A stretch of DNA of 64,000 nucleotides. It comes from Halorhabdus sp. CBA1104. Lineage in GTDB: Archaea; Halobacteriota; Halobacteria; Halobacteriales; Haloarculaceae. Position 1 is the stretch's first letter. The number at the start of each line of letters is the position of its first letter. A program made the position numbers and the translations under genes. Location of the stretch: the NCBI RefSeq assembly GCF_009690625.1, contig NZ_CP033878.1, forward strand, positions 1-64,000. The letters are read 5' to 3'. Below, in pieces: positions 1 through 64,000 of this stretch. The notes under the pieces are model-generated. The model ran no database searches and was not told the DNA's origin. It saw nothing but the letters and a program-made list of their open reading frames with translations.

Positions 1-69
1 GGCTCGATGTCGCTGTACTACTCTGAGGGTTGCAAGACCTGCGAGTCCTGTGGCTGGTCTGAGTGCTGA
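1..69 (+). CDS. C-terminal end of a probable class II (B12-dependent) ribonucleotide reductase
   Basis: The window opens inside a gene whose last 22 codons run in frame to a TGA at 67-69. The tail contains a Cys-x2-Cys-x2-Cys-Gly pattern followed by a final Cys. A short Cys-rich redox tail like this, reached by an external reductant, is typical of class II ribonucleoside-diphosphate reductases, and I recall very similar ends on haloarchaeal enzymes. The body of the protein lies outside the window, so the assignment rests on the tail alone. Confidence 0.5.
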   Translation, partial: GSMSLYYSEGCKTCESCGWSEC

Positions 70-155
70 GTAGCGACCGTAGACGGTAGCGGTCCCGGCC
101 GCCCGGTTTTTCCGCTTTCCGAACTGTCAAGCGCCCCGGCTGTCGACATCACCGT

Positions 156-275
156 ATGAGCGAGACCGGTGGCCGTCCCTGTTCCCGCTGTGGTCGCCCC
201 CTCTTTTCGCGCCACTGCAAGTACGTCTGTCCGGCCCACGGCGTCGTCTACGACTGTGCGGACACGTTCTATTGA
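156..275 (+). CDS. Small zinc-finger protein, HVO_2523-like (39 aa)
   Basis: ATG at 156 to TGA at 275 encodes 39 residues with CSRCGRPL near the N-terminus and further Cys/His residues (HCKYVCPAHGVVYDC). It matches the short CPxCG-related proteins common in haloarchaea, and the GRP..HCKYVCP.HGVVYDCADTF pattern is that of the family labelled HVO_2523-type zinc finger. It should bind one zinc ion. The molecular role is unknown. It stands alone, convergent with the membrane-protein gene that ends at 294. Confidence 0.75.
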   Translation: MSETGGRPCSRCGRPLFSRHCKYVCPAHGVVYDCADTFY

Positions 276-293
276 CTCCGTTCGGCTGCTGGC

Positions 294-971
294 TCAGGAA
301 CTCAGCGAGTCCAGCGTCGGGAGTCGATCCCGGCGCTGGAGATGGCGGATCGTCGGGCCAGCCAGGACGAGGATCCCCAGTCCACCTGCACCGAGCAGTA
401 GCGGCAAGCTCTCGCTGGCTCCCGCAAGCGTGAGCGTCCGCATCGACGAGCCAGTCAGGACGCCCGCGGCGACCCACGGAATCTCGCCGAGGAAGGTGCC
501 GGTGACGAACGCGCGGGTCGATACCGTCGAGAGTCCGGCACCGTACGAGATCACATCGGCGGGCACGGGTAACAGGCGGGCGGCGACGACTCCACGGCGC
601 TCACCCACCGCTGTGACGGCCTCGCGGCTTCGCCGGTGGAGGCGACCGAACAGGCCTGTCTCTCGGGGAGCACGCCTGGCCAGGACGTAGGGTGGCAGAC
701 AGGTGAGTACCGCCCCAACCAGTGCGACGGGGACACCGATGGCCGCGCCCAGTCCGTAGCCGGCGAGAATCGAGAGAAGCGAGATCGGCCAGAGAACCAG
801 CGGCCGGACGGCATAGCAGACAGTGAGGACGCCGATGAACGCGAGTGGCGAGTCCGTGACAGCTTCGACGGCGGCGAGTACGTCTGTGGGCGAACTCGTC
901 ACGGTCGCGAGCGCAGCGACCACGAGGACCACCCCGATTGCCACCGCCTGTCGTCGGACCGCCGGGTGCAT
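294..971 (-). CDS. TVP38/TMEM64 (SNARE-associated/DedA-like) membrane protein
   Basis: A 225-aa hydrophobic protein with about five to six membrane spans. The central stretch with a Gly-rich loop (LSILAGYGLGAAIGVP) followed by a Leu/Arg segment fits the VTT domain of the TVP38/TMEM64 family, polytopic membrane proteins linked in other organisms to lipid scrambling or transport. A GTG codon lies one position upstream of the chosen ATG at 971, and either could be used. It is divergent from the DUF5830-like gene. The substrate is not predictable. Confidence 0.75.
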   Translation of the reverse strand: MHPAVRRQAVAIGVVLVVAALATVTSSPTDVLAAVEAVTDSPLAFIGVLTVCYAVRPLVLWPISLLSILAGYGLGAAIGVPVALVGAVLTCLPPYVLARRAPRETGLFGRLHRRSREAVTAVGERRGVVAARLLPVPADVISYGAGLSTVSTRAFVTGTFLGEIPWVAAGVLTGSSMRTLTLAGASESLPLLLGAGGLGILVLAGPTIRHLQRRDRLPTLDSLSS

Positions 972-1054
972 CACTGGGTAGTGGGGGTGAGCCCGGCAAA
1001 CCTCTTGTGGTCGCTGCCCGATGATTCTTGGCGCTCGCGCCCGAATCGTCGACC

Positions 1055-1513
1055 GTGACCGACAAGCGTGAAGCCGACCCGGACGAACCAGTCGATCGCC
1101 GTACCGCTGGCCCCGCTAACCCGGGGATGCCGGCCGAGTCTGGCGGGCCAGATCCCGGGGACCCAGATCCGGTCGAACTCGGGGTGGCGTTGCTGGCCCA
1201 TTGTGAGGATCCGGCGTTGTCGGTCGCCGAGGCGGTCGATCGCCTAGAGACGATCACGACCGATCCCCGCGTCACTCGCGAAATCTTAGAGACGGCCGAG
1301 GCAGACGGGATCATCGAACGCGAGGAGACGACGATCGAACCTGTCGGTGGCAACTACGTCAACTTCGAGCGCCAGATAATCGTCCGAGACGGGGAGTTTA
1401 CCTGCCAACGATGCGGAGCCGAGATCTCGACGGGTCACTTTGTCAACTTCGATGCAGGCGAACTCGGTCCCTTTGGCTCGTCGTGCATCCGGAAGGTGAC
1501 TGGTCGGGAGTGA
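1055..1513 (+). CDS. DUF5830-like protein (152 aa)
   Basis: I chose the GTG at 1055 (VTDKREAD...). A TTG nine codons upstream is open but would add a poorly supported extension. The N-terminal 40 residues are Pro/Asp rich and probably disordered. The rest is an all-helical wing-like region (LSVAEAVDRLETI...EILETAEADGIIERE) and a C-terminal zinc-ribbon-like part with CQRCG and a later Cys in the ending GPFGSSCIRKV. This is the haloarchaeal family labelled DUF5830. The layout suggests a small DNA- or RNA-associated regulator, but that is inference. Confidence 0.7.
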   Translation: MTDKREADPDEPVDRRTAGPANPGMPAESGGPDPGDPDPVELGVALLAHCEDPALSVAEAVDRLETITTDPRVTREILETAEADGIIEREETTIEPVGGNYVNFERQIIVRDGEFTCQRCGAEISTGHFVNFDAGELGPFGSSCIRKVTGRE

Positions 1514-1531
1514 TGGCCCTTCGACGAGCGA

Positions 1532-2626
1532 TCACTGGTTGCGCAACTGCTCGACCAGTTCCTTGATGGCGTTGTGCTGTTTTTTCAGCAGCTGGTTCTG
1601 TCGGTCGACCGCCGTCGAGAGTTCGTCCATCTGTTCTCGGAGCTCTTCGACTTCTTTGGCGGTCGCAACCGCGGGATCTGGCTCGGCAGATACCTCAAGC
1701 GACTCGTCGTTGCGGTCCGGGCTGCCACGCTCGCCGTCGCCGATATCGGTGTCGATGGGGCTGTCGTCGGCCACGCTTTGGCTCGTCTCGGCCGCCGATT
1801 GCTCCGTCTGCTGTGGTTCTGTCTGGTCGGGGTTGCTTGTGGGGGGTGTCGCTTCGACGTCTGTCCCGGCGTCCGTCTCGGTCGCTGGCTCTGCCGGGGA
1901 CTCCGTGGCGTCGCCCTCGGCGACGAGGGGATCGATGTCCGAGCCGAGTCCGAGGTCGTTCCCGTCTGGAGTGGTTTCGGGATCGTCGTCGACACCGACG
2001 ATACGATCGAGTTCGGCAAGCGTCGCCACGTCGTAGTACTCGAAGACGGCCGTCTTGAGTGTCTCCTCGACGAGGCGTGCGTCGTCACGTGGCGTCTTGA
2101 TGCGTTGGGGCCGGCCGTCGATCCAGACGACGAGCTCGGTGGCGACGCTCCCCTCTTCGAAAGCCAGGCCCGTGAGATCCTCGTAGGCGTAGGTCTGGAA
2201 GTCGTCGTCCCAGACAGTCGCGCCGATGTGCCTGATGAGGCGGTCTTCGGCGATTACCAGTGTCAATTCACTAAACCGGAAGGCCCCGACGACCGACTCT
2301 CCAGCAGCGATGACGCCGTGTGTCTTGAGGATCCCTTCGAGCAGGAGCGTCAGGACGTCCCGCGTGTGATCGCCGGGCACAGAAAACGAACGCGTCCCGT
2401 CGACGTAGGTAAACTCGAACGTCGTCTTGCGCCGTCCCTCGGTGAGTTCGAGGCGGTCGGCGTCGTGGGGGAACGCATCGACGCGTTCGTCGCTCAACAG
2501 TCCCTCGGCGTTGTAGACGAGCGTCCGTGAAGGGGTCGCACAGACCACGTCCTCGTCGCCGATCGGCACGCCTGCCCGAAGTTCCTCGTCACCGAGTTCC
2601 TCCCGGACGAGGTCTGGAATCTCCAT
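1532..2626 (-). CDS. DUF7115-like protein with C-terminal coiled coil
   Basis: A 364-aa protein. The ATG at 2626 is preferred over a TTG two codons upstream. The first 210 residues form a repeated beta-rich region resembling bacterial PH-like folds (GDEDVVCATPSRTLVYNAEG and RFSELTLVIAEDRLIRHIG look like two related halves). Next comes a long low-complexity acidic linker of about 100 residues, then a C-terminal coiled coil (VEELREQMDELSTAVDRQNQ) ending near KELVEQLRNQ. This layout is that of the haloarchaeal DUF7115 family. No signal peptide or catalytic motif is visible, so it is probably a cytoplasmic scaffold. Confidence 0.7.
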   Translation of the reverse strand: MEIPDLVREELGDEELRAGVPIGDEDVVCATPSRTLVYNAEGLLSDERVDAFPHDADRLELTEGRRKTTFEFTYVDGTRSFSVPGDHTRDVLTLLLEGILKTHGVIAAGESVVGAFRFSELTLVIAEDRLIRHIGATVWDDDFQTYAYEDLTGLAFEEGSVATELVVWIDGRPQRIKTPRDDARLVEETLKTAVFEYYDVATLAELDRIVGVDDDPETTPDGNDLGLGSDIDPLVAEGDATESPAEPATETDAGTDVEATPPTSNPDQTEPQQTEQSAAETSQSVADDSPIDTDIGDGERGSPDRNDESLEVSAEPDPAVATAKEVEELREQMDELSTAVDRQNQLLKKQHNAIKELVEQLRNQ

Positions 2627-2804
2627 GCTCAAGGTGTGCCAGTCCGGCGGCTTAAATCCGCGGGTAGACGGCGTTGGCCGGCACTTCCAGTCGGGCTGTC
2701 GAGGGGCTGGTCCTTGCAGCCACTGGCCCGGTTCCGGTCGGCGCCCCCTCCGGCGACTCGAAGATGAGAAGCTTAAAGACTCCCCTTGCGCAATCCAGAA
2801 ACGC

Positions 2805-2938
2805 GCCCGGGTGGCTTAGCTGGACATAGCGCCGCACTCATAGGGTCTTTCCACGTGTGTGCGTCTGCATGCCCTCGAGGGTCGTCCCCTCGGACCTGGG
2901 TTATGCGGAGATCGAGGGTTCGGAGCCCTCCCCGGGCA
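2805..2938 (+). tRNA. Elongator tRNA-Met (CAU) with intron 2843-2902
   Basis: The acceptor stem GCCCGGG (2805-2811) pairs with CCCGGGC (2931-2937), with discriminator A at 2938. The anticodon stem CCGCA (2832-2836) pairs with TGCGG (2904-2908). Anticodon CAT is at 2839-2841 and the T-arm GAGGG/CCCTC at 2914-2930. A 60-nt intron interrupts the loop after position 37 (2843-2902), the canonical archaeal site. CCA is not encoded. Haloarchaeal elongator tRNA-Met genes are known to carry such introns. The 3' half is the integration site of the element that follows and is regenerated intact by attL. Confidence 0.95.
2922..2938 (+). repeat. attL core (tRNA-Met 3' end)
   Basis: GGAGCCCTCCCCGGGCA covers the 3' part of the T-arm, the acceptor strand and the discriminator of tRNA-Met. 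It is identical to 41271-41287. The element begins at 2939. Confidence 0.9.
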
Positions 2939-3022
2939 CTCCTCTGAAACTTTACATACCCACGAAGAACCACCAGTAAGCGGTGCGTTTCGTCATGTCG
3001 AGGTCGTGGGAGGTGCGGGGGT

Positions 3023-3256
3023 TTGAGTCGGGCTGCCGCCGTCCAAGAGCCCGACGTCGAGCAGGTCGTCGTCTCCCGTAGCCAGTACGCCGACACCGTT
3101 CACCGGCCCGATACGGGAACCGACGATCCCCGGCCGGCGTGTGCGCAAGCCGGTGCAGATAAGCGACGAGAGTGGCGAGAGGTCTCGCTGGCGTCACAAC
3201 GCCCACACCGGTCACTCTGCCGGAACCCGGCCTGTTTCGGAGGTGAGTGGTGGTGA
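3023..3256 (+). CDS. Possible small element-borne protein at the left end
   Basis: An open frame ending at TGA 3254-3256 overlaps the GTG start of the next gene by GTGA, the same junction used by the next five genes. The C-terminal part (EWREVSLASQRPHRSLCRNP followed by ACFGGEWW) looks protein-like with two Cys. The start is unclear: the TTG at 3023 is only the furthest possibility, and a shorter form is likely. No function can be assigned. Confidence 0.35.
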   Translation: MSRAAAVQEPDVEQVVVSRSQYADTVHRPDTGTDDPRPACAQAGADKRREWREVSLASQRPHRSLCRNPACFGGEWW

Positions 3257-3933
3257 GCGAGATCGTCATCCGCGGGACCGTCAGCGACGTGATTGCCCGC
3301 GAGGAGGTCGGGCGGTACGTCCTTCCCGACGCCGTCCGGCACCATATCCACGACGGCGAGGAGGTCGCGAAGATTATTCCGGATGGTCGGGCCGACCACC
3401 CGATTCGTCGCCTGGAATCGATCCCCGTCGTCGGGTGGGCGCTGGCGAACATCGTGTTCACATTCACCCCGGAACCGTGGGAGCCTGCCCCGACGCCTGA
3501 AGTGATCGCACCGGCCGGCACCTTCGACGCCGCCGACGACGGCACGCACGAGATCGTCGTCGAGCTGGTCGTCGATCCCGACGTCCCGGCCGCCGACGGC
3601 GGCGTGCCAGTGTATCGGTACGTTGAGTCCGTGCCCTTCGAGGTGCGCGAGGGGATCGACTGGCCGACGCCGTCGTTCGATCGGCCCGGTGTGATGTATC
3701 CCTGTGCCCGCTGTGGCAAGTACGTCCAGCCGAGCGAGGGTGACAAGGAGGCAGGGCTGGTCATCGCGGGCTCGACGACGAAGCTCTGTGGCGAGTGTGC
3801 CGAAGCGGTCCGTGACTATATCGAGACATCGAACCCATACGACGTAGCCGACCCCGAGGAGTGGCCGGTCGGGATCTCACCCTACCACGCTCGCACACTC
3901 AATGAGCGCCAGGAAAGGGGTGAGGAGCGGTGA
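3253..3933 (+). CDS. Element protein with internal zinc ribbon (226 aa)
   Basis: GTG at 3253 overlaps the preceding stop (GTGA); two further in-frame GTGs lie at 3247 and 3250. The product is acidic and soluble. A treble-clef-like pair, CARCGKY near residue 153 and CGEC near residue 178, suggests a zinc site. The first 140 residues are beta-rich and have no motif I recognise. It heads a run of six genes joined by GTGA overlaps, implying one translationally coupled message. A nucleic-acid-binding early gene is plausible but unproven. Confidence 0.6.
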   Translation: MSEIVIRGTVSDVIAREEVGRYVLPDAVRHHIHDGEEVAKIIPDGRADHPIRRLESIPVVGWALANIVFTFTPEPWEPAPTPEVIAPAGTFDAADDGTHEIVVELVVDPDVPAADGGVPVYRYVESVPFEVREGIDWPTPSFDRPGVMYPCARCGKYVQPSEGDKEAGLVIAGSTTKLCGECAEAVRDYIETSNPYDVADPEEWPVGISPYHARTLNERQERGEER

Positions 3934-4340
3934 GCGGCTATCTCGACTTCGAAGCCCCGCCGCCAACCTGTGAGTGCGACGAGATGGACGTCGAAGAAGG
4001 AATTGTGCTCGACGTCGTGCGGTGCTCGACCGGTGAGTGTCGGGCCGAGGGTGTCCGTGGCCCGTTCTACCGGCTTTTGAGCCGGGTGCGTGACCCCCAC
4101 CCGCACGCGGGGGTGGTTCCGATGAGTGACCGATTTGTCCGCGATCTCGTTGGTGTGTGGGCGCGAGTGGCAGTGGCCACGATCCCTCTCGTGATTACCC
4201 TGTTCGTCATCCTGGCCGTCGTCTCCTCGCTGACGAGCGATCCGATGTGGTGGTTCATCGCCGGCGTCGTGTGGGGTATGATCCTCGACGAGATCGGCGT
4301 TTTACTTCGCCCGTGGGTTCACGGAGGTGACGAGCGGTGA
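3930..4340 (+). CDS. Two-part small protein: Cys-rich N-terminus and membrane C-terminus
   Basis: GTG at 3930 overlaps the previous stop by GTGA and gives 136 aa. Residues 1-45 hold CECDEMD and a later CSTGEC, a possible metal site. From residue 65 a new start-like ATG (4121, MSDRFVRDLV...) begins a unit of 72 residues with two membrane spans. A G/C hairpin (4095-4115), repeated elsewhere in the element just before start codons, lies immediately upstream of that ATG. Two proteins may therefore be made from one frame: the full form and the internal membrane form. Function unknown. Confidence 0.5.
   Translation: MSGYLDFEAPPPTCECDEMDVEEGIVLDVVRCSTGECRAEGVRGPFYRLLSRVRDPHPHAGVVPMSDRFVRDLVGVWARVAVATIPLVITLFVILAVVSSLTSDPMWWFIAGVVWGMILDEIGVLLRPWVHGGDER
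4095..4115 (+). repeat. Start-proximal G/C hairpin repeat, copy 1
   Basis: CCCCACCCGCACGCGGGGGTG, an imperfect version of the palindrome CCCGCATGCGGG, six bases before the ATG at 4121. Related copies lie at 38531-38551 and 39815-39838. Confidence 0.45.
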
Positions 4341-4447
4341 GCCACTACGACGTCGACCTCGACGACGTCGGCGTACCCGTTGGCGAAGGTGAAACGTGGG
4401 CTGAGGTTGCTGAGCGGTTGCGTCGCTCAGGAGGTGAACGACAGTGA
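4337..4447 (+). CDS. 36-aa acidic microprotein in GTGA-coupled chain
   Basis: GTG at 4337 overlaps the stop of the upstream gene, and the TGA at 4445-4447 overlaps the next GTG (4444). The product is rich in Asp, Glu and Val (SHYDVDLDDVGVPVGEGE). It is supported only by its place in the coupled chain and by in-frame overlap at both ends. Confidence 0.4.
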   Translation: MSHYDVDLDDVGVPVGEGETWAEVAERLRRSGGERQ

Positions 4448-4581
4448 GCGGCCGGAACCCCGGCCGCGGCGACAGTGAACGAAGCCCTACCTTCGTCCGC
4501 GCATCCGAACTCTACAACGTCGAGCGATCTGAGCGTGTCCCCTTCGACTGGAATTCATCCGGCCGAGGTGGTACGCCGTGA
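4444..4581 (+). CDS. 45-aa microprotein in GTGA-coupled chain
   Basis: GTG at 4444, TGA at 4579-4581, with GTGA overlaps on both sides. It contains FVRASELYNVERSERVPFDW, a moderately hydrophobic segment that may fold against a partner. No family is recognised. Overlap geometry is the main support. Confidence 0.4.
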   Translation: MSGRNPGRGDSERSPTFVRASELYNVERSERVPFDWNSSGRGGTP

Positions 4582-4649
4582 CGCTCGCTATTGCTTCGTT
4601 GCGGGCGCTACCTATTGAATCCACCGGATCCGGGGGTGCGTCGACGTGA
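4578..4649 (+). CDS. 23-aa possible linker ORF before the large winged-helix gene
   Basis: GTG at 4578 to TGA at 4647-4649, overlapping both neighbours by GTGA. At 23 residues it may serve mainly to carry ribosomes into the start at 4646 rather than to make a functional peptide. Confidence 0.3.
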   Translation: MTLAIASLRALPIESTGSGGAST

Positions 4650-6274
4650 GTGATCTCGTCGCTCCCGAGACCCACGGTCTCGGCGCGAAACTCCTGTGGG
4701 CCGACCACGGGCTCAGTCCGTACTGGGGCGTCGTCTCCGTCCACGAGCCCGACCACGACGCGGACCTCGATCCTTTCGAGGCGATCGGCGAGACCTGGGA
4801 TGTCGTCGCGTCGAACCACTGGGAAGGCCAGATCGCCCCGCCCGAGGACGCCGAGGGGATCGACGGCGGCCTGTACGAGTACAGTTACACCGTCGAAGCC
4901 GAGGATGCTGTCGGGGACAAGGATGTCGTCCTGCAGTTCCGGCCGGCGTTTCCGAACGCTGAGAACGTCCACAGCGGCGAGCCCATGCAGGGCATTCCCG
5001 ACGACCTCCCGCGCGGGATCCGCGTTCAGATCATGTCGACGAACGTCACCGCGACCGAGGCGTTGCGCGTCCTGTTGGCCTTCGCCGAGCACGTCGGCCT
5101 CAACCCCGATTACTTCGCCGACGATCCGCACGAGTGGAGTCAGGTCTACCAGTACGAACGGTACGTCCGGCTGGCGCGGCCGGTCTCGGAGGACCACATC
5201 GTCGGCTCCGGTGGGATTATCGACCGGCTGGCGGACTTCGCGAGCGATCAGTCCGGGCGCGGGGAGTATAAGTGGGACAACGAGGAGATCGTCGGCCACT
5301 ACCTCTCGGTCGCGAGTGACGCCGATACCTGGGGGATGTTGTTGCCCGACGAGGATCAGCACGGGAAAGCGCTCAAGAACTACCACCCGGCGAACCCTCG
5401 CGGCGATACGAGCGGGAGTGATCCGCTCGCGCACCCGAAGGTCGAGATCTCGTTGAGCAACGAGTACGATCCCGACGGGTCGGTGTCCTGGAGTGACCTC
5501 GGAGATCTCCAGGCCGAACTCGACGAGAGCATGCTGAACGTGCTGTCGTGGGCTGGCGTCCCCCTGGGGCCGGATGCGGGGGTGTGGGTCGCCGAAGATC
5601 CATACTTCGACGTCGACGCCCTCGATCGCAACATCGAGATCGCGTCGAACCCGTTGCCCGATCTTCGGGAGCAAACCGAGAAGCACGTCGAGAGCGAGTT
5701 GATCCGCACTGAGATGAGCGACGCTCAAGAAGAGGTTTTCACCGTGCTGGCCGACGGCGGCCAACAGCACTACGAGACCGTCGCCGAGGAGGCCGGCGTT
5801 GGGACGTCGACGGTCTACCGGCTCGTCGATAAGCTCCCGTCGCTGATCGAGAGTGACGGCGGGCTGCTCGACTTTGCCGACGACGTGACGCGCCGGCACG
5901 TCCAGGGGATCGTCGATCAGGTCCGCGAGACGGCCGACTGGGCGCGGGAGTCGATTCGGCAGGTCGCCCAGGAGCACGACATCCTCAGCGCCGACGACGG
6001 GCCGCTCCAGGAGTGGATGGACCGCCACGGGATCCGGCTCGTGAGTGAGCATCCAGAGCTTGAGTTCGAGCTTGACCGGTCCGTGAGTGACGTCAAAATC
6101 CGCCAGATCCTCCGGGCCGGCCTCGACGCCGCCGAGGCGTCCGGGCTGCTGACTGAGCGCTTCGAGAGCGCGCTGATCTCTTGGACGGATCTCGACGGCG
6201 AAAGTCACCCCGGCCGTCGGATCGTCGTCGGCGGCGACGTCCTCGGTCGAGGCGCGTTCCGGACCCTCGGCTGA
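4646..6274 (+). CDS. Large element protein with winged-helix domain, DUF7845-like; candidate replication factor
   Basis: A 542-aa protein, GTG start in the GTGA chain. Residues 1-340 form an alpha/beta region I cannot place in a known enzyme. Residues 355-400 are a clear winged-helix DNA-binding domain (EEVFTVLADGGQQHYETVAE, then a recognition-helix-like segment with STVYRLVDKL). The C-terminal 130 residues are helical. It resembles the DUF7845 proteins found in haloarchaeal viruses and plasmids. Betapleolipoviruses lack a classical Rep and carry a winged-helix protein in its place, so an origin-binding role is my best inference. Palindromes lie just downstream (6329-6466). Confidence 0.6.
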   Translation: MSDLVAPETHGLGAKLLWADHGLSPYWGVVSVHEPDHDADLDPFEAIGETWDVVASNHWEGQIAPPEDAEGIDGGLYEYSYTVEAEDAVGDKDVVLQFRPAFPNAENVHSGEPMQGIPDDLPRGIRVQIMSTNVTATEALRVLLAFAEHVGLNPDYFADDPHEWSQVYQYERYVRLARPVSEDHIVGSGGIIDRLADFASDQSGRGEYKWDNEEIVGHYLSVASDADTWGMLLPDEDQHGKALKNYHPANPRGDTSGSDPLAHPKVEISLSNEYDPDGSVSWSDLGDLQAELDESMLNVLSWAGVPLGPDAGVWVAEDPYFDVDALDRNIEIASNPLPDLREQTEKHVESELIRTEMSDAQEEVFTVLADGGQQHYETVAEEAGVGTSTVYRLVDKLPSLIESDGGLLDFADDVTRRHVQGIVDQVRETADWARESIRQVAQEHDILSADDGPLQEWMDRHGIRLVSEHPELEFELDRSVSDVKIRQILRAGLDAAEASGLLTERFESALISWTDLDGESHPGRRIVVGGDVLGRGAFRTLG

Positions 6275-6762
6275 CGCCCGACTGGGTAGTGGCAACACCG
6301 TCCCGTACCCTTTCTTTCGGCAGTTTCCACAACTTAAGTTGTTCTTAGCGGCGCGTTTCACAAATTCGTTTGTGCTTTCGCAGCGGCCAGCCCTGGGTTC
6401 GCGGCCGTCGGCTGGCCGGTCGTTGTCGCGCCGCGGGCAGCACCCCTTAGGGGGTGTGCCTAAGGGCACGTATTCAAAATACCCTCACCCCTTCGCTGGC
6501 GCTCAGGGGTTCAGCCCGCACCGACAGCACCGCAATACTTCCGCGACCGCCACCGCCCTGGAACGCCAATCTGGCCGACACTCCCCTTACCCCTGGCATC
6601 CAAATACAGCCCCCGTCAGCAGCCTCGCGCTCGCGCGCGCGTTGGCACCCCTTCATTCATACTGAACAACACTTCTAAAACCACCCCCGTTAGCAGTAGT
6701 CAATCATGGCTTCACGCACACGTGTTAAAGATGTATGCGCCGGGGGCAGTGAGTGAGTGAGT
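6275..6762. other. 488-bp intergenic region with four inverted repeats; possible origin or bidirectional terminator
   Basis: This is the gap between the converging winged-helix gene and the NTPase gene. It holds a perfect 14-bp palindrome ACAACTTAAGTTGT (6329-6342); CACAAA-ttcg-TTTGTG (6359-6374); CACCCC-ttag-GGGGTG (6441-6456); and CCCTTAGG/CCTAAGGG (6444-6451 with 6459-6466). I see no convincing gene. The dense symmetry beside a DNA-binding protein gene fits an origin, but the convergent position fits termination equally well. Confidence 0.45.
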
Positions 6763-7878
6763 CTACGCGTCGGCTTGCAGTCGGTCAGTTTCGTTGCCCG
6801 GTAGACTCACTTCGAGATCCCCTTCGCGGAACTCTTTGGCCCGGTTTGCCACCCACCCTTCGGAGTAGCCGACTGCCTTTCCCGCCTCCGCCTGTGTCCA
6901 GCCATCGTTGAGGTGCAGATCCAGGGCGCGACTGACTTTGTCTCGCCACTGTTCGTCACGGTGGGTACTCCCCCCGTCGTCATCGTCATCATCGTCGTAC
7001 TCCTCGGTCACACGGAACTCAGAGGAGTCGTATTCGTCGTATGATTCGGCGGTGTCGGTGAGTCCCTGGTGTTCGCTCAGTTCCTCCCACGTGTCTTTGC
7101 CGCCTTCGCTTTCGAGGATGCGGACTCGGTGTTTCTGCGTTTTGTCGGGTTTCTCGACCGCGAAGTTCGCGAGACGACGGAACTCCTTGGCCGTCTTCGT
7201 CCGCGTGTGGGCGACCATCATGACGCTGCCCTTCTTGGCATATGGGCCGTGTTCCTGCTGGCGTTTTCGCACCATCAGACACGAGTTCGAGAATGATTCG
7301 GCCTTTTTCGATCCCGTCCCGAACCCGGAGAGGTCCTGTGCCACCTCGTCGATGATCGCGAGGACTGGCCCCTGACAGGACGCCATCGCTTCCAGCATCT
7401 CCTGGTCAGAGTGGAAGGTGTCGTCAGCGCCCGCCCAGTCGATGTTGGCGATGACGTGGCCGCCAGTGACCGCTTTCCAGACGTTCGCCGTGTCGAGCAT
7501 CAGCGCGGTTTTCCCGCTGCCCGGAGTTCCGAACACCAAGCCGATCGTCCCCTCGTAGGAGAGTCTGTCGGCGAGTTCGACGAAGAACTGTTCTTTCCGC
7601 TCCTTCTGGTTCGTGAGGCCCGTAACCTGTTTCATCTGGCTGACGTTGCCCGCCCGGACAGCCTCGTCGATCGCTTCGGTCGCGGCGTTCGCCAGGAGTT
7701 GCTGGCCGATGGCCGTTTCCTCAACCGGCTCGTCAAGGATTGAGTCGTAGTGATTCAAGAGTGCCAGCAGGTCAGGGTCATCGACCAGACCGGCAAAGTC
7801 CCGGACGTGGTCGCCTGGCTCCTCGCCGCGAAGCGTGGTCCCGAGTTCCGCGGCCGCGTAGGCCGACACGTCACTCAT
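6763..7878 (-). CDS. Pleolipovirus-type P-loop NTPase (VP8-like, 371 aa)
   Basis: Start ATG at 7878. The central ATPase domain has Walker A GTPGSGKTAL and Walker B VLAIIDEVAQ, followed by a Ser/Gln-rich sensor-like region and RTKTAKEFRR. An acidic Asp run precedes a C-terminal helix-turn-helix (WTQAEAGKAVGYSEGWVANR, close to the end). Pleolipoviruses encode a conserved NTPase as the last gene of the virion cluster, and this occupies the same place. A role in assembly or genome handling is inferred. It overlaps the preceding gene by 8 nt, consistent with one operon. Confidence 0.75.
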   Translation of the reverse strand: MSDVSAYAAAELGTTLRGEEPGDHVRDFAGLVDDPDLLALLNHYDSILDEPVEETAIGQQLLANAATEAIDEAVRAGNVSQMKQVTGLTNQKERKEQFFVELADRLSYEGTIGLVFGTPGSGKTALMLDTANVWKAVTGGHVIANIDWAGADDTFHSDQEMLEAMASCQGPVLAIIDEVAQDLSGFGTGSKKAESFSNSCLMVRKRQQEHGPYAKKGSVMMVAHTRTKTAKEFRRLANFAVEKPDKTQKHRVRILESEGGKDTWEELSEHQGLTDTAESYDEYDSSEFRVTEEYDDDDDDDGGSTHRDEQWRDKVSRALDLHLNDGWTQAEAGKAVGYSEGWVANRAKEFREGDLEVSLPGNETDRLQADA

Positions 7879-8725
7879 TGGCGACCTCCGCGAGGAAGTC
7901 CATGTCGGCCATGTTCGGCGGCGACTCCCGTTCGTCGGGACTGTCGCCGTTGTCGTGGCGCTGGTCGTCCTCGTCGACGGTCTCGATCGCCTCCTCGACG
8001 CTGACCCGCTCGGGGTGGAGTTCGTCGGGGATCGCCTCGTCGACGACCTCGGAGATCGGGCGGGAGTCGCCCAGGTCCGGCGCAACGTGATCGTCCAGGA
8101 GTGCCTGCTGGGCCTCGGCCCGATCCTTGTCCAGCTGGCGGACGATCCCGCGCAGGCGTCGGCGCGTCTCTCGCGCCTTGGCGACGTCCGGTTCGAGGTC
8201 CTCGCGTAGCTCGCGGATCGCGGCCAGTGCGTCGTCGACGGTCGGCGGCTCGGCGAGTTCCGACGCGGGCACGGTCTCGCGCCAGTTGCCCACGGCGACG
8301 TTGTGTTCGGGGTCGTACTCGCGGACTTCGTAGACGCGGCGCGGTGAGCGGTCCCACTGGTACAGGCTACCGACGACGCGCATCTGGCCGAACGCTTCCT
8401 CACTCAGTTCGTAGATCGCGCCCCCGCCCGCGTCATGGGCCTGGAACTCGACCAGCAGGATGCCCTCGGGATCGGGAATGAGTTCGAGGATCTTCCGGGC
8501 GGCGTAGCGGCCGGCGATCCCTGCCGCGACGACGACGATCGCCGCGGCCGGCCAGTAGTTCGGCACGTCGACGTCCGGGAGGTTGCCAGTCGCCGCGAGG
8601 AACGCGCCGATGCCGAGCAACAGGTAGAGGCCCTTGCGGTTGTTGCCCGCGATCTCGCGAGCGGTGGCGGCCGGCTGGAGGATCCAGCGCGGGACGCGGG
8701 AGTCGTCGCTGTCGTCGTCGGTCAT
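7871..8725 (-). CDS. Pleolipovirus-type membrane protein with long cytoplasmic coiled coil
   Basis: A 284-aa protein. The first 30 residues are polar, then two close membrane spans (LYLLLGIGAFLAATG and AAAIVVVAAGIAGRYAA), then a 60-residue beta-rich region and a C-terminal helical stretch with heptads (ELREDLEPDVAKARETRRRL). It overlaps the upstream gene by ATGA and the NTPase by 8 nt. Conserved membrane proteins of unknown role sit here in pleolipovirus genomes, between spike and NTPase. It could tether the NTPase to the membrane during budding (inference). Confidence 0.65.
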   Translation of the reverse strand: MTDDDSDDSRVPRWILQPAATAREIAGNNRKGLYLLLGIGAFLAATGNLPDVDVPNYWPAAAIVVVAAGIAGRYAARKILELIPDPEGILLVEFQAHDAGGGAIYELSEEAFGQMRVVGSLYQWDRSPRRVYEVREYDPEHNVAVGNWRETVPASELAEPPTVDDALAAIRELREDLEPDVAKARETRRRLRGIVRQLDKDRAEAQQALLDDHVAPDLGDSRPISEVVDEAIPDELHPERVSVEEAIETVDEDDQRHDNGDSPDERESPPNMADMDFLAEVANE

Positions 8726-9294
8726 GCGAGGCGCTCCCTCCGTTCGGCGTCGCCGCCATCCTCGTGCTCGCGAGCGGTGAACGCGAACGCGAGGCCCGCG
8801 CCCGCGATCGCTGCCGCGCCGATCAGGATGCTCGCCGTCCCGAACGGGATCGGAGCGCGTGTGCCCGGATCGCCCGCCTGAAGGACGAGTGCGTCGTTGT
8901 TTTCGAGGGATTCCGGAGTCGTTAGCTGGACCGCCGCAGTACCTCTGTTTTGCTCGGCAGCGATGTCGATCTCGGTTTTCGATCCTGGTACCAACCGGAT
9001 AGTCTTGAACGAGATTTTTGTTGAGCCGGCTGAGTCGAGTTCGATCATCTCTGTCATCGTGACCGTGGTGGGCGTCGAGCCCCGCCAGGTCGCCGTGACT
9101 GTCATCTCGCCGTTGTCATAGGAATAGTCGTGGACAGCAAGGTCGCCGAGTTGGTTCGTAAGGTCGGTGTTCTGTTCGGTTGCATTGTCGCGCTCACCAG
9201 GGAGTTCTTGGGCTGTCGCCGCACCCGCGCACAGTACCGCGCTCGCGAGGACGGCCAGGAGCAATACCAGTGTCTTGTGGGTGTCGTGAGTCAC
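8722..9294 (-). CDS. Secreted, membrane-anchored element protein (190 aa)
   Basis: ATG at 9294. It has an N-terminal signal peptide (LVLLLAVLASAVLCAGAATA), a beta-rich ectodomain of about 110 residues and a C-terminal span (TASILIGAAAIAGAGLAFAF) with a short charged tail. This type I layout places the ectodomain outside the cell. It has its own promoter box at 9317-9333, about 25 nt from the start, so it begins a separate leaderless transcript within the cluster. It is probably a virion or envelope component. Confidence 0.65.
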   Translation of the reverse strand: MTHDTHKTLVLLLAVLASAVLCAGAATAQELPGERDNATEQNTDLTNQLGDLAVHDYSYDNGEMTVTATWRGSTPTTVTMTEMIELDSAGSTKISFKTIRLVPGSKTEIDIAAEQNRGTAAVQLTTPESLENNDALVLQAGDPGTRAPIPFGTASILIGAAAIAGAGLAFAFTAREHEDGGDAERRERLA

Positions 9295-9316
9295 AGCCGA
9301 GGATCGACCGTCTGCG

Positions 9317-9333
9317 GGTAAAAGACAGGTCGG
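9317..9333 (-). promoter_or_regulatory. Element-specific promoter box, copy 1
   Basis: Read on the minus strand this is CGACCTGTCTTTTACC; the TTTTA part lies 24-29 nt upstream of the ATG at 9294, as expected for a leaderless haloarchaeal promoter. Near-identical boxes occur at 12743-12759, 16363-16380 and 38470-38485. Confidence 0.6.
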
Positions 9334-9340
9334 CGTGGTG

Positions 9341-11179
9341 TTACGACGTCGCGGCGTTCAGGCCAAACAGGCCGAGAATCACGACGACGGCCGACCCCAC
9401 GATGCCCATACCGGGGAGCGTCGGGATCGACGGCAGGCCGGGGATGTTGATCCCGCCCCCGCTCGCTGCCTCCTCAAGTTCCTCGATCCGGTCGATGATC
9501 TCCTGCTGCTGTTCGGACATCTTGTCCCACTCCTCGGGCTTGATGTAATTGTCGTCAGACTGAGGCTCGCGGTTCTGCTGGATCTCGACCTCGCCGCTGC
9601 CCTCGATCTCGACGATCTCGAAGGGTTGATCGATGGTCTTCGTCTGATAGGTGTCGGGGTTGTCGCCAGCGTAGACCCGACGGATGCGGTTGACATCCGT
9701 AATCAGCGAGTCGAGTTGGCCTGAGAGATCCGCTGCCCAATAGGTGTCCCCCGAGTCGTCGGTCTCCTCGGTGATCTCGGAGGCGTTGATCGTCGCGCTC
9801 TCGCCCGCTGCTGTCTCGATAACGTAATCGTACTGTGACTTGATGTCGAGATGCTCGTCTGTCGTCTTTGGGTCTTGAGTGAAGCGAACCTCGCCGCCCT
9901 GGATGCCGTACTCGCTATCGTAGGCGTCGTACGGCTCGATGTAGGTTTCCGGGCGGAACGCCATGTACCATGTCTCGTACAGCGCGTTCCCCTGGTCGTC
10001 GGTGGCGTTCGGGTCGATCTGTGTGCCCGCCGAGAGTTCCGAGACATTAGTGGTGTCAGTCGTCGCTACGAAGCCTTTCATCGTCGTGCCGTCAGACAGT
10101 CGGACGGTGGCCTCGCGGTCGTAATCGCCGGGGATGTTGAGCGCGACGAGGTTGCCGATCGCCTGCGCCCGCGACGAGTTCTGGCCGATCATGTTGGCCA
10201 TATCCGTCGCACTCAGGTACTCGTCCGGCGAGAGTTCGCCGGTCTGGATACCGTCGTAGGTTTTGTCGAGCCACAGGGTGATGTTGTCGATCACGTCATC
10301 GAACGTCGATTGCATCGAGGTCCAAATAGAGTGCCAATCGTTGTAGCGCAGATATTGGACCTCATTATGGGGGATGCGTGGATTTCCCAAATCGTATTTT
10401 TCGGCGTTTGTCACGCCCCACCATCCACTAGTGTTATGATGCTCATTGTTGTCATCTTCGACCTCAAGACCAATGTGGATGGTCTTGATATCAAATGACT
10501 CACCCGACCGGAGCGTTGTGGAGTTCGTACCCGTGGACGGAGACCCAGAAACGAACCTGTCACCAGAGCTTTCGATCGAGTCCCAATTGAAGATGTTACT
10601 GTGAGAGAGACTATCGTGATTGTCGAGCTTCGACAGGATGTTTTCAAACTCCCGTACCGACTCATTCCACGACTTAAGCAGGTTTTTCTCGACCGTGGTA
10701 AAGTGTGAGTTCGCGGCTTGTTTGCCGGCCGAGATCGCCTCGTCTTTCGTCGCGCCCGACTTGATCGCATCGAGCGCCGCGAGTTTGGCTTCGCTGAGTG
10801 ACGCTTCAGGGATGTACTGTATAATGTTTTGATTGTCGACAATGGTGGACTGATTGACGCTCTTGCGCTTCGCGAGCGTGTGCTTGATATCCGTTCGGAG
10901 TAGATCAGCCGAGACTCCATCCGGCGGATCGTCGGCTCCAAGGATGCCGATCTCGTCGAGTGCCCACGCGCCAGCCATCATTCCGCCGAGGACGACCAGC
11001 GGGTTCGCCGCTGCCTCCCCGGTCGGTGAGACGGTATCGAGATCGAGTGGGCCGACCTCAGCGCCCGAGACGACAGCAGCGCCAGCCGCCGCGCCAGCGC
11101 CTGTTTTGAGCAGCGATCGGCGAGTGAGAACAGGGCCACCCGCATCCGGGGGCGGGGTCGTGGACTGATCGGCCGCCAT
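9341..11179 (-). CDS. Pleolipovirus spike protein (VP4-like, 612 aa)
   Basis: Start ATG at 11179. A twin-arginine signal (LTRRSLLKTGAGAAAGAAVV) directs folded export. The large ectodomain is rich in Asn, Thr, Asp and Tyr. Near the C-terminus lies a short coiled coil (WDKMSEQQQEIIDRIEELEE), a Gly/Pro hinge and a single membrane anchor (GIVGSAVVVILGLFGL). Tat signal, ectodomain, coiled coil and anchor is the characteristic build of pleolipovirus spikes, which mediate attachment and membrane fusion. The length is in the usual range. It lies two bases downstream of another surface protein gene. Confidence 0.85.
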   Translation of the reverse strand: MAADQSTTPPPDAGGPVLTRRSLLKTGAGAAAGAAVVSGAEVGPLDLDTVSPTGEAAANPLVVLGGMMAGAWALDEIGILGADDPPDGVSADLLRTDIKHTLAKRKSVNQSTIVDNQNIIQYIPEASLSEAKLAALDAIKSGATKDEAISAGKQAANSHFTTVEKNLLKSWNESVREFENILSKLDNHDSLSHSNIFNWDSIESSGDRFVSGSPSTGTNSTTLRSGESFDIKTIHIGLEVEDDNNEHHNTSGWWGVTNAEKYDLGNPRIPHNEVQYLRYNDWHSIWTSMQSTFDDVIDNITLWLDKTYDGIQTGELSPDEYLSATDMANMIGQNSSRAQAIGNLVALNIPGDYDREATVRLSDGTTMKGFVATTDTTNVSELSAGTQIDPNATDDQGNALYETWYMAFRPETYIEPYDAYDSEYGIQGGEVRFTQDPKTTDEHLDIKSQYDYVIETAAGESATINASEITEETDDSGDTYWAADLSGQLDSLITDVNRIRRVYAGDNPDTYQTKTIDQPFEIVEIEGSGEVEIQQNREPQSDDNYIKPEEWDKMSEQQQEIIDRIEELEEAASGGGINIPGLPSIPTLPGMGIVGSAVVVILGLFGLNAATS

Positions 11180-11181
11180 GG

Positions 11182-11970
11182 TTAGACCCACCCCTCCTCG
11201 CGGGCGTAGTAGCCCCCGCCAACGAGAACCAGCACGCCGACGATTGCAACCTTGGGATTCTGGCCAGCGATGTCGCCGCCGATCAGGCCCCCACCTGACG
11301 TGCTGCCGTCACCAGCCTGGATGTACACCGCTTCGTACGCGCTGCTCGGGCTGGTCGCGACGGTGACGGTCAACTCGCCCTCGACGAGGCCGTCGCTGGC
11401 AGTAAACTCGCGGGTCTGGAGTGTCTCGTCGGACGCGTTGGCCGTGTACGAGACGGAGTCGTTGAGCAGTTCCGACCCAGTGGAGTCCGTCACGTCGATC
11501 GTCGTGGTCGCGTTCTCATTGCCACCGAACTCTACGTCGACGGCGAGTGTCTCGTTGGCAGCATCGTCGACGGTGACGGGTACCGTCTTGACGATCGCCG
11601 TCGAGTTGACCGCGACATTCGCCGCGTCGGGCGAGTCGATCGCAATCGAGAGGTCCGTATCCCCGTCAGCAGCGCCAGGGTTCAGCGACGCCGTGACCGG
11701 ACTGATCGAGGTGTTCCCCGAGACGGTGGTCGAGTCGTAGACGACTGACCCATCCGTAAGTTCGACCGTCGCCTCGGTACTGGCGGTGAAGTGTAGCGAG
11801 ACTTCGATCGATTCGTTCGCGGGATCGTCGAGGCTGACGTTGTGAGTCGCGACGCCGGCCGCCGAGGCACCCATCGTGATCATCATGACCCCGACGAGGA
11901 CCGCCAGCATGACGGCCGCGAGTCCGATACCGTACCGCAACCGCCTGCCGTATGCGTGATTGAGTTTCAT
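11182..11970 (-). CDS. Second surface protein with two related beta domains (262 aa)
   Basis: It has a signal peptide (IGLAAVMLAVLVGVMMITMG) and a C-terminal anchor (VAIVGVLVLVGGGYYA) ending in REEGWV. Between them, two tandem segments look homologous: each starts with DDPANESIEV or DDAANETLAV and continues into alternating beta strands, suggesting a pair of Ig-like domains. The gene sits between the small membrane protein and the spike. Some betapleolipoviruses have more than one exposed protein, so it is a candidate spike partner. The exact virion role is inferred. Confidence 0.65.
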   Translation of the reverse strand: MKLNHAYGRRLRYGIGLAAVMLAVLVGVMMITMGASAAGVATHNVSLDDPANESIEVSLHFTASTEATVELTDGSVVYDSTTVSGNTSISPVTASLNPGAADGDTDLSIAIDSPDAANVAVNSTAIVKTVPVTVDDAANETLAVDVEFGGNENATTTIDVTDSTGSELLNDSVSYTANASDETLQTREFTASDGLVEGELTVTVATSPSSAYEAVYIQAGDGSTSGGGLIGGDIAGQNPKVAIVGVLVLVGGGYYAREEGWV

Positions 11971-11977
11971 GGATTAC

Positions 11978-12361
11978 TCAGTTGATGTAGCTCACGAGCA
12001 GGAAGCCCGTACTCTGGACCGTGAACGCGATGAGGGCGGCTGGCATCTGGGCTAGCGTGTCCGCGAACGCTGGGAACAACGGTGGGGCCAGAACCAACCC
12101 GATCGTCGCGTAGACGATCCACAGGTCGATACCCTTGGTATCACTCAATGGCGCGTCCCGGTGCAGGAACACCGCCAGTAGCGAGCCGATCGACGCGAGG
12201 CGACCGAGCGTGATGCTCGCGTTTCCCAGCTCCCAAATCACGTCGCCGGCGTCGATTATCGGGATCACGGTGGATTCGACGATTCCGAGCGACGTCGCCG
12301 TGCCCCAGGAGAACACGACGATCAGCAGCATCTCCCAGTCGACATCCATCCCCTGGGTCAT
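11978..12361 (-). CDS. Small four-span membrane protein (VP3-like, 127 aa)
   Basis: Four hydrophobic segments are visible, at about residues 11-30, 45-65, 77-97 and 105-124. Pleolipoviruses carry a small polytopic internal membrane protein (VP3) encoded just before the spike gene, and size, topology and position agree. It would line the inner face of the virion membrane. It is close to both neighbours and probably cotranscribed from 12.75 kb. Confidence 0.7.
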   Translation of the reverse strand: MTQGMDVDWEMLLIVVFSWGTATSLGIVESTVIPIIDAGDVIWELGNASITLGRLASIGSLLAVFLHRDAPLSDTKGIDLWIVYATIGLVLAPPLFPAFADTLAQMPAALIAFTVQSTGFLLVSYIN

Positions 12362-12364
12362 GGG

Positions 12365-12607
12365 TTAGTCCTCCAGGGGTTCGGCGCCCTCGATGCCGCC
12401 GTCCTGGACGAGGTCGGCCATGTCGATGAGGACGATCGCGCCGGCGATGCCGACCAGGAGGTAGGCGTACCCGAGCATGTCGCCAGTCAGCCCGACCTCG
12501 ACGAGGAGATCGAGATCGGCGAACTCGACGAGGCCCCAGTTGAGCGAGCCGACGCCAGCCAGCAGCACCGCAAGGAGCTGGATCAACGGCTTGTCGTCGG
12601 TGATCAT
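12365..12607 (-). CDS. Small two-span membrane protein, DUF378-like (80 aa)
   Basis: Two hydrophobic segments, the first with SLNWGLVEF, a pattern typical of DUF378 proteins, and the second after a short loop (YAYLLVGIAGAIVLIDM). The start ATG at 12607 overlaps the stop of the upstream zinc-finger gene by ATGA. It is part of the virion cluster and possibly structural. Confidence 0.6.
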   Translation of the reverse strand: MITDDKPLIQLLAVLLAGVGSLNWGLVEFADLDLLVEVGLTGDMLGYAYLLVGIAGAIVLIDMADLVQDGGIEGAEPLED

Positions 12608-12720
12608 GCGACCACCCCGCTCGTGGCTGCCGAGATTGGTGCGCAGGTGGAACAGTACTCCGTGCCGAACACCACGACCTTGAACCGGTTCAGTCGGGTG
12701 TCGCAGTTGTTACACTGCAT
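12604..12720 (-). CDS. 38-aa zinc-finger microprotein heading the virion operon
   Basis: ATG at 12720 to TGA at 12604. It contains CNNC near the N-terminus and CSTC at about residues 24-27, a classic small zinc ribbon. Its stop overlaps the next start (ATGA). The promoter box at 12743-12759 lies about 25 nt upstream, so this is the first gene of the cluster, and it may regulate it. Confidence 0.6.
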   Translation of the reverse strand: MQCNNCDTRLNRFKVVVFGTEYCSTCAPISAATSGVVA

Positions 12721-12742
12721 GTTCGGGCGTGCTGACTGGTCC

Positions 12743-12759
12743 GGTAAAAGTGAGGTCGG
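12743..12759 (-). promoter_or_regulatory. Element-specific promoter box, copy 2 (virion operon)
   Basis: On the minus strand CGACCTCACTTTTACC, differing from copy 1 at two positions. It is placed 24-29 nt before the ATG at 12720, so the operon should give a leaderless transcript. Confidence 0.6.
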
Positions 12760-12891
12760 CGTCGGGGTTCTGCTTGGGAGTGTCGTCCGAAACGACTGGC
12801 CTGAATTAGATCTAATTATGCGTTCTTCTTGTTCACAGAGTAGTACCTATGCGTTATCTGTCACATCGCGCAGTGAACTACCAAAACTCAT

Positions 12892-13448
12892 GTGTTAATT
12901 CCAAACGTTGATTTTCCTACTACTAGAATCTCGCATAAATCCCTACTGATGATGCCAATTCAACCCCTCTTATTCGATAATCTCCCTTCGATAGACCCGA
13001 TATCAATCTTAAACTTACTCTTGATTAGTCTAATACTTTTGTATCGTATTTTGCCTACCGGACTCAGCGCCTTTCTACAAAGATTTTGGATGCTAAAAAT
13101 GCGGAACACTCTACTGATTTTTTGATTCAAAATTCGTCTCATACTTCTCATGTTGTTTTAAGAATAAAACTGCGGGTGTGGTTGCCAGGTGATAATAATC
13201 CAAGAGATATGAGTGAATTTTCTTTGGATCCAAATCGGTCACCTGTGGACTATCTATATCCCTCACGGTCAGGAACATCCAGATTGCCCGCGATCGCTTA
13301 CCGTGTGGAAGTTGGCCCGCTTGATTTTACACGCTTTCGAACGCTCCCACCACATGTTACTATCTGGTCCGCCACTACATACCCTATTGCACGTTCAAAA
13401 TCAATTCACCAGACGACGCGGTCGGACCTGAATCTGACCCAGCAGTGA
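12892..13448 (+). pseudogene. Frameshifted AT-rich gene for a single-span membrane protein
   Basis: Two overlapping frames make one sensible protein. The first (from 12892) has a membrane helix (ISILNLLLISLILLYRIL) and reaches FLQRFWMLK; the second (from about 13086) continues AEHSTDFLIQNSSHTSHVVL into a beta-rich domain ending at 13448. The change of frame falls near an A-run around 13096-13100. The composition is far more AT-rich than the virion genes next to it, indicating separate acquisition. Membrane helix plus beta domain recalls effector-type proteins, but no family is recognised. Confidence 0.4.
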
Positions 13449-13542
13449 TGAGCCGGACCTAATTGTTACGTACAGTCTGATATATATGACTGAAAAAGCC
13501 AGTATTCTATCCCGATCAGTCAGGATTTAGTCACGAATGCGA

Positions 13543-13572
13543 GCCGCCTGAGAGCGATGCCTCTCAGGCGGC
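13543..13572. terminator. 12-bp perfect hairpin downstream of transposase
   Basis: GCCGCCTGAGAG (13543-13554) pairs perfectly with CTCTCAGGCGGC (13561-13572) around a 6-nt loop. It lies 27 bp past the transposase stop. It may be a terminator or mark the IS end; no matching inverted repeat was found on the other side. Confidence 0.4.
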
Positions 13573-13598
13573 AGCATCCGCGTGAGTGTCCAAACCGG

Positions 13599-15195
13599 TC
13601 AGATGAGTCGCCCTGGAGATCGTATCAGTCCCGGTTTGTCGTGGCGGTGTGCGGTCAGTGACGCTGCAACCAGCGCGACCGCTGAGAGAACGACGTGGGT
13701 CTCGACGTTGTTCTCCTTGCGTGCGCGGACGCGATCAAGTCCAGTGAACGACTTCAGTCGAGAGAACACCCGCTCGACACCTGCTCGCAGGTGTCGATGC
13801 ATCCGCTCTTTGATCGCTTGGAAAATGTACGTCTCCTCGACGCTCCCGGCCTCAACACCGTAGTCTTGGAGAAGTTGCTGTGGGAGCTCTTCCAGTGCTT
13901 CGTATGGACTGTCAAACCCGTCATCGCGTTCCTCGAACAGTTGCTTGATGTCGTCTCTGATCTTCTTCAGAGACGACGAGCGGCGTGGATTGATTGCCGT
14001 CAACAGCGGACAGTCTAGCTTCTCCTGGCAGAACTCGCGGTTGCCCTGACTGTCGAAACCTGCATCAGCCAGTGCTGCCTGAAGATTCTCGGTGTCGTAC
14101 CGCTCATCGAATTCCTCGATGAGCGGTTCAAACGCCACAGTGTCGTTTCGCTTGCCGGTCTCCATCGTGATGGCGACCGGCAATTCACTTGCGGCATCGA
14201 CGACAAGAAACACCTTATACCCGTAGAACGAGCCCTCGTGTTTGCCCCAGCTTGCACCTTCAACGTCCCCGTTTTCGATCTCCTCGCGTGTATTTGCCCA
14301 AGCGGCGATGTGCGTGCCGTCGATCACGACGAACTCGCCAGCATGATCGTGATCGGCGAGCAACTCGCCACACATCGACTGGAGACAGTCACGAAGTTCC
14401 TCGGGTTGGAGTTCGTCGAAGGCCCGCCAGAGGGATGTCCCGTCGGGGACATCCCTCTGGCTCGGTGTACTCCAATGCTTCGCGGAAGGAGTGATTGCGA
14501 CGAAGGCGGCGTTCGAGGGCGTCAAACGAGTCGCCCTCGAACTGCCGCAACACGAGTGCAGCAGCCCGTTCCGGCGCGATAGACTGGATCTGTGAGACTG
14601 CTACTGAGAGGAAGGTCGCAACGAGTTCGTCTCGGTAGAGGTAGCCGTCTTCAGCCGGATCGTCTGGCGTGACATCGGTGGGCTGGTCTGTTTCGCGCTG
14701 GGTCAGCTGGTCGTCCCGTCGGGACGGCCACCTGTGGACATAGACGGTAGTATCTTGCCAGTCAGCGGCGTGAATCTCGCCTTGTTCGGCGAGTTTCTGG
14801 AGTGGCCGGTAACAACGGCGACCAAGCAAGTCGTTTGCTTCGGGAGCAGTGAGTCCAGAGGGACGGCGGAACGCGAGGTGTTTGAGGGTGGCTTTGGTGG
14901 TTTCTTGGCGGTGGAAGACGGCTTCGCCGTCATCCACCTCTGGCCGCCAGAAGCCGTCGTGGGTAGAGCGGCGGCCGACAACGTGCTTGCTGGCGACGTA
15001 TTCGCTGTTGTGGTTCAGAGAGGTGTAGAAGGTGTCTTGAGCGGCGATTTGGGTGATGTACCACGCCGGCACGTCGGTGCCGGCGCGGAGTTCGTCCTTA
15101 GATGCGACTTCACCGCGGGTTCGGAGGTACTCACGAACGGCAGCCTTATGAGAATCAACCGTGTTCTGTCCAGTGTCGGATTCGGTAGTGGACAT
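13599..15195 (-). pseudogene. Frameshifted DDE transposase of an insertion sequence
   Basis: The gene starts at 15195 and should read through to 13599 (about 530 codons), but the frame changes near 14430-14465: the N-terminal frame reaches ALEYTE and the continuation RDVPDGTSLWRAFDELQPEE is in another frame. The C-terminal part carries the DDE-type pattern (VIDGTHIAAW, then YKVFLVVDAASELPVAI, ADAGFDSQGN, and a late RFxRLKxF-like segment VERVFSRLKSF), as in IS4/IS5/IS1182-like transposases. A perfect inverted repeat CCAGAGGGATGTCCC/GGGACATCCCTCTGG lies at 14424-14457. As given, it is inactive unless frameshifting occurs. Confidence 0.75.
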
Positions 15196-15283
15196 ACCTT
15201 GAATCCGACTTCCTATCTAGTTAAAGTGACTATTTCTATCGTTAGTGACCGCTGTGCGATAAGTCTGAGCTAATCTCGAAACC

Positions 15284-15706
15284 GTGCAACGGGCTACTAC
15301 ACTTAGAAAATCAGAGACTACAGAGAACGGTCTTACTGAAGTCCATTTTGGTTCATCAGAGAATCCCATGCAGGTGCATTCTGACGAGATAGAACAACTT
15401 CGAGAAGACTATCAAGAAATCATCAATGAAGGGCCAAAAAAGGAAAACCAACCGTTGCCGCCGTATGTTATCCCACTAGATGCAGAAAAAATCCGTTTGG
15501 AAGTACAGCAGACAGGTGAGATATACGAACTTGTTCCAAATGATGGTTCTTGGCAAGTGGCCTCTAAGAGAAGACGTTCAATCAAAATCGATGGGAACGA
15601 ATATTCGATCGAGAAGAAGAGGAAGATATCTTTGTTAAATCTATACTATATGTTGAGGTATGATCTTCTGCACAAGATATCCAGTTTCCGTTTTTTCCGA
15701 GAATAG
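15284..15706 (+). CDS. Unrecognised AT-rich ORF (140 aa)
   Basis: GTG at 15284 (an ATG at 15369 is an alternative). The product is Lys/Glu rich with a basic, partly helical C-terminus (SLLNLYYMLRYDLLHKISSF). Codon use is AT-rich, unlike the flanking genes. No motif is recognised. It sits between the transposase and the short recombinase and may be a fragment. Confidence 0.35.
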   Translation: MQRATTLRKSETTENGLTEVHFGSSENPMQVHSDEIEQLREDYQEIINEGPKKENQPLPPYVIPLDAEKIRLEVQQTGEIYELVPNDGSWQVASKRRRSIKIDGNEYSIEKKRKISLLNLYYMLRYDLLHKISSFRFFRE

Positions 15707-15792
15707 CTGAGAGTACCGTCGCGGGACAACGTGGTGTTTTTGGATCATACTGAGTTCGTTTCGCCACAGATGAAGCACTAATCCCCATTTAC

Positions 15793-16332
15793 TCACCCCC
15801 AGACGTCGTCGGCCTCGTCGGCCAGCTGTCGGCCAGTGTACTCGATGTAGGCGTTCGCGCTGGACAGATCGGCGTGGCCCATCGTCTGGCGGATGTACTG
15901 GGCCGTCGCCCCGTTCCGGGCGATCAGCGTCCCGTAGGTGTGTCGGAGGACGTGTGGCGTCACCTTCTTGCGGATCGTGGTCTCGTCGGCGACGCGCACG
16001 ACGCGCTCGTAGACCGCCTTGCGAGTGACGCCCACGTCGTCGTTCCGTTTGAAGAACTCCCGGAGTACTCGGAGGGTGTCGGGATCGCGAACGGGAATCG
16101 TCCGGGCAGCGTGGACGGTTTTCGGCGTCCAGTCGCCTTGCTCGCCAGGGACGCGGACCTGTTCGTTCTGCCAGTCGAGCCAGTCGCTCGTCAGGTGCGC
16201 GAATTCGTCAGCCCGCAGGCCCGTGTGGGCGAGCGTTCGCACGGTAAACTCGTGAGCGAGGTCCATCCCGGCTGCGGCGTCGAGCAGGCGATCGAGTTCG
16301 TCGTCATCGAGCGGTTCGCGTATCCAACTCAT
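15793..16332 (-). CDS. Short tyrosine recombinase, catalytic domain only (179 aa)
   Basis: All catalytic positions are present: Arg in HTGLRADEF, the H-x-x-R box in TPHVLRHTYG, the second His in MGHADLSSANAY and the Tyr nucleophile in that last segment. The usual N-terminal core-binding domain is absent; the start at 16332 is supported by the promoter box at 16363-16380. Compact recombinases of this size occur in haloarchaeal elements. It is a second recombinase inside the element and could relate to resolution, inversion or a nested integration. Confidence 0.7.
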   Translation of the reverse strand: MSWIREPLDDDELDRLLDAAAGMDLAHEFTVRTLAHTGLRADEFAHLTSDWLDWQNEQVRVPGEQGDWTPKTVHAARTIPVRDPDTLRVLREFFKRNDDVGVTRKAVYERVVRVADETTIRKKVTPHVLRHTYGTLIARNGATAQYIRQTMGHADLSSANAYIEYTGRQLADEADDVWG

Positions 16333-16362
16333 GTAACATCCACGCCGAGACTGTCCGACCGA

Positions 16363-16380
16363 GGTAACAAAAGACAGGTC
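16363..16380 (-). promoter_or_regulatory. Element-specific promoter box, copy 3 (short recombinase)
   Basis: On the minus strand GACCTGTCTTTTGTTACC; two extra bases are inserted relative to copies 1 and 4. It lies 31 nt upstream of the ATG at 16332. Confidence 0.5.
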
Positions 16381-16485
16381 ACCCCCGGCTTGATCACGGC
16401 CAATCGGTGGGTGGTGGGTAACAGTCGTGTAGCACTGTTACCTTTTCACCGGGCTTGAAATACGTGCGCCCAGAGGATCGGGTAC

Positions 16486-16749
16486 GTGATGACGGTCCAG
16501 GAGTATATTCAAGAGAACCGCTATGCGGACTCAATCCCGCGCCGGACGGCGGCGGTCCTGGGGAAGTTCGCAGTTGAGGGGTTTATTGTCGGGTTCTTCC
16601 TCTTGGTCGTCGCACTGTTCGTGACATGGCTCCTCGATCTTATTCAGTTTTCACCTGAGGGGGTGCCGACAGGTTGGCAAGCGCTCTGGGTCGGCTTTGT
16701 AACCCCTGGATTCCCGCTGTTTTGGTGTTACACGTCCGACGAGCCATAA
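16486..16749 (+). CDS. Small two-span membrane protein (87 aa)
   Basis: A charged N-terminus is followed by two hydrophobic helices (VEGFIVGFFLLVVALFVTWL and ALWVGFVTPGFPLFW). No family is recognised. The last 22 bp overlap the convergent gene ending at 16728. Its place beside other small membrane proteins suggests cargo linked to the recombinase. Confidence 0.45.
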   Translation: MMTVQEYIQENRYADSIPRRTAAVLGKFAVEGFIVGFFLLVVALFVTWLLDLIQFSPEGVPTGWQALWVGFVTPGFPLFWCYTSDEP

Positions 16750-17315
16750 TTCAAAAACGCTGTCGGCGGTGAAACGAGTTCGTCGAGGACGTCGGCAGGG
16801 AGAACATGGAACACATCCACGAACTGGAGGACTGCGATTGTACCGCGACGTACCCAGACACTCGGCGAGAAATTCGGTGCGCGGCGATTGAGTTCGTTAT
16901 CCAGTGCAGGAAGCCAAATTGCCGCCGCAATCGCGGCCTCAGGCACGATTGGTTCGATCCAGACTGCGGCGAGTGCGGCGAAACCGAGCAGCCAGGTTTG
17001 GGCGATCGTCAGCACGATCCCAACCGCGACGGCGAACGTCAGTCCATCGTTCTCGGCGAATCCCTGTTCGAATGCCTGAGATGCTTGCTCCTGGAGAGTT
17101 GAGTGGTTCGCTATGAAGATAGCCGACAGGACAATTTCGCCCACCAGGGCCAGGAGAACGTAGCCGGCGGCGTGTGGAGCGACGAGAAACGCCAGAAGGA
17201 CCACCGGAAGCGAAAGGAATCCGTATACGACTGACCCGCGTGTGGCGTATAGAGACACCTCTCCCATCGCCTGCGCAATGATGACCGGAAGGGAGTGTTT
17301 CTCGCTCGTTGCCAT
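16728..17315 (-). CDS. Polytopic membrane protein (195 aa)
   Basis: About five hydrophobic helices, including GFLSLPVVLLAFLVAPHAAG and ALVGEIVLSAIFIA, with a polar C-terminal tail of 50 residues. There are no catalytic motifs and no family is recognised. The gene converges with, and slightly overlaps, the small membrane protein gene ending at 16749. Confidence 0.45.
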   Translation of the reverse strand: MATSEKHSLPVIIAQAMGEVSLYATRGSVVYGFLSLPVVLLAFLVAPHAAGYVLLALVGEIVLSAIFIANHSTLQEQASQAFEQGFAENDGLTFAVAVGIVLTIAQTWLLGFAALAAVWIEPIVPEAAIAAAIWLPALDNELNRRAPNFSPSVWVRRGTIAVLQFVDVFHVLPADVLDELVSPPTAFLNYGSSDV

Positions 17316-17445
17316 AGCTGAGCGTTATCGGGCCGGACTAGTAAGTGTGTTCCCGGCGGTAGCGAGATTGGATCTTTGTGAATGGCGTCCCGACGCCAGT
17401 CTTCTCTCGGCACCTTTTATTGACTCACCGAATGCATCGCCTGAC

Positions 17446-17724
17446 ATGACGAGGGGAGACCGATTGGTCGCCGGCGGTCTGATGGTGTTCGGACTTGTGG
17501 CCGTCATCGGTGGCGGCGTTGGACTCATGGAAGGATTCACCACCATGCAGGCGATCGAAGCCGGCGGGACACTGGCGCAGGCGATCTCGATCGAGGAGTA
17601 CAGCAGCGCACAGACGCAATTCAAGCTTGGCCTCGTTGCAGCGCTCAGTGGATTCGCGTTCATCCTCATTGGGGGCTTCGGCTGGGTCGGTGAGACGATC
17701 AAGGATCTCGCTCGCTCGGAGTAG
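17446..17724 (+). CDS. 92-aa two-span membrane protein, paralogue of 33532-33810
   Basis: ATG at 17446. A first helix (LVAGGLMVFGLVAVIGGGVG), a loop with TTMQAIEAGGTLAQAIS, and a second helix (LGLVAALSGFAFILIGGFG) ending in a charged tail. The protein at 33532-33810 has the same length, the same topology and a matching loop (TTMRMVEAGGIISQAVA), so they are paralogues about 16 kb apart at either side of the defence island. Function unknown. Confidence 0.55.
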   Translation: MTRGDRLVAGGLMVFGLVAVIGGGVGLMEGFTTMQAIEAGGTLAQAISIEEYSSAQTQFKLGLVAALSGFAFILIGGFGWVGETIKDLARSE

Positions 17725-17825
17725 CCAGCCAGTATCACGCGGTCGGCTGTGCTTCGCGACCAGACGGGTGCTTGTCGTCGAGCGCGTGCGGTACTGCGGG
17801 CGCGCGTGGGGTGGAGCCCTTGATC

Positions 17826-18047
17826 TCACTCGGCTTCGGACTCGTCCTCGTCGGGTGCCGTGGCAGTGGCGACCGCGCCCTCGATGCCCCGAAACAGGCC
17901 GTAGACTGCCAGGATCAGCCCCAGCACGAAGAGCGTGCCGAAGACCAGGAACTCGTCGAGGTAGGTGGCCGTCGTCGCGCCGTGGTACGTCAGCAGTGCA
18001 AAGACGATCCCGGTGACGACTTGCAGCGTGGGGAGGGCGTGGGACAT
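17826..18047 (-). CDS. Small two-span membrane protein (73 aa)
   Basis: Two hydrophobic segments (LQVVTGIVFALLTYHG and FLVFGTLFVLGLILAVYGLF) followed by an acidic tail. No family is recognised. It is the last gene before the promoter region of the defence island. From 18048 to 18287 I see no gene. Confidence 0.4.
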   Translation of the reverse strand: MSHALPTLQVVTGIVFALLTYHGATTATYLDEFLVFGTLFVLGLILAVYGLFRGIEGAVATATAPDEDESEAE

Positions 18048-18287
18048 GGCATCCTGTTCCCTGAGGATCGAAAAAGTTGGTTGTGCTTTGGCGACGTGTC
18101 GTGTGGTTACCGCTCGTGGGTGTCGGTCGGGCCGTTCCAGGTCGGATCGAGCTGGGTGTCGAGGGCGTCGTGGGGGAGGCCCTGCTCGGTGGCGAGGCGA
18201 TCGGCGAGTGACTATCGGGCGTGAGTGGTTGGGGGATGAACCGCGGGTGCCCCGTCCTGTTATCAGAGATAGACAATTCGAGTAAAA

Positions 18288-18297
18288 GGTTATACGC
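18288..18297 (+). promoter_or_regulatory. TATA box for the first GHKL cassette
   Basis: GGTTATACGC, preceded by AGTAAAA, is centred about 28 nt upstream of the ATG at 18321. This spacing predicts a transcript starting at or within a few bases of that ATG. Confidence 0.6.
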
Positions 18298-18320
18298 CAC
18301 GCCTACCACAGGTCGGGGAC

Positions 18321-18416
18321 ATGGGTCGAAAAAGACTATGCCCTGCTCAGATTCGTCGTCCCTCGATGGCACTCCCTTTGCTGGACCAAACACGGTTTAG
18401 CCATCGGAAAAGATGA
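18321..18416 (+). CDS. 31-aa leader ORF overlapping the GHKL ATPase start
   Basis: ATG at 18321 to TGA at 18414-18416. The ORF is placed for leaderless translation and its stop overlaps the ATPase start (ATGA at 18413). The peptide is Arg-rich (begins MGRKRLCPAQIRRP, ends SHRKR). The second cassette has the same device (26902-27027), which makes chance less likely. The probable role is translational coupling or attenuation. Confidence 0.5.
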   Translation: MGRKRLCPAQIRRPSMALPLLDQTRFSHRKR

Positions 18417-20409
18417 GCGGAGAACCACTCGACGTAGATTTCGAGAAGCAAGACTCTGGTGCAGAGTTCAACGGTGACGTCCCGACGAAGCACATCTTCG
18501 AAGAGAACTACGACAACTATTACGAGACGTTCGTCCGAGAGGTACTCCAGAACGCTAACGACGCGGGATTGGACAACGACGACCCAGTCCGCGTACGATT
18601 CACCTTCGAGGTTCTCTCGGGTGATGAACTGGACGACTTCAAGGAGACGATAGATTGGGACGAACTGGAGAGACACTTCCGTGCCCTCATCGGTGAAGAC
18701 CACATCCTTCGGCTCGACGAGTATCTCGATACACTCGAAGACACTGGCGAGATGCTCGTCCTCCGGATTGACGACTACAACACGATCGGTCTCGTAGGAG
18801 ACGAAGACGCGCGGTCCGGAAAGACTCCCTATACATCACTCGTACGGGATTGGCAAGTGACGTACAAAGAAGGAACCAGTTCCGGTGGGAGCCACGGTGT
18901 CGGGAAGAGCGTGCTGTGGGCGTCGTCGGGCGTCTCGACAGCTCTGTTCAACTCGAGACCCGCCGACCCCTCCGGGGATCGAACATCCCCACGTCTAATC
19001 GGTCGGTCGATACTTCCAGATCACTATTTGGACAACGACGCCACCGACCACCATCACCACGGCAAGTCGTGGATCGGGAGAGAGTCGTCCGACAACGACG
19101 TTAGTCGTCCGACTTCTGTGTGGGGATCGGAAGCGGAGGAACTGGCGAGTCGTCTCGATATGGATCGACCAGACGAGGTCCCCGGGACGTCGATCCTCAT
19201 TCCCGGTTTCTGTAGTCCAACGGGCAACATCCGTCCTGCAGTAGAAAACGTCATCCCGGAGTTCGTCCGCGCTGCGGCCCGGAACTTCTGGCCGGCGATC
19301 TACCGTGAACAGCTAGAGGTCGAAGTGCGGCGGGCGGGTGGGGACGAGTACGAGATTACGAACGAGTCGCTCGATCAGGTCCCCGAAGTCGCGCCATTTA
19401 TCGCGTGCTACGAGGGACGAGAGGATCCAGTCGACGAGATATCCGATCCTGGGGACGTCGGTGTCACTACGATACCGATCGAGTTCACTCCGAAAGATCA
19501 GGACTCGGAAATCTCCGGAGAGGCGACCCTCTGCGCCCGGAAGAAAGACCCGAGTGACGACGCCGATCCAGAACACGATCTCACGAACCACACCGCCCTC
19601 TTCCGCGGAGCGGGGATGATAGTGGATTACGAATCAAAGTCCGAACCGGCAGTATACGGGGACGACTACCATGGAGTCCTCATCGCTGGAGAAGCCCGCC
19701 TGTGGGGGATACCGACGGTATCGACCCGGACCCAGATACCGAGTCTGCAGTCGACGAGTTCTTGACCGCGGCAGAACCCGCATCGCACGATCGCTGGGAC
19801 TCCACTCCCATGCTGCGCAAGAAGTACAAATTGGGGTACGCGAAGACGGCACGTTCGCTCCAGGGAGAGGCGTTGAATCGGAAGCTGATAGAACTCGTCC
19901 AGAACGAGCGCGATATGGGTGGCCGCTTCGTGTCGTCTGTCGCCCAGCACCTCCCGGACTTCGATCAAGTCTCGACAAATATTCCCGAGGAAGGGGAGTC
20001 AGAGGACGATGATGACGACGAGACATCGTCGACACTAGAGGTAGACTGGCAGTGGGAGTTCGACGACAACAAGTGGATCTTCTCCGGGTGGGTCGAACCG
20101 ACGGACGAACCAGAGGGTGAGTGGGGTGTCGAGATCTCGATCCCGAAGAAGGGCGAAGACGGTGCAACGACCGGATACGAGAACGTCGCAGACGTGAGCT
20201 CCACCACTGGCGGAACAATCGTGACTCAGCAGGAATCCCCCAGAGACGGGCGATCGGATCGGGTCGGGATCGTGCGAGCCGAAGCCGATGTCGACGGATT
20301 CGAATTCGAGTGTCAGTCCGAGCGACTCGAGTCCTTGGACCCGTTCTCGGGCCACGGCGGCGAGACGACCCTCGGACTCACTCGTTCCGACCCGGGAGGT
20401 GACGACTGA
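18413..20409 (+). pseudogene. GHKL (Bergerat-fold) ATPase, cassette 1, broken by a one-base frameshift
   Basis: ATG at 18413. The N-terminal part (450 codons) shows the N-box EVLQNANDAG (about 43-52), a D-x-N-x-x-G type motif in LRIDDYNTIGL (117-127) and a G2/lid box GGSHGVGKSVLW (158-169), the ATP site of Hsp90/MutL/MORC-type GHKL ATPases. The frame breaks at a run of five G (19704-19708). A second frame from 19702 continues collinearly with the intact paralogue at 27024-28922 (PASHDRWDST aligns with PEHDDWQST) to 20409. One added G would restore a protein of about 665 aa. It may be a true mutation, a sequencing error, or frameshifting. The C-terminal half is beta-rich. Confidence 0.75.
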
Positions 20410-21386
20410 TGCCCGTCCTCTACGAAGAGGCGTTTGGTGAGATCGACTTGGAACTGACAGAGTACGAATTCGACAACTCTGGATTGGGTGAATTCGATTC
20501 TCCTCGTCGGCCGTCACTGAAACAGTATACCGACTCCGGTTGGACCGAGATTACCCTGTCTGGAGAGATTACTCTCCCAGCGAGTACACTCGAGTTGTTC
20601 CCCAACGACGAGCGGGCGGATCCACCTGGTGAACTTCTCCTCGCGATCGACTGCCTAGACACCCACTATCGATTCGGGACCACAATCGAGGACAGTGATA
20701 TCGAGGCCACGACCTACACGTTCGAGGAGACTCTATCTCGGGACTACGCCTACGGTGACGTAGAGCTGCGCCCGATCTTGGTCCGTACCGAGCCCTGTGA
20801 CGAGGAGAAGTACGCTCAGTATCCGTACATGCGGATTGCCGACGGCCCGGAAGCAATCGTCTCGTTCGACGACGTGGAGACCGAAGGGTCGAATCTCATG
20901 GACGTACGGTTCGAGAGTTTCGAGAAGAGGGAAGTCGTCCCCGACCACAACCTCTACTACCTCGATAGGACCGACGTCAGTAGCCCCCGGGTGTGGGTCA
21001 ACGAAGACTACGAACTCATCACCCGAGTCCTGGACCACGATGCACACACTGGGTGGGCTGCGGACATGCAGTCCGGTCTCGCCCCTTGGATCGCGAACAA
21101 CGTCGTCTCCGAACTGGTGCTGTGGGCGATTCTCTGTGCCGAGGACGGAGAGTTCGACGCGGACTGGCAAGAGCCTCTACTAGAGAAGTACGGCCCCGAT
21201 ATCTACGAGGCCATGGACGCAGAAGAGCCCGAAGAACTACACGAGCAGTTGGCGGAGGGTGGAGACGAGGCCCACTATCTCGTCAACGTGGTCAACAAAG
21301 TCGTTCAAGACCAGGTCAGAGTGACACCCCCGTTGGAGGAGTTCATCGAGAACCAAGCGACCGACTACTTCTTGGAGGGGAGTTGA
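20409..21386 (+). CDS. Cassette 1 second protein, unrecognised (325 aa)
   Basis: ATG at 20409 overlaps the ATPase stop by one base. Residues 1-180 are beta-rich and residues 200-325 helical. It is clearly related to the protein at 28926-29957: both share an FP-x-DE...PP stretch, a C-x-DT-x-YR element, VELRPxLVRT and a central LYYLD followed by P-x-(V/L)W-(V/I)N. No catalytic motif is obvious. Its conserved place between the ATPase and the DUF6339-like gene suggests an obligate partner or adaptor. No family name is recognised. Confidence 0.65.
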   Translation: MPVLYEEAFGEIDLELTEYEFDNSGLGEFDSPRRPSLKQYTDSGWTEITLSGEITLPASTLELFPNDERADPPGELLLAIDCLDTHYRFGTTIEDSDIEATTYTFEETLSRDYAYGDVELRPILVRTEPCDEEKYAQYPYMRIADGPEAIVSFDDVETEGSNLMDVRFESFEKREVVPDHNLYYLDRTDVSSPRVWVNEDYELITRVLDHDAHTGWAADMQSGLAPWIANNVVSELVLWAILCAEDGEFDADWQEPLLEKYGPDIYEAMDAEEPEELHEQLAEGGDEAHYLVNVVNKVVQDQVRVTPPLEEFIENQATDYFLEGS

Positions 21387-21389
21387 ACG

Positions 21390-22118
21390 ATGGCACGACT
21401 GTACGAACTCACAGTGAATGGACGAAAGGACGTCGACGACGAGTCGTTCCTCTTCGGAGGGGAAGACTACGACGAAGAGTGGGCAAGGAGACACCGGAAA
21501 GAGACAGAACTACGTGCCGACTTGGATCGCGTCGAAGAGAAGCTCGAAGAGGCGATGGACAAGTACGATCCCGAGGACGAGGAGACAGAAGGCATCGAGA
21601 AGATAGACCAGTTCGTAGCGCCGACGATTCACGACGCGATCAACATCACCCCACGCGAGGCCGCCCGAGAGGGGATCTGGCACTACCTCGCCGTCGTCGA
21701 ATTTCCAGAATTCGTCCGCCATCGGTGGCCACCCGACGCAACACAACGAACCAGGCAATCGATGAAAGAGAAGTTTCTCGGTCGGCACCGAGACGTCTAC
21801 TCGAATGCTTTCCACCGGCTCTGGTGGATTGCCGAGCTGACCCACAACTCGAACTTAGACGACGAGTACCGCCGTACCGTCGAAGCGCTGGAAACTCAGC
21901 GGTTGGCAAACACCATCTTCGACCGCGACTTCCACCGTTCACCCGAGGTCGTCCAAGCCTGTGTAGAGGCTCTCGCGGGAGAGTCCAACGACGTCATCGA
22001 ACAGGTCACCTACCGTATCAACCACGGATTCTCGGCTGTCTCTCTCGAAGCGATGTCTCAGACAGAGATCCAGGACCGCGTGGAGACCATTCGCGACGAG
22101 ATCGTCTATCGCGACTAG
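21390..22118 (+). CDS. Cassette 1 DUF6339-like protein (242 aa)
   Basis: The gene starts three bases after its neighbour. The core has the features I associate with the DUF6339 family: WHYLAVVEFPEFVRHRW, MKEKFLG, and then SNAFHRLWWIAELTH in the middle. The ending is helical. A close relative lies at 29959-30651. I recall DUF6339 proteins near methyltransferases and GHKL ATPases in bacterial restriction-type loci, but the biochemical role is unknown to me. It converges with the McrC-like gene after 15 bp. Confidence 0.65.
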   Translation: MARLYELTVNGRKDVDDESFLFGGEDYDEEWARRHRKETELRADLDRVEEKLEEAMDKYDPEDEETEGIEKIDQFVAPTIHDAINITPREAAREGIWHYLAVVEFPEFVRHRWPPDATQRTRQSMKEKFLGRHRDVYSNAFHRLWWIAELTHNSNLDDEYRRTVEALETQRLANTIFDRDFHRSPEVVQACVEALAGESNDVIEQVTYRINHGFSAVSLEAMSQTEIQDRVETIRDEIVYRD

Positions 22119-22133
22119 ACGGACGAAGAGTTA

Positions 22134-23573
22134 TCAGAAGGGGATCTTTGGGCTATCTCCGTACTCGTAAACTGTCAACTCGTCCGGGTACGTATCGAAG
22201 TCGTACGGAGATTCGTCCACGAAGAGAGCGGCCTCGATTCGGTCGTCCTCTAACAGTTCTCCGGAACTCGCGAAGAACTCTTTGCCCCCGCTCTCGTGGA
22301 CGTGCAGTCCAGATACCGTCTCGAGTATTTGTTCGACTCCTTCGCGAACAGTCTTTTGACTTTTGGAGTACTTCACTTCGCCCAGCATCACTTTGTCGAG
22401 TTCTCTCGACTCGAGGTCTCTCCGAACGACTACGATATCCGGACGACGGTTGACCGTATCGGCTGTTCTCGCTCTCGATATCTCGTCGTAGAACGGCGCG
22501 AACGTTCGAACGAATCGTCGCTTCTGTGAGAAGAAGTCGGCGTTAGTTTCGTCCGTTTCGGGAGGTCTCGAATCACGATCGGAGGTCTGGAATCGAAGTC
22601 CTGCCGGGTTGTGGGAGTCGTGGAACAACGTGTACTCGTCATCCGAGGTGCTCCATTTCGCAACCACTCCACTCTGTGCCGATTGGCGAACGAGTTCGAG
22701 TCGCGGTGATGGTACCGATTCCAGAAGCTTGAACGCCCAGTAGAACTCGAAGAGTACCTCGGTGCCGTCGGAGTCGATCGAGGAACTCTCTGGTCCCGGA
22801 GTCAAGAAGAACTGTTTGAGAAGCCGCCGAGCCTCACTTGGATAGAGATCGTGTCTTTGGAGTCGGCGGTAGTACTGGAGTAACGTGGCCGCTTCCCTGT
22901 ACAACTCCGATCGAGCCCTGGACACATTGTCGATATCTTCGAACGGAAGTCGTTCGTCTGGTTCGTCTATCTGATTCAGGTACGGATTTTCGTCCAACGT
23001 CTCTCTGAGGTGATGCGGGTACTGCTCTTGGTCTGTCCACGGAGCAGCCCACGCGTAGTCCGTGTCAGAGTCGACGATACCCCGGATCCGCTGTTCGACG
23101 ATCTCGTCGATGACGTACAGTAACCGTTTCAGAACGCGGTTCTCGGGTAGATCGAACCGTTTCGTGGGTTCACCGTACGCGAAGACACGTTCGGCGTTAC
23201 CCGGTCGTTTCCCTCTCGCGGCAATAGTTTCTCTCCAGTCTACCGGGCCTCGGATCAAATCTTCCGTAATCTCGATCGGGCGGCCCATCGTCGTCTTGAG
23301 TCGACGGATCCGATCGGGAAGTTCTTCGACGAAGGGGAGAACACCATTCACCTCTCTCCCGGTGTCGGTCTCGATCTTCCCTTGAGTGAGGACGAAGTAC
23401 AGATCGAGCAACTCGTCGAGGTCTTCGATTTTCAACGAGGGGGTGGCCTTCTCCACGAACGAGTCGACACGTATCCCCTCCGCGACGTACGTGTTGAACA
23501 ATTCTGCGACGTCGCGGACGAGAGTCTCTCTATCGGTCTTTTCAAGCCCGTTCCCCTCGGATTCGGTCGACAT
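22134..23573 (-). CDS. McrC-like PD-(D/E)XK nuclease (479 aa)
   Basis: The N-terminal 370 residues are helical with McrC/LlaJI-like features (conserved NRVLKRLLYVIDEI). The C-terminal part carries a nuclease core: PD in NRRPDIVVV (about 378-379) and E-x-K in KVMLGEVKYSK (about 399-401), followed by a helix with Glu and Gln. This is the arrangement of McrC-type restriction subunits, which cut DNA when driven by McrB. The start at 23573 lies three bases after the McrB-like stop, so the two are cotranscribed. Confidence 0.75.
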   Translation of the reverse strand: MSTESEGNGLEKTDRETLVRDVAELFNTYVAEGIRVDSFVEKATPSLKIEDLDELLDLYFVLTQGKIETDTGREVNGVLPFVEELPDRIRRLKTTMGRPIEITEDLIRGPVDWRETIAARGKRPGNAERVFAYGEPTKRFDLPENRVLKRLLYVIDEIVEQRIRGIVDSDTDYAWAAPWTDQEQYPHHLRETLDENPYLNQIDEPDERLPFEDIDNVSRARSELYREAATLLQYYRRLQRHDLYPSEARRLLKQFFLTPGPESSSIDSDGTEVLFEFYWAFKLLESVPSPRLELVRQSAQSGVVAKWSTSDDEYTLFHDSHNPAGLRFQTSDRDSRPPETDETNADFFSQKRRFVRTFAPFYDEISRARTADTVNRRPDIVVVRRDLESRELDKVMLGEVKYSKSQKTVREGVEQILETVSGLHVHESGGKEFFASSGELLEDDRIEAALFVDESPYDFDTYPDELTVYEYGDSPKIPF

Positions 23574-23576
23574 CGA

Positions 23577-25580
23577 TCACGCTCCGAACCGATCGAAGTC
23601 GTTGCTCGTCAAGTCGAAGTACTCCCGCCCGAACTCCAACAGCTCTGATCTGTCGAGATCCGGATCCTCAAGCTCGATCAACTCCTCTAAGAGTGCGACT
23701 TGATCCCGAGTCGGGAGTCCTTCGAACTGCGGAAGTACGTACATGGTGACGGCACCTGTGAAATCCCCGTCGGTCGCCTGAACGAACTGCAGGACGTCTT
23801 TGGCGATCGCAGGTCCGATGTCTCGGGAATCGCCCTCGTTCACACGTCTCCACAGCTTCGCGACATCACGGTAGTAGCTGCCCGAATCTTCGATCTCGTC
23901 CCAGGCATCAACGTAGCGCTGGACGAGGCCGATATCGATCTCGCTCGGATCGGGTGCCGGGACTGTCACGAACGCGAAGCGACGCATGAACGCGAAACTG
24001 AGATCGTAGAGTGACGTCTTGTCGTACGTATTCATCGTCGCGAGTAACCTCCAATCGTCCGGAATGACGTACCTATTCTCGGTCGCATCCGCGGTCGACG
24101 CACCCGTCGAACCGTCGACGACGACACGCGATTCGTTCTCGTGTTCGAACGGGAGTGTCACCGTTCCTCCAGTCAACGCCGTGAAGAGAGATCCGAACGC
24201 CTTGTCGATGTCGCAGCGGTTGATCTCGTCGATGACCAGCCACTGACTCGACGCCGAAGTGTCCCCACCTTCGAACGTCTCTACGAAGATACCTGGTGTG
24301 AACTCTAACTCGCCACTCGCGCCGGGTCGATATCCGCCGATCGTGTCGAACGTGGACCAGTCTGCGGTTGCTGTGACTGTCCGGTGTCCTCCAGGGCAAC
24401 TCGCCGAAGCGACTGCCTCCGCCAGTTCTGTCTTCCCAGTGCCCGGAGGGCCCGTGAATATGACGTGTTTTCCCGTCCGAAGGGCGGAGAGAACCCGTCC
24501 GACGAGAGTCTCCGTATCCGGGAACACGATGTTGTCCAAGTCGACTTCGTCGACTGCGGCTGGAATTTCGGGAGACGGTCGTTCTCGAGTCGTCTCGTCC
24601 GCCGATCCGAGGTGATCCTTCAGTTCCGACTCAGTCAGCGAACCAGTATACAGTAACTCTCGAACCACATCCTCGAACGTGTTCCCGTCCAATCGGGCGA
24701 AGGCGTGACCAGCGATCCCGTCGCTCACATCGACGGTCGTCCACTCTTCGCTCACGGGGAGCCAGACGACCGAGACCTGGTGTTCGTGGGCATCGTTCTC
24801 TTCACGGATCTTCGATGGGTGCTTAGCGTTGTAAGGAGCGACTACACGTCCGATTCCGTACACCCGCGATTCACCACCGTAGCGGTGTTTAGCTACGACG
24901 ATGTCGTCTTTCCTCAATTCCTCTTGAAAGAGATACGCTTGATACTCGCCATATTGGTGACTCGACTCGTCGTATCGAGAGACCTCTTCGATCCGCTCTT
25001 CTCGAGACTCGTATCCTACACTTTCGACTAGTGAGTGACCGAGCGATGCGATCGAACGGTCGCTCCAAACCTCCCAGAGGTCTGCTCCCTCACCTGGTGT
25101 GATCTGCCAGAGATCACGGTCTCCCAATGCTTCCATCACGTCTGCAGTATCGGGTTGAACTTCACGGGCCGTTCCGTCGTCTTCGATTAGAATTCGGGTG
25201 CCCCGCTCCTCCAGTTGTCGCGATAGTTTCGCCGCATCGTCGTCACTCAGATCGTAATAGATATCGTCGTTAGAGAGGCGGTCGAGACCCTCTAGCTCGC
25301 CGGTATCGATACGATACACTGGATCCTCGAATTCGAACCGGGCTTGATTGGGGAAGTCGTACTGGTGACCCTCCAATGCCCCGGGAACCAGGGTTTGGAG
25401 ACCGTCCGTCTGGGCTTCGAAGGGTCCGAAGATGACGCCAGCCTCGAAATCGTGGAGAAAGAGCGAATCTCCACTTTGTACGTCGTGATCCCCCATCCGA
25501 TCTCCCCCTCCTACCAACTGTCTACGTAAGCACTCCTGTCGCGTCTGCCCGTCACAGTGGAACTTCCACGCGTTCGTCAT
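23577..25580 (-). CDS. McrB-like AAA+ GTPase/ATPase with N-terminal DCD-like domain (667 aa)
   Basis: I use the ATG at 25580 rather than 25496 because residues 1-100 then form a complete DCD-like domain: AWKFHCDGQTRQECLRRQL, then GDSLFLHDFEAGVIFGPFEA. Residues about 160-290 look like a second PUA/EVE-type reader (WSDRSIASLG and VYGIGRVVAPY with VVWLPV). The AAA+ part has Walker A GPPGTGKTE (377-385), Walker B WLVIDEINRCDID (447-459) and the McrB signature LLATMNTYDKTSLYDLSFAF. In McrBC systems this subunit recognises modified DNA and drives the nuclease. Two reader regions in one McrB are unusual. An inverted repeat overlaps its TATA region. Confidence 0.8.
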   Translation of the reverse strand: MTNAWKFHCDGQTRQECLRRQLVGGGDRMGDHDVQSGDSLFLHDFEAGVIFGPFEAQTDGLQTLVPGALEGHQYDFPNQARFEFEDPVYRIDTGELEGLDRLSNDDIYYDLSDDDAAKLSRQLEERGTRILIEDDGTAREVQPDTADVMEALGDRDLWQITPGEGADLWEVWSDRSIASLGHSLVESVGYESREERIEEVSRYDESSHQYGEYQAYLFQEELRKDDIVVAKHRYGGESRVYGIGRVVAPYNAKHPSKIREENDAHEHQVSVVWLPVSEEWTTVDVSDGIAGHAFARLDGNTFEDVVRELLYTGSLTESELKDHLGSADETTRERPSPEIPAAVDEVDLDNIVFPDTETLVGRVLSALRTGKHVIFTGPPGTGKTELAEAVASASCPGGHRTVTATADWSTFDTIGGYRPGASGELEFTPGIFVETFEGGDTSASSQWLVIDEINRCDIDKAFGSLFTALTGGTVTLPFEHENESRVVVDGSTGASTADATENRYVIPDDWRLLATMNTYDKTSLYDLSFAFMRRFAFVTVPAPDPSEIDIGLVQRYVDAWDEIEDSGSYYRDVAKLWRRVNEGDSRDIGPAIAKDVLQFVQATDGDFTGAVTMYVLPQFEGLPTRDQVALLEELIELEDPDLDRSELLEFGREYFDLTSNDFDRFGA

Positions 25581-25600
25581 TGCTCCACCCTGGCAGGGCT

Positions 25601-25619
25601 CGACAATTAACAGTTGTCG
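25601..25619. promoter_or_regulatory. Inverted repeat over the McrB-like promoter
   Basis: CGACAA-ttaacag-TTGTCG, with 6-bp perfect arms. Its AT centre (TTAA) lies about 28 nt upstream of the ATG at 25580, so a bound repressor would block TBP. No cognate regulator gene is obvious in the island. Confidence 0.45.
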
Positions 25620-25673
25620 TCGTTTCTTGACTCTCGACAGAGGTGGGTGAAAACTTCAGTACCAATCCAAGAA

Positions 25674-26786
25674 TCAGTCGTTCTTCACCGTAGCCCCGAC
25701 CGGAGACGACTCGGCATCAACGTGGTCGAAGATCGCTTTGCCGATGTACTCTGCCAGCCGTGGCGGAACGGCGTTCCCAATCAACCGCCCGACGTTCTTC
25801 ACGCCCACGTCGTCGAAATCGTCGTAGAACTCGTAGTCCGGTGGGAAAGTCTGCAAGAGTGCCCCCTCGAGAAGCGAGAGCGCACGATCCTGATCCGTAT
25901 CGTAGTGGCCGAAGCGACCACTCCCGTAGTTGTAGAATTGGGTCGTGATCGTCGGTGCCGGCTCGTCAGGTCGCATGCGACTGTACGGTGCCTTGTACGA
26001 CCGTCCGCTGTCGCGCGTGTGACAGTCGGCGAGTAGGTGGTCTAATCCTTTCTCTTCCCAGCGAGTCCAATCCCCGCCAGGGACCATGTTCCGGATCCGT
26101 TCGAGATTCAGGTCGGAGAGGCTCCGTGCCCGGTGGAGATCGTTCTCCGGATGAGTCTCTCCCGCTTCGACCGGTGGAAGGTGATCGATTGCCTCCTTGA
26201 CGGTGGGATACTCGGACTCGTCCGTGTAGGGTGGATCCGGGAGGCGAATTGGACCTTCACGGGACGCGAGGAGGACCCATCGTTTGCGCTTCTGTGGAAT
26301 CCCATACTCCGGAGCGTACACCTTCCGGTTCTTGGGATCGTTGAGGAAGTACCCCATCTCTTCGATCGACTCTTCGAACGCCTGATAAGTGTCGTCGTTA
26401 CGGACTTGCAGGACGTTCTCCGTGACGACGACGTCCGGTTCGACGTCCTCTACGATCCTCTTGAACTTGGTGAGTAATCCCCACTTCCCGTGGTCCGATG
26501 CACCGTCTTGTTCCGCGTGGTTCATCGTCGAGTACGGCTGGCACGGTGCACAGGCCGCCAATATCGTCAGGTCGGCGTCCCACGGGTACATTCGATGGAT
26601 GGGCTCGGGATTTTGCGCCAACGGCTCGACGTCCGTCAATCGGAAGGTAGAGTCCGTGTTCGTGTTGTAGGGATACGCACTGTGTTGGTCGATATCGAGA
26701 CCGCGTACGACGTCGATGCCGGCTTGCTCGAGGCCGTACGTCAGCCCACCGGCACCGCTGAACATATCGACCGCGTAGGCTTCCAT
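25674..26786 (-). CDS. DNA cytosine-C5 methyltransferase (370 aa)
   Basis: Start ATG at 26786, supported by a TATA element about 28 nt upstream. The motifs are in order: I DMFSGAGGLTYGL (7-19), IV CAPCQPYS with the PCQ nucleophile Cys (81-83), VI TENV (122-125), VIII PQKRKRWVLL, IX-like region with PAPTITTQFYN, and X GRLIGNAVPP near the end. The variable target-recognition region lies between VIII and IX. Length and completeness fit an active 5mC enzyme. It lies between the McrBC pair and the divergent second cassette. An ordinary McrBC would cut methylated DNA, so this pairing implies a special recognition rule. Confidence 0.85.
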   Translation of the reverse strand: MEAYAVDMFSGAGGLTYGLEQAGIDVVRGLDIDQHSAYPYNTNTDSTFRLTDVEPLAQNPEPIHRMYPWDADLTILAACAPCQPYSTMNHAEQDGASDHGKWGLLTKFKRIVEDVEPDVVVTENVLQVRNDDTYQAFEESIEEMGYFLNDPKNRKVYAPEYGIPQKRKRWVLLASREGPIRLPDPPYTDESEYPTVKEAIDHLPPVEAGETHPENDLHRARSLSDLNLERIRNMVPGGDWTRWEEKGLDHLLADCHTRDSGRSYKAPYSRMRPDEPAPTITTQFYNYGSGRFGHYDTDQDRALSLLEGALLQTFPPDYEFYDDFDDVGVKNVGRLIGNAVPPRLAEYIGKAIFDHVDAESSPVGATVKND

Positions 26787-26810
26787 GACAGCATCATCGG
26801 GAGTCTCTGT

Positions 26811-26876
26811 GTAAAACTTTTCCAGCGAGGCTCGTCGACAGACGTGACCCGGTGCGAGGTAATCGGCAATTCTAAG
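26811..26876. promoter_or_regulatory. Divergent promoters of the methyltransferase and cassette 2
   Basis: On the minus strand AAAGTTTTAC (26811-26820) lies 25-34 nt upstream of the methyltransferase ATG. On the plus strand TTCTAAG (26870-26876) lies 26-32 nt upstream of the leader-ORF ATG at 26902. Both predict leaderless transcripts, with the start points about 115 bp apart. Confidence 0.5.
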
Positions 26877-26901
26877 GGCCGCCCATCGTTCGTACGTTGG
26901 T

Positions 26902-27027
26902 ATGTGCGACAGGTTCCGTACTCTCCGGATAGAAGACGTCTCTTCCCCCTCTCCCGAGTCGTCTACACCTCTCAACGGCGGACGAACAGATCGCTCGCCG
27001 GCTGCCCGAGAAGAGACACGACCATGA
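26902..27027 (+). CDS. 41-aa leader ORF overlapping the second GHKL start
   Basis: ATG at 26902 to TGA at 27025-27027, overlapping the ATPase ATG at 27024. It begins MCDRFRTLRIEDVSSPSP and ends Arg/Pro-rich. As in cassette 1, it is placed for leaderless translation. The sequence is not obviously related to the first leader, so position rather than peptide may matter. Confidence 0.45.
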   Translation: MCDRFRTLRIEDVSSPSPESSTPLNGGRTDRSPAAREETRP

Positions 27028-28922
27028 TGGAGCGAGGAGTTCACGATGTCGACGATGCCGGGTGGTTCTTCTTCAGCGGTGGCCCCGGTGCCCCCAGATA
27101 CGGGGGCGATCCCACGAAGCACGCCGTCGATCACGATACCGAAACCTTCGTTCGGGAAGTCCTCCAGAACGCGAACGACCAGGCACTCGACGACGACCCG
27201 GTGAAGGTGACGTTCGACCTCCTCACGCTCTCTGGTGCCGACAAAGCGGCGTTCCTCGACGCCCTTCAGTGGAACGACGGTCTCGGGGACCACATCCAAG
27301 CTGTCGCGAGCTCCGACAACGGTCGCAGCTACGAGGATCTCTCGAAGCGTCTCGACGATCCCGAGTCGGAACTCCGACTGCTGGTCGTCGAAGACGAGAA
27401 CACGACCGGGTTGACGGGGCAGTGGGACGAAGACTCGAACTTCGCGGCACTCGTCAGAGACGAACTCTACAGCAGTAAACGCGACGACCGAGCTGGCGGC
27501 TCGTACGGTCTCGGTAAGTCCGTCTTGTGGACGTTCTCCGGTGCTTCTACCGTCGTGTTCAACTCGCGACTGGCAGAGGCAGAACACGAAACGGGTGCTA
27601 GACGACGGTTGATCGGCAGGACGAAGCTCCCGACCCACCGTCTCGACGACGAGAACTCGAGCTATCAGGGTGCAGGTTGGTTGTGTCGGCCGACGGAGGG
27701 AGATAACGGCACGCGCCCCGAAGCAATCTGGGACGATCGTGCAGCTCGTCTCGCGGAGCGCCTCCTACTCGACCGGCCGAATACGCCCGGAACGAGCATC
27801 ATGGTCGTCGACTATCGAGATCCGACTCGCGACGAGCGTCGCGAGTTGGAAGAGTTGGCCGACGAGTTCGTCGAAGCCGCGGTGAAGTACTTCTGGCCCG
27901 CGATCCACCGCGGCGACCTCGAAGTCGACGTCAAGATGAACGGTGAAGAACGGGTAGCGGACGTACGTGATGTTCCATCGATTCGGCCGTTCCTCGAGTG
28001 TTTCGAGTCACGGGACGCGGACGATACGACGTTAGATGCACCAGGAGACGTCGCAGGGTTGGATGTTCCACTGTCTGTTCCACCTCGGTGGGACGGTGAA
28101 GAGACACCAGACGGAGAGGTCCGACTGGCAGCTCGACGTGCCTCGCCCGCCGACGACGATACACTCCTCAACCGGGTCGCACTGTTCAGAGGTGCGGGAA
28201 TGGTCGTGAAGTACCTCGACCAATCGCGCGTGGCCTATGGAGACCGTAACTTCCACGCAATCTTGGCCTGTGGTGAAGCCAAGACTGATCACGGGTCGAC
28301 GCCTGGTGATCGAGAAGTCGAACGGTTCCTCCGGTACGCCGAGCCCCCCGAACACGATGACTGGCAATCGACAGAAAATCTGCGTGAACAGTACCAACGT
28401 GGATATCGGAAGGCTCTCGACGAGATGTTCGACACCGTCCGTGACGGACTCAGACACCTCGTCGCGAAGACGGGCGGACAAACGAGGAATCTCACTGAAC
28501 GAGTACGGGATCGATTCCCCATCCACGGAGGGAGAGCACGATCGCGGCCGGCCCCTTCGCCGTCGACAGTCTTCGATATGTCTAGCGACTCGGCGTTCGA
28601 CGGAGATCGCTGGCGCTTCTCCGGGCACGTCGAACCAGTCGAAGACGAGTTCGAAGGCTGGACGGCGGAAATCTCTCTCACCGGTGTCGGAGAAGACGGT
28701 GCCCGATACGACGACGTCCCGATCGCGAGTGTCCGTTCCGAACACCCAGACGTGACGACCGACTGTGAAGATGGGGTCGCCAGGATCGTCGCCGGGCCGG
28801 ACGCCGACGCCGTCAGGTTCGACGGTGAGTCCGAACGGTTCGTAGAAGGCGGTGTGCGGAGTGGCGAGATCGGTGAGACACAACTCGAAATTCGAGCAGA
28901 ACTCGAGACGGGAGGGAGCTGA
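27024..28922 (+). CDS. GHKL (Bergerat-fold) ATPase, cassette 2, intact (632 aa)
   Basis: ATG at 27024 (an adjacent ATG at 27027 is equally possible). ATP-site motifs: N-box EVLQNANDQ (45-53), VEDENTTGL (122-130) and GGSYGLGKSVLW (158-169). The next 300 residues correspond to the transducer part of GHKL enzymes. The C-terminal 150 residues are beta-rich, with GDRWRFSGHVEP. It is related end to end with the cassette 1 ATPase but clearly diverged, so it is not a recent copy. MutL/MORC-like ATPases have been linked by comparative genomics to C5-methylation restriction systems (Iyer, Abhiman and Aravind, 2008). Here it probably acts as a DNA clamp or signalling ATPase. Confidence 0.8.
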   Translation: MMERGVHDVDDAGWFFFSGGPGAPRYGGDPTKHAVDHDTETFVREVLQNANDQALDDDPVKVTFDLLTLSGADKAAFLDALQWNDGLGDHIQAVASSDNGRSYEDLSKRLDDPESELRLLVVEDENTTGLTGQWDEDSNFAALVRDELYSSKRDDRAGGSYGLGKSVLWTFSGASTVVFNSRLAEAEHETGARRRLIGRTKLPTHRLDDENSSYQGAGWLCRPTEGDNGTRPEAIWDDRAARLAERLLLDRPNTPGTSIMVVDYRDPTRDERRELEELADEFVEAAVKYFWPAIHRGDLEVDVKMNGEERVADVRDVPSIRPFLECFESRDADDTTLDAPGDVAGLDVPLSVPPRWDGEETPDGEVRLAARRASPADDDTLLNRVALFRGAGMVVKYLDQSRVAYGDRNFHAILACGEAKTDHGSTPGDREVERFLRYAEPPEHDDWQSTENLREQYQRGYRKALDEMFDTVRDGLRHLVAKTGGQTRNLTERVRDRFPIHGGRARSRPAPSPSTVFDMSSDSAFDGDRWRFSGHVEPVEDEFEGWTAEISLTGVGEDGARYDDVPIASVRSEHPDVTTDCEDGVARIVAGPDADAVRFDGESERFVEGGVRSGEIGETQLEIRAELETGGS

Positions 28923-28925
28923 CGA

Positions 28926-29957
28926 ATGCCACGAGAGACACAGCGCCACCGGAGTACGATCTACCCGTTCCGGTATCGAGACGAGGGCCTACAGTTCGAC
29001 GTCGAACACTACAGCATGAACGGTGGGGGTGTCGAAGCGTTGGATCTGCCAGCTGGCCAGAATACGATTGACGTCGATCCAGAGTCACCGTCGAAGACGA
29101 GTCTCGCCGACGAACCTTGGGAGAGGGTCACTGTCTTCGGGTCTGTCGAAGTCTCCGGAGACGTCCTTGATTATCTGTTCCCACCCGACGAACAGGATGC
29201 GCCGCCGGCGAAGCTCTACGTCGCGATCCGCTGCCACGACACGATCTACCGAGACAGTGAAATCATTGAAGACCCACTGACCGAACCCGGCGAGTACGAG
29301 GTGACGATTCGACTCGACTGGGACGACTTCCGGGGTCGTGTCGAACTCCGTCCGTACTTGGTCCGAACGACCGACCGGACTGGAGACGATCAATACGCGA
29401 GCACACGAAACACCAAAGTCGCGAGTGGGGACCGGTACGAAGTCGTCGTCGATCGATGGGTCGACGACAGTCCGCCGATGATAGACGGTGAAGAGGCGCG
29501 GTTCTCGAAGAGTGATCACCTCCCCGAAGGGGAGAAGTTGTACTACCTCGACTTCCGAGACGAGACACGTCCGAAACTGTGGATCAACGCCGACCACCCA
29601 CGTATCGCCGACGTGTTACGGAGCGAGGGATCGGTCGGCGCGGAACCCCGATTGCGTGACGTCGTGCTGGATCAGATTAGTTACGGCGTCTGGTCGCAGT
29701 TGATCCTCAGAGCGGCCGGTGCGATCACCCGGAGTGGCGATGTCGAGTACGAGTGGCAAGAGACAGTCCTGGAAGCCTTCGCACTCGACTTGTACGACGT
29801 GGACGACATCGAAGACGCGAAGCAACTGCTCCGTGAAGACGTTCGGGACCCCGAAGAGTTGGGCCACCTCGCCTCACAGATCGACACGGAACTACAGGAG
29901 TTCATTGAGCCGCGATCACAACTCATCAACCTCATGGAGGAGGGACTACGGATCTGA
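28926..29957 (+). CDS. Cassette 2 second protein, unrecognised (343 aa)
   Basis: The gene starts three bases after the ATPase stop. It is homologous to 20409-21386: FPPDEQDAPPAKLYVAIRCH, VELRPYLVRT, LYYLDFRDET and LWINADHP are the matching landmarks. The N-terminal half is beta-rich and the C-terminal 120 residues helical and acidic. Strict conservation of order in both cassettes argues for a complex with the ATPase. No enzymatic signature is seen. Confidence 0.65.
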   Translation: MPRETQRHRSTIYPFRYRDEGLQFDVEHYSMNGGGVEALDLPAGQNTIDVDPESPSKTSLADEPWERVTVFGSVEVSGDVLDYLFPPDEQDAPPAKLYVAIRCHDTIYRDSEIIEDPLTEPGEYEVTIRLDWDDFRGRVELRPYLVRTTDRTGDDQYASTRNTKVASGDRYEVVVDRWVDDSPPMIDGEEARFSKSDHLPEGEKLYYLDFRDETRPKLWINADHPRIADVLRSEGSVGAEPRLRDVVLDQISYGVWSQLILRAAGAITRSGDVEYEWQETVLEAFALDLYDVDDIEDAKQLLREDVRDPEELGHLASQIDTELQEFIEPRSQLINLMEEGLRI

Positions 29958-29958
29958 G

Positions 29959-30651
29959 ATGACCCGAGAAGACACACTCAAAAGGCTGGACGAGGCGGGA
30001 CGGCGGCTCGTCGGCGAATCGTTCCTCAGGGGTGACGTCGAGTTAGATCCAGACGAAGTGGCCGAGTTCGTTTCACCCCTCCCGAACGAACCGACGGGAG
30101 ACTTAGAGCGCCTTGATCGAGCAGTCGCCGACGTCGTCTCGTCGCACGAGCGGTACGAAACGGACATGGACGGCGAACTCGCCGAAGAGGTACACCGGTC
30201 CCTGGACGTGACTCGACGTGTGGCTGGCGATCCCGGACTCTGGCACTGGCTTGCCGTCGTGAAGTACCCCGAGTTCGTGCGTCACCGGTGGAAGTTCACG
30301 TCCGAGGCGGCGATGCGCGAGAAGTTCCTCGGTGCCGGTTCGGACCTCTACTCGAACGCGTTACACCGCCTCTGGTGGATCGCCGAACTGACGCACGACG
30401 GAGACGACTACTCGCTTACGCGAACCGTCTTCGACAACCAGACGATGGTGAACAAGGTGTTCGATCGCTGGTTCGCCCGGTACCAACCCGCCGTCGTCGC
30501 GATCTGTGACGAACTCTCCGACGAGCCATCGTGGGTTATCGACGAGACGACCCGCCGGTTCAACCACGCACTCACCAACATTCAACTCGAAGGAGTCTCT
30601 GAAGTAGAGGCCCGAGAGTTAGTCCGTCAGATCGTCGACGACGTCCGATAA
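29959..30651 (+). CDS. Cassette 2 DUF6339-like protein (230 aa)
   Basis: ATG at 29959 directly follows the stop at 29955-29957. It shares with the cassette 1 protein the core WLAVVKYPEFVRHRWKF, MREKFLGAG and SNALHRLWWIAELTH, then a helical tail with RFNHALTNIQLEGVSE matching YRINHGFSAVSLEAMS. The N-terminal 80 residues differ between the copies and may give specificity. The gene ends the cassette and converges with the glycosylase gene after 17 bp. Confidence 0.65.
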   Translation: MTREDTLKRLDEAGRRLVGESFLRGDVELDPDEVAEFVSPLPNEPTGDLERLDRAVADVVSSHERYETDMDGELAEEVHRSLDVTRRVAGDPGLWHWLAVVKYPEFVRHRWKFTSEAAMREKFLGAGSDLYSNALHRLWWIAELTHDGDDYSLTRTVFDNQTMVNKVFDRWFARYQPAVVAICDELSDEPSWVIDETTRRFNHALTNIQLEGVSEVEARELVRQIVDDVR

Positions 30652-30668
30652 CACCACACGGCAGCGAA

Positions 30669-31301
30669 TCATTCACTGTCTGTAGATCGGTAGTAGTCAC
30701 AGTACTCGGCGGCGAAGCAATCTGTGCATCCCGGATCCCGCTTCTGGCAGCGTATCGCACCGAAATCGAGGAGAGCCAAGTTGTAGCGGCGTGCCTCCGA
30801 ACCGTTCGTCGAGAGTAACTCGTCTGCGAACGCCCGGCGTTCCGTCTGGCCGTCCGGAAACGCACTTCCGAAGATCCGGTCGTAGACGCGGACGACGTTG
30901 CGGTCGACGATCGGGTGTGGGCGCTCACACGCGAAACAGAGTGTCGCGTCCGCGACGTACGGGCCGACACGCGGGAGCGACGTCAGCTCGTCTCGTTCCT
31001 CTGGTAATGACTCGTACCGCTCGGCAATCTCGACCAGCGCCTCCGTGCGCATCCGCTGGAACCCGAGCGGTTCGATCGTCGACTCGATCCGTTCGGGATC
31101 GGCGTCGTCCAAGCTATCCAGTGTCGGAAACCGATCCAAGAACGTCGGATAGACATCGGCGACGTTGTCGGCGGGCGTCTGTGTGAGGAAGAACTCGGCG
31201 ACGAACACCTCGTACAGCGAGCGATCTTCGTCGCGCCACGGATACTCGCGACTGTTGTCGTCGAACCACGAGAGTAAGTTCTGGCGAAACCGATCCGCCA
31301 T
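30669..31301 (-). CDS. Mig-type HhH-GPD DNA glycosylase with 4Fe-4S cluster (210 aa)
   Basis: Start ATG at 31301. It has the YPWR element (20-23), helix-hairpin-helix LPRVGPYVAD (109-118), catalytic Asp in PIVDRNVVRV (133) and the cluster ligands Cys185-x6-Cys192-x2-Cys195-x5-Cys201. At the position of the EndoIII catalytic Lys there is Tyr (115), where MutY has Ser. Tyr is the hallmark of the archaeal thymine-DNA glycosylase Mig, encoded beside a cytosine methyltransferase on a Methanothermobacter plasmid. It probably removes T from G:T mismatches left by 5mC deamination, the job Vsr does in bacteria. MutY-like adenine removal is the alternative. Confidence 0.75.
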   Translation of the reverse strand: MADRFRQNLLSWFDDNSREYPWRDEDRSLYEVFVAEFFLTQTPADNVADVYPTFLDRFPTLDSLDDADPERIESTIEPLGFQRMRTEALVEIAERYESLPEERDELTSLPRVGPYVADATLCFACERPHPIVDRNVVRVYDRIFGSAFPDGQTERRAFADELLSTNGSEARRYNLALLDFGAIRCQKRDPGCTDCFAAEYCDYYRSTDSE

Positions 31302-31594
31302 CTCGATCGGAGGGTTCGTCACACAGGAACCTGGCCTGGAATACACATCAAACTCCCGCCGAGACGATAGTCGCCTGTTGTGTTCAAGGTGACTGGACTT
31401 CTCGATTGATGGATGCCGTACAGTGATTCGTAGGACAGAGGAGAGAGGCGACGAGAATTTATCTCCCCGGGAAGTCAGTCTAACCCAGATGAGAAACTCG
31501 CCCCTCGTTCGTGCCGTGACGAATTCTCCTGCCACGAGGAGGACGGCTGGACAGTTCCGAGGGAGACGCTCTACTCGTTCTGAGGTGATCGTGC

Positions 31595-32401
31595 ATGTCG
31601 AGTGAACTCGAGGGAAGCGAGGACGTCCCGAAGATTCTGCACGTGTTCGCTGACTACGGTACCGAAAGCGAGATTCTCTCCTGGTACGGTGACGTCGTCA
31701 GGATCGGTATCGATGCGAGAGATCTCAACGATAGCGAGCCGATCACCGCCGACGCACACGTCCTCAAAGAAGACGATAACGAAGATGAGGATGAGGATGA
31801 GGACAGGGGCCTCCCGATCAAAGACGACGTCATATTCGATCTAGGTGTGTTCCATCCCGTCTGTTCGAAGTGGGCTGCGACAACGAGTATATCGGGAGAT
31901 CCTGACGATCACGTGAATATGATCCCGTCGGCCCGCTATCTCGCCGACAAATACACCGATCACTACGTGATCGAGAATGTCCCCAAAGCACCACTGCGGG
32001 ATCCGGTCGTCCTCAATGGAAAGATGTTCGGTCTTCCAATCGAGTACGAGCGAGCCTTCGAGACGAACTTTCACGTCCCGCAGCCACCACAGTACAAGCG
32101 TTTCTGGGGTCGCGGGGAAGACGAGAGTGAGACCGCTGAGACGTCGTCGTTCTTCTTCACCGAGCGCTCTCGGAAATGGTGGGCCTCCGTCAAGGGATAC
32201 CTGCCCGGCGACTATCCGAAACAGCACTTGGCCAAGAACACGATCCCGGCACCGTACTTTCACCACATTCTCCGCGCCTGGTTGCGTTTGTACGAAGACG
32301 AGAACGGTATCGACTACTCGGACTACGACGAGCGGATGGAAGTGCGACGTCGAGTGGAGGCAAACCGGACTTTGGGGGAGTACGGCTCAGAATCGGTATA
32401 G
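31595..32401 (+). CDS. Divergent C5-methyltransferase-like protein (268 aa)
   Basis: A phage-type C5 methyltransferase relative: the segment ENVPKAPLRDP (127-137) followed by MFGLPIEYERAFETNF matches the ENV motif region and following strand of viral enzymes. The expected PPC is HPVC (87-90), keeping a Cys in place of the nucleophile, and motif I is degenerate (HVFADYGTES). An acidic Asp/Glu repeat (61-70) is inserted before motif IV. The protein is shorter than usual and lacks a clear target-recognition domain and motif X. It may be inactive, specialised for another modification, or an accessory subunit. The 31302-31594 gap holds no other gene. Confidence 0.6.
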   Translation: MSSELEGSEDVPKILHVFADYGTESEILSWYGDVVRIGIDARDLNDSEPITADAHVLKEDDNEDEDEDEDRGLPIKDDVIFDLGVFHPVCSKWAATTSISGDPDDHVNMIPSARYLADKYTDHYVIENVPKAPLRDPVVLNGKMFGLPIEYERAFETNFHVPQPPQYKRFWGRGEDESETAETSSFFFTERSRKWWASVKGYLPGDYPKQHLAKNTIPAPYFHHILRAWLRLYEDENGIDYSDYDERMEVRRRVEANRTLGEYGSESV

Positions 32402-32832
32402 TCCTTCATCCTAGCTGAGGTGAAATAGAATATCAGTTCCTCAGGACTTCCGTTGATCACATCTTTGTCTGTCCGGTATCGCGGGTGAGTATAACCCTTC
32501 TGGCGTCGCATTATTCTCCACCGAAAGCTTATGGTATATAATTTTACATTCATTCTAGTCTTTTCGTCAACCTCTGGCGCTCACATCCCGCGATCGCGAG
32601 TACAGACAGTACTGCCGGTGCATTCTTTCGCGCCTTGAGTATACGTTTGAGCGTCGTACGGGCGCTGTAGGATCAAGCACGTCTACGCCCACACACCACG
32701 GGTAAGGCCTCATTCGCAAGCATCGACGGTGTAAGGTATTGGAAGCCCGGCCTCCATGGTGGACCGAATCTTCGCTACATGCCGAGCTGATATAGCGTGA
32801 ATCTGTAAGTTGGAGTCTTCTGAATATAGAGG

Positions 32833-33243
32833 ATGAATCAGATCGATGGGTCGTATTATTTCACTACGTCCATATTGAATCACTCTGTTAGGCCCTTGAG
32901 AACTGATCAGAACATCAAAGAGAGTGAAAATCAAACAAATATTCCACACTCGCCCGTGTCCGCCTCACCCAAGGGAAGTAGAGGGGTTCAAATCCCCGAA
33001 GGGGATGGGCTCAACGCCCAGCAGGCAGAGAAGGCACTACTGAACTTGTGCAATGTGGCGATCACGGGGAGTGTTGAGGAGGTATCCGTATACATCACGA
33101 AACAAGTAATGAACAAAATTGCGTCGAAACTGGAACAGAAGTACAGCATCAAATCAACAGCGGCCGAGTGGGGAGAAAAGGTCGTTAGTCGGGCGAAAGC
33201 TCGAATTCCCCACACCCCCTTTCTCTGCCGGCAACCCGATTAG
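32833..33243 (+). CDS. Weak ORF in an AT-rich gap (136 aa)
   Basis: The region 32402-33285 has no strong gene. This ORF has a plausible helical middle (LNAQQAEKALLNLCNVAITG followed by EEVSVYITKQVMNKIASKLE) but an atypical N-terminus, so the real start may be near 33009. No family is recognised. It may be a remnant. Confidence 0.25.
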   Translation: MNQIDGSYYFTTSILNHSVRPLRTDQNIKESENQTNIPHSPVSASPKGSRGVQIPEGDGLNAQQAEKALLNLCNVAITGSVEEVSVYITKQVMNKIASKLEQKYSIKSTAAEWGEKVVSRAKARIPHTPFLCRQPD

Positions 33244-33285
33244 TGAGACGTCTGTAGTCTCTGAAAAGAAATCGCATTTCTTATC

Positions 33286-33465
33286 TCACACGCCCGCGAC
33301 CACGTGGTACCCGGCCCCGCGTGGCCGTGCTTCCCGTAGCCGCAGACGCGCGAGTACAAGCGCGTATAATACGTCGGGCGGGCACGAGCGCGTCGTGAGT
33401 GTACATTCGAGCGTCCAGGCATCGTGTGGGCCAATTGCGGGAGCGAGCACGCCAGGGTCCGCACT
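33286..33465 (-). pseudogene. 5'-truncated copy A of the small gene at 37278-37526
   Basis: Read on the minus strand, the last ~58 codons are intact and nearly the same as the functional copy (GPHDAWTLECTL, CPPDVLYALVLARLRLREAR, then GYHVVAGV and a stop at 33286). Upstream the match ends and no start remains. It lies immediately left of the 33532 membrane-protein gene. Confidence 0.65.
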
Positions 33466-33531
33466 GCGCAGATTTACACAAGGTCGTTCCTGTCGGTGGG
33501 TTTAACGGAGAGGCGTGAGACACGCCGATCC

Positions 33532-33810
33532 ATGGTCAATACCGACAAATGGGAGAATTATCTCGGAATGCTCGCCGGAATGTTTCTAATGGGGATCGGT
33601 GCATATCTGTTCCTGGACGGAGACACGACCATGCGAATGGTTGAAGCCGGTGGGATCATCAGCCAAGCCGTTGCTGAGTCGCAATACGAGCAGGCTGCAG
33701 ACTTCTACCTGTACGGCGGGATCATGGTAATTGGCGGCTTCGGAGCTGTAGTTGCGAGTGGATTCAACTACTTGGCAGAAGTACTTCGAGAAATTAGTGG
33801 TGGGAATTAG
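33532..33810 (+). CDS. 92-aa two-span membrane protein, paralogue of 17446-17724
   Basis: ATG at 33532. A first helix (YLGMLAGMFLMGIGAYLF), a loop with TTMRMVEAGGIISQAVAES, and a second helix (LYGGIMVIGGFGAVVASGF). It has the same length and loop motif as the protein at 17446. It is bounded on both sides by remnants of a single small gene (33286 and 33807), the second of which overlaps its stop codon. Function unknown. Confidence 0.55.
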   Translation: MVNTDKWENYLGMLAGMFLMGIGAYLFLDGDTTMRMVEAGGIISQAVAESQYEQAADFYLYGGIMVIGGFGAVVASGFNYLAEVLREISGGN

Positions 33811-34020
33811 ACGCCCGCGACCACGTGATAGCCTGTGCCACGCGGCCCCCCTCGCGCTGGTACAGGCGGGCGGTGGCGATCGCGCGTAGTACTCCGGGCT
33901 GCACCGTCCACATTGTGAGTGTGGCTTTGAGGGCCCATGTGTCGAGTGGGCCCGCGCCGAGCGCGAGCCCGTCCACGCCTGCACAGCGCGGGCGTCGGCA
34001 GGCTTTTTGCGCTCGGCGCT
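33807..34020 (-). pseudogene. Degenerate copy B of the small gene at 37278-37526
   Basis: The minus strand shows RCAGVDGLALGAGPLDTW, then LRAIATARLYQREGG, a frame change at a run of six C (plus strand, about 33846-33851), and the intact ending PRGTGYHVVAGV. It is about 70 percent similar to the other copies by eye. The N-terminus is replaced. Confidence 0.6.
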
Positions 34021-34069
34021 GGTTGCCCGGCGTAGAGGATCGGCGGACCACTCCGGCGAGGACGAGAAG

Positions 34070-34162
34070 ACGGATTTGACCCGCAAGCGACTGATCGAGT
34101 ACTACAAGGAGCACGAGCTGACGGTTGGCGAGATCGCGGCCGCAACCGGATATAAAGAAGAT
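34070..34162 (+). pseudogene. Truncated helix-turn-helix gene fragment
   Basis: The frame reads DLTRKRLIEYYKEHELTVGE then IAAATGYKED, the start of a helix-turn-helix protein, and then runs into sequence antisense to the HEAT-repeat gene. The break near 34162 coincides with a sudden drop in GC, marking the left junction of the AT-rich module. Confidence 0.5.
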
Positions 34163-34174
34163 CCATCCTGTAAT

Positions 34175-35647
34175 CTACACTTCTTGATCATTCTCCTCAA
34201 GAAGTTCTACAAGACTCATGTCTTCGTCGTCTTCAAGATCCTCAATAAACTCCAAATCCATATCATTCACATCCTTGGTCGACATAAGTTCATCATCCCA
34301 CTGATTGATTTCCTGTAGGAAGGATCGGCCATGGGTTAGGATACTGTGGCGACTTTCAGATTCAAGAAACTCAATTACAACATCATCAATGTCGTCAGGG
34401 AGTAGTTGTTCATCTTCAGACGCGACATGATAATGGAAATCTAGAACCTCTTCGTACCAATTATGCGATTCTGAGTGGTCTCGGTAGAAATCCTTTGACC
34501 GGTCGATCAAGGGCTGGAGGTGTTTTGCGTCAACACTGGCCAGATCACTTAACAGAAGTGCGAAATTCTCCGGGTAATTCATTCCCCGAGATTCGTCCTC
34601 CAAAATCTGGTCTAACTCATCATTGAGGATGGTCGCTAACTCCTCTGGACGGGAACGGTAGATCTCCACAAAAGCCTGTCTCCATCCCTCCGGTGACGAG
34701 GGGTATCGACCTAACATAAATTTGGAAAGCTTATCGACAATTTCTGAAAGATCCGAATCTGGATCACAACCTTCCTTTTCTAAATAGATCGGTGCATGTC
34801 CGATTTTCCGATATCCTACATCAGCAACAGCTTTGAGTTGCCAGCTAGCATCTAAACCTGCTTGTTCAGAGAACTCTTTTAATCGAACATCGACATCGTC
34901 TCCGATGAGATCGGGGCGTGAATATCCGATTGACGTTAAGGCATATACAAGCCAGGCTTGACGATCATCTTGCTCTTCAAGCAACTTCTGAATCTTTGGC
35001 ACCGAATTTGCGACAAGGGCAGGACGTTGATAGCCGATCGTCCCGAGTGCTTTTGCACATTCTTTGGCCACCTCCCAATCGGTACTTCTTTTGTACTCTT
35101 TCCGGTCCAAATTTTGAATTAGAATGTCAATCGCAGTTTCAGCAATCTCAGGAGAAACTTCATGGAGGTATCCAGGTCCAACTGGGGCGGTGACAAATCG
35201 ATGTTGATCAAGGTCCTCTTCCATACTGGAAGAAGGCATTGGATCTACCCCACCCCATTGGGGTAGTTTTCGGTCATTGGGCCTTGCACTTAGAAAATAC
35301 GCCAACGAGAGAGCGGCTTCTTTTGCAGGGTGAACGCGGTTTTCGTTGACTTGTTGGGAGAGGGCCGAGACGACGTCATTCAAATCACAGGCCCTCCTGC
35401 AAAGAATGATATTTTGGCGGAGAACTACTGCTGCATTAGCACCGATTTTGTACTCCTCATGGTTCAAACATTCACCAATAGCATCAATGAGAATTTCTCG
35501 AAGCGGATTGATTTCGTGTTGTCTGTTGATGGCCCACTGTTTCTCTCGAAAATCGTCAAAGAGTGTGGCTGGCTCGGACGAATCAAGTAAAGCCTCAGCC
35601 AGCGGAACGAATTCTTTCTGGTAGATATAGGCAACTCCAGTTGACAT
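34175..35647 (-). CDS. HEAT-like helical-repeat protein, AT-rich (490 aa)
   Basis: The gene is markedly more AT-rich than the defence island. The protein is almost entirely helical with repeated pairs (IDILIQNLDR..., ALGTIGYQRPALVANSVPKI, ALTSIGYSRPDLIGDD, AVADVGYRKIG), where the GY-x-(R/K) element recurs about every 35 residues, a HEAT-like pattern. The C-terminus is very acidic. No catalytic motif. Such proteins often serve as scaffolds or sensors. It is divergent from the membrane-zincin gene, with which it shares the AT-rich module. Confidence 0.55.
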   Translation of the reverse strand: MSTGVAYIYQKEFVPLAEALLDSSEPATLFDDFREKQWAINRQHEINPLREILIDAIGECLNHEEYKIGANAAVVLRQNIILCRRACDLNDVVSALSQQVNENRVHPAKEAALSLAYFLSARPNDRKLPQWGGVDPMPSSSMEEDLDQHRFVTAPVGPGYLHEVSPEIAETAIDILIQNLDRKEYKRSTDWEVAKECAKALGTIGYQRPALVANSVPKIQKLLEEQDDRQAWLVYALTSIGYSRPDLIGDDVDVRLKEFSEQAGLDASWQLKAVADVGYRKIGHAPIYLEKEGCDPDSDLSEIVDKLSKFMLGRYPSSPEGWRQAFVEIYRSRPEELATILNDELDQILEDESRGMNYPENFALLLSDLASVDAKHLQPLIDRSKDFYRDHSESHNWYEEVLDFHYHVASEDEQLLPDDIDDVVIEFLESESRHSILTHGRSFLQEINQWDDELMSTKDVNDMDLEFIEDLEDDEDMSLVELLEENDQEV

Positions 35648-35834
35648 GGATTGTGTGAATGACAGTTGTAGATTCAGGTAGCCAATAAAAATTCGGGGCC
35701 GGACAATCAGATGAATGAATCCAATTAGTCTCGGGACGAATAGATTTTCTCATCACACTCTAACATTCGCCAAAGGGAAACGATCCATCAAAACAACAAT
35801 CATAATCACAATACAGCCAGAAGTAATAGAATAT

Positions 35835-36449
35835 ATGACTTCAAATACAGATGTTCCATCTCCACCTAAAGGCCACGAGCAACCAGTTGCGTATCAAACC
35901 AGTCTTTGGAAACGAGCCATCTTAGTCATTTGCTTTTTCTCTATTTCAGTCGTAATCTACTCCCCACCGATCAGAAATATCCTTCTGGCTGATCAAATAA
36001 CGTTGTTGAAGGCGGTCGTATCAAATCCGCTTGAGGTTATTCTTGGCGGGTCTGTAATGGCAGTATTAACCGTAATACCACACGAGTATTCTCATAAATT
36101 CGTGGCAAGTTCGTTGGGATATCCTGCTCAAGTGAATTGGAAACCACTTCAAAAATTGAATGAGCCTTACAACTTCATTCCAGGGAACTGGATTGATGCT
36201 AAAGAGTACAACATAATCCTACTATCTCCGCTCCTTATTGTGAACGTTATTGCATCTGCACTAGTGATCGCAGAGATCGCACCGCTTGTTAACTATATCG
36301 CAACGGCAATGCTGGTATTTAATACAGCAATGTCCAGTGATGATATTTGGATGGTGCTTACCGACATAGCGAATTCAGATTCTGCCAAGATTGCCCACCA
36401 AATCGAGGATGGTTCATTGGTCGTTTATCGTTCTTCAAGATTTTCATGA
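35835..36449 (+). CDS. Membrane zincin peptidase, DUF3267-like (204 aa)
   Basis: ATG at 35835. Membrane helices at about 27-45 and 60-80; the second leads into HEYSHKFVASSLGYP, an HExxH zinc site at a membrane interface, then further helices (ILLSPLLIVNVIASALVIAE). This is the layout of DUF3267 putative zincin peptidases, intramembrane or membrane-bound metalloproteases. The codon use is AT-rich, like the neighbours. A protease next to a helical-repeat protein and a coiled-coil protein could form an effector-sensor set; this is inference. Confidence 0.6.
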   Translation: MTSNTDVPSPPKGHEQPVAYQTSLWKRAILVICFFSISVVIYSPPIRNILLADQITLLKAVVSNPLEVILGGSVMAVLTVIPHEYSHKFVASSLGYPAQVNWKPLQKLNEPYNFIPGNWIDAKEYNIILLSPLLIVNVIASALVIAEIAPLVNYIATAMLVFNTAMSSDDIWMVLTDIANSDSAKIAHQIEDGSLVVYRSSRFS

Positions 36450-36526
36450 TCCCGGAAAATCAGTATCCTCTTCTTCGAATCTATGCAGCGGAACGACTTT
36501 TATAATTACCGCCAAAATACTGGATC

Positions 36527-37159
36527 ATGCCGGATTATCTTGTCAGTTCTCTCAAGCGACTGTACGATGATTGCTCGCGAGCCATTGATGAAAACAATGC
36601 CAGGGCAGTTGGTGGTGCGATCATTGATAGATATAATGAGATTTTAGACGAAATTCAAGAAGAGTATTCTGATAATCGGCGAATACAGGAACTTGAAGCA
36701 GTCCAACGTACCGGAGCAACTTTTGGAGGGGGCCCTCCCAGAGCCCGAGCGAATGATCTACAAGACGTGAAATTCAGGTCGGCCGCAATTGCGGATGCAC
36801 TTGAGTTGGAACTTGAGGACTTCGAAAGGGTTGCCGACACAGAGACAATCCCAATTATCCAACTTCAACAGAGCGTAGAGCAGAATCAGAGTCAGCAGCA
36901 AGCTCAACAGCAGAGAGTCACTATTGAGCAGTTGTACGATGACTTAGATAGTCGGATGGGCCCGGAAGATGAGATAGAGCAACTTCGGGAGTTGGTTGAA
37001 GAATTAGAAGATCAGCTCAATAGTGAAAATCCTGATACCGTGGAGATTCGCGATTTGATAGAGACCGCTAAGAGTTATAGCACACAATTAGGCATGAAAA
37101 TGGCTATGCTTGCGTTAGAGAGAGGGATCGATATTTTAGGAGATATTGGAGCCAACTAA
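36527..37159 (+). CDS. Coiled-coil protein in AT-rich module (210 aa)
   Basis: TATA-like TTTTATAATTA lies 20-30 nt upstream of the ATG at 36527, predicting a leaderless message. The N-terminal helical domain (LVSSLKRLYDDCSRAIDE), a Gln-rich linker and a long coiled coil (EIEQLRELVEELEDQLNSE) end in a short hydrophobic helix. No family is recognised. It is probably a structural or oligomerising component. Confidence 0.5.
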   Translation: MPDYLVSSLKRLYDDCSRAIDENNARAVGGAIIDRYNEILDEIQEEYSDNRRIQELEAVQRTGATFGGGPPRARANDLQDVKFRSAAIADALELELEDFERVADTETIPIIQLQQSVEQNQSQQQAQQQRVTIEQLYDDLDSRMGPEDEIEQLRELVEELEDQLNSENPDTVEIRDLIETAKSYSTQLGMKMAMLALERGIDILGDIGAN

Positions 37160-37277
37160 AATCTTCTATCGCAGATTATGTCGAATGGGTTTCCTTGATT
37201 CACCACGACGTTCCGAATCTCTCTTCGGCAGAATAACTCTGAACAGTCTCGATGGGTGAAGAATGCAGTCAAGCTGT

Positions 37278-37526
37278 TCACACGCCCGCGACCACGTGAT
37301 AGCCCGTGCCGCGCGGCCGCGCTTCCCGTAGGCGCAACCGCGCGATCACAAGCGCGTATAATACGTCGGGCGGGCACGTGCTCGTCGCGAGCGTGCATTC
37401 GAGCGTCCAGGCGTCGTGCGGGCCTACACCGGGCGCGAGTGCGTCCACACCCGCGCATCGCGGGTGGGCCTCGATCGCGTCGGCGGCCGCCTGGACGCGC
37501 TCGCGCTGCTCGACGGTGCAACTCAT
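37278..37526 (-). CDS. Small element protein, intact copy C (82 aa)
   Basis: ATG at 37524-37526 overlaps the stop of the upstream gene (ATGA). The sequence begins MSCTVEQRERVQAAADAIEA and ends GTGYHVVAGV. Two 5'-damaged relatives lie at 33286-33465 and 33807-34020 in the same orientation. All three form direct repeats that bound cargo. The function is unknown. It belongs to a two-gene operon. Confidence 0.6.
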   Translation of the reverse strand: MSCTVEQRERVQAAADAIEAHPRCAGVDALAPGVGPHDAWTLECTLATSTCPPDVLYALVIARLRLREARPRGTGYHVVAGV

Positions 37527-37828
37527 CGATCGGTCAGCTCCTCGTCGGGGAAGGCCTCGCGGATCAAGCCGATGATGCCCTTGCCGTACCGGCGGCGCTC
37601 CCACCCGACACGCCCCTCGACGAAGGCCATCCACTCGTCGACGGAACGGGTGGCGATCGCCTCACGATGGGTGCGCTCGTCGCCGTCGATCACGTGAATC
37701 GTCTCGTCGAGCGTGCGGTAGACGTGTGAGCGGCCGTCGGCGTCAGTGCCCAGCGGGATGTAATTGTCGCGCGGATCGGTGCCTCTACGACTCGAAGACT
37801 TTTGCCGGTGGAAGTTCGTTGTCGACAT
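37523..37828 (-). CDS. Small conserved element protein (101 aa)
   Basis: ATG at 37828. A basic N-terminus, then a compact segment with YRTLDETIHVIDGDERTHRE and a helical C-terminus ending in TDR. It overlaps the next gene by ATGA. No family is recognised. A hairpin (37857-37878) and a tandem GTTCTTGG repeat lie just upstream, possible regulatory sites. Confidence 0.55.
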   Translation of the reverse strand: MSTTNFHRQKSSSRRGTDPRDNYIPLGTDADGRSHVYRTLDETIHVIDGDERTHREAIATRSVDEWMAFVEGRVGWERRRYGKGIIGLIREAFPDEELTDR

Positions 37829-37856
37829 GGGTTCTTGGTTGGTTCTTGGAACCCGG

Positions 37857-37878
37857 CCCGCCTGTTCCAGCAGGCGGG
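37857..37878. promoter_or_regulatory. 8-bp inverted repeat upstream of the two-gene operon
   Basis: CCCGCCTG-ttccag-CAGGCGGG, located 29-50 nt upstream of the ATG at 37828, where an operator would sit. It could be bound by the neighbouring phage-type repressor. Confidence 0.4.
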
Positions 37879-37983
37879 CGATCCTACGTCACGAATCGCC
37901 CCGAGAGGCCGGTGTTCCTACCAGATAGTCATAGCTGGGAGTACTTAGTGTTTGCGCCATATACTGCAAAAGTGCAATTGAGT

Positions 37984-38217
37984 TTAGCCGTGATAGAAGT
38001 TCCGACCTTTCTCCGTAGCCGAGTAGTAACCCTTCGTTCCGTCTGTTTTCGTAACGTGCCCCTCCCCACGTAACTCGGATAGGTAATTATCCACGCTCCG
38101 GCGCTCAAACGTCGCTCCCCGCTGTTTTAGATTGTGGAAGATAACAGCGGGCGGGAGGTCCAGACCCGACTCAACGAGGAGTCCGAGGACCATGCGTTTC
38201 CGCTCCTCTTTGCCCAT
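37984..38217 (-). CDS. PhiH1-type phage repressor, winged helix (77 aa)
   Basis: ATG at 38217 is preceded by a strong Shine-Dalgarno (GGAGGT, 5-nt spacing). An upstream in-frame ATG at 38304 sits about 28 nt after a CTAAAAAG box and could give a longer, leaderless form. The protein is one winged-helix domain (RMVLGLLVESGLDLPPAVIF, RSVDNYLSELRGEGHVTKTD, GYYSATEKGR), like the phiH1 repressor family. It is a candidate lysogeny regulator of this element, possibly acting on the repeated promoter boxes. Confidence 0.65.
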   Translation of the reverse strand: MGKEERKRMVLGLLVESGLDLPPAVIFHNLKQRGATFERRSVDNYLSELRGEGHVTKTDGTKGYYSATEKGRNFYHG

Positions 38218-38469
38218 ATTACCTCCATCGGTGGCCAACTGTAAATTTGTCCCGGAGCGTACAGGTTTGGTAAGTTCAGTGCATTCCCGCTCTGTCCGTT
38301 CCATAGTTACACCATACGTTGCAAACTTTTTAGTAGTTGCGCAAAGGTGCGCTAGTTAGGAACGGCTTACCCCCGCCTGGCTGACGCCCAAGTTGGAAAA
38401 CGAGGACCCGGCCGCCCAGGCCGGGGGTGGTCGCTCCGCACGACCCACTATGACACCCGACACGGACGC

Positions 38470-38485
38470 GGTAAAAGACAGGTCG
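38470..38485 (-). promoter_or_regulatory. Element-specific promoter box, copy 4
   Basis: On the minus strand CGACCTGTCTTTTACC, identical over 16 bp to copy 1. No clear minus-strand gene starts 25-30 nt downstream, so it may be an operator or the relic of a lost gene. It lies between the repressor gene and the right-hand small-gene cluster. Confidence 0.45.
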
Positions 38486-38530
38486 CATCGATCGCGCAAC
38501 CACTTCCGCCCGACGACGACCGGCCGACCC

Positions 38531-38551
38531 CCCACCCGCATGCGGGGGTGG
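38531..38551 (+). repeat. Start-proximal G/C hairpin repeat, copy 2
   Basis: CCCACCCGCATGCGGGGGTGG type sequence with the perfect 12-bp palindrome CCCGCATGCGGG at 38535-38546. It lies 76 bp before the ATG at 38627, further than in the other copies. Confidence 0.45.
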
Positions 38552-38626
38552 TCGGCGATCAGTTTCACTTTCAGTCCGCCCAAGAACTACGGCCTTTACG
38601 TCCCCCATCGTCAGTCTCGGCCGTCA

Positions 38627-38917
38627 ATGTCGAGTCAGGTGCCCGACGACAGTGAGGATGGACGACGGACGATCGATTTGAACGACGAGACCGACCGCTG
38701 GCGCTACACATGCCCGAACGGGCATCGGCAGTGGGAGCCGACGAATCACCACTTTTGGTGTGCCTCGTGTGCCCGCCAGCGCGGCCAGGAGGCGACCTTT
38801 CACGCGCTACACGACCGCAAGACCGATCAGGAGTTAGAGCGCATCGAAGTCCGGCTGGTCGACGGGATCGGTCCCTACGACGGCGATCTCGATCGGAAGG
38901 TGGTCGCCGATGACTGA
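38627..38917 (+). CDS. Zinc-finger element protein (96 aa)
   Basis: ATG at 38627. It contains CPNGH...W near residue 30 and CASCARQ near residue 45, a zinc ribbon of the type WxYxCPNGHxxWEPTNHHFWCxxC common in haloarchaeal viruses. The C-terminal half is acidic. The next gene overlaps it by 8 nt. Probably a DNA- or RNA-binding early protein. Confidence 0.6.
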   Translation: MSSQVPDDSEDGRRTIDLNDETDRWRYTCPNGHRQWEPTNHHFWCASCARQRGQEATFHALHDRKTDQELERIEVRLVDGIGPYDGDLDRKVVADD

Positions 38918-39032
38918 TCTGGCTTGCCCGTGGTGTCACGAGCCCGCGCGAGACGCCGCCGGGCCGATGTTCGTCTGCGATGCCGAGTGTCCCGTGTCGT
39001 CGTTCACGCGCGAGGAGGTGCCGAGCGTATGA
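38910..39032 (+). CDS. 40-aa zinc-finger microprotein
   Basis: ATG at 38910 and TGA at 39030-39032, overlapping both neighbours. CPWCHE and a later CDAEC make a four-Cys site. It is supported by the overlap pattern and the complete zinc knuckle pair. Confidence 0.55.
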   Translation: MTDLACPWCHEPARDAAGPMFVCDAECPVSSFTREEVPSV

Positions 39033-39268
39033 GCGACGACGATCCGGCGTTCGAGTTCGAGGCGAAGATCCAGCGCGGGAACGGGACCGACGACCGCGAC
39101 ACGTTCAAAGCGTCGGTGAGCGCGGAGACGATCGACGAACTCGACTCGAAGGTTGCCGACATGCGCCGGAAGATCGAAGACTGGGCCGTCGATTTCCGGC
39201 AGATTCAGCCCGCCGATGCGCGACGGGTGCCCGAGGACCAAGCGACGCTTGAGGAGGGATCGGCATGA
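39029..39268 (+). CDS. Small conserved haloviral protein (79 aa)
   Basis: ATG at 39029 overlaps the preceding stop (ATGA). Beta strand plus helix layout (FEFEAKIQRGNGTDDRDTFK, then ETIDELDSKVADMRRKIEDW). Similar proteins are widespread in haloarchaeal viruses and plasmids, but I cannot name the family with certainty. Function unknown. Confidence 0.6.
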   Translation: MSDDDPAFEFEAKIQRGNGTDDRDTFKASVSAETIDELDSKVADMRRKIEDWAVDFRQIQPADARRVPEDQATLEEGSA

Positions 39269-39414
39269 GCCAGCGCGCACTCCAGCGCGGAGAGATCGCG
39301 ATCGCGCCGGGTCGCTGTGCCTGCGGTCGCCAGGCAGCCGGGTACGACGCCATGCGGGAGGCCCCGGTCTGTCCCGTGTGTGCGCGCTCGCTTGGGGGTG
39401 ACGTCGATGGGTGA
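39265..39414 (+). CDS. 49-aa zinc-finger microprotein
   Basis: ATG at 39265 overlaps the previous stop (ATGA), and the TGA at 39412-39414 overlaps the next gene. CACGRQ and CPVCARS form a zinc ribbon (CxCG...CPxC). Fully in line with the coupled small-gene chain. Confidence 0.55.
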   Translation: MSQRALQRGEIAIAPGRCACGRQAAGYDAMREAPVCPVCARSLGGDVDG

Positions 39415-39703
39415 CGCCGTCGCGGAACTCCTCGACAAGATCGCCGACACGTGGGACCAGGACGACCCGCGCGTGTTGCTGTTCGAGGACGAAAACCGGA
39501 GTTGTGTCGCCGACGTCGACGGGGAGCTACGATTACTGTCGAGCGGGCTCGTCTACGCCCGCCGCCTCGAAGAGACAGACGTCCGCGTGGCCGCCGATCG
39601 GCACGGCATCCCCGAAGTGGTCCCGCTGTCGGCGGAGCGCCACCGCTTCGAGAAACGGCACTTCGAGGACGTCGCCGACGTGGAGGAGGGGGCCGTCGCA
39701 TGA
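39407..39703 (+). CDS. Small acidic element protein (98 aa)
   Basis: ATG at 39407, overlapping its neighbours on both sides. A beta-rich middle (VLLFEDENRSCVADVDGELR) and a helical end. No family is recognised. Its position suggests an early gene. Confidence 0.55.
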   Translation: MGDAVAELLDKIADTWDQDDPRVLLFEDENRSCVADVDGELRLLSSGLVYARRLEETDVRVAADRHGIPEVVPLSAERHRFEKRHFEDVADVEEGAVA

Positions 39704-39801
39704 CCTGTCCCAACTGCGGTAGCACCCGCATTCGCCCGGAAGCCGGCTGTGCGTTCTGCCCCGACTGTGGGTACAGCGAGTGTGGAGGTGGGCACGCGTG
39801 A
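39700..39801 (+). CDS. 33-aa zinc-ribbon microprotein
   Basis: ATG at 39700 overlaps the upstream stop (ATGA). CPNCGS and CPDCGYSEC give a compact zinc ribbon with the CPxCG...CPDCG pattern typical of haloarchaeal microproteins. Confidence 0.6.
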   Translation: MTCPNCGSTRIRPEAGCAFCPDCGYSECGGGHA

Positions 39802-39814
39802 TCGACACCGCAAC

Positions 39815-39838
39815 CCCCAACCCGCATGCGGGGGGTGG
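39815..39838 (+). repeat. Start-proximal G/C hairpin repeat, copy 3
   Basis: The palindrome CCCGCATGCGGG (39821-39832) is flanked by CCCCAA and GGGTGG; the ATG of the next gene follows at 39845. Its recurrence before starts suggests an intercistronic RNA element. Confidence 0.45.
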
Positions 39839-39844
39839 TCGCCC

Positions 39845-40018
39845 ATGAGCCAGGCCGGCTCCACAGAGGCCGACATTCCCGACGCCGAGGAAGCCGCCCT
39901 CGAAGAACTGTACGACCTACGTGAGGAACTCAAGCTCGTCGCCGAAGCGGACGTCGCGTACGCGAAGTACGCCGAAAACGGGCTCGAACGCCTGCGAGAG
40001 GCCGGCTACGATGTCTGA
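39845..40018 (+). CDS. 57-aa acidic helical protein next to integrase
   Basis: ATG at 39845 after the third hairpin repeat. Mostly one long helix (EEAALEELYDLREELKLVAE) with an acidic start. It converges with the integrase stop at 40020. SNJ2 needs small accessory genes near its integrase for recombination; whether this is one is unknown. Confidence 0.45.
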   Translation: MSQAGSTEADIPDAEEAALEELYDLREELKLVAEADVAYAKYAENGLERLREAGYDV

Positions 40019-40019
40019 G

Positions 40020-41228
40020 TCAGTCGATCAACTCGCTCCGGATCGAGACGTCGTCGCCCAGCCGGGATTCGATCGTCATGATCGCGTCGGCCAGCTCCGC
40101 GTCGACGTCGCGAACGGCCTCCATGGCCTCCCGGCGCTGGGTCTCGGCTTTCTCGACGGCGGCCTGGGAGAGGGCTTGCCCACACCACACACAGCCGTCT
40201 TTCTCCCGGGGCGTCTTTTGCTCACAGCGCGGACAGACCACCGGACCGACGGGATCGGGCTCGTCGCGGTCGACGTCGAGGCCGTGGGCGCGGGCAATCT
40301 CGCGCTCGTTGGCGTCGTCGAAGACCGAGATATACCGGGCGGCGACGTCGCTGCCACGCGTCCAGCCGTGGTGTTCTTCGAGGTGGGCCTGACTGACGCC
40401 CTGGCTGGCCAGGAAACTCGCCGAGGACTTGCGGAAGTTGGTGGGCGTGACCGGCTTTGTGACGCCAGCCCGATCGGCGACGTCTTTCAATGCATCGCGG
40501 ACGCGGTTGTTCGAGATCGCCTCCGGCGACGTGAGTTTGCACCACAGCGGATCGTCGTCGTCGCCGGGATGATCGTCGAGCCAGCGGCGGACGTAGGGGA
40601 CCGACGGGACCAACACGGGCGAGCGCCGGCCGTTCTTGCCGTCCAGGGTGACCTGGAGACCGTAGTCGTGGTCCGTGATCGCCCCCGGTTTCAGGTCGAA
40701 CAACTCCCCCGGGCGCGGGCCCAGGTCCCACGCGAGGGCGACGAGGGCGCGATCGCGGGAGTTGAGGCAGGCATCGAGCATCGGCTGGATGTCCTCGTCC
40801 CAGCCGAGCATCTCGGTCGGATCCGGGGCGGGATCGTAGTTGCTCGGGTAGCCACCGGGCACCCAGGCGACGCTGTCGGGATAGTCGTCGCCGTCGGTGA
40901 GGATCCGGCCGATCGTGCGGAGCGTGACCCGGTAGTCCTTGTTGGTCTCGGGACTGCCAGTCTGTTCGGCGTTGATCCAGCGGACGATCGCCTCGGCGGC
41001 CTCGCGATCGTCCATGGCGTCGGCGAGCCCGCCGACGGATTTCGCGATGTTGAGGCCGCGCATCAGGAGGAACTCGTGGCGATGCTCAGAGAACTTACTC
41101 GCACCCATCAGACGGATTTGATCGGAGAGATCGAGCAACAGCGTCCGGTCGGCCTCGCTGATATCGTACTCGCGGGCCTGGAGTCGAGACCGCATCGTCT
41201 CGATCGAGGCCGCGGGGTCGTCGGTCAT
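40020..41228 (-). CDS. SNJ2-like tyrosine integrase with C-terminal zinc ribbon (402 aa)
   Basis: I choose the ATG at 41228. The frame stays open to 41288, through the att core, but that extension would change on excision. It has an N-terminal core-binding domain, then catalytic Arg in LGPRPGELFDLK, the second box TPTNFRKSSASF (Asn replaces the usual His), His/Trp in EEHHGWTRGSD and Tyr in VAARYISVFDD. The C-terminal CPRCEQKTPREKDGCVWCGQ is a zinc ribbon. It should catalyse integration between attP and the tRNA-Met 3' end. Being at the right end beside attR is the expected position. Confidence 0.85.
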   Translation of the reverse strand: MTDDPAASIETMRSRLQAREYDISEADRTLLLDLSDQIRLMGASKFSEHRHEFLLMRGLNIAKSVGGLADAMDDREAAEAIVRWINAEQTGSPETNKDYRVTLRTIGRILTDGDDYPDSVAWVPGGYPSNYDPAPDPTEMLGWDEDIQPMLDACLNSRDRALVALAWDLGPRPGELFDLKPGAITDHDYGLQVTLDGKNGRRSPVLVPSVPYVRRWLDDHPGDDDDPLWCKLTSPEAISNNRVRDALKDVADRAGVTKPVTPTNFRKSSASFLASQGVSQAHLEEHHGWTRGSDVAARYISVFDDANEREIARAHGLDVDRDEPDPVGPVVCPRCEQKTPREKDGCVWCGQALSQAAVEKAETQRREAMEAVRDVDAELADAIMTIESRLGDDVSIRSELID

Positions 41229-41270
41229 ATCGACAACCGAACGGCCGTCGGGTATGTAAAGGTCGGGTAT

Positions 41271-41287
41271 GGAGCCCTCCCCGGGCA
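41271..41287 (+). repeat. attR core
   Basis: GGAGCCCTCCCCGGGCA, identical to the tRNA-Met 3' end at 2922-2938. Flanking bases differ (TACTTTATCC follows), so this is the right boundary of the element. Confidence 0.85.
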
Positions 41288-41392
41288 TACTTTATCCGTG
41301 GCTCGCGTCGGCGAGCCACTGCTCTGAGAATGCGTTGTGGCGGGCGGAGAATCCTCTGAGGGAGAGACATATTCGGGTTCTCGTCGTTCGGT

Positions 41393-41407
41393 AGCCCTCC
41401 CCGGGCA
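41393..41407 (+). repeat. Third att-like copy 106 bp beyond attR
   Basis: AGCCCTCCCCGGGCA matches the core, and similarity to attL goes on to its right: CTCTTCTGTAACC compared with CTCCTCTGAAACT, then CCACGAAGAA in both. It therefore resembles a left element arm and suggests the remnant of a related element integrated in tandem. Confidence 0.6.
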
Positions 41408-41445
41408 CTCTTCTGTAACCTCGTCTATCCACGAAGAAGGGATGG

Positions 41446-41691
41446 TCAGCGTTTCGAGATTGTTCCCAGACTCACGCCGCTTCGCGGACACCACGCTATC
41501 GATAGCCATCGCACAACGAGAGTGAGAACGACCAGCGAGGGCCACGTACTTCGGCTCCTTGAGAGAATAGAGACCGTTCCAGCGATCACAAGTCCGAACC
41601 CGACAACGCCGGTCAGTGACCCGATGTCGGCCGCCCCCCTGTACGCGAAGCCATCGATTGCAGCGACGAGAGGCTGAACAGACTCTCTCAC
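41446..41691 (-). CDS. Possible small membrane protein (81 aa)
   Basis: Two hydrophobic segments (VVGFGLVIAGTVSIL and LVVLTLVVRWLSIAW). There is no homologue I recognise, and no strong start or promoter evidence. From 41692 to 42119 I see no other gene. Confidence 0.35.
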   Translation of the reverse strand: MRESVQPLVAAIDGFAYRGAADIGSLTGVVGFGLVIAGTVSILSRSRSTWPSLVVLTLVVRWLSIAWCPRSGVSLGTISKR

Positions 41692-42119
41692 GGCGGCGCT
41701 AGTGATCCTCCCGGTTGGGCCATCTTATTCAGAACGTGACTGTCTGGTCGGCGTACGTGTGCTAACTTGTCTCGGAAATATTTCGAAACTTTCATGTACT
41801 GGGGTAAATAACGATTTCGTGGCCGCGAGCTACAGGTTGTCCACCCATAGTCCACAACAGACACCCTGTGTCTGCGGCCCTTTTGATACCTCACACCCGC
41901 TACGGTAGCGTCTCGCGTTCGTGATCGCAGTCGGCAACGTAACAGATACAGCGAACGAAAAGTCCGCCTGAAGTAGCGTGGGTGCCGGCCAGCGACTAAG
42001 CGGGCATCGAGGGGCTACGCCAGTCCAGGGTTTCGAGTTGCGATCCGTGATCTACACGAGCCGGTCGTCGTGAGTATCGTCGTTCGACGACCGGTCGGCG
42101 AGGGGGAACGCGATCGCAG

Positions 42120-42632
42120 TTAGAATGTCCCCATGCGTCCGCTTGTCTCTCCGTCGACGAATTTCTCGACGACGAACGGTTCGGATTTTGTCCCGCCCAT
42201 CCCGGGCGACCCCGGTGGCATCCCTGGGAGTGCGATTCCGTCGATCGCCGGCGACTCTTCGAGAAGCGTCGCGATGGCTGGTACAGGGACGTGTCCCTCC
42301 ACGGCGTAGTCTCCGAGGAGAGTCGTATGGCAGCTTTCGACCTCCGCGGGTACACCGTGGTCACGCTTGATCGCGGCGATGTCTGCGGGCACCGTATCGG
42401 TGACGTCACCGGTGATGTTCTTACGGAGGTACGATGCGTACTGTTCACAGCAGCTACAACCGGGTGAATTGTACTGCTTGACGCCACTCACCGACAGTGG
42501 TGTCTCGCTGGCCCGATCGTCGGCTCTCACTGTGTCGTCCCCGCTTGGCGATCCCAGGCACCCGGCAACGCCGAGTGCTACGGCGCTACCACCCGCTGTG
42601 AGAAACTGCCGTCGAGTCTGTGTCGGTCTCAT
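42120..42632 (-). CDS. DUF411 metal-binding lipoprotein (170 aa)
   Basis: ATG at 42632. It has a Tat/lipobox leader (RRQFLTAGGSAVALGVAGCL) and then the DUF411 core: a CSCC pair in YNSPGCSCCEQYASYL, a buried His and Cys in VPAEVESCHTTLLGDYAVEG, and the VPVPAIATLLEE stretch. DUF411 proteins bind copper or other soft metals and are often linked to metal resistance. The mature protein would be anchored on the outer face of the membrane. Confidence 0.8.
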   Translation of the reverse strand: MRPTQTRRQFLTAGGSAVALGVAGCLGSPSGDDTVRADDRASETPLSVSGVKQYNSPGCSCCEQYASYLRKNITGDVTDTVPADIAAIKRDHGVPAEVESCHTTLLGDYAVEGHVPVPAIATLLEESPAIDGIALPGMPPGSPGMGGTKSEPFVVEKFVDGETSGRMGTF

Positions 42633-42984
42633 CGGTTTCGTGTAGCGGAGATGCAGTCTAATACGCACCGCTTGTCCTCACAATCTGGGAACAAGAATCC
42701 AAAGACGGCGTGGGGTTCGAACCTGCTTCTCCAAAGAGTGATCGACATAAACGGGCCGTGAGAGCGCGGTGATTTCGCGACCTCGTGTGGGTCGGTAGCC
42801 GGAGTTGTCGGCACGTCTCAGCGTGTGGGTCGCGTGACGGCCGACGGTACGTGCGCCCAAGTCCACCCACCCTGGGATGGGCTTGCCGTTGCCACTCTGC
42901 GCACGACGGTAGTAGAAACGGCCTGTTCTGACAGCTATCGGCTGCCCACCCTCAACAATCACGAGCGATACTGGCTACCTTCAC

Positions 42985-43015
42985 AATTGGGATCGATTCC
43001 AATTATTTTATAGGG
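42985..43015 (+). promoter_or_regulatory. Near-perfect 20-bp palindrome and TATA box before the riboflavin operon
   Basis: AATTGGGATCGATTCCAATT (42985-43004) has two mismatched pairs only and abuts an AT-rich TATA element (TTATTTTATAG, 43004-43014). The operon starts at 43125, so the leader is roughly 85-90 nt. This is where a repressor would bind. RbkR, the archaeal riboflavin regulator, is encoded at 50631-51332. I saw no FMN riboswitch. The rest of 42633-43124 holds nothing clear. Confidence 0.55.
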
Positions 43016-43124
43016 GTGTGTGACGAAGCACGAACGGAATGAAGCGACCTGACGGACGGCGACCGGCGACGGTCGGTCGGAGGGACCGTCCGCAGACTGA
43101 CTCATCCAGTCATGGGGGCAAGCG

Positions 43125-43766
43125 ATGTTCACGGGTATAATCGAAGATGTCGGCACCGTCGAGGCGATCGATCGACGGGCAGAAGCGTTAGTGGTGACGA
43201 TTCACAGCGAGGAGATCGCACCCGAACTCGGCGACAGCGTGGCCGTTAACGGTCCGTGCCTGACCGTCGTCGAGGTCGACCGGGCGGCCCAGACGTTCAC
43301 CGTCGAAGTGACACCCGAGACTTACCGGCGGACGACACTGGAGGGACTCGGCCCGGATAGCCCAGTCAATCTCGAATCAGCCTTGGCGCTGTCGGACGAA
43401 CTTGGCGGCCACCTCGTGACGGGCCACGTCGACGGCACTGGCGTCGTAACGGATCTCCGCCGCGAAGAGAAAGCCCGGATCTATTCGATCCGGCCCCCAG
43501 CAGACGTACTGCCGTACCTGGCCCCGAAAGGGTCGGTCGCTATCGACGGCGTCAGTTTGACCGTCGTCGACGTCGATCGAACCTTTCGGGTCTCGATCAC
43601 GGACTTCACCGAAGAAGAGACGCTCCTCCGGGAGACCAGCGTCGGCGATGCGGTCAACATCGAAGTCGACGTCATCGCCCGGTATCTCGAACGACTGGCC
43701 GGCAGCGGCGAGACCGGCTCTGGTGATCTCATGGAGAAATTAGCATCAATGGAGGGCAGACAGTGA
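43125..43766 (+). CDS. ribE: Riboflavin synthase alpha chain, bacterial type
   Basis: A 213-aa protein with two homologous barrels. It has the typical start MFTGIIEDVGTVEAI, the first-domain loop NGPCLTVVEVD, GGHLVTGHVDGTG, and the second-domain counterpart DGVSLTVVDVD. It dismutates two 6,7-dimethyl-8-ribityllumazine molecules to riboflavin. Most archaea use an unrelated RibC, so this bacterial form indicates an imported pathway. The stop overlaps the next gene's GTG (GTGA). Confidence 0.9.
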   Translation: MFTGIIEDVGTVEAIDRRAEALVVTIHSEEIAPELGDSVAVNGPCLTVVEVDRAAQTFTVEVTPETYRRTTLEGLGPDSPVNLESALALSDELGGHLVTGHVDGTGVVTDLRREEKARIYSIRPPADVLPYLAPKGSVAIDGVSLTVVDVDRTFRVSITDFTEEETLLRETSVGDAVNIEVDVIARYLERLAGSGETGSGDLMEKLASMEGRQ

Positions 43767-45001
43767 GTATCGTCGATTCCGACCGCGATCGATCCCGCTA
43801 CGACGACATCGATGACGTGATCGCCGCACTCGAAGCCGGCGAGATGGTCTTGATCGTCGACGAGGCGGGCCGGGAAAACGAGGGTGACCTCTATGTCCCG
43901 GCCGAGGCGGCCACCGCCGAACAGCTCAACTTCATGCTCACGGACGGACGCGGGCTGGTCTGTGCGCCGATGGCCCCGGAGCTGACTGCCGACCTCGGGC
44001 TCGAACAGATGGTGCCCCGCTCGCAGAACACCGAGGAGATGGGTACCGCCTTCACCGTCTCGGTCGATGCCGGCTCGACGGGCACTGGCATCTCGGCGTA
44101 CGACCGCGCAGAGACGGTCCAGGCGCTGGCCGATCCCGAGAGCGACCCGTCCGACTTCGAGAAGCCGGGCCACGTGTTCCCCCTGGAAGCCCGAGCCGAC
44201 GGCGTTCTCGACCGGGCCGGCCACACCGAAGCGGCGGTCGATTTAGCCCGGATCGCCGGCTATCGGCCTGCGGGCGTGATCTGTGAGGTCGTCGACGACG
44301 ATGGCACGATGGCCCGCGAGGACCGTCTCCTCGCATTCGCCGAGGAACACGATCTGCCGATCGTGACTGTCGCGGACGTCGTCGAGTACCGCTACTTGAA
44401 CGAGACGTTGGTTTCCCGCGAGGTCGAGACCCGACTCCCCACGGAGTTTGGCGAGTTCGATCTCTACGGCTACGAGTATCGTGGTGAAACCCACGTCGCC
44501 TTAGCCAACCTCGCGGATATCGATCCGGCGACTGACCGCCCACTCGTTCGCATCCACTCGAAGTGCCTGACGGGTGATGCGTTGCACTCGCTGAAGTGTG
44601 ACTGTGGCTTCCAACTCGAGGAGACGATGGCCCGCATCAGCGAGGAGGGTGGCGTCTTGCTGTATCTCGACCAGGAGGGCCGGGGTATCGGCTTGCTGAA
44701 CAAGCTCAAAGCCTACCAACTCCAGGAAGAGGGCTACGATACTGTCGAGGCCAACCGTGAACTCGGGTTCGAACCCGACGAACGGCGTTTCGATGCCGCT
44801 GCTCAGATGCTCCACGATATCGGCCTCGACCGGGTGCGTCTGTTGACGAACAACCCCCGAAAAATCACGGCCTTACAGCGGTTTGGCTTCGACGTCGAGA
44901 CCGACTCGCTGGAGATCGAGCCCAATCCGGAAAACGAATCGTATCTCGCAACCAAGGCCGAAAAGCTCGGCCATCAACTCGACGTCTTCAACACCGACTA
45001 A
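43763..45001 (+). CDS. ribBA: Bifunctional DHBP synthase / GTP cyclohydrolase II
   Basis: A 412-aa fusion, GTG start. Residues about 10-210 are 3,4-dihydroxy-2-butanone-4-phosphate synthase ([33 protein letters not shown]). Residues 215-412 are GTP cyclohydrolase II with the zinc site in [32 protein letters not shown], and the Thr/Asn-rich end LLTNNPRKI. Both branches of riboflavin synthesis enter here. The canonical archaeal route uses ArfA (GTP cyclohydrolase III), so the fusion again points to a bacterial-type pathway. It lies two bases before ribH. Confidence 0.9.
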
Positions 45002-45003
45002 CC

Positions 45004-45480
45004 ATGACAGACTACGACGTGACGGAACTGGAAGGCGAACTGGACGCGAGCGGCCGCGAATTCGGTATCGTGGTCAGCCGCTTCAACGACCTCATTACGG
45101 GCAAGCTGCTCGATGGCGCCCTGGATACGCTGACGCGTCACGGGGCCGACGAGGCCGCCATCGACGTGGCCCGTGTCCCGGGCTCGTGGGAAATCCCGTT
45201 GATGGCCAAGCAGATGGCCGAAAGCGGCGAGTACGACGCCGTGATAGCCCTGGGCGCGGTCATCCGCGGGGAGACGCCACACTTCGAATACGTCTCTAAC
45301 GAAGCTACCAAGGGCGTCGCCAAGGCGACCCTGGACACAGACGTCCCGATCACGTTCGGCGTGCTCACGACGGACACGACCGAGCAGGCGATCGATCGGG
45401 CGGGCGTCAAGCAGGGCAACAAGGGCAGCGAGGCCGCCGAGAGTGCCATCGAGATGGCCGACTTGCTCGGCGAGTTCTGA
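45004..45480 (+). CDS. ribH: 6,7-dimethyl-8-ribityllumazine synthase
   Basis: A 158-aa protein with the family motifs [47 protein letters not shown] and the C-terminal [17 protein letters not shown]. It condenses DHBP with the pyrimidine intermediate. It is the third gene of the operon. No ribD-like deaminase/reductase is present in this window, so that step must be encoded elsewhere. Confidence 0.92.
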
Positions 45481-45519
45481 GGCCGCGGGAACTTTGCGCG
45501 TGGCCGTCGTCCTCCCCCC

Positions 45520-46341
45520 ATGACAGTCGTTCTCGCCGGCGTCGGGGCCGATCAGTCCAACGTCGGCCGTAATCTCCCGCTGTACGACGACGGCACGTTC
45601 GAGTACATTCCCATCCCCGAGAAGACGGACGCGACCGACGAGCGCGACACGGTCGGGGCCTGGGAACTGCGCGAGGGCGGTGTCGCCGCCGATCTCTTTT
45701 CGAAGATCAGACCTGCGCCCGGCCGCGACGAGTCCTGGATCACTGACCGCGACCGGATCGCCGACTGGCCGCTCCACCGGGACCCGAACTTCGAGGCGAT
45801 GACCTACGGCGAGCACCGCGGTAGTGTCGACCGCAGACAGCGCTACGTCCCGCTACTGGAGGCCCTGGATCCGGGCGATATCGTCGGGTTCTACGCCGGG
45901 CTGGCACCTGCCGATGGTGGTGATCCACACCGCTACCTGATCGGCTATTTCACCGTCGAGTCGGTCGTCAGTACCGAGGGTCTCGACCGCGACGAACAGC
46001 GACGACTGCTCGCCGAACACGCCGAGAACGCTCACGCGAAACGGGCTGTGGACGGCGTTCTCTATCATGACCGACACGGTGCCGAGGGCAAATACGTCGT
46101 CATCGTCGCGGGTCGGGAACCCGGCGGACTGTTCGAACGCGATCCCATTCGTCTGAGCGAGAAGTACGTCAAACCGGGCAACGAACGGGCGGGCTACTAT
46201 CTCATCGATCGGATCGCCGAGGAGTGGAATCTGGTCGATCCCGACGCCGATCCGGTGGCGCTGACACGAAAGCCGGCGTTGCGGTTCGATCTCGACGCCC
46301 AGCCGTTCCTCGACCGCGCCGGTATTCCCGGCCGGCGCTGA
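45520..46341 (+). CDS. Nmad3-type (nucleotide modification associated domain 3) protein
   Basis: A 273-aa protein. The start LAGVGADQSNVGRNLPLYDD followed by GTFEYIPIPEK is the signature of the Nmad3 family, predicted by comparative genomics to act with modified-base systems in phages and prokaryotes. Its biochemical activity is unproven. In the middle, LEALDPGDIVGFYAGL is followed by a second conserved strand region. It follows ribH after 39 bp with its own start context; a link to flavin is not evident. Confidence 0.65.
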   Translation: MTVVLAGVGADQSNVGRNLPLYDDGTFEYIPIPEKTDATDERDTVGAWELREGGVAADLFSKIRPAPGRDESWITDRDRIADWPLHRDPNFEAMTYGEHRGSVDRRQRYVPLLEALDPGDIVGFYAGLAPADGGDPHRYLIGYFTVESVVSTEGLDRDEQRRLLAEHAENAHAKRAVDGVLYHDRHGAEGKYVVIVAGREPGGLFERDPIRLSEKYVKPGNERAGYYLIDRIAEEWNLVDPDADPVALTRKPALRFDLDAQPFLDRAGIPGRR

Positions 46342-46386
46342 GTTCTTCGGTCTGTAACTCTATCTTTGCATCCGGCAGGCTTAAGA

Positions 46387-46402
46387 GTTAGACGTATCTA
46401 AC
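46387..46402. promoter_or_regulatory. Operator-like inverted repeat upstream of the DtxR-family gene
   Basis: GTTAGA-cgta-TCTAAC, with 6-bp perfect arms, ending 10 bp before the ATG at 46413. Position and form fit autoregulation by the metal-dependent repressor. Confidence 0.6.
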
Positions 46403-46412
46403 TTCGGCCAAC

Positions 46413-47111
46413 ATGGATACGGCTGTCATGGAAGACTATCTCAAGACGATCTACGAGTGCGAACGCGAGGACGGGCCGCCGGTGGGAACCTCGGCAATCG
46501 CGGATGTACTCTCCGTGACGGCGCCGACGGCGACGCGAATGTTGGAGAAATTGGCCGAGGAGGACCTGATCGAGCGGGAGAAATACAGCGGCGTCGAGTT
46601 GACTGACCACGGGCGGGCGATCGCCATCGAGACGATCCGCCATCACCGGTTGCTGGAGGCCTATCTCGTCGAGCACCTCGATTACGAGTGGGAGGAAGTC
46701 CACGACGAGGCCGAGCGGCTCGAACACCACATCAGCGAGGATTTCGAGGAACGCATCGCCCAGGAACTCGACCACCCGCCGGTCGACCCACACGGCGAGC
46801 CGATCCCGAACGCGGATCTGGAGGCACCCGCCGAGACCGATGTCGACCCCCTTTCGGCCTGTCGGGAAGGCGACACTGTCGTCGTCGCGAGTGTCCGGGA
46901 ACGCGACGCCGAGACTCTTCGCTATCTCGAAGCGGAGGGGATCGTGCCCGGCCGAGAATTGACGATCGCCGATATCACGCCCGTCGGGACCTATATCCTC
47001 GAATGTGCGTGTGACAGCCGCCAGCTTCCGGAATCGACGGCCGAGCGGATCTACGTGCGTTCGGCTGGCGCCGGCGAGGACGCTCTCGGCGAGGAGGTGC
47101 CGAGGCTGTGA
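46413..47111 (+). CDS. DtxR/MntR-family metal-dependent repressor with FeoA domain
   Basis: A 232-aa protein. The N-terminal winged helix (MEDYLKTIYECE, SVTAPTATRMLEKLAEEDLI), a dimer/metal-binding domain with HHRLLEAYLVEHL, DEAERLEHHISEDFEERI, and a C-terminal FeoA/SH3-like domain (CREGDTVVVASVRERDAETL) are all present. It is the haloarchaeal SirR/IdeR type, sensing Mn2+ or Fe2+. It overlaps the transporter gene by four bases, so the pair is coregulated: metal level controls a cation transporter. Confidence 0.85.
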   Translation: MDTAVMEDYLKTIYECEREDGPPVGTSAIADVLSVTAPTATRMLEKLAEEDLIEREKYSGVELTDHGRAIAIETIRHHRLLEAYLVEHLDYEWEEVHDEAERLEHHISEDFEERIAQELDHPPVDPHGEPIPNADLEAPAETDVDPLSACREGDTVVVASVRERDAETLRYLEAEGIVPGRELTIADITPVGTYILECACDSRQLPESTAERIYVRSAGAGEDALGEEVPRL

Positions 47112-47803
47112 GCGAGTACCTCGAAATTCTCGTCGTCGCCTTTGCCTTCCAGCTGTCGGTGCTGCCCGGCGAGAAGGTACAGCTCATCATCGCCGGATTG
47201 TCGACGCGGTATCACCCGCTCGTCGTCGTCTCGGCGGCCGGCAGTGCCTTTGCCGGCTGGACGGCATTAGAGATCCTCTTCGGGAACGCGATCAAGACTG
47301 CCCTCCCGGAACTGTACCTCGACGCGTTCACCGTTGGCCTGTTCCTGTTGTTTGCCGTCCTGTTGATCCGCTCGATGCCGGCACCGGACGCCGAGTCAGT
47401 CACGACCGATGGCGGGGTCACTGCGATGGGTGATCTCGACGTGTCGATCCTCGGCGTCAGCGTCCCGCCCCTCCTGGGCGGCTGGGTGCCGATCTTCGTC
47501 ATGATGGCCGCCGGCGAGTTCGGCGATAAGACCCAGCTTATCACGATCGATCTGGCAGCCCAGTACGGTGCGACCTCGGCCATCTGGGTTGGCGAGATGC
47601 TGGCGATCATCCCCATCAGCCTGCTCAACGCCTACGTCTTCCATCGCTTTGCCCACTTGGTAAACCTCAGGAAAGCCCACCTCGCCGGCGCGGCGATTTT
47701 CGTGTTCTTCGCCGCCGATACCGTTCTCGCCGTCACGGTCGATGTCTCCGTTTGGGAGACGATCGTCGAGGGGGCCTCCAGTCTCGTCCTCGCGCTCGGC
47801 TGA
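47108..47803 (+). CDS. TMEM165/GDT1-family cation transporter (231 aa)
   Basis: GTG at 47108, overlapping the repressor stop (GTGA). Six to seven membrane helices arranged as two repeats. The second repeat keeps the family signature EFGDKTQLITIDLA; in the first it is changed to LPGEKVQLIIAGL, losing the Asp. Family members move Mn2+ or Ca2+ against H+. The DtxR-family partner suggests Mn2+ export or homeostasis. Confidence 0.75.
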   Translation: MSEYLEILVVAFAFQLSVLPGEKVQLIIAGLSTRYHPLVVVSAAGSAFAGWTALEILFGNAIKTALPELYLDAFTVGLFLLFAVLLIRSMPAPDAESVTTDGGVTAMGDLDVSILGVSVPPLLGGWVPIFVMMAAGEFGDKTQLITIDLAAQYGATSAIWVGEMLAIIPISLLNAYVFHRFAHLVNLRKAHLAGAAIFVFFAADTVLAVTVDVSVWETIVEGASSLVLALG

Positions 47804-47907
47804 CTCCCCGAGTGCATTCTACGCGCGTGAGGATCGTCCGAAAGATTATCGGTCCGTTCGTGGTAGTTCGACGTGGCTCGCTGTGACAGCCGACTGGGGG
47901 GCTCATC

Positions 47908-48381
47908 ATGACCAGCACTCGACAGACCAACGACGGCGTAACGCTTTCGGACCACTCGATCACGCGGACCGGCGGCAAGTACCTCTGTGGACTGTTTCGG
48001 TGTGCGCTGGCCGGTCGCGATCGCGTCGCTACTGGCACGCTCGCGACACGTCTCGACGTCAGTCGCGCAAGCGTTACCGAGATGATCGAGAAATTCGGTG
48101 CCGGCACGCTCGTCGATCACGAACACTACCGGGGCGCGACGCTGACGGCGGACGGTGAGGCTTTGGCACGCCATCTCCAGTGGCGTCGTTGCGTCACGCA
48201 ACGCTTCTTCGAGGGCGAACTCGGCCTCGATATCGACGTCGACCGTGCCTATCACATCGGCTTCGAACTCCCTGTGGAAGGCCTCGACCGCCTGGCGTCG
48301 CTGGTCGACCACGGCTGTGACCGGCACTGCCAAGCGAGCGCGGCTTCCGAGTGCCCACAACTGACCATCTCTACTCAGTGA
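47908..48381 (+). CDS. Short DtxR-family transcriptional regulator (157 aa)
   Basis: Winged helix at residues 20-75 (GKYLCGLFRCALAGRDRVAT, DVSRASVTEMIEKFGAGTLV), then the DtxR-type helical domain (LQWRRCVTQRFFEGELGLDI) ending in a Cys/His-rich tail (HGCDRHC). No FeoA domain. It is a second metal-dependent regulator in the same small region, transcribed separately from the transporter pair. Confidence 0.65.
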   Translation: MTSTRQTNDGVTLSDHSITRTGGKYLCGLFRCALAGRDRVATGTLATRLDVSRASVTEMIEKFGAGTLVDHEHYRGATLTADGEALARHLQWRRCVTQRFFEGELGLDIDVDRAYHIGFELPVEGLDRLASLVDHGCDRHCQASAASECPQLTISTQ

Positions 48382-48622
48382 GCGATTCGCTGTCGCGTTC
48401 TGACTGGCGATCGAGCGGTCCCGTCAGTATCCACGTTGCCTGCTACTGCCCCTCTCACTGAAACCGCGTGAAAACACTCGATAAAATGTCTTCGAGCCTC
48501 AGAAGCAGTTATAAAATGACTGCCTCCGTGCCCTCGTGAGGATAAAACGGCCCGAAAGTACCCGAAGGCTCTGGCATCTATAAGGATATGCCGGTCGATG
48601 GGTTGGATAGACGGTGTCCCCA

Positions 48623-48871
48623 ATGTCCGGTTCAACACCTCCACTCTCTGACCGCGGACCGCCTGCCGAGAGACAATCCGCCCGCTCGCGACGCTGGTTG
48701 CTCGAACCAGTCCGTGGCGTGGCGTTCTGGGCTGCGATTGCTCTCCCGTTCGTCCAGTTGCCCCTGCTTGTCTCCGGACTGCAACAGCCCTCGACCGCCG
48801 CGGCGTTTCTCGCCTTACTGGCCCTGAACGTGTTCACGCTGTACGTCGGCCACGCCTACCAGCGCGAGTAA
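48623..48871 (+). CDS. Small two-span membrane protein (82 aa)
   Basis: ATG at 48623 (MSGSTPPL...). A Ser/Pro/Arg-rich start, then two hydrophobic helices (VAFWAAIALPFVQLPLLVSG and AFLALLALNVFTLYVGHA). No family is recognised. From 48382 to 48622 I see no gene. Confidence 0.45.
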   Translation: MSGSTPPLSDRGPPAERQSARSRRWLLEPVRGVAFWAAIALPFVQLPLLVSGLQQPSTAAAFLALLALNVFTLYVGHAYQRE

Positions 48872-48967
48872 CTCCTGTTTTCGGTCGCCGCTATCGAGAC
48901 CACTCGTCCGTGCCCGTCACGAGCCCAACAGGAAGGCTGATTACGATGCCCCTATAGACATGAGTCG

Positions 48968-49609
48968 ATGGCTTCGACGTGGAAGCGTGATTTCGCCAGC
49001 GGCTTGATCGTCTTGGCTCCCTTGCTCGTGACGGTCGTCGTCCTGGTGTGGCTGTACAACCGCTTGAAGGCCGTCCCAATCCGGATCGATCCTGACCCGT
49101 TTTTCATCTTCGGTGCCGAGATCGATCTGAGTCCGGAGCCCCTGGGCGTGCTTTTGACGATCGTCGTGTTCGTTTTGCTGGTGTTTGCCGTTGGCTATCT
49201 GATGCGAACGGCCTTCGGCGCGATCGTCGAATCGGCGATCGACGATCTGATGAACCGACTGCCGGGGCTTCGCGTCGTCTACAACGCCTCGAAGATGGCA
49301 GCCGAGACTGCCTTGACTGGGACTGACGAGTTGCAGGCACCGGTGAAGCTCGAACCGTGGAACGGGATGCGAATGACCGCGTTTTTGACGGGGAAAACGA
49401 CCGAAGACGGGCGTGAGGTACTGTTCTTACCGACGGCCCCGAACATCACGACTGGCTTCGTCATCGAGGTTGAACCCGAGCAGTATACGAAGACCGACGA
49501 GCGCGTCGAGGAAGCACTCACACGGATCCTCTCGGCTGGATTCGGCGAGAGTGACGAACAGGCGGCCCAGATCGACGTCGAAGAACTAGCCGAAAGCGAC
49601 TCGTCTTGA
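48968..49609 (+). CDS. DUF502 membrane protein (213 aa)
   Basis: Two N-terminal spans (ASGLIVLAPLLVTVVVLVWL and LGVLLTIVVFVLLVFAVGYL) followed by the conserved DUF502 domain (PGLRVVYNASKMAAETAL, APVKLEPWNGMRMTAFLTGK, FLPTAPNITTGFVIEVE). The function is unknown in the family. The start at 48968 fits the first helix; an out-of-frame ATG lies just upstream at 48960. Confidence 0.8.
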   Translation: MASTWKRDFASGLIVLAPLLVTVVVLVWLYNRLKAVPIRIDPDPFFIFGAEIDLSPEPLGVLLTIVVFVLLVFAVGYLMRTAFGAIVESAIDDLMNRLPGLRVVYNASKMAAETALTGTDELQAPVKLEPWNGMRMTAFLTGKTTEDGREVLFLPTAPNITTGFVIEVEPEQYTKTDERVEEALTRILSAGFGESDEQAAQIDVEELAESDSS

Positions 49610-49637
49610 TCGGTGTTTTCGAGGCAGCGAGACCGCT

Positions 49638-50555
49638 TTAGACGTACGTGAACCACTCCTCGCGGTCGCCCGACTCGACCACATCGAAGAACGTCTGCTG
49701 GATATCGTCGGTGACTGGACCTTTGGTCCCGATTTCGACGTCGTCGACGCTCCGGATCGGCGTCACTTCTGCTGCGGTGCCAGAGAAGAACAGCTCGTCG
49801 GCTGTGTACAGCTCACCTCGCGAGATCGTCGCGTCGTCGTGGACTGTATAACCCTGCTCTTTGGCCAACTCGATCACCGTCCGGCGTGTAATGCCGTCGA
49901 GGTTCGATTCGGCGAGGCCGGGCGTGTAGATCTCGCCGTCCCGGACCAGAAACAGGTTCTCGCCCGGTCCTTCGGCGACCTGGCCGTCCTTGTTGAGCAG
50001 AATGGCCTCGGTGTAGTCGTTGCTGTCGGCTTCCAGACTCGCCAGCACGCTGTTGACGTACGTCCCCGTGGTCTTGGCGTTGGTCGGCATCTGGCTGGAG
50101 GCGTACTTTCGCCAGGACGAGACTGCCACGTCGACGCCTTCTTCGAGGGCGTCTTCACCCAGATACGTCCCCCACGGCCAGGCGGCGATCGACACCTTGA
50201 CCGGCGCGTCGCCGGGATCCAGCCCGAGCATGTCGTAGCCGTAGAAAGCGATCGGGCGAATGTAACACGACGGGAGATCCTCGCGGTCGATCAACTCGAT
50301 CGTGGCCTCGGTGAGTTCGTCCTTTTCGAACGGGATCTCCATGTCGTAGGGCTTTGCCGACTGATAGAGCCGATCGAGGTGCTCGTCCCACCGGAAGATT
50401 GCCGGCCCGTTCTCGGTGTCGTAACACCGGACCCCTTCGAAGACGCCGGTTCCGTAGTGCAGACCGTGCGTGAGGACGTGCACCTGGGCGTCTTCCCAGT
50501 CGACGAATTCCCCGTCCATCCAGATCGTCCCGACGTCCATGTCGTCGAAACTCAT
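49638..50555 (-). CDS. ilvE: Branched-chain amino acid aminotransferase
   Basis: A 305-aa fold type IV PLP enzyme. Landmarks: THGLHYGTGVFEGVRCYDTE near the N-terminus, PLP Lys in the SSQMPTNAKTTGTYVNSVLA region, EAILLNKDGQVAEGPGENLF, and the C-terminal ELFFSGTAAEVTPIRSVDD. It transfers amino groups between glutamate and the 2-oxo acids of Leu, Ile and Val. The size is typical. The start at 50555 is an ATG. Confidence 0.93.
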   Translation of the reverse strand: MSFDDMDVGTIWMDGEFVDWEDAQVHVLTHGLHYGTGVFEGVRCYDTENGPAIFRWDEHLDRLYQSAKPYDMEIPFEKDELTEATIELIDREDLPSCYIRPIAFYGYDMLGLDPGDAPVKVSIAAWPWGTYLGEDALEEGVDVAVSSWRKYASSQMPTNAKTTGTYVNSVLASLEADSNDYTEAILLNKDGQVAEGPGENLFLVRDGEIYTPGLAESNLDGITRRTVIELAKEQGYTVHDDATISRGELYTADELFFSGTAAEVTPIRSVDDVEIGTKGPVTDDIQQTFFDVVESGDREEWFTYV

Positions 50556-50630
50556 ACGCCCCTCCTAGGACCCCTCCGTTAAGAGTCTTCACGCTTCGCT
50601 GGCGGCGGAACTACCTACTGCAATCTCTCG

Positions 50631-51332
50631 TTACCGCTCGTGGACGTGGACTGTCACCACGTCGTCGTCTTCGACGTCGAGAACGGTCCGGAGTTGGCCC
50701 GGGGCGATGATTTCCAGTTCGGCGTCGTCGTAGTGGGTGCGTTCGGGCGTGATGACGTGGGCGTTCTCGTAGGTTGCACTTTCGCTCTCTAGGGTGATCG
50801 GGTAACAGTACGCCGGCCCGTACGTCCGGTCCCCGTCTTCCCAGCCCTCGATCTCGACCGGATCCAGCGCGTTCATCCGCGCTCGGGCGCGCGCACTGCG
50901 GTCGTCGAGATCCAGATTGAACGTCCCTGGATAGGGTTCGTAGCCCAGTTTTTCGACGAACTGGTCGTGATAGCCCGATAGCGAGACGTAATGTCGACCC
51001 TCACCCATGCCACTGGAGACGCTACCCGACAGCGTTACGCCGATGCCGTGCTCGAAGATGCGTTGATACTCGGCGTACTCCTCTTGAAGGAGCCGTTCGC
51101 CGTCGTCGGTCACCCGGACCCACTGGCCGTCGCTGACGATCTCCCGGGCCAGCAGGCCCCCATCTTCGAGCCGCTGCAACCGGCGGGATGCAGTCTGGTT
51201 CGAGGCGTCGAGTTTCGACGCCAGCCCGGCACAGGAGATCTTGGCGTCGCCGTCGACGGCCCCGGCCAGCGCCAACAGCTTCAGCGTCGCCAGTTCGGCG
51301 TACCCGATGTCCTCGTCCGGGAGTTCGACCAT
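50631..51332 (-). CDS. rbkR: RbkR: CTP-dependent riboflavin kinase and regulator
   Basis: I choose the ATG at 51332: a TTATCC box lies about 28 nt upstream, and the 37-residue extension to 51443 looks non-homologous. The N-terminal winged helix ([40 protein letters not shown]) is followed by the DUF120 CTP-dependent riboflavin kinase ([39 protein letters not shown]). In archaea this fusion makes FMN and controls riboflavin genes. The riboflavin operon lies 6 kb away with a palindrome at its promoter. Confidence 0.85.
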
Positions 51333-51489
51333 CGCCAGACGGTTGGCCGGGGCGACGGATAAGCACACCGGGATCGGGCGGCGGGCGTTCTCACGGACGG
51401 TTTTCTCGGGAGTTCCGTCGCATTCGTCTACTCGCTCACTCATTTTCCGAGTTCAGTCAACTAGCAGCAAGGTATCGGGCGCGTATCGG

Positions 51490-51690
51490 TCACGGCCACC
51501 GACGAGCCACCTCGTAAGCGATGGTCATGGGAACGGTGATACCTAATACAACAAACAGAATCTCATCAACGGTCGGGCCAGTTTGCGCGAGCGAACTGTA
51601 GAACACGAGAGCGCCCGTAGCGAGGACACCGACGACAGTTGCGACGTATTCCGGACGCGTCCAGTTGGGCTGCGAATCGGGGGAGGGCAT
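51490..51690 (-). CDS. Small two-span membrane protein (66 aa)
   Basis: Two hydrophobic helices (YVATVVGVLATGALVFYSSL and ILFVVLGITVPMTIAYEVA) with short ends. It is similar in build to many haloarchaeal orphan membrane proteins. No function is assignable. Confidence 0.5.
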   Translation of the reverse strand: MPSPDSQPNWTRPEYVATVVGVLATGALVFYSSLAQTGPTVDEILFVVLGITVPMTIAYEVARRWP

Positions 51691-51836
51691 GCGCCATAGT
51701 GCCGACGTTGTGATAGTATAGTTTGGGATTTTCGCGTGAATCAGTGGTATGCCGATGCAGTTTCTCTATGCAGTAGCCGATTTTCGTCGTTCAGGGCTCC
51801 GTGATCTGCTTGGTCGATACTTCCGCTATATTGATC

Positions 51837-52826
51837 TCAGGGCCGCCCGCCTTTCGGCGTCCAGTCGGCCGCTTCCTGCTCCCAGAAGTCACTCTCGGGT
51901 GCGAGTTTCTCCACCCAGGTGTCCTCTTTGCGGGCCAGCATCGCGACCCGAGAATCGGCCGACTCTTTGATGACGTCGTGCTCGGGCAGATGCTCGCCCA
52001 CGGCCTCGGTGAAATCGATCACGTCGGCGTGGTCGGGCATCGCCGATCGGTCGAGTCGGCCCCGGGAGTGGCCGACGTGCATGTAGGCCTTTAGCTCGTA
52101 GAAGTCGACATCCGCGCGTGCGGCCATGCCGGCGTACCACGCCGGTCGATGCATGTTGTAGCCGTCGATCAGCGTCGTCCGGAGGACCGTCCGGGTGTCG
52201 TCCTTCGCGGCGAGGACGTCCAGCGTCTCGATCAACCGCCCCCAGGCCTCGTCCTCGACGGGCTTGACCACATCGTCGAAGGTCCGCCGATCGGCCCCGT
52301 CGACGGAGACGTACAGTTGGGTGGGCTCACACTTCGCCAGCATCTCGGGATCGGTGCCGTTCGAGACGAGAAACGTCGTAATGCCCCGGTCGTGAAAGGC
52401 CTCGATCAGTTCCGGCAGGTGGGGGTACAGTGTTGGCTCGCCGTCCAGGGAAATCGCAACGTGGCGTGGCTCCATCGCCTCCTCGAAGCGCTCTCTGGGA
52501 ACCTCGCTGTTGCCGCCATAGCCCGAGAGGAGTTTCCGCTGGAGGGCGATCGAGGCGTCGACGACCGCTTCGGGGTCGTCCCACTGTACGTCGTCGAGTT
52601 CGTAGGTGTGACCGGCGTGATCGCGCCAGCAAAAGACACAGCGCTCGTTACACCGGACGACGGGTGTCATCTGGATACACCGGTGGGACCGAATGCCATA
52701 GAAGGCGTACTTATAGCACTGGCCCTCACCTTGGAGGGCGTTGTCGGTCCACCCGCAGGTCTGGGCAGCAGTGTGGCCCTCGCTGTGGTAGTCGGGATCG
52801 GAGACTTGGCGGGCCTGATCGCTCAT
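51837..52826 (-). CDS. taw1: tRNA 4-demethylwyosine synthase (TYW1-type radical SAM)
   Basis: Start ATG at 52826, 329 aa. The radical SAM cluster motif CNERCVFCW (Cys59, 63, 66) and three upstream Cys (24, 37, 50) spaced 13 apart make the second cluster typical of archaeal TYW1. [14 protein letters not shown] and [10 protein letters not shown] are conserved in the barrel. It builds the tricyclic base imG-14 at position 37 of tRNA-Phe, using pyruvate and N1-methylguanosine. Confidence 0.92.
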
Positions 52827-52978
52827 CGACGCCCGATAGCCTGCCGATCCGGATAAGGATACGGATACCCACAACGGCGTGGCACCTGTCTGGGACCCGT
52901 CGGCGTGAGCGTTTGGGACATCCGGGACTCTTTCACCCATCTCGTAATCCCTATAGTCGCCGATGGGGAAACAGAGGT

Positions 52979-54730
52979 ATGTTCCGCGAGTTCCGCGCGT
53001 CGGCGGCCGACGCGCTCGAAGACGCGCTCGCGACGCTGGATCTCCCCGTTGACGATCTCGGGATCGAACGCCCGCCCGAGGATGTCCCCGCGGTGATCGC
53101 ATCTAGCGTCGCCTACCGGCTGGCCGAGGCGGCCGGTTCGCCCCCGCCAAAGATCGCTGCCGACATCGCCCAAACGATCGACCCGACGGAGTACGCCTAC
53201 CTGGGTAGCATCGAGACCCAAGGCCCGTACGTCAACTTCCTGCCCGCAGAGACGTACTTCGAGGAAACCCTCGAAGCCGCCCAGGACGACGAATACGGGC
53301 GCTTGCCCGCGACCGGTGACTCGCTCGTCGTCGAGCACACCAGTGCTAATCCGACTGGCCCGGTCCACGTCGGGCGCGCGCGCAACCCGATCGTCGGCGA
53401 CGCACTGGCCCGCGTCCTTGAGTACGCCGGCAACGATGTCGAGACCCACTACTACGTCAACGACGCTGGCCGTCAGCTCGCGTTGTTCACCTGGGCCTAC
53501 GAGACGTTCGACGAAGCAGAGTTGCCCGAACCCGAACGGAACTCGCCCGAATACGAGATGGTCCGGTACTACCGGAAAGGCAACACCTACCTCGAAGACG
53601 CCGACGAGGCCGACCGTGAGGCCGCCGAGGAGGCGATCCAGGCGATCCTCCAGGGCTTGGAGGATGGCGACGAGGAAACCTACGAACGGGTCAGCGAGGT
53701 CGTCGATACGGTCTTGAGCGGCATGCGCGACACGCTCCAGCGGTTGCCAGCCGCCTTCGACCGATTCGTCAAGGAAACTCGGTTCATGCGTGACGACTCG
53801 ACCGACGACGTCGTCGAGCGTCTCCGGGACCTGGAGTGTGCCGTCTACGAGGACGATGCCTGGCAACTCGACCTTCCGGACTTCGAGAAGAACCTCGTGT
53901 TCCTGCGGTCGGACGGTACCTCGTTGTACACGACCCGCGATCTGGCCCACCACGAGTGGAAGTTCGACAACTACGATCGGGCCGTGACGGTACTCGGGGA
54001 AGATCACAAGCTCCAGGCCGACCAGCTCTCGGCGACGCTCGATCTGCTCGATCACGATACTGACTGTCTCGATCAGGTGTTCTACTCGTGGGTCAACCTC
54101 CCTGAAGGTGGGATGAGCACCCGTGAAGGGACCGGGATCGACCTCGACGACCTGCTCGACGAGGCGATCGACCGCGCTCGCGAGGAGGTCGAATCCCGAC
54201 TCGACGACCGTCTCCGGAACGACGACCTCACCGAGGAAGACCTCGATCGGATCGCCCACCAGGTCGGCATCGGGGCCGTTCGCTTCGATATCGTCGCCAA
54301 ACAACCGACCAAGGGAATCACCTTCGAGTGGGATCGCGCGCTGGATTTCGAGGCCCAGTCGGCCCCGTACGTCCAGTACGTCCACGCTCGCTGCTGTGGT
54401 ATCCTCGAGGAAGCGAGTGGGGCCGGACACGCGGTTCCTGCGTCGGTCGACGCTGGCCTGTTATCGGCCCCCGAGGAACGTGATCTCCTGCGTGAGATCG
54501 CTCGCTTCCCAGCCGTGATCGAACAGGCGGCAGAGGACCTGCGCCCACACGTCGTCGCGACGTACACGCGGGACTTCGCGGAAGCGTTCAACGCCTTCTA
54601 CCGGGAGTGTCCGGTGCTCGAGGCCGAGGAAGATCGCCGGGAGGCGCGACTGGCGTTAGTTGCCGCTTCCCAGACGACGATCGCGAACGCACTCGACGTC
54701 CTCGGCGTCGCCGCGCCGGACTCGATGTAA
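52979..54730 (+). CDS. argS: Arginyl-tRNA synthetase
   Basis: A 583-aa class I synthetase, ATG at 52979. It has the N-terminal Add-1 domain, then the HIGH-type box in [27 protein letters not shown], a degenerate KMSKS region GGMSTREG (typical of ArgRS), and the C-terminal anticodon-binding helical domain with ARCCGIL and [10 protein letters not shown]. It charges tRNA-Arg and requires tRNA for activation. It is divergent from taw1. Confidence 0.95.
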
Positions 54731-54791
54731 GCATTGTGGCGACGCTGCTACGGCAAGTGGGCTGAGAACGGGTGACACGAAAATTGCGTGC

Positions 54792-55604
54792 TTAGCGGTT
54801 GAAAATCCCGAAAACGCCACCTGATTCGTCCTCTTCGTCTGTGTCCTCGTCTCCGTCGTCTTCTGTGGGGAACCAGTCCGTCTCTTCGGCTACGACTGCT
54901 TTGGCCGCTTCGCCTCTCAGGACACCTTCGAGTGAGGCTGCCAGTCGCCGGTAGGCCGTGGCGGCGGGACTGTCCGGCGCGTTGAGCACGTGCGGTTCCC
55001 GTCTCGTCGCTTCCGGATCGTCCGGGATGACCGCAAGCAGGTCGTGCTGGATCTCGGCGGCGACAGCGTCGATGTCTTTTGGATCGGTCGCCCGCGTCAG
55101 GATCGAGCCGATCACCTCACCGTCGACCCGAGCTGCGAGGTCGCCTGTCTTGTTTGCGTCCCCGATCGCGACGCTGTCCGGGGTCGTCACTAACACGACA
55201 CTGTCTGCCAGGCCGAGTGGCACCGTCGCCTCGTGGCTCAGGCCCGCCCCGGTGTCGATCAACACCGCGTCGTAGGCGTTGATCAACGTCCGTATCACCT
55301 TGTTGAGCTTTGCGGGGTCGGCGTCGGCGAACGCCTCCAGACTCTGTTCGCCCGGTACGACCGTGATATCGCCCGGTGCTTCCGTCAGGGTATCGCTGAC
55401 TGTCGCGTCCTCGGCGAGGACTTCGTGGAGACTATGGTCGTACTCCACGTCGAGCATGGCTGCCAGGTTCGCCATCCCCAGGTCCGCGTCGACGACCGCG
55501 ACGTCGTGGCCTGCCTCTTGGAGTGCGACCCCGACGTTGACGGCTGTCGTGGTCTTCCCCACCCCGCCCTTGCCGCCAGCGATCGTAAAGACGTGTCCCG
55601 TCAT
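54792..55604 (-). CDS. MinD/ParA-family ATPase
   Basis: ATG at 55604, about 28 nt downstream of a TATA element (CATATAAA, 55632-55639). The deviant Walker A GGKGGVGKTT lies near the N-terminus, followed by VDADLGMANL and the Walker B-like VLIDTGAGLS. The C-terminal 40 residues are an acidic tail ending in GVFGIFNR, possibly a membrane-targeting helix as in MinD. Haloarchaea have several MinD paralogues with roles in positioning cell structures. Which one this is cannot be told. Confidence 0.8.
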   Translation of the reverse strand: MTGHVFTIAGGKGGVGKTTTAVNVGVALQEAGHDVAVVDADLGMANLAAMLDVEYDHSLHEVLAEDATVSDTLTEAPGDITVVPGEQSLEAFADADPAKLNKVIRTLINAYDAVLIDTGAGLSHEATVPLGLADSVVLVTTPDSVAIGDANKTGDLAARVDGEVIGSILTRATDPKDIDAVAAEIQHDLLAVIPDDPEATRREPHVLNAPDSPAATAYRRLAASLEGVLRGEAAKAVVAEETDWFPTEDDGDEDTDEEDESGGVFGIFNR

Positions 55605-55809
55605 CGCTACTGTCAGAACACTCACGTGGCATGCATATAAAGCCGTTTGTCCGTCAGACTTCTGCGTGAGGGCGTTTGCACTGTCGTCTCCGGGAACCCC
55701 TTCGGTGTTTGACCTGGCCACCCTCGGTCGTGACCGCATCGATCGGCCCCGGCCTGGGCGAAACCTGGAGGGCAAAGGATACTTACCCCGCATCCGGCTA
55801 GAACGGGTA

Positions 55810-57063
55810 ATGAGTAGCCAGGAACAGGAAGGCGACCAGACCGACCGGCAGAAATACGAGTTCCGGAAGGTCATCGAGGAACTGGAAGACTACCGGGGAT
55901 CCGGTACCCAGCTCGTGACGATCTACGTCCCGGACGATACGCAGGTGAGCGAAGTAGTGGCCCACGTTACCCAGGAACACAGTGAGGCCAGCAATATCAA
56001 GTCCAAAGACACCCGAACGAACGTCCAAGACGCCCTCAAGAGCATCAAGGACCGACTGCGATACTACGAGACGTATCCACCCGAAAACGGAATGGTGCTG
56101 TTTTCGGGTGCTGTCGACACCGGTGGCGGCCGGACGGACATGATCACCCGCGTTCTCGAAAATCCGCCCCAGCCGATCCAGTCGTTTCGGTATCATTGCG
56201 ACTCGGAGTTTCTGACCGAACCCCTCGCGGAGATGCTGACCGACAAAGGCCTGTTCGGGTTGGTCGTTCTCGACCGCCGCGAAGCCAACGTCGGCTGGCT
56301 GCGGGGCAAACGTGTCGACCCAGTCAAGTCGGCCTCCTCGCTGGTCCCGGGCAAACAGCGCAAAGGGGGCCAGTCCGCCCAGCGGTTCGCCCGCCTGCGT
56401 TTGGAGGCTATCGACAACTTCTATCAGGAGGTCGCCGAGATGGCAAACGAGCTGTTCGTCCCCGAGCGCCACGATCTGGACGGCATTCTCGTCGGCGGTC
56501 CCTCACCGACCAAAGACGAGTTCCTCGATGGCGATTATCTCCATCACGAACTCCAGGATATGGTTCTGGGGAAATTCGACGTCTCCTACACTGACGAGTC
56601 TGGCCTCTATGACCTGGTAGATGCTGCCGAGGACGTGCTCGCCGAACACGAGATCCTCCAGGACAAGCAGGTCATGGAGCAGTTCTTCAAGGAACTGCAC
56701 GACGGTGACTTAGCGACCTACGGCTTCGAGCAAACCAGACAGAACCTCAACATGGGCTCGGTCGAGCAACTCCTCATCAGCGAAGACCTCCGGAAGGAAG
56801 CTCTCTCGTATGCCTGTCCGAACGACCACGACGAGTACGAACTCGTCGACCCGGACGAACAACCGCCAGAACGGACGTGTTCGACCTGCGGTGAGTCGAT
56901 GGATGTCGAAGCACGCCAAGACGCCATCGAACACCTCATCGAACTGGCTGAACAGCGCGGCACCGAGACGGTCTTTGTCTCGACTGACTTCGAGAAGGGC
57001 GAACAGCTATTGACGGCCTTTGGCGGCATCGCGGGCATTCTCCGTTACTCGACCGGCATCTAA
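55810..57063 (+). CDS. prf1: Peptide chain release factor aRF1
   Basis: A 417-aa eRF1/aRF1 protein. The ATG at 55810 lies about 28 nt after GGATACTTAC, so the message is likely leaderless. The stop-codon recognition motif NIKS is at 62-65 and the peptidyl-hydrolysis motif GGQ at 186-188. The C-terminal domain has a zinc-binding insertion (CPNDH...CSTCGE). It reads all three stop codons in archaeal termination. Confidence 0.95.
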   Translation: MSSQEQEGDQTDRQKYEFRKVIEELEDYRGSGTQLVTIYVPDDTQVSEVVAHVTQEHSEASNIKSKDTRTNVQDALKSIKDRLRYYETYPPENGMVLFSGAVDTGGGRTDMITRVLENPPQPIQSFRYHCDSEFLTEPLAEMLTDKGLFGLVVLDRREANVGWLRGKRVDPVKSASSLVPGKQRKGGQSAQRFARLRLEAIDNFYQEVAEMANELFVPERHDLDGILVGGPSPTKDEFLDGDYLHHELQDMVLGKFDVSYTDESGLYDLVDAAEDVLAEHEILQDKQVMEQFFKELHDGDLATYGFEQTRQNLNMGSVEQLLISEDLRKEALSYACPNDHDEYELVDPDEQPPERTCSTCGESMDVEARQDAIEHLIELAEQRGTETVFVSTDFEKGEQLLTAFGGIAGILRYSTGI

Positions 57064-57267
57064 CCGCCAGCGGCCCCTATCGGAGCGTGAACGTAGCGAT
57101 CGTCGCCGGGACACCCCGGCGACGCGCCATCGAAGCGCCAGTGGGAATGGGGGGTCGACACCGGATTTCGTCCGGGCGCTCGGTGTAGTTACAGTGGCTG
57201 GGCCACTGCACGCCATCTGTTCTCATCCCTCCTGAAAAGCTACGGTGCCCAATCAGTTGGGTGCCCC

Positions 57268-57660
57268 TCAGAGCAACTGCTCGAGTTGACGGCGTCGTCC
57301 TTCGAGATCGATCGATGTCTCGATGCCCTCTGCGATAGCGAGGCGGTCGACGACGAGTAGCGGATCGACGCCGGCGCGTTCGACGACCTCGAGTAGTGCC
57401 GAGATCTCCTGACGATAGACGGCCAGCGAGGACAACAGGCCGACCACCAGTGCCATCGGAATCGCCGCTTCGGTTTCCCCGGGGAAGGAATCGTCGATCG
57501 CCCGGAAATCGGGCGGCTCGGCTGGCGGGTCCTCGACAGGGCGGAGTCGGAGACACTGCGAGCAGATCGCCGCACCCGGTTGTTCGCCCGGTACGTACTC
57601 CCGTTGCTCCGGCGGGACTCGAAAGGCAAGTAACGCGGCATCACAGTCCGGACAGTCCAT
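57268..57660 (-). CDS. DUF6276 zinc-ribbon protein (130 aa)
   Basis: N-terminal CPDCDAALLAF and CSQCLRLRP form a zinc ribbon. Then comes a hydrophobic helix (MALVVGLLSSLAVYRQEISA) and a helical ending rich in Leu and Glu. This matches the haloarchaeal DUF6276 family of unknown role. It lies downstream of atpD on the same strand. From 57064 to 57267 I see no gene. Confidence 0.75.
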   Translation of the reverse strand: MDCPDCDAALLAFRVPPEQREYVPGEQPGAAICSQCLRLRPVEDPPAEPPDFRAIDDSFPGETEAAIPMALVVGLLSSLAVYRQEISALLEVVERAGVDPLLVVDRLAIAEGIETSIDLEGRRRQLEQLL

Positions 57661-57717
57661 ACCAGTCCTGGGTGCCTGAACGACAAAAAACTACGTCGCA
57701 ATTGACGTGTCGCCGGC

Positions 57718-58398
57718 TCACTGGGTCGCCGCTTGCTCGGCTTCGCGGGCTGCTTCTCGCTCTTCTTTCTCGGCGGCTTCCTTGTTGGCCTTGATCTTTT
57801 TCATCCGGAAGATCTCCTCGCGCTCTTGTTCTTCGAGTTTCTGCTCGATGTACTCTTTGTTCTCGTTGAGCTGGGGCAAGAGCGTAAACTCCAGGGCGTT
57901 GACCCGACGCTTGGTCGTCTCGATCTCTTCGAGCAGCTCTTTCATCGCGGTCTCGACTTCCGCGGCTAGGATGATCTGTTCGAGGAGTTTCTCGTAGGAT
58001 TCGGCGACTTCGTCGATCCGGGCGCTCGTTCCGAGGACGCCGTAGCCCCGCTCGTCTAGGCTCTTGCGTACTTTCGTCGACTCGATCTGCGGGACGACCA
58101 CGCCCATGATGTTTTTCGACTGGGTGGAGATTTCGGGATGCTCCTTGAGCGCGGCAGCGGCCCCGCGGACGGCGACGTCGCCGTCCATCGCCCGTGCCAT
58201 GTCGATGCGCTCTTGAGCGTCTTCGTAGGTGTCCTCTAGATCCGCCCGGACGTCCTGGGCCTGATCGAGGATATCCATAAACTCCATGATGAGGCCATCT
58301 CGCTTCTTCTCTAGGGTATCGTGGCCCCGTTCTGAGAGTTCGATCCGGTCCTCGATCTGCATGAGGTTTTTCCGGGTCGGTTTGACGTCCTGTGCCAT
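57718..58398 (-). CDS. atpD: A-type ATP synthase subunit D (central stalk)
   Basis: A 226-aa protein made of two long helices forming the rotor shaft: start [20 protein letters not shown], the conserved [13 protein letters not shown], and late [20 protein letters not shown], then a charged C-terminal tail. It links the A1 head to the c ring. In the common haloarchaeal order it follows atpB, but here a retinal-biosynthesis gene and a small membrane gene lie between. Confidence 0.93.
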
Positions 58399-58485
58399 TA
58401 CTCGGGCTTACCCAACCCATCCAGTTAATCCTTTTCAGTCCGCGCGCGAACGGCCAAGCCCCCTGTTTCTGACAGTGGGAACGCT

Positions 58486-59520
58486 TCAGAGCCAGAAGCC
58501 TTGCTTACGGTCGATCCACGTGACGACGACCGTGTGTGGGAGTGTCAAGACGGCAATCCCGACGAGATACAGCCCCACAGCTCCGCCGATCGAGCTACCG
58601 GTCGGGACCAGAGTAAAGAGCCCACCGATGAGTGCGAGCGCGGCGATCGAAAGCGGTGCGGCTTCTAGCCCGACCCGGCCGATCGCCCGCCACCACTGGC
58701 CATCCTCGACGGCCGTTCGGACGCGCCCATCGAGCCACCCGACCCGAGCGAGATGTCGAACCGAATGCCACAGACAGAAGTACACCCCGATCGCCAGGAT
58801 CGGCTCGACAAGCAAGAACACGACCCACAGCACCACCACCTCGGTGGCATCGAGCCGCCAGGCCCGAGAGCTACCCGAACGACGACGACCGCGCACTAGC
58901 GTGGCGATAGTTAGCATGCCAAAAGCCGCTGCCAGCGCGACCCTGGCGTTCGGCTCGAACAGCGGCCACGTCCCGACTGCCCCACCAAACGGCGCGACGA
59001 ACGTCTCTAGGACGGCGCTATACCGGTCCGGGAAGGCTATCAGCGGCACTAACATGGGCAGGCCGCCCCGGACACCCGTCGTCAGCACTTGCTGGGTTCG
59101 ATCGACGTAGGACGCTCCGAAGACGTCTCGGAGGACGTACAGCTCGCCTTGCCCCCAGTGAAACCATGTCAATAGTATAAACACGGTCGCAGCCACGATC
59201 GGAACCAGCCACCACAGCGCTAGATAGCCCACCCCCAGAACGGCATAGAGGACACCAACGATTCCGAGTCCTCGCCGGGTGACCCCCCCATCGAGCGCCC
59301 GGGGTAGCGCTACGTAATCCAGTGCGCCGTGTGGCATCCCGAACACCACGGCGCTGGCCAGCAATGGCAGATATCGAACCGGGTCAGACACGGGCGCTGC
59401 CAGCGGATAGGCGACTGCGAGTCCGGCAAGCGGGAGCCACCCGGTCCACTGGAGCAGGCTGGCCAGCCGACGTGGATCGTCGGTTCGAGTCGCGGCCGAA
59501 ATCCGGGTAACGGAAGACAC
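58486..59520 (-). CDS. blh: Brp/Blh-family beta-carotene 15,15'-dioxygenase
   Basis: A 344-aa polytopic membrane protein. The iron-binding His are in GMPHGALDYVAL, LLTWFHWGQGELYV and a late FCLWHSVRHLARVG. It splits beta-carotene into two retinals, so the host probably makes a rhodopsin. Finding it within the ATP synthase gene block links light capture and ATP synthesis physically, but cotranscription is not shown. Small gaps surround it. Confidence 0.85.
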   Translation of the reverse strand: MSSVTRISAATRTDDPRRLASLLQWTGWLPLAGLAVAYPLAAPVSDPVRYLPLLASAVVFGMPHGALDYVALPRALDGGVTRRGLGIVGVLYAVLGVGYLALWWLVPIVAATVFILLTWFHWGQGELYVLRDVFGASYVDRTQQVLTTGVRGGLPMLVPLIAFPDRYSAVLETFVAPFGGAVGTWPLFEPNARVALAAAFGMLTIATLVRGRRRSGSSRAWRLDATEVVVLWVVFLLVEPILAIGVYFCLWHSVRHLARVGWLDGRVRTAVEDGQWWRAIGRVGLEAAPLSIAALALIGGLFTLVPTGSSIGGAVGLYLVGIAVLTLPHTVVVTWIDRKQGFWL

Positions 59521-59580
59521 AGCCCACGATTGGTGGTCGTCTGGCAGGAAGGTTTCGGCGGTGGGGGAGCGACTGGCAGG

Positions 59581-59790
59581 TCAGCGCTCGGTGGCTCTCG
59601 AGTCCTCGCTGTAGCGATAGTAATACTGTGAGCTGTAATAGGTGAGCACGGCAACGATCCAGGTCACGACGATCGGCACTGTCACGGTCCCTTCCGTGGC
59701 GAACTGATAGCCACCGATCGCGACCAAAACCACGACCGTAACGAGAAATCCGTTTCGCGCCCCGCGCATAACTGGGTCGGCTTCGACCAT
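59581..59790 (-). CDS. Small two-span membrane protein (69 aa)
   Basis: ATG at 59790 preferred over a GTG five codons upstream. Two helices (NGFLVTVVVLVAIGGYQFAT and VTWIVAVLTYYSSQYYYR) and an acidic-basic tail. It lies between atpB and blh on the same strand. No family is recognised. Confidence 0.5.
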   Translation of the reverse strand: MVEADPVMRGARNGFLVTVVVLVAIGGYQFATEGTVTVPIVVTWIVAVLTYYSSQYYYRYSEDSRATER

Positions 59791-59829
59791 GACCGAAACG
59801 TTCACACAGCGGGTACTTACCGCTGGGGA

Positions 59830-61245
59830 TCAGTCGGCCGTCGCTTCCGGCGACGTCTCGGTCGCTTCCTCGACGTAGTTGGCCGCGATGAAGTCCTCGT
59901 CGATGCGGTTGAGCTCTTCTTTGGGCAGCATCGACAGCAGATCCCAGGCGATATCGAGTGTCTCGTCGATCGTCCGGTCGGTGTCGTAGCCCTGATCGAC
60001 GAACTCGCTCTCGAAGCGATCGGCGAAGTCCAGATACTTGTTGTCACGTTCCGAGAGGGCCTCGCGACCGACGATGTTCACCAGGTCACGCAGATCCTCA
60101 CCCTCGGCGTAGGCAGCGAACAACTGGTCGGAGACGTCGCCGTGGTCCTCGCGGGTCAGCCCTTCACCGATTCCCTCGTCCATCAGTCGGGACAGCGATG
60201 GCAGGACGTTGATCGGTGGCCGGACGCCCTGGCTGTTGAGGTCGCGGTTGACGTAGATCTGGCCCTCAGTAATGTATCCGGTGAGGTCCGGGATCGGGTG
60301 GGTGTCGTCGTCGCTGGGCATCGTCAAGATCGGGATCTGCGTGATCGACCCCTCGACGCCCTCGATCCGACCGGCCCGTTCGTACAGGCCCGCCAGGTCG
60401 GTGTACATGTACCCGGGGTAGCCCCGGCGACCCGGGACTTCCTCGCGTGCGGCCCCGATCTCCCGCAGGGCCTCACAGTAGTTGGTCATGTTCGTCATGA
60501 TCGTCAGGACGTGATACCCCTTCTCGAAGGCCAGGTATTCGGCGGTCGTCAGCGCCAGCCGCGGCGTGATCGTCCGCTCGACCGCGGGGTCGTCCGCGAG
60601 ATTCATGAACACGACCGACCGTTCGAGTGCGCCCGTACGCTCGAAGTCGTCCATGAACTCGTTTGCCTCCTCGGCGGTGATCCCCATCGCCGCGAAGACG
60701 ACCGCGAACTCGCTTTCCTCGTCTTCTTCTTCCTCTTCTGGCACCTCTGCCTGACGGGCGATCTGGAGGGCGAGTTCGTTGTGGGGCAACCCCGAGCCGG
60801 AGAACAGCGGGAGCTTCTGGCCCCGAACGAGGGTGTTCATGCCGTCGATAGCGGAAATGCCGGTCTGGATGAACTCCCGCGGATACTCTCGGGAGACGGG
60901 ATTGATCGCCTTGCCGACGATGTCCTGGCGCTCATCGGGGACGATGTCTGGGCCGTCGTCGATCGGCTGACCGGTCCCGTCCAGTACCCGACCGAGGAGA
61001 TCCTCGGTGACGGGCATTTTCATCGTCTCGCCGAGGAACCGGACCGAACACTCCCGATCGATCCCCTGGGTACTCTCGAAGACCTGAATGGCGACGTGGT
61101 CGCTGGTCGATTCCAGCACCTGGCCCCGGCGGATCTCGCCGTCGCCGGTTTCGATCTCGACGATTTCGTCGTAGCCGACTGGTTCGTCCGTCTCGACGAA
61201 CACCAGTGGCCCCGAGACTTCGGTAATCGTCTGATACTCTTTCAT
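59830..61245 (-). CDS. atpB: A-type ATP synthase subunit B (non-catalytic)
   Basis: A 471-aa protein with the typical start [18 protein letters not shown], the nucleotide-domain loop [19 protein letters not shown] (no true P-loop), [19 protein letters not shown], and the C-terminal helical domain. It alternates with subunit A in the A3B3 head and does not catalyse. The ATG at 61245 overlaps the atpA stop (ATGA). Confidence 0.95.
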
Positions 61246-63004
61246 TGGTACATCCCCCGTAGCTCCTCTGCAATGTCGGCTTCGATCTCCTCGATGAAGG
61301 CCTCGTACTCTTCGGTCGTCCCGATCCGGTTGAGCCTCGGCGTCGCGTCGAGGTCCGTGATCTCGTCGACCGGGACACCCGCGTCCAACGCATCGAAGGC
61401 CTCGTCGTTGAACGTCTTGATGGCCTGCATCATCCGATAGGTCTTTGCCGGCTCACAGTAGGTGTCGACGTCGTGCAGCGCGTTTTGCTGGAGGTAGGCC
61501 TCTCGGATGTACCGGGCGACCTCCAGGGTCAACTGCTGGTCGGCCGGCAGCGCATCTTGGCCGACCAGCTGGACGATCTCCTGTAACTCGCTTTCCTCGT
61601 CTAGGGTGTCGATTACCCACTGGCGAATCGCCGGCCAGTCGTCAGCCACCTCGTCGGTGAACCACGGGTCGAGCTGGTCGCGGTACAACGAGTAGGACTC
61701 GTCCCAGTTGATCGCCGGGAAGTGTCGCCGTTCGGCGAGGTCGGCGTCAAGCGCCCAGAAGGTCTTGACGATCCGCAGGGTGTTCTGGGTCACCGGTTCC
61801 GAGAAGTCACCGCCGGGCGGCGACACTGCGCCGACGACCGTAACTGACCCCTCGGTGCCGTTTGCGTTCTGGTAGTAGCCGGCCCGCTCGTAGAACTCAC
61901 TGAGGCGAGCCCCGAGATACGCCGGATACCCCTCTTCGCCGGGCATCTCTTCCAGTCGCGAAGAAATCTCCCGCAGGGCCTCGGCCCACCGCGAGGTCGA
62001 ATCGGCCATCAGCGCCACGTCGTAGCCCATGTCCCGATAGTACTCGGCGATCGTGATGCCGGTGTAGACCGACGATTCACGCGCCGCGACGGGCATGTTC
62101 GACGTGTTGGCGATGAGACTCGTCCGTGACATGAGGGGTTTTCCCGTTTTGGGGTCTTCCAGCTCGGGGAAGTCCTCGATGACCTCGGTCATCTCGTTGC
62201 CACGCTCGCCACAGCCGACGTAGACGACGATGTCTGCGTCGGCCCACTTGGCGAGTTGATGCTGGGTGACCGTCTTCCCGGACCCGAACGGGCCCGGAAT
62301 CGCGGCTGTCCCACCTTTCGCGACGGGAAACAGGCCATCGAGGATGCGCTGACCGGTCACCAGCGGGTCGGTCGGGGTCTCCTTGTCACCGGCCGGCCGA
62401 GCCTGGCGGACCGGCCACTCCTGGTGCATGGTGATCTCCTCGCCGTTGTCGAGTTCGACGACCGTCTCGTCGACGGTGAAGTTCCCCTTCTTGGCGTCGA
62501 TGACCTCGCCGCCGTCGTAATCGGGCGGCACCATCACTTTGTGCTCGATACTCTCCGTTTCGGGAACGGTCCCGACGATGTCACCGGCGGTGACCTCGTC
62601 GCCTTCCTCGACGGTGGGGGTAAACTCCCAGGTCTTCTCGATGTCGATGCCGGGGGCGTCGACCCCACGGTCGAGAAACGCCGAGTCCATCTTCTCTTCG
62701 AGCCCTTCGAGGGGCGCTGGACACCGTCATAGATGTTGTCCAGAATCCCCGGCCCGAGGTCGACCGACAGCGGCGCACCCGTACTCTCGACGGGTTCGCC
62801 GGGGGCGACGTCGGAGGTCTCCTCGTAGACCTGAATCGTCGTCAGGTCGCCCTCGATCTCGATGATCTCGCCCATCAGCCCTTCTGAACCGACGTAGACC
62901 ACGTCGTTCATCCGGGCGGAAAGGCCCGTCGCCGTGACGACGGGACCGCTCACGCTCTCGATGACGCCGTCTTCACGGACGTCGGATTGTGTAGCTTGAC
63001 TCAT
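61242..63004 (-). pseudogene. atpA: A-type ATP synthase subunit A, interrupted by a one-base frameshift
   Basis: ATG at 63004. The first 92 codons read normally to NIYDGVQRP; the frame then breaks at four G on the plus strand (62711-62714), where five would give the expected [19 protein letters not shown]. The rest is complete to 61242: P-loop [57 protein letters not shown]. This is the catalytic, essential subunit in an otherwise intact operon, so a sequencing or assembly deletion is far likelier than real loss. Overlaps of ATGA type join it to atpF and atpB. Confidence 0.9.
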
Positions 63005-63333
63005 GTTTGCTCCTCTTCGTCCATCAGGTCGATACCGATGGCGCGTTTGATCTGGTCGCGCAACCCGCCACTGCCGGCGCCGCCGCCCAGCGTCACCAAG
63101 ACGGGATCGACGCTCGTCTCGACGCGGTCGCGTACTTCACGCGACAGGTGTTCGAGGTCCGGCTCGTGCATGACGATGATCCCGACTTCCTCGTCCTCAA
63201 GTAGTTCCGTGACGGCCGCGTCCATCTCCTCGCGGTCCGGCTCGGCTGGCACGTTCGCGAACTTGCGGACGCCGGCCAACCGGAAGCCGGTCGTGAAATC
63301 GGCACTCCCGATGACGGCGATCTCCTTGCTCAT
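63001..63333 (-). CDS. atpF: A-type ATP synthase subunit F
   Basis: A 110-aa Rossmann-like protein: [20 protein letters not shown], then [19 protein letters not shown] and the C-terminal [20 protein letters not shown]. It binds the central stalk with D and regulates activity. It overlaps atpC and atpA by ATGA. Confidence 0.93.
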
Positions 63334-64000
63334 AGCATCACCAGATCTCGTTCGATCTCGTCCGGTTCGAGGCCGCTTTCACGGCCGCGGGCGATCGCGC
63401 GAATGTTGTCGATCTCCCGTTCCTTCGCGAGGATGTACGATAGCACCGCGGTGATCGACACCGGATACCGATAGGACAGCGTATCGGCGTACTCTAACAG
63501 TGCAGCGTCCAGGGCGTGTTCGAACCCGATTAGATCCACCGCGGATTCGAGATCGTCCAGTGCGGTCGAGAGGTCCTCACCGTACGTACTCTCCCGGACG
63601 TGTTCGACCAGGCGCTCGACGTCTCCGACGAGTGTCCGGACTTCGCCGGCGTCAAAGAGCTGCCCGCCGTCGATGTAGTATTCGGCTGGGTCCATGTCCG
63701 CCCCGCTCCGGGCCAGCCGCAGCGCGTTTCGAAGGTTCCGGAAGTCGATCTCCGCCTGGAGGAATTCGAGGTACAGCTGGGTCGCGCGGTCGGCTCGATT
63801 CTCGTCTGGCAACCCTTCGATCAGTTGCTCGTAGAACGACCGATCGACCGCGTTCTCTAAGGGGACGAGCAACTCTTGGGCTTCGAAGTCATCGAAGGCC
63901 GACACCAACGGCTCCTGAAAGATCGTCCCCTCGAGGCCCTCGATCGCCGCCTCGATCGTGTCCGCGTTTTCGAGCCGGTCGAGCGTCTCAGCGTCGAGTT
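63330..64000 (-). CDS. atpC: A-type ATP synthase subunit C, 5' part outside the window
   Basis: The frame is open from 63330 to the window edge. Visible parts are all helical: LVPLENAVDRSFYEQLIEGL, YLEFLQAEIDFRNLRNALRL, and the C-terminal YPVSITAVLSYILAKEREID with NIRAIARGRE. Subunit C caps the membrane ring and holds the stalk. An internal GTG is not the start, since the reading continues upstream with typical sequence (ETLDRLENADTIEAAIEGLE). Confidence 0.92.
   Translation of the reverse strand, partial: LDAETLDRLENADTIEAAIEGLEGTIFQEPLVSAFDDFEAQELLVPLENAVDRSFYEQLIEGLPDENRADRATQLYLEFLQAEIDFRNLRNALRLARSGADMDPAEYYIDGGQLFDAGEVRTLVGDVERLVEHVRESTYGEDLSTALDDLESAVDLIGFEHALDAALLEYADTLSYRYPVSITAVLSYILAKEREIDNIRAIARGRESGLEPDEIERDLVML

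What the first reader, a model, noticed from the sequence alone, without database searches (positions are those of the whole stretch)
18288..30651. Two GHKL ATPase-partner-DUF6339 cassettes enclosing an opposed McrBC-like and C5-methyltransferase unit
Seen: 18413-22118 and 27024-30651 have the same three-gene order and direction, with all three proteins pairwise related but diverged. Between them, on the other strand, are a PD-(D/E)XK McrC-like nuclease, a DCD-McrB-like AAA+ protein and a complete C5 methyltransferase. Known: MutL/MORC-like GHKL ATPases occur in C5-methylation restriction loci. Inferred: a composite anti-invader system in which the two ATPase cassettes give two specificities or a sensor pair for one nuclease. 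The unnamed second protein (325/343 aa) may be a new family.
Basis: partly seen in the sequence, partly recalled or inferred. Interest (0 to 1): 0.88.

Follow-up and report, generated by a model that had tools for sequence, protein, structure and literature searches.

The report
Modular cytosine-methylation defence island with paired cassettes
This salt-loving archaeon carries a DNA-defence island in which a DNA-marking enzyme and a three-gene ATPase cassette have evolved together as one unit, while second cassettes and DNA-cutting or helicase modules are swapped in and out from species to species.

Summary
Two related A-B-C cassettes (GHKL ATPase, unnamed protein, DUF6339) flank an opposed McrC-like, McrB-like and C5-methyltransferase group. 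One correction: the first ATPase gene is frame-shifted near 19,700.

The ATPase matches the text definition of paraMORC2 (Iyer 2008): GHKL motifs plus ExxxH, invariant in 84 of 84 aligned proteins. PADLOC lists the outer two proteins as candidate system PDC-M33.

In 27 of 392 Halobacteriales genomes with DUF6339, 23 have two to four copies. Cassette B and this methyltransferase occur in exactly the same 22 genomes, head to head, and their distances correlate at r=0.98. A MutY/MIG-type glycosylase and a second methyltransferase-like gene track them. DISARM sits beside 14 of 27 but correlates weakly (r=0.47). McrBC occurs only in this window.

Bacterial versions usually sit beside a C5 methyltransferase, often with Vsr.

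So the core is cassette B plus methyltransferase; partner cassettes and nucleases are exchangeable. No catalytic nuclease signature was found in the cassette proteins. Best reading: an ATP-driven DNA clamp gated by 5-methylcytosine that recruits a swappable effector, here probably McrBC. Co-occurrence is shown; mechanism is inferred.

The parts
18413..20409 (+). Cassette A gene 1: paraMORC2-type GHKL ATPase, read as two overlapping frames (18413-19765 and 19702-20409) because of a one-base frame slip near 19700
   Evidence: (PDC-M33A E 4e-24)
20409..21386 (+). Cassette A gene 2: unnamed protein (325 aa) of the family here called M33B
   Evidence: no library hit
21390..22118 (+). Cassette A gene 3: DUF6339 protein (242 aa)
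   Evidence: PF19866 E 1.4e-24; PDC-M33C
22134..23573 (-). McrC-like PD-(D/E)XK protein (479 aa), convergent with cassette A
   Evidence: motif; relatives always next to McrB-like genes
23577..25580 (-). McrB-like AAA+ protein with N-terminal DCD domain (667 aa)
   Evidence: (E. coli McrB structures E 8e-14)
25674..26786 (-). C5 cytosine methyltransferase MT1 (370 aa), head to head with cassette B
   Evidence: (DrmMII model 610 bits)
26787..27023 (.). Intergenic region between MT1 and cassette B; head-to-head arrangement seen in 22 of 22 genomes with this pair
27024..28922 (+). Cassette B gene 1: paraMORC2-type GHKL ATPase (632 aa), intact motifs incl. ExxxH (E440, H444)
28926..29957 (+). Cassette B gene 2: M33B (343 aa), predicted beta-sandwich plus helical domain
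29959..30651 (+). Cassette B gene 3: DUF6339 protein (230 aa), predicted all-helical fold without PDB match
30669..31301 (-). HhH-GPD DNA glycosylase of the MutY/MIG type (210 aa, 4Fe-4S cysteines)
   Evidence: MutY E 1.6e-33; MIG 1kea E 6e-28
31595..32401 (+). Methyltransferase-like protein 'dn2' (268 aa) conserved in related islands
   Evidence: (phrog_363 DNA methyltransferase E 1.5e-5)

Best explanation
A modular C5-methylation restriction/defence island. Core: methyltransferase MT1 marks the host DNA; the MutY/MIG-type glycosylase repairs T:G mismatches left by deaminated 5-methylcytosine; cassette B is the sensor machine. Its paraMORC2 ATPase dimerises on DNA as an ATP-gated clamp, and M33B and DUF6339 act as non-catalytic DNA- or partner-binding subunits. 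The clamp engages DNA lacking the mark and recruits or loads an exchangeable effector. The effector is DISARM in about half of related islands, GmrSD or a GIY-YIG-like protein in others, and most likely the McrBC-like pair (placed directly downstream of MT1) in this genome. Partner cassettes such as cassette A vary in lineage and probably change what is recognised or which effector is called; in this genome cassette A may be inactive. Shown: gene content, pairing, co-evolution of MT1 with cassette B, exchange of effectors, bacterial C5 MTase/Vsr association. Inferred: clamp action, sensing of unmethylated DNA, coupling to McrBC.
For: Cassette B and MT1 occur in exactly the same 22 genomes, head to head, distance correlation 0.98; GPD 0.91, dn2 0.90, DrmA only 0.47. 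MT1 occurs in 12/12 cassette genomes and 0/130 others of the family. In bacteria the homologous A-B-C cassette has a C5 MTase in 39/59 loci and Vsr in 24/59, many contigs being truncated; examples with database annotation are. M33B homology between domains: hhalign probability 96, E 4e-9. GHKL motifs and ExxxH are invariant in 84/84 rows, the motif given for paraMORC2, a family Iyer et al. placed in R-M operons with cytosine methylases and Vsr (PMC2292703). Exchangeable effectors: DISARM in 14/27, GmrSD, GIY-YIG-like by motif, McrBC here. MORC2 compacts DNA in vitro (PMC12216690, abstract only), a precedent for clamp action.
Against: No activity has been tested. McrBC co-occurs with the cassettes only once. 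In several loci no effector nuclease was identified, so recruitment of a nuclease is not proven to be needed. The cassette A ATPase gene is frame-shifted, so the two-cassette state may not exist as active protein here. McrB-like proteins with DCD-type N-domains often belong to modification-dependent systems (from memory), which would act independently of MT1. The correlation test does not correct for species phylogeny.
Confidence: 0.55

Rival explanations
1. The McrBC-like pair is an independent modification-dependent (type IV-like) system that landed in the MT1 operon; it shares only the address with the cassettes.
For: McrBC lies beside the cassettes only in this window. Nine McrBC relatives elsewhere show no C5 MTase in 11-17 kb. 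The McrB-like protein has an N-terminal DCD domain.
Against: It sits on the same strand directly downstream of MT1 (gap about 90 bp, then 3 bp), where related islands carry the glycosylase, dn2, GIY-YIG-like and partner-cassette genes.
Confidence: 0.4
2. Nuclease-free immunity: the paraMORC2 clamp itself blocks unmethylated foreign DNA by entrapment or compaction, and nearby nucleases are separate systems.
For: No catalytic nuclease signature in A, B or C. DUF6339 is an all-helical fold without PDB match. No nuclease family is shared by most bacterial loci. MORC proteins compact DNA (PMC12216690).
Against: Most haloarchaeal islands do have a nuclease or helicase module nearby; a cryptic nuclease in M33B or DUF6339 is not excluded; host-encoded nucleases could serve.
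Confidence: 0.2
3. MTase, McrB and McrC form a LlaJI/BsuMI-like type II system (from memory: C5 MTase with McrBC-like restriction proteins), and the cassettes are accessory.
For: Operon-like order MTase-McrB-McrC on one strand.
Against: MT1 exists in 21 other genomes with cassette B and no McrBC beside it; McrBC relatives lack a neighbouring MTase.
Confidence: 0.1
4. Several unrelated defence systems merely cluster in a hotspot.
For: ApeA, Pbe-like, Shedu and DISARM genes occur nearby in various islands.
Against: MT1 and cassette B are exactly co-distributed with r=0.98 and fixed head-to-head order, unlike DrmA r=0.47; the same ATPase/C5-MTase link recurs in distant bacteria.
Confidence: 0.1

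Closest known systems
paraMORC2 GHKL ATPases in restriction-modification operons (Iyer, Abhiman and Aravind 2008, PMC2292703)
   Same: GHKL motifs, C-terminal ExxxH, C5 methylase and Vsr neighbours, patchy spread in cyanobacteria, Gram-positives and archaea
   Different: The sections of the 2008 paper read here do not describe the A-B-C cassette with DUF6339, paired constant and variable cassettes, DISARM/McrBC partners or a glycosylase in place of Vsr
PADLOC candidate system PDC-M33
   Same: First and third proteins match PDC-M33A and PDC-M33C models (E 1e-23 and 1e-15 to 1e-21)
   Different: The middle proteins match no PADLOC model; MTase, glycosylase and pairing are not visible in that model set
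DISARM (class 2, DrmMII)
   Same: The MTase matches a full-length DrmMII model at 610 bits; DISARM genes flank the cassettes in 14 of 27 related islands
   Different: No DrmA in this genome; core DISARM genes absent here
McrBC / type IV restriction
   Same: AAA+ motor with MNTxD motif plus PD-(D/E)XK partner
   Different: Located directly behind a C5 MTase and between two paraMORC cassettes
MIG-type T:G glycosylase beside a C5 methyltransferase (Methanothermobacter; context from memory)
   Same: Short MutY/MIG-type HhH-GPD enzyme associated with a C5 MTase
   Different: Substrate specificity untested; part of a larger island

Membership tests
paraMORC2 | GHKL ATPase motifs (N box, G1, G2, GT) | tested here: met
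   E45, N49, D52, G129, G159/G162/G164, G256 invariant or nearly so in 84 rows; cassette A keeps them too
paraMORC2 | Conserved ExxxH in the C-terminal part of the S5 domain | tested here: met
   E440 and H444 at 100% in 84 archaeal and bacterial rows; S5 fold itself not modelled
paraMORC2 | Neighbourhood with cytosine methylase, Vsr or Z1-type helicase | tested here: met
   C5 MTase 39/59, Vsr 24/59; Z1 helicase and DUF4420
PDC-M33 (PADLOC) | M33A and M33C proteins side by side | tested here: met
PDC-M33 (PADLOC) | PADLOC model match for the middle protein | tested here: not met
   no PADLOC match for window A2/B2 at E<=1; homology to the bacterial middle protein shown by hhalign
DISARM | DrmA, DrmB, DrmC core | tested here: not met
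   no DrmA match in the window's genome
DISARM | DrmMII methyltransferase | tested here: met
   PDLC02651 610 bits over the full length
McrBC | AAA+ motor with MNTxD motif and adjacent PD-(D/E)XK protein | tested here: met
McrBC | GTP-driven, methylation-dependent cleavage | not testable with these tools
   needs biochemistry
LlaJI/BsuMI-type R-M | C5 MTase and McrBC-like genes inherited together | tested here: not met
MutY/MIG glycosylase | HhH-GPD domain and 4Fe-4S cysteines | tested here: met
   C-x6-C-x2-C-x5-C in the translation
MutY/MIG glycosylase | T:G versus A:8-oxoG specificity | not testable with these tools
   sequence alone does not settle it

The most novel reading that the evidence does not exclude
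A two-part, nuclease-independent immune clamp: a constant paraMORC2 cassette tied to its own C5 methyltransferase combines with variable partner cassettes to recognise and entrap DNA lacking the host mark, a prokaryotic counterpart of MORC-mediated silencing, with nucleases added only as optional effectors.
Probability: 0.18. Interest if true: 0.88.

Novelty: new variant of a known kind. Interest (0 to 1): 0.66.

Why it matters
Prokaryotic MORC-like ATPases were placed in restriction systems in 2008 from gene neighbourhoods, but how they work there remains poorly understood. This survey names one co-evolving unit (methyltransferase plus cassette B) that can be moved into a haloarchaeal laboratory strain, separates it from its interchangeable effectors (DISARM, McrBC, GmrSD, GIY-YIG-like), and gives a clear test of whether a MORC-type clamp can tell self from non-self DNA by 5-methylcytosine. 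It also suggests that part of what PADLOC files as DISARM in haloarchaea (DrmMII) belongs to a separable module.

Tried and rejected
Literature searches for PDC-M33 and DUF6339 gave nothing. phmmer of the ATPase, and a profile of it, against PDB sequences gave nothing, so GHKL assignment rests on motifs, the PADLOC model and relatives. Foldseek of M33B gave only weak beta-sandwich matches (PAD N-domains, PDE-delta/UNC119; query TM-scores about 0.2-0.3), not used for function. Foldseek of DUF6339 gave no match with E below 0.1. Rejected: MTase-McrB-McrC as an ancestral R-M unit. Rejected: the glycosylase as a restriction glycosylase, because bacterial islands often have Vsr as companion (inference). 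The first tree had a truncated row for cassette A; repeated, where cassette A is a long single branch outside the B clade. The phylum-level sample found no cassettes outside Halobacteriales. Viral contigs gave four distant relatives only.

Full report
1. What is there. Cassette A (18413-22118) and cassette B (27024-30651) have the same three-gene order on the plus strand. Between them on the minus strand lie a C5 methyltransferase (MT1, 25674-26786), a McrB-like AAA+ protein with a DCD domain and a McrC-like PD-(D/E)XK protein. The pairwise relations are real.

2. Names. Both ATPases match PADLOC PDC-M33A and both DUF6339 proteins match PDC-M33C, so the cassette is already listed as a phage-defence candidate. 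The ATPase has GHKL motifs and an ExxxH motif, both invariant in 84 aligned archaeal and bacterial proteins. Iyer et al. 2008 define paraMORC2 by that motif and place it in restriction-modification operons with cytosine methylases and Vsr. The middle protein has no family in Pfam, NCBIfam, PADLOC or PHROGs; bacterial middle proteins are its homologues by profile comparison.

3. Survey. DUF6339 occurs in 12 of 146 genomes of the family, all with two to four copies, and in 27 of 392 of the order, 23 with two or more; the sampled rest of the phylum has none. Gene maps of all 27 islands show a stable core. Cassette B and MT1 are in exactly the same 22 genomes, head to head, distance correlation 0.98; glycosylase 0.91; methyltransferase-like gene 0.90; DrmA 0.47 (no correction for species phylogeny). 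The five islands without this pair have another C5 MTase (MT2). Partner cassettes fall into several separate lineages.

4. Exchangeable modules. DISARM genes (full-length DrmA, B, C, E models in G063) are beside 14 of 27 islands, yet the window's genome has no DrmA, and DrmA also occurs without cassettes. GmrSD enzymes lie in three islands. A 508-aa protein with a GIY-YIG-like motif precedes one partner-cassette lineage (by motif only; no Pfam hit). McrBC is beside cassettes only in this window, and its relatives elsewhere lack a neighbouring C5 MTase.

5. Bacteria. A genome-wide scan plus plasmids gave 59 bacterial loci: a C5 MTase in 39, Vsr in 24, even though many contigs are short. Some carry a Z1 helicase and a DUF4420 PD-(D/E)XK protein as well. 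No nuclease family is shared by most of them.

6. Structure. M33B is predicted as a beta-sandwich plus helical domain (pLDDT 85, pTM 0.55); DUF6339 as an all-helical fold (pLDDT 94, pTM 0.90) with no PDB match. Conserved residues in either do not form a known nuclease site, though a cryptic one is not excluded.

7. Mechanism. Shown: composition, pairing, co-evolution, exchange. Inferred: MT1 marks self; the glycosylase limits mutation at deaminated 5-methylcytosine, as Vsr does in bacteria; the paraMORC2 dimer with its two partners clamps DNA lacking the mark and calls an effector, here probably McrBC. The link to McrBC is the weakest step; it may be an independent type IV-like passenger. A nuclease-free clamp is the most novel reading left open.

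8. Verdict. Observation mostly right, interpretation half right: the real unit is methyltransferase plus cassette B, not methyltransferase plus McrBC. It is a new variant of a known kind: a paired-cassette form of a paraMORC2/PDC-M33 C5-methylation system. In ten searches of the open-access library I found no description of this arrangement or of its DISARM link; subscription papers, preprints and supplements were not searched.

Noticed in passing
window 40020-41288: Tyrosine recombinase (Phage_integrase, E 1.7e-12), about 9 kb right of the island; a possible sign of a mobile element.
   Followed up: no
window 34000-37000: Stretch of 45% GC in a roughly 60% GC region with a HEAT-repeat protein (34175-35647) and a DUF3267 zincin-like peptidase (35715-36449).
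   Followed up: no
window 4646-6274: Open frame with 109-bit similarity to a DUF7845/HTH protein that lies beside cassette islands in three other genomes.
   Followed up: no
L042:18451-19974 and nine relatives: 508-aa protein with GLY...YVG motif (GIY-YIG-like), always just upstream of one lineage of partner cassette and with unusual codon usage.
   Followed up: partly
L036:7140-9173 (G023); G170 215588-217579 (L081): 678-aa HATPase_c protein next to the second methyltransferase in G023; a homologue in G170 is split in two frames.
   Followed up: no
L042:9887-11657 and relatives: Two unnamed proteins (331 and 252 aa) between DISARM drmC and cassette B in six islands, no match in Pfam or PHROGs.
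   Followed up: no
L109, L146-L153: Cyanobacterial cassettes run directly into a long C5 methyltransferase (641-689 aa) with an unassigned C-terminal part.
   Followed up: partly
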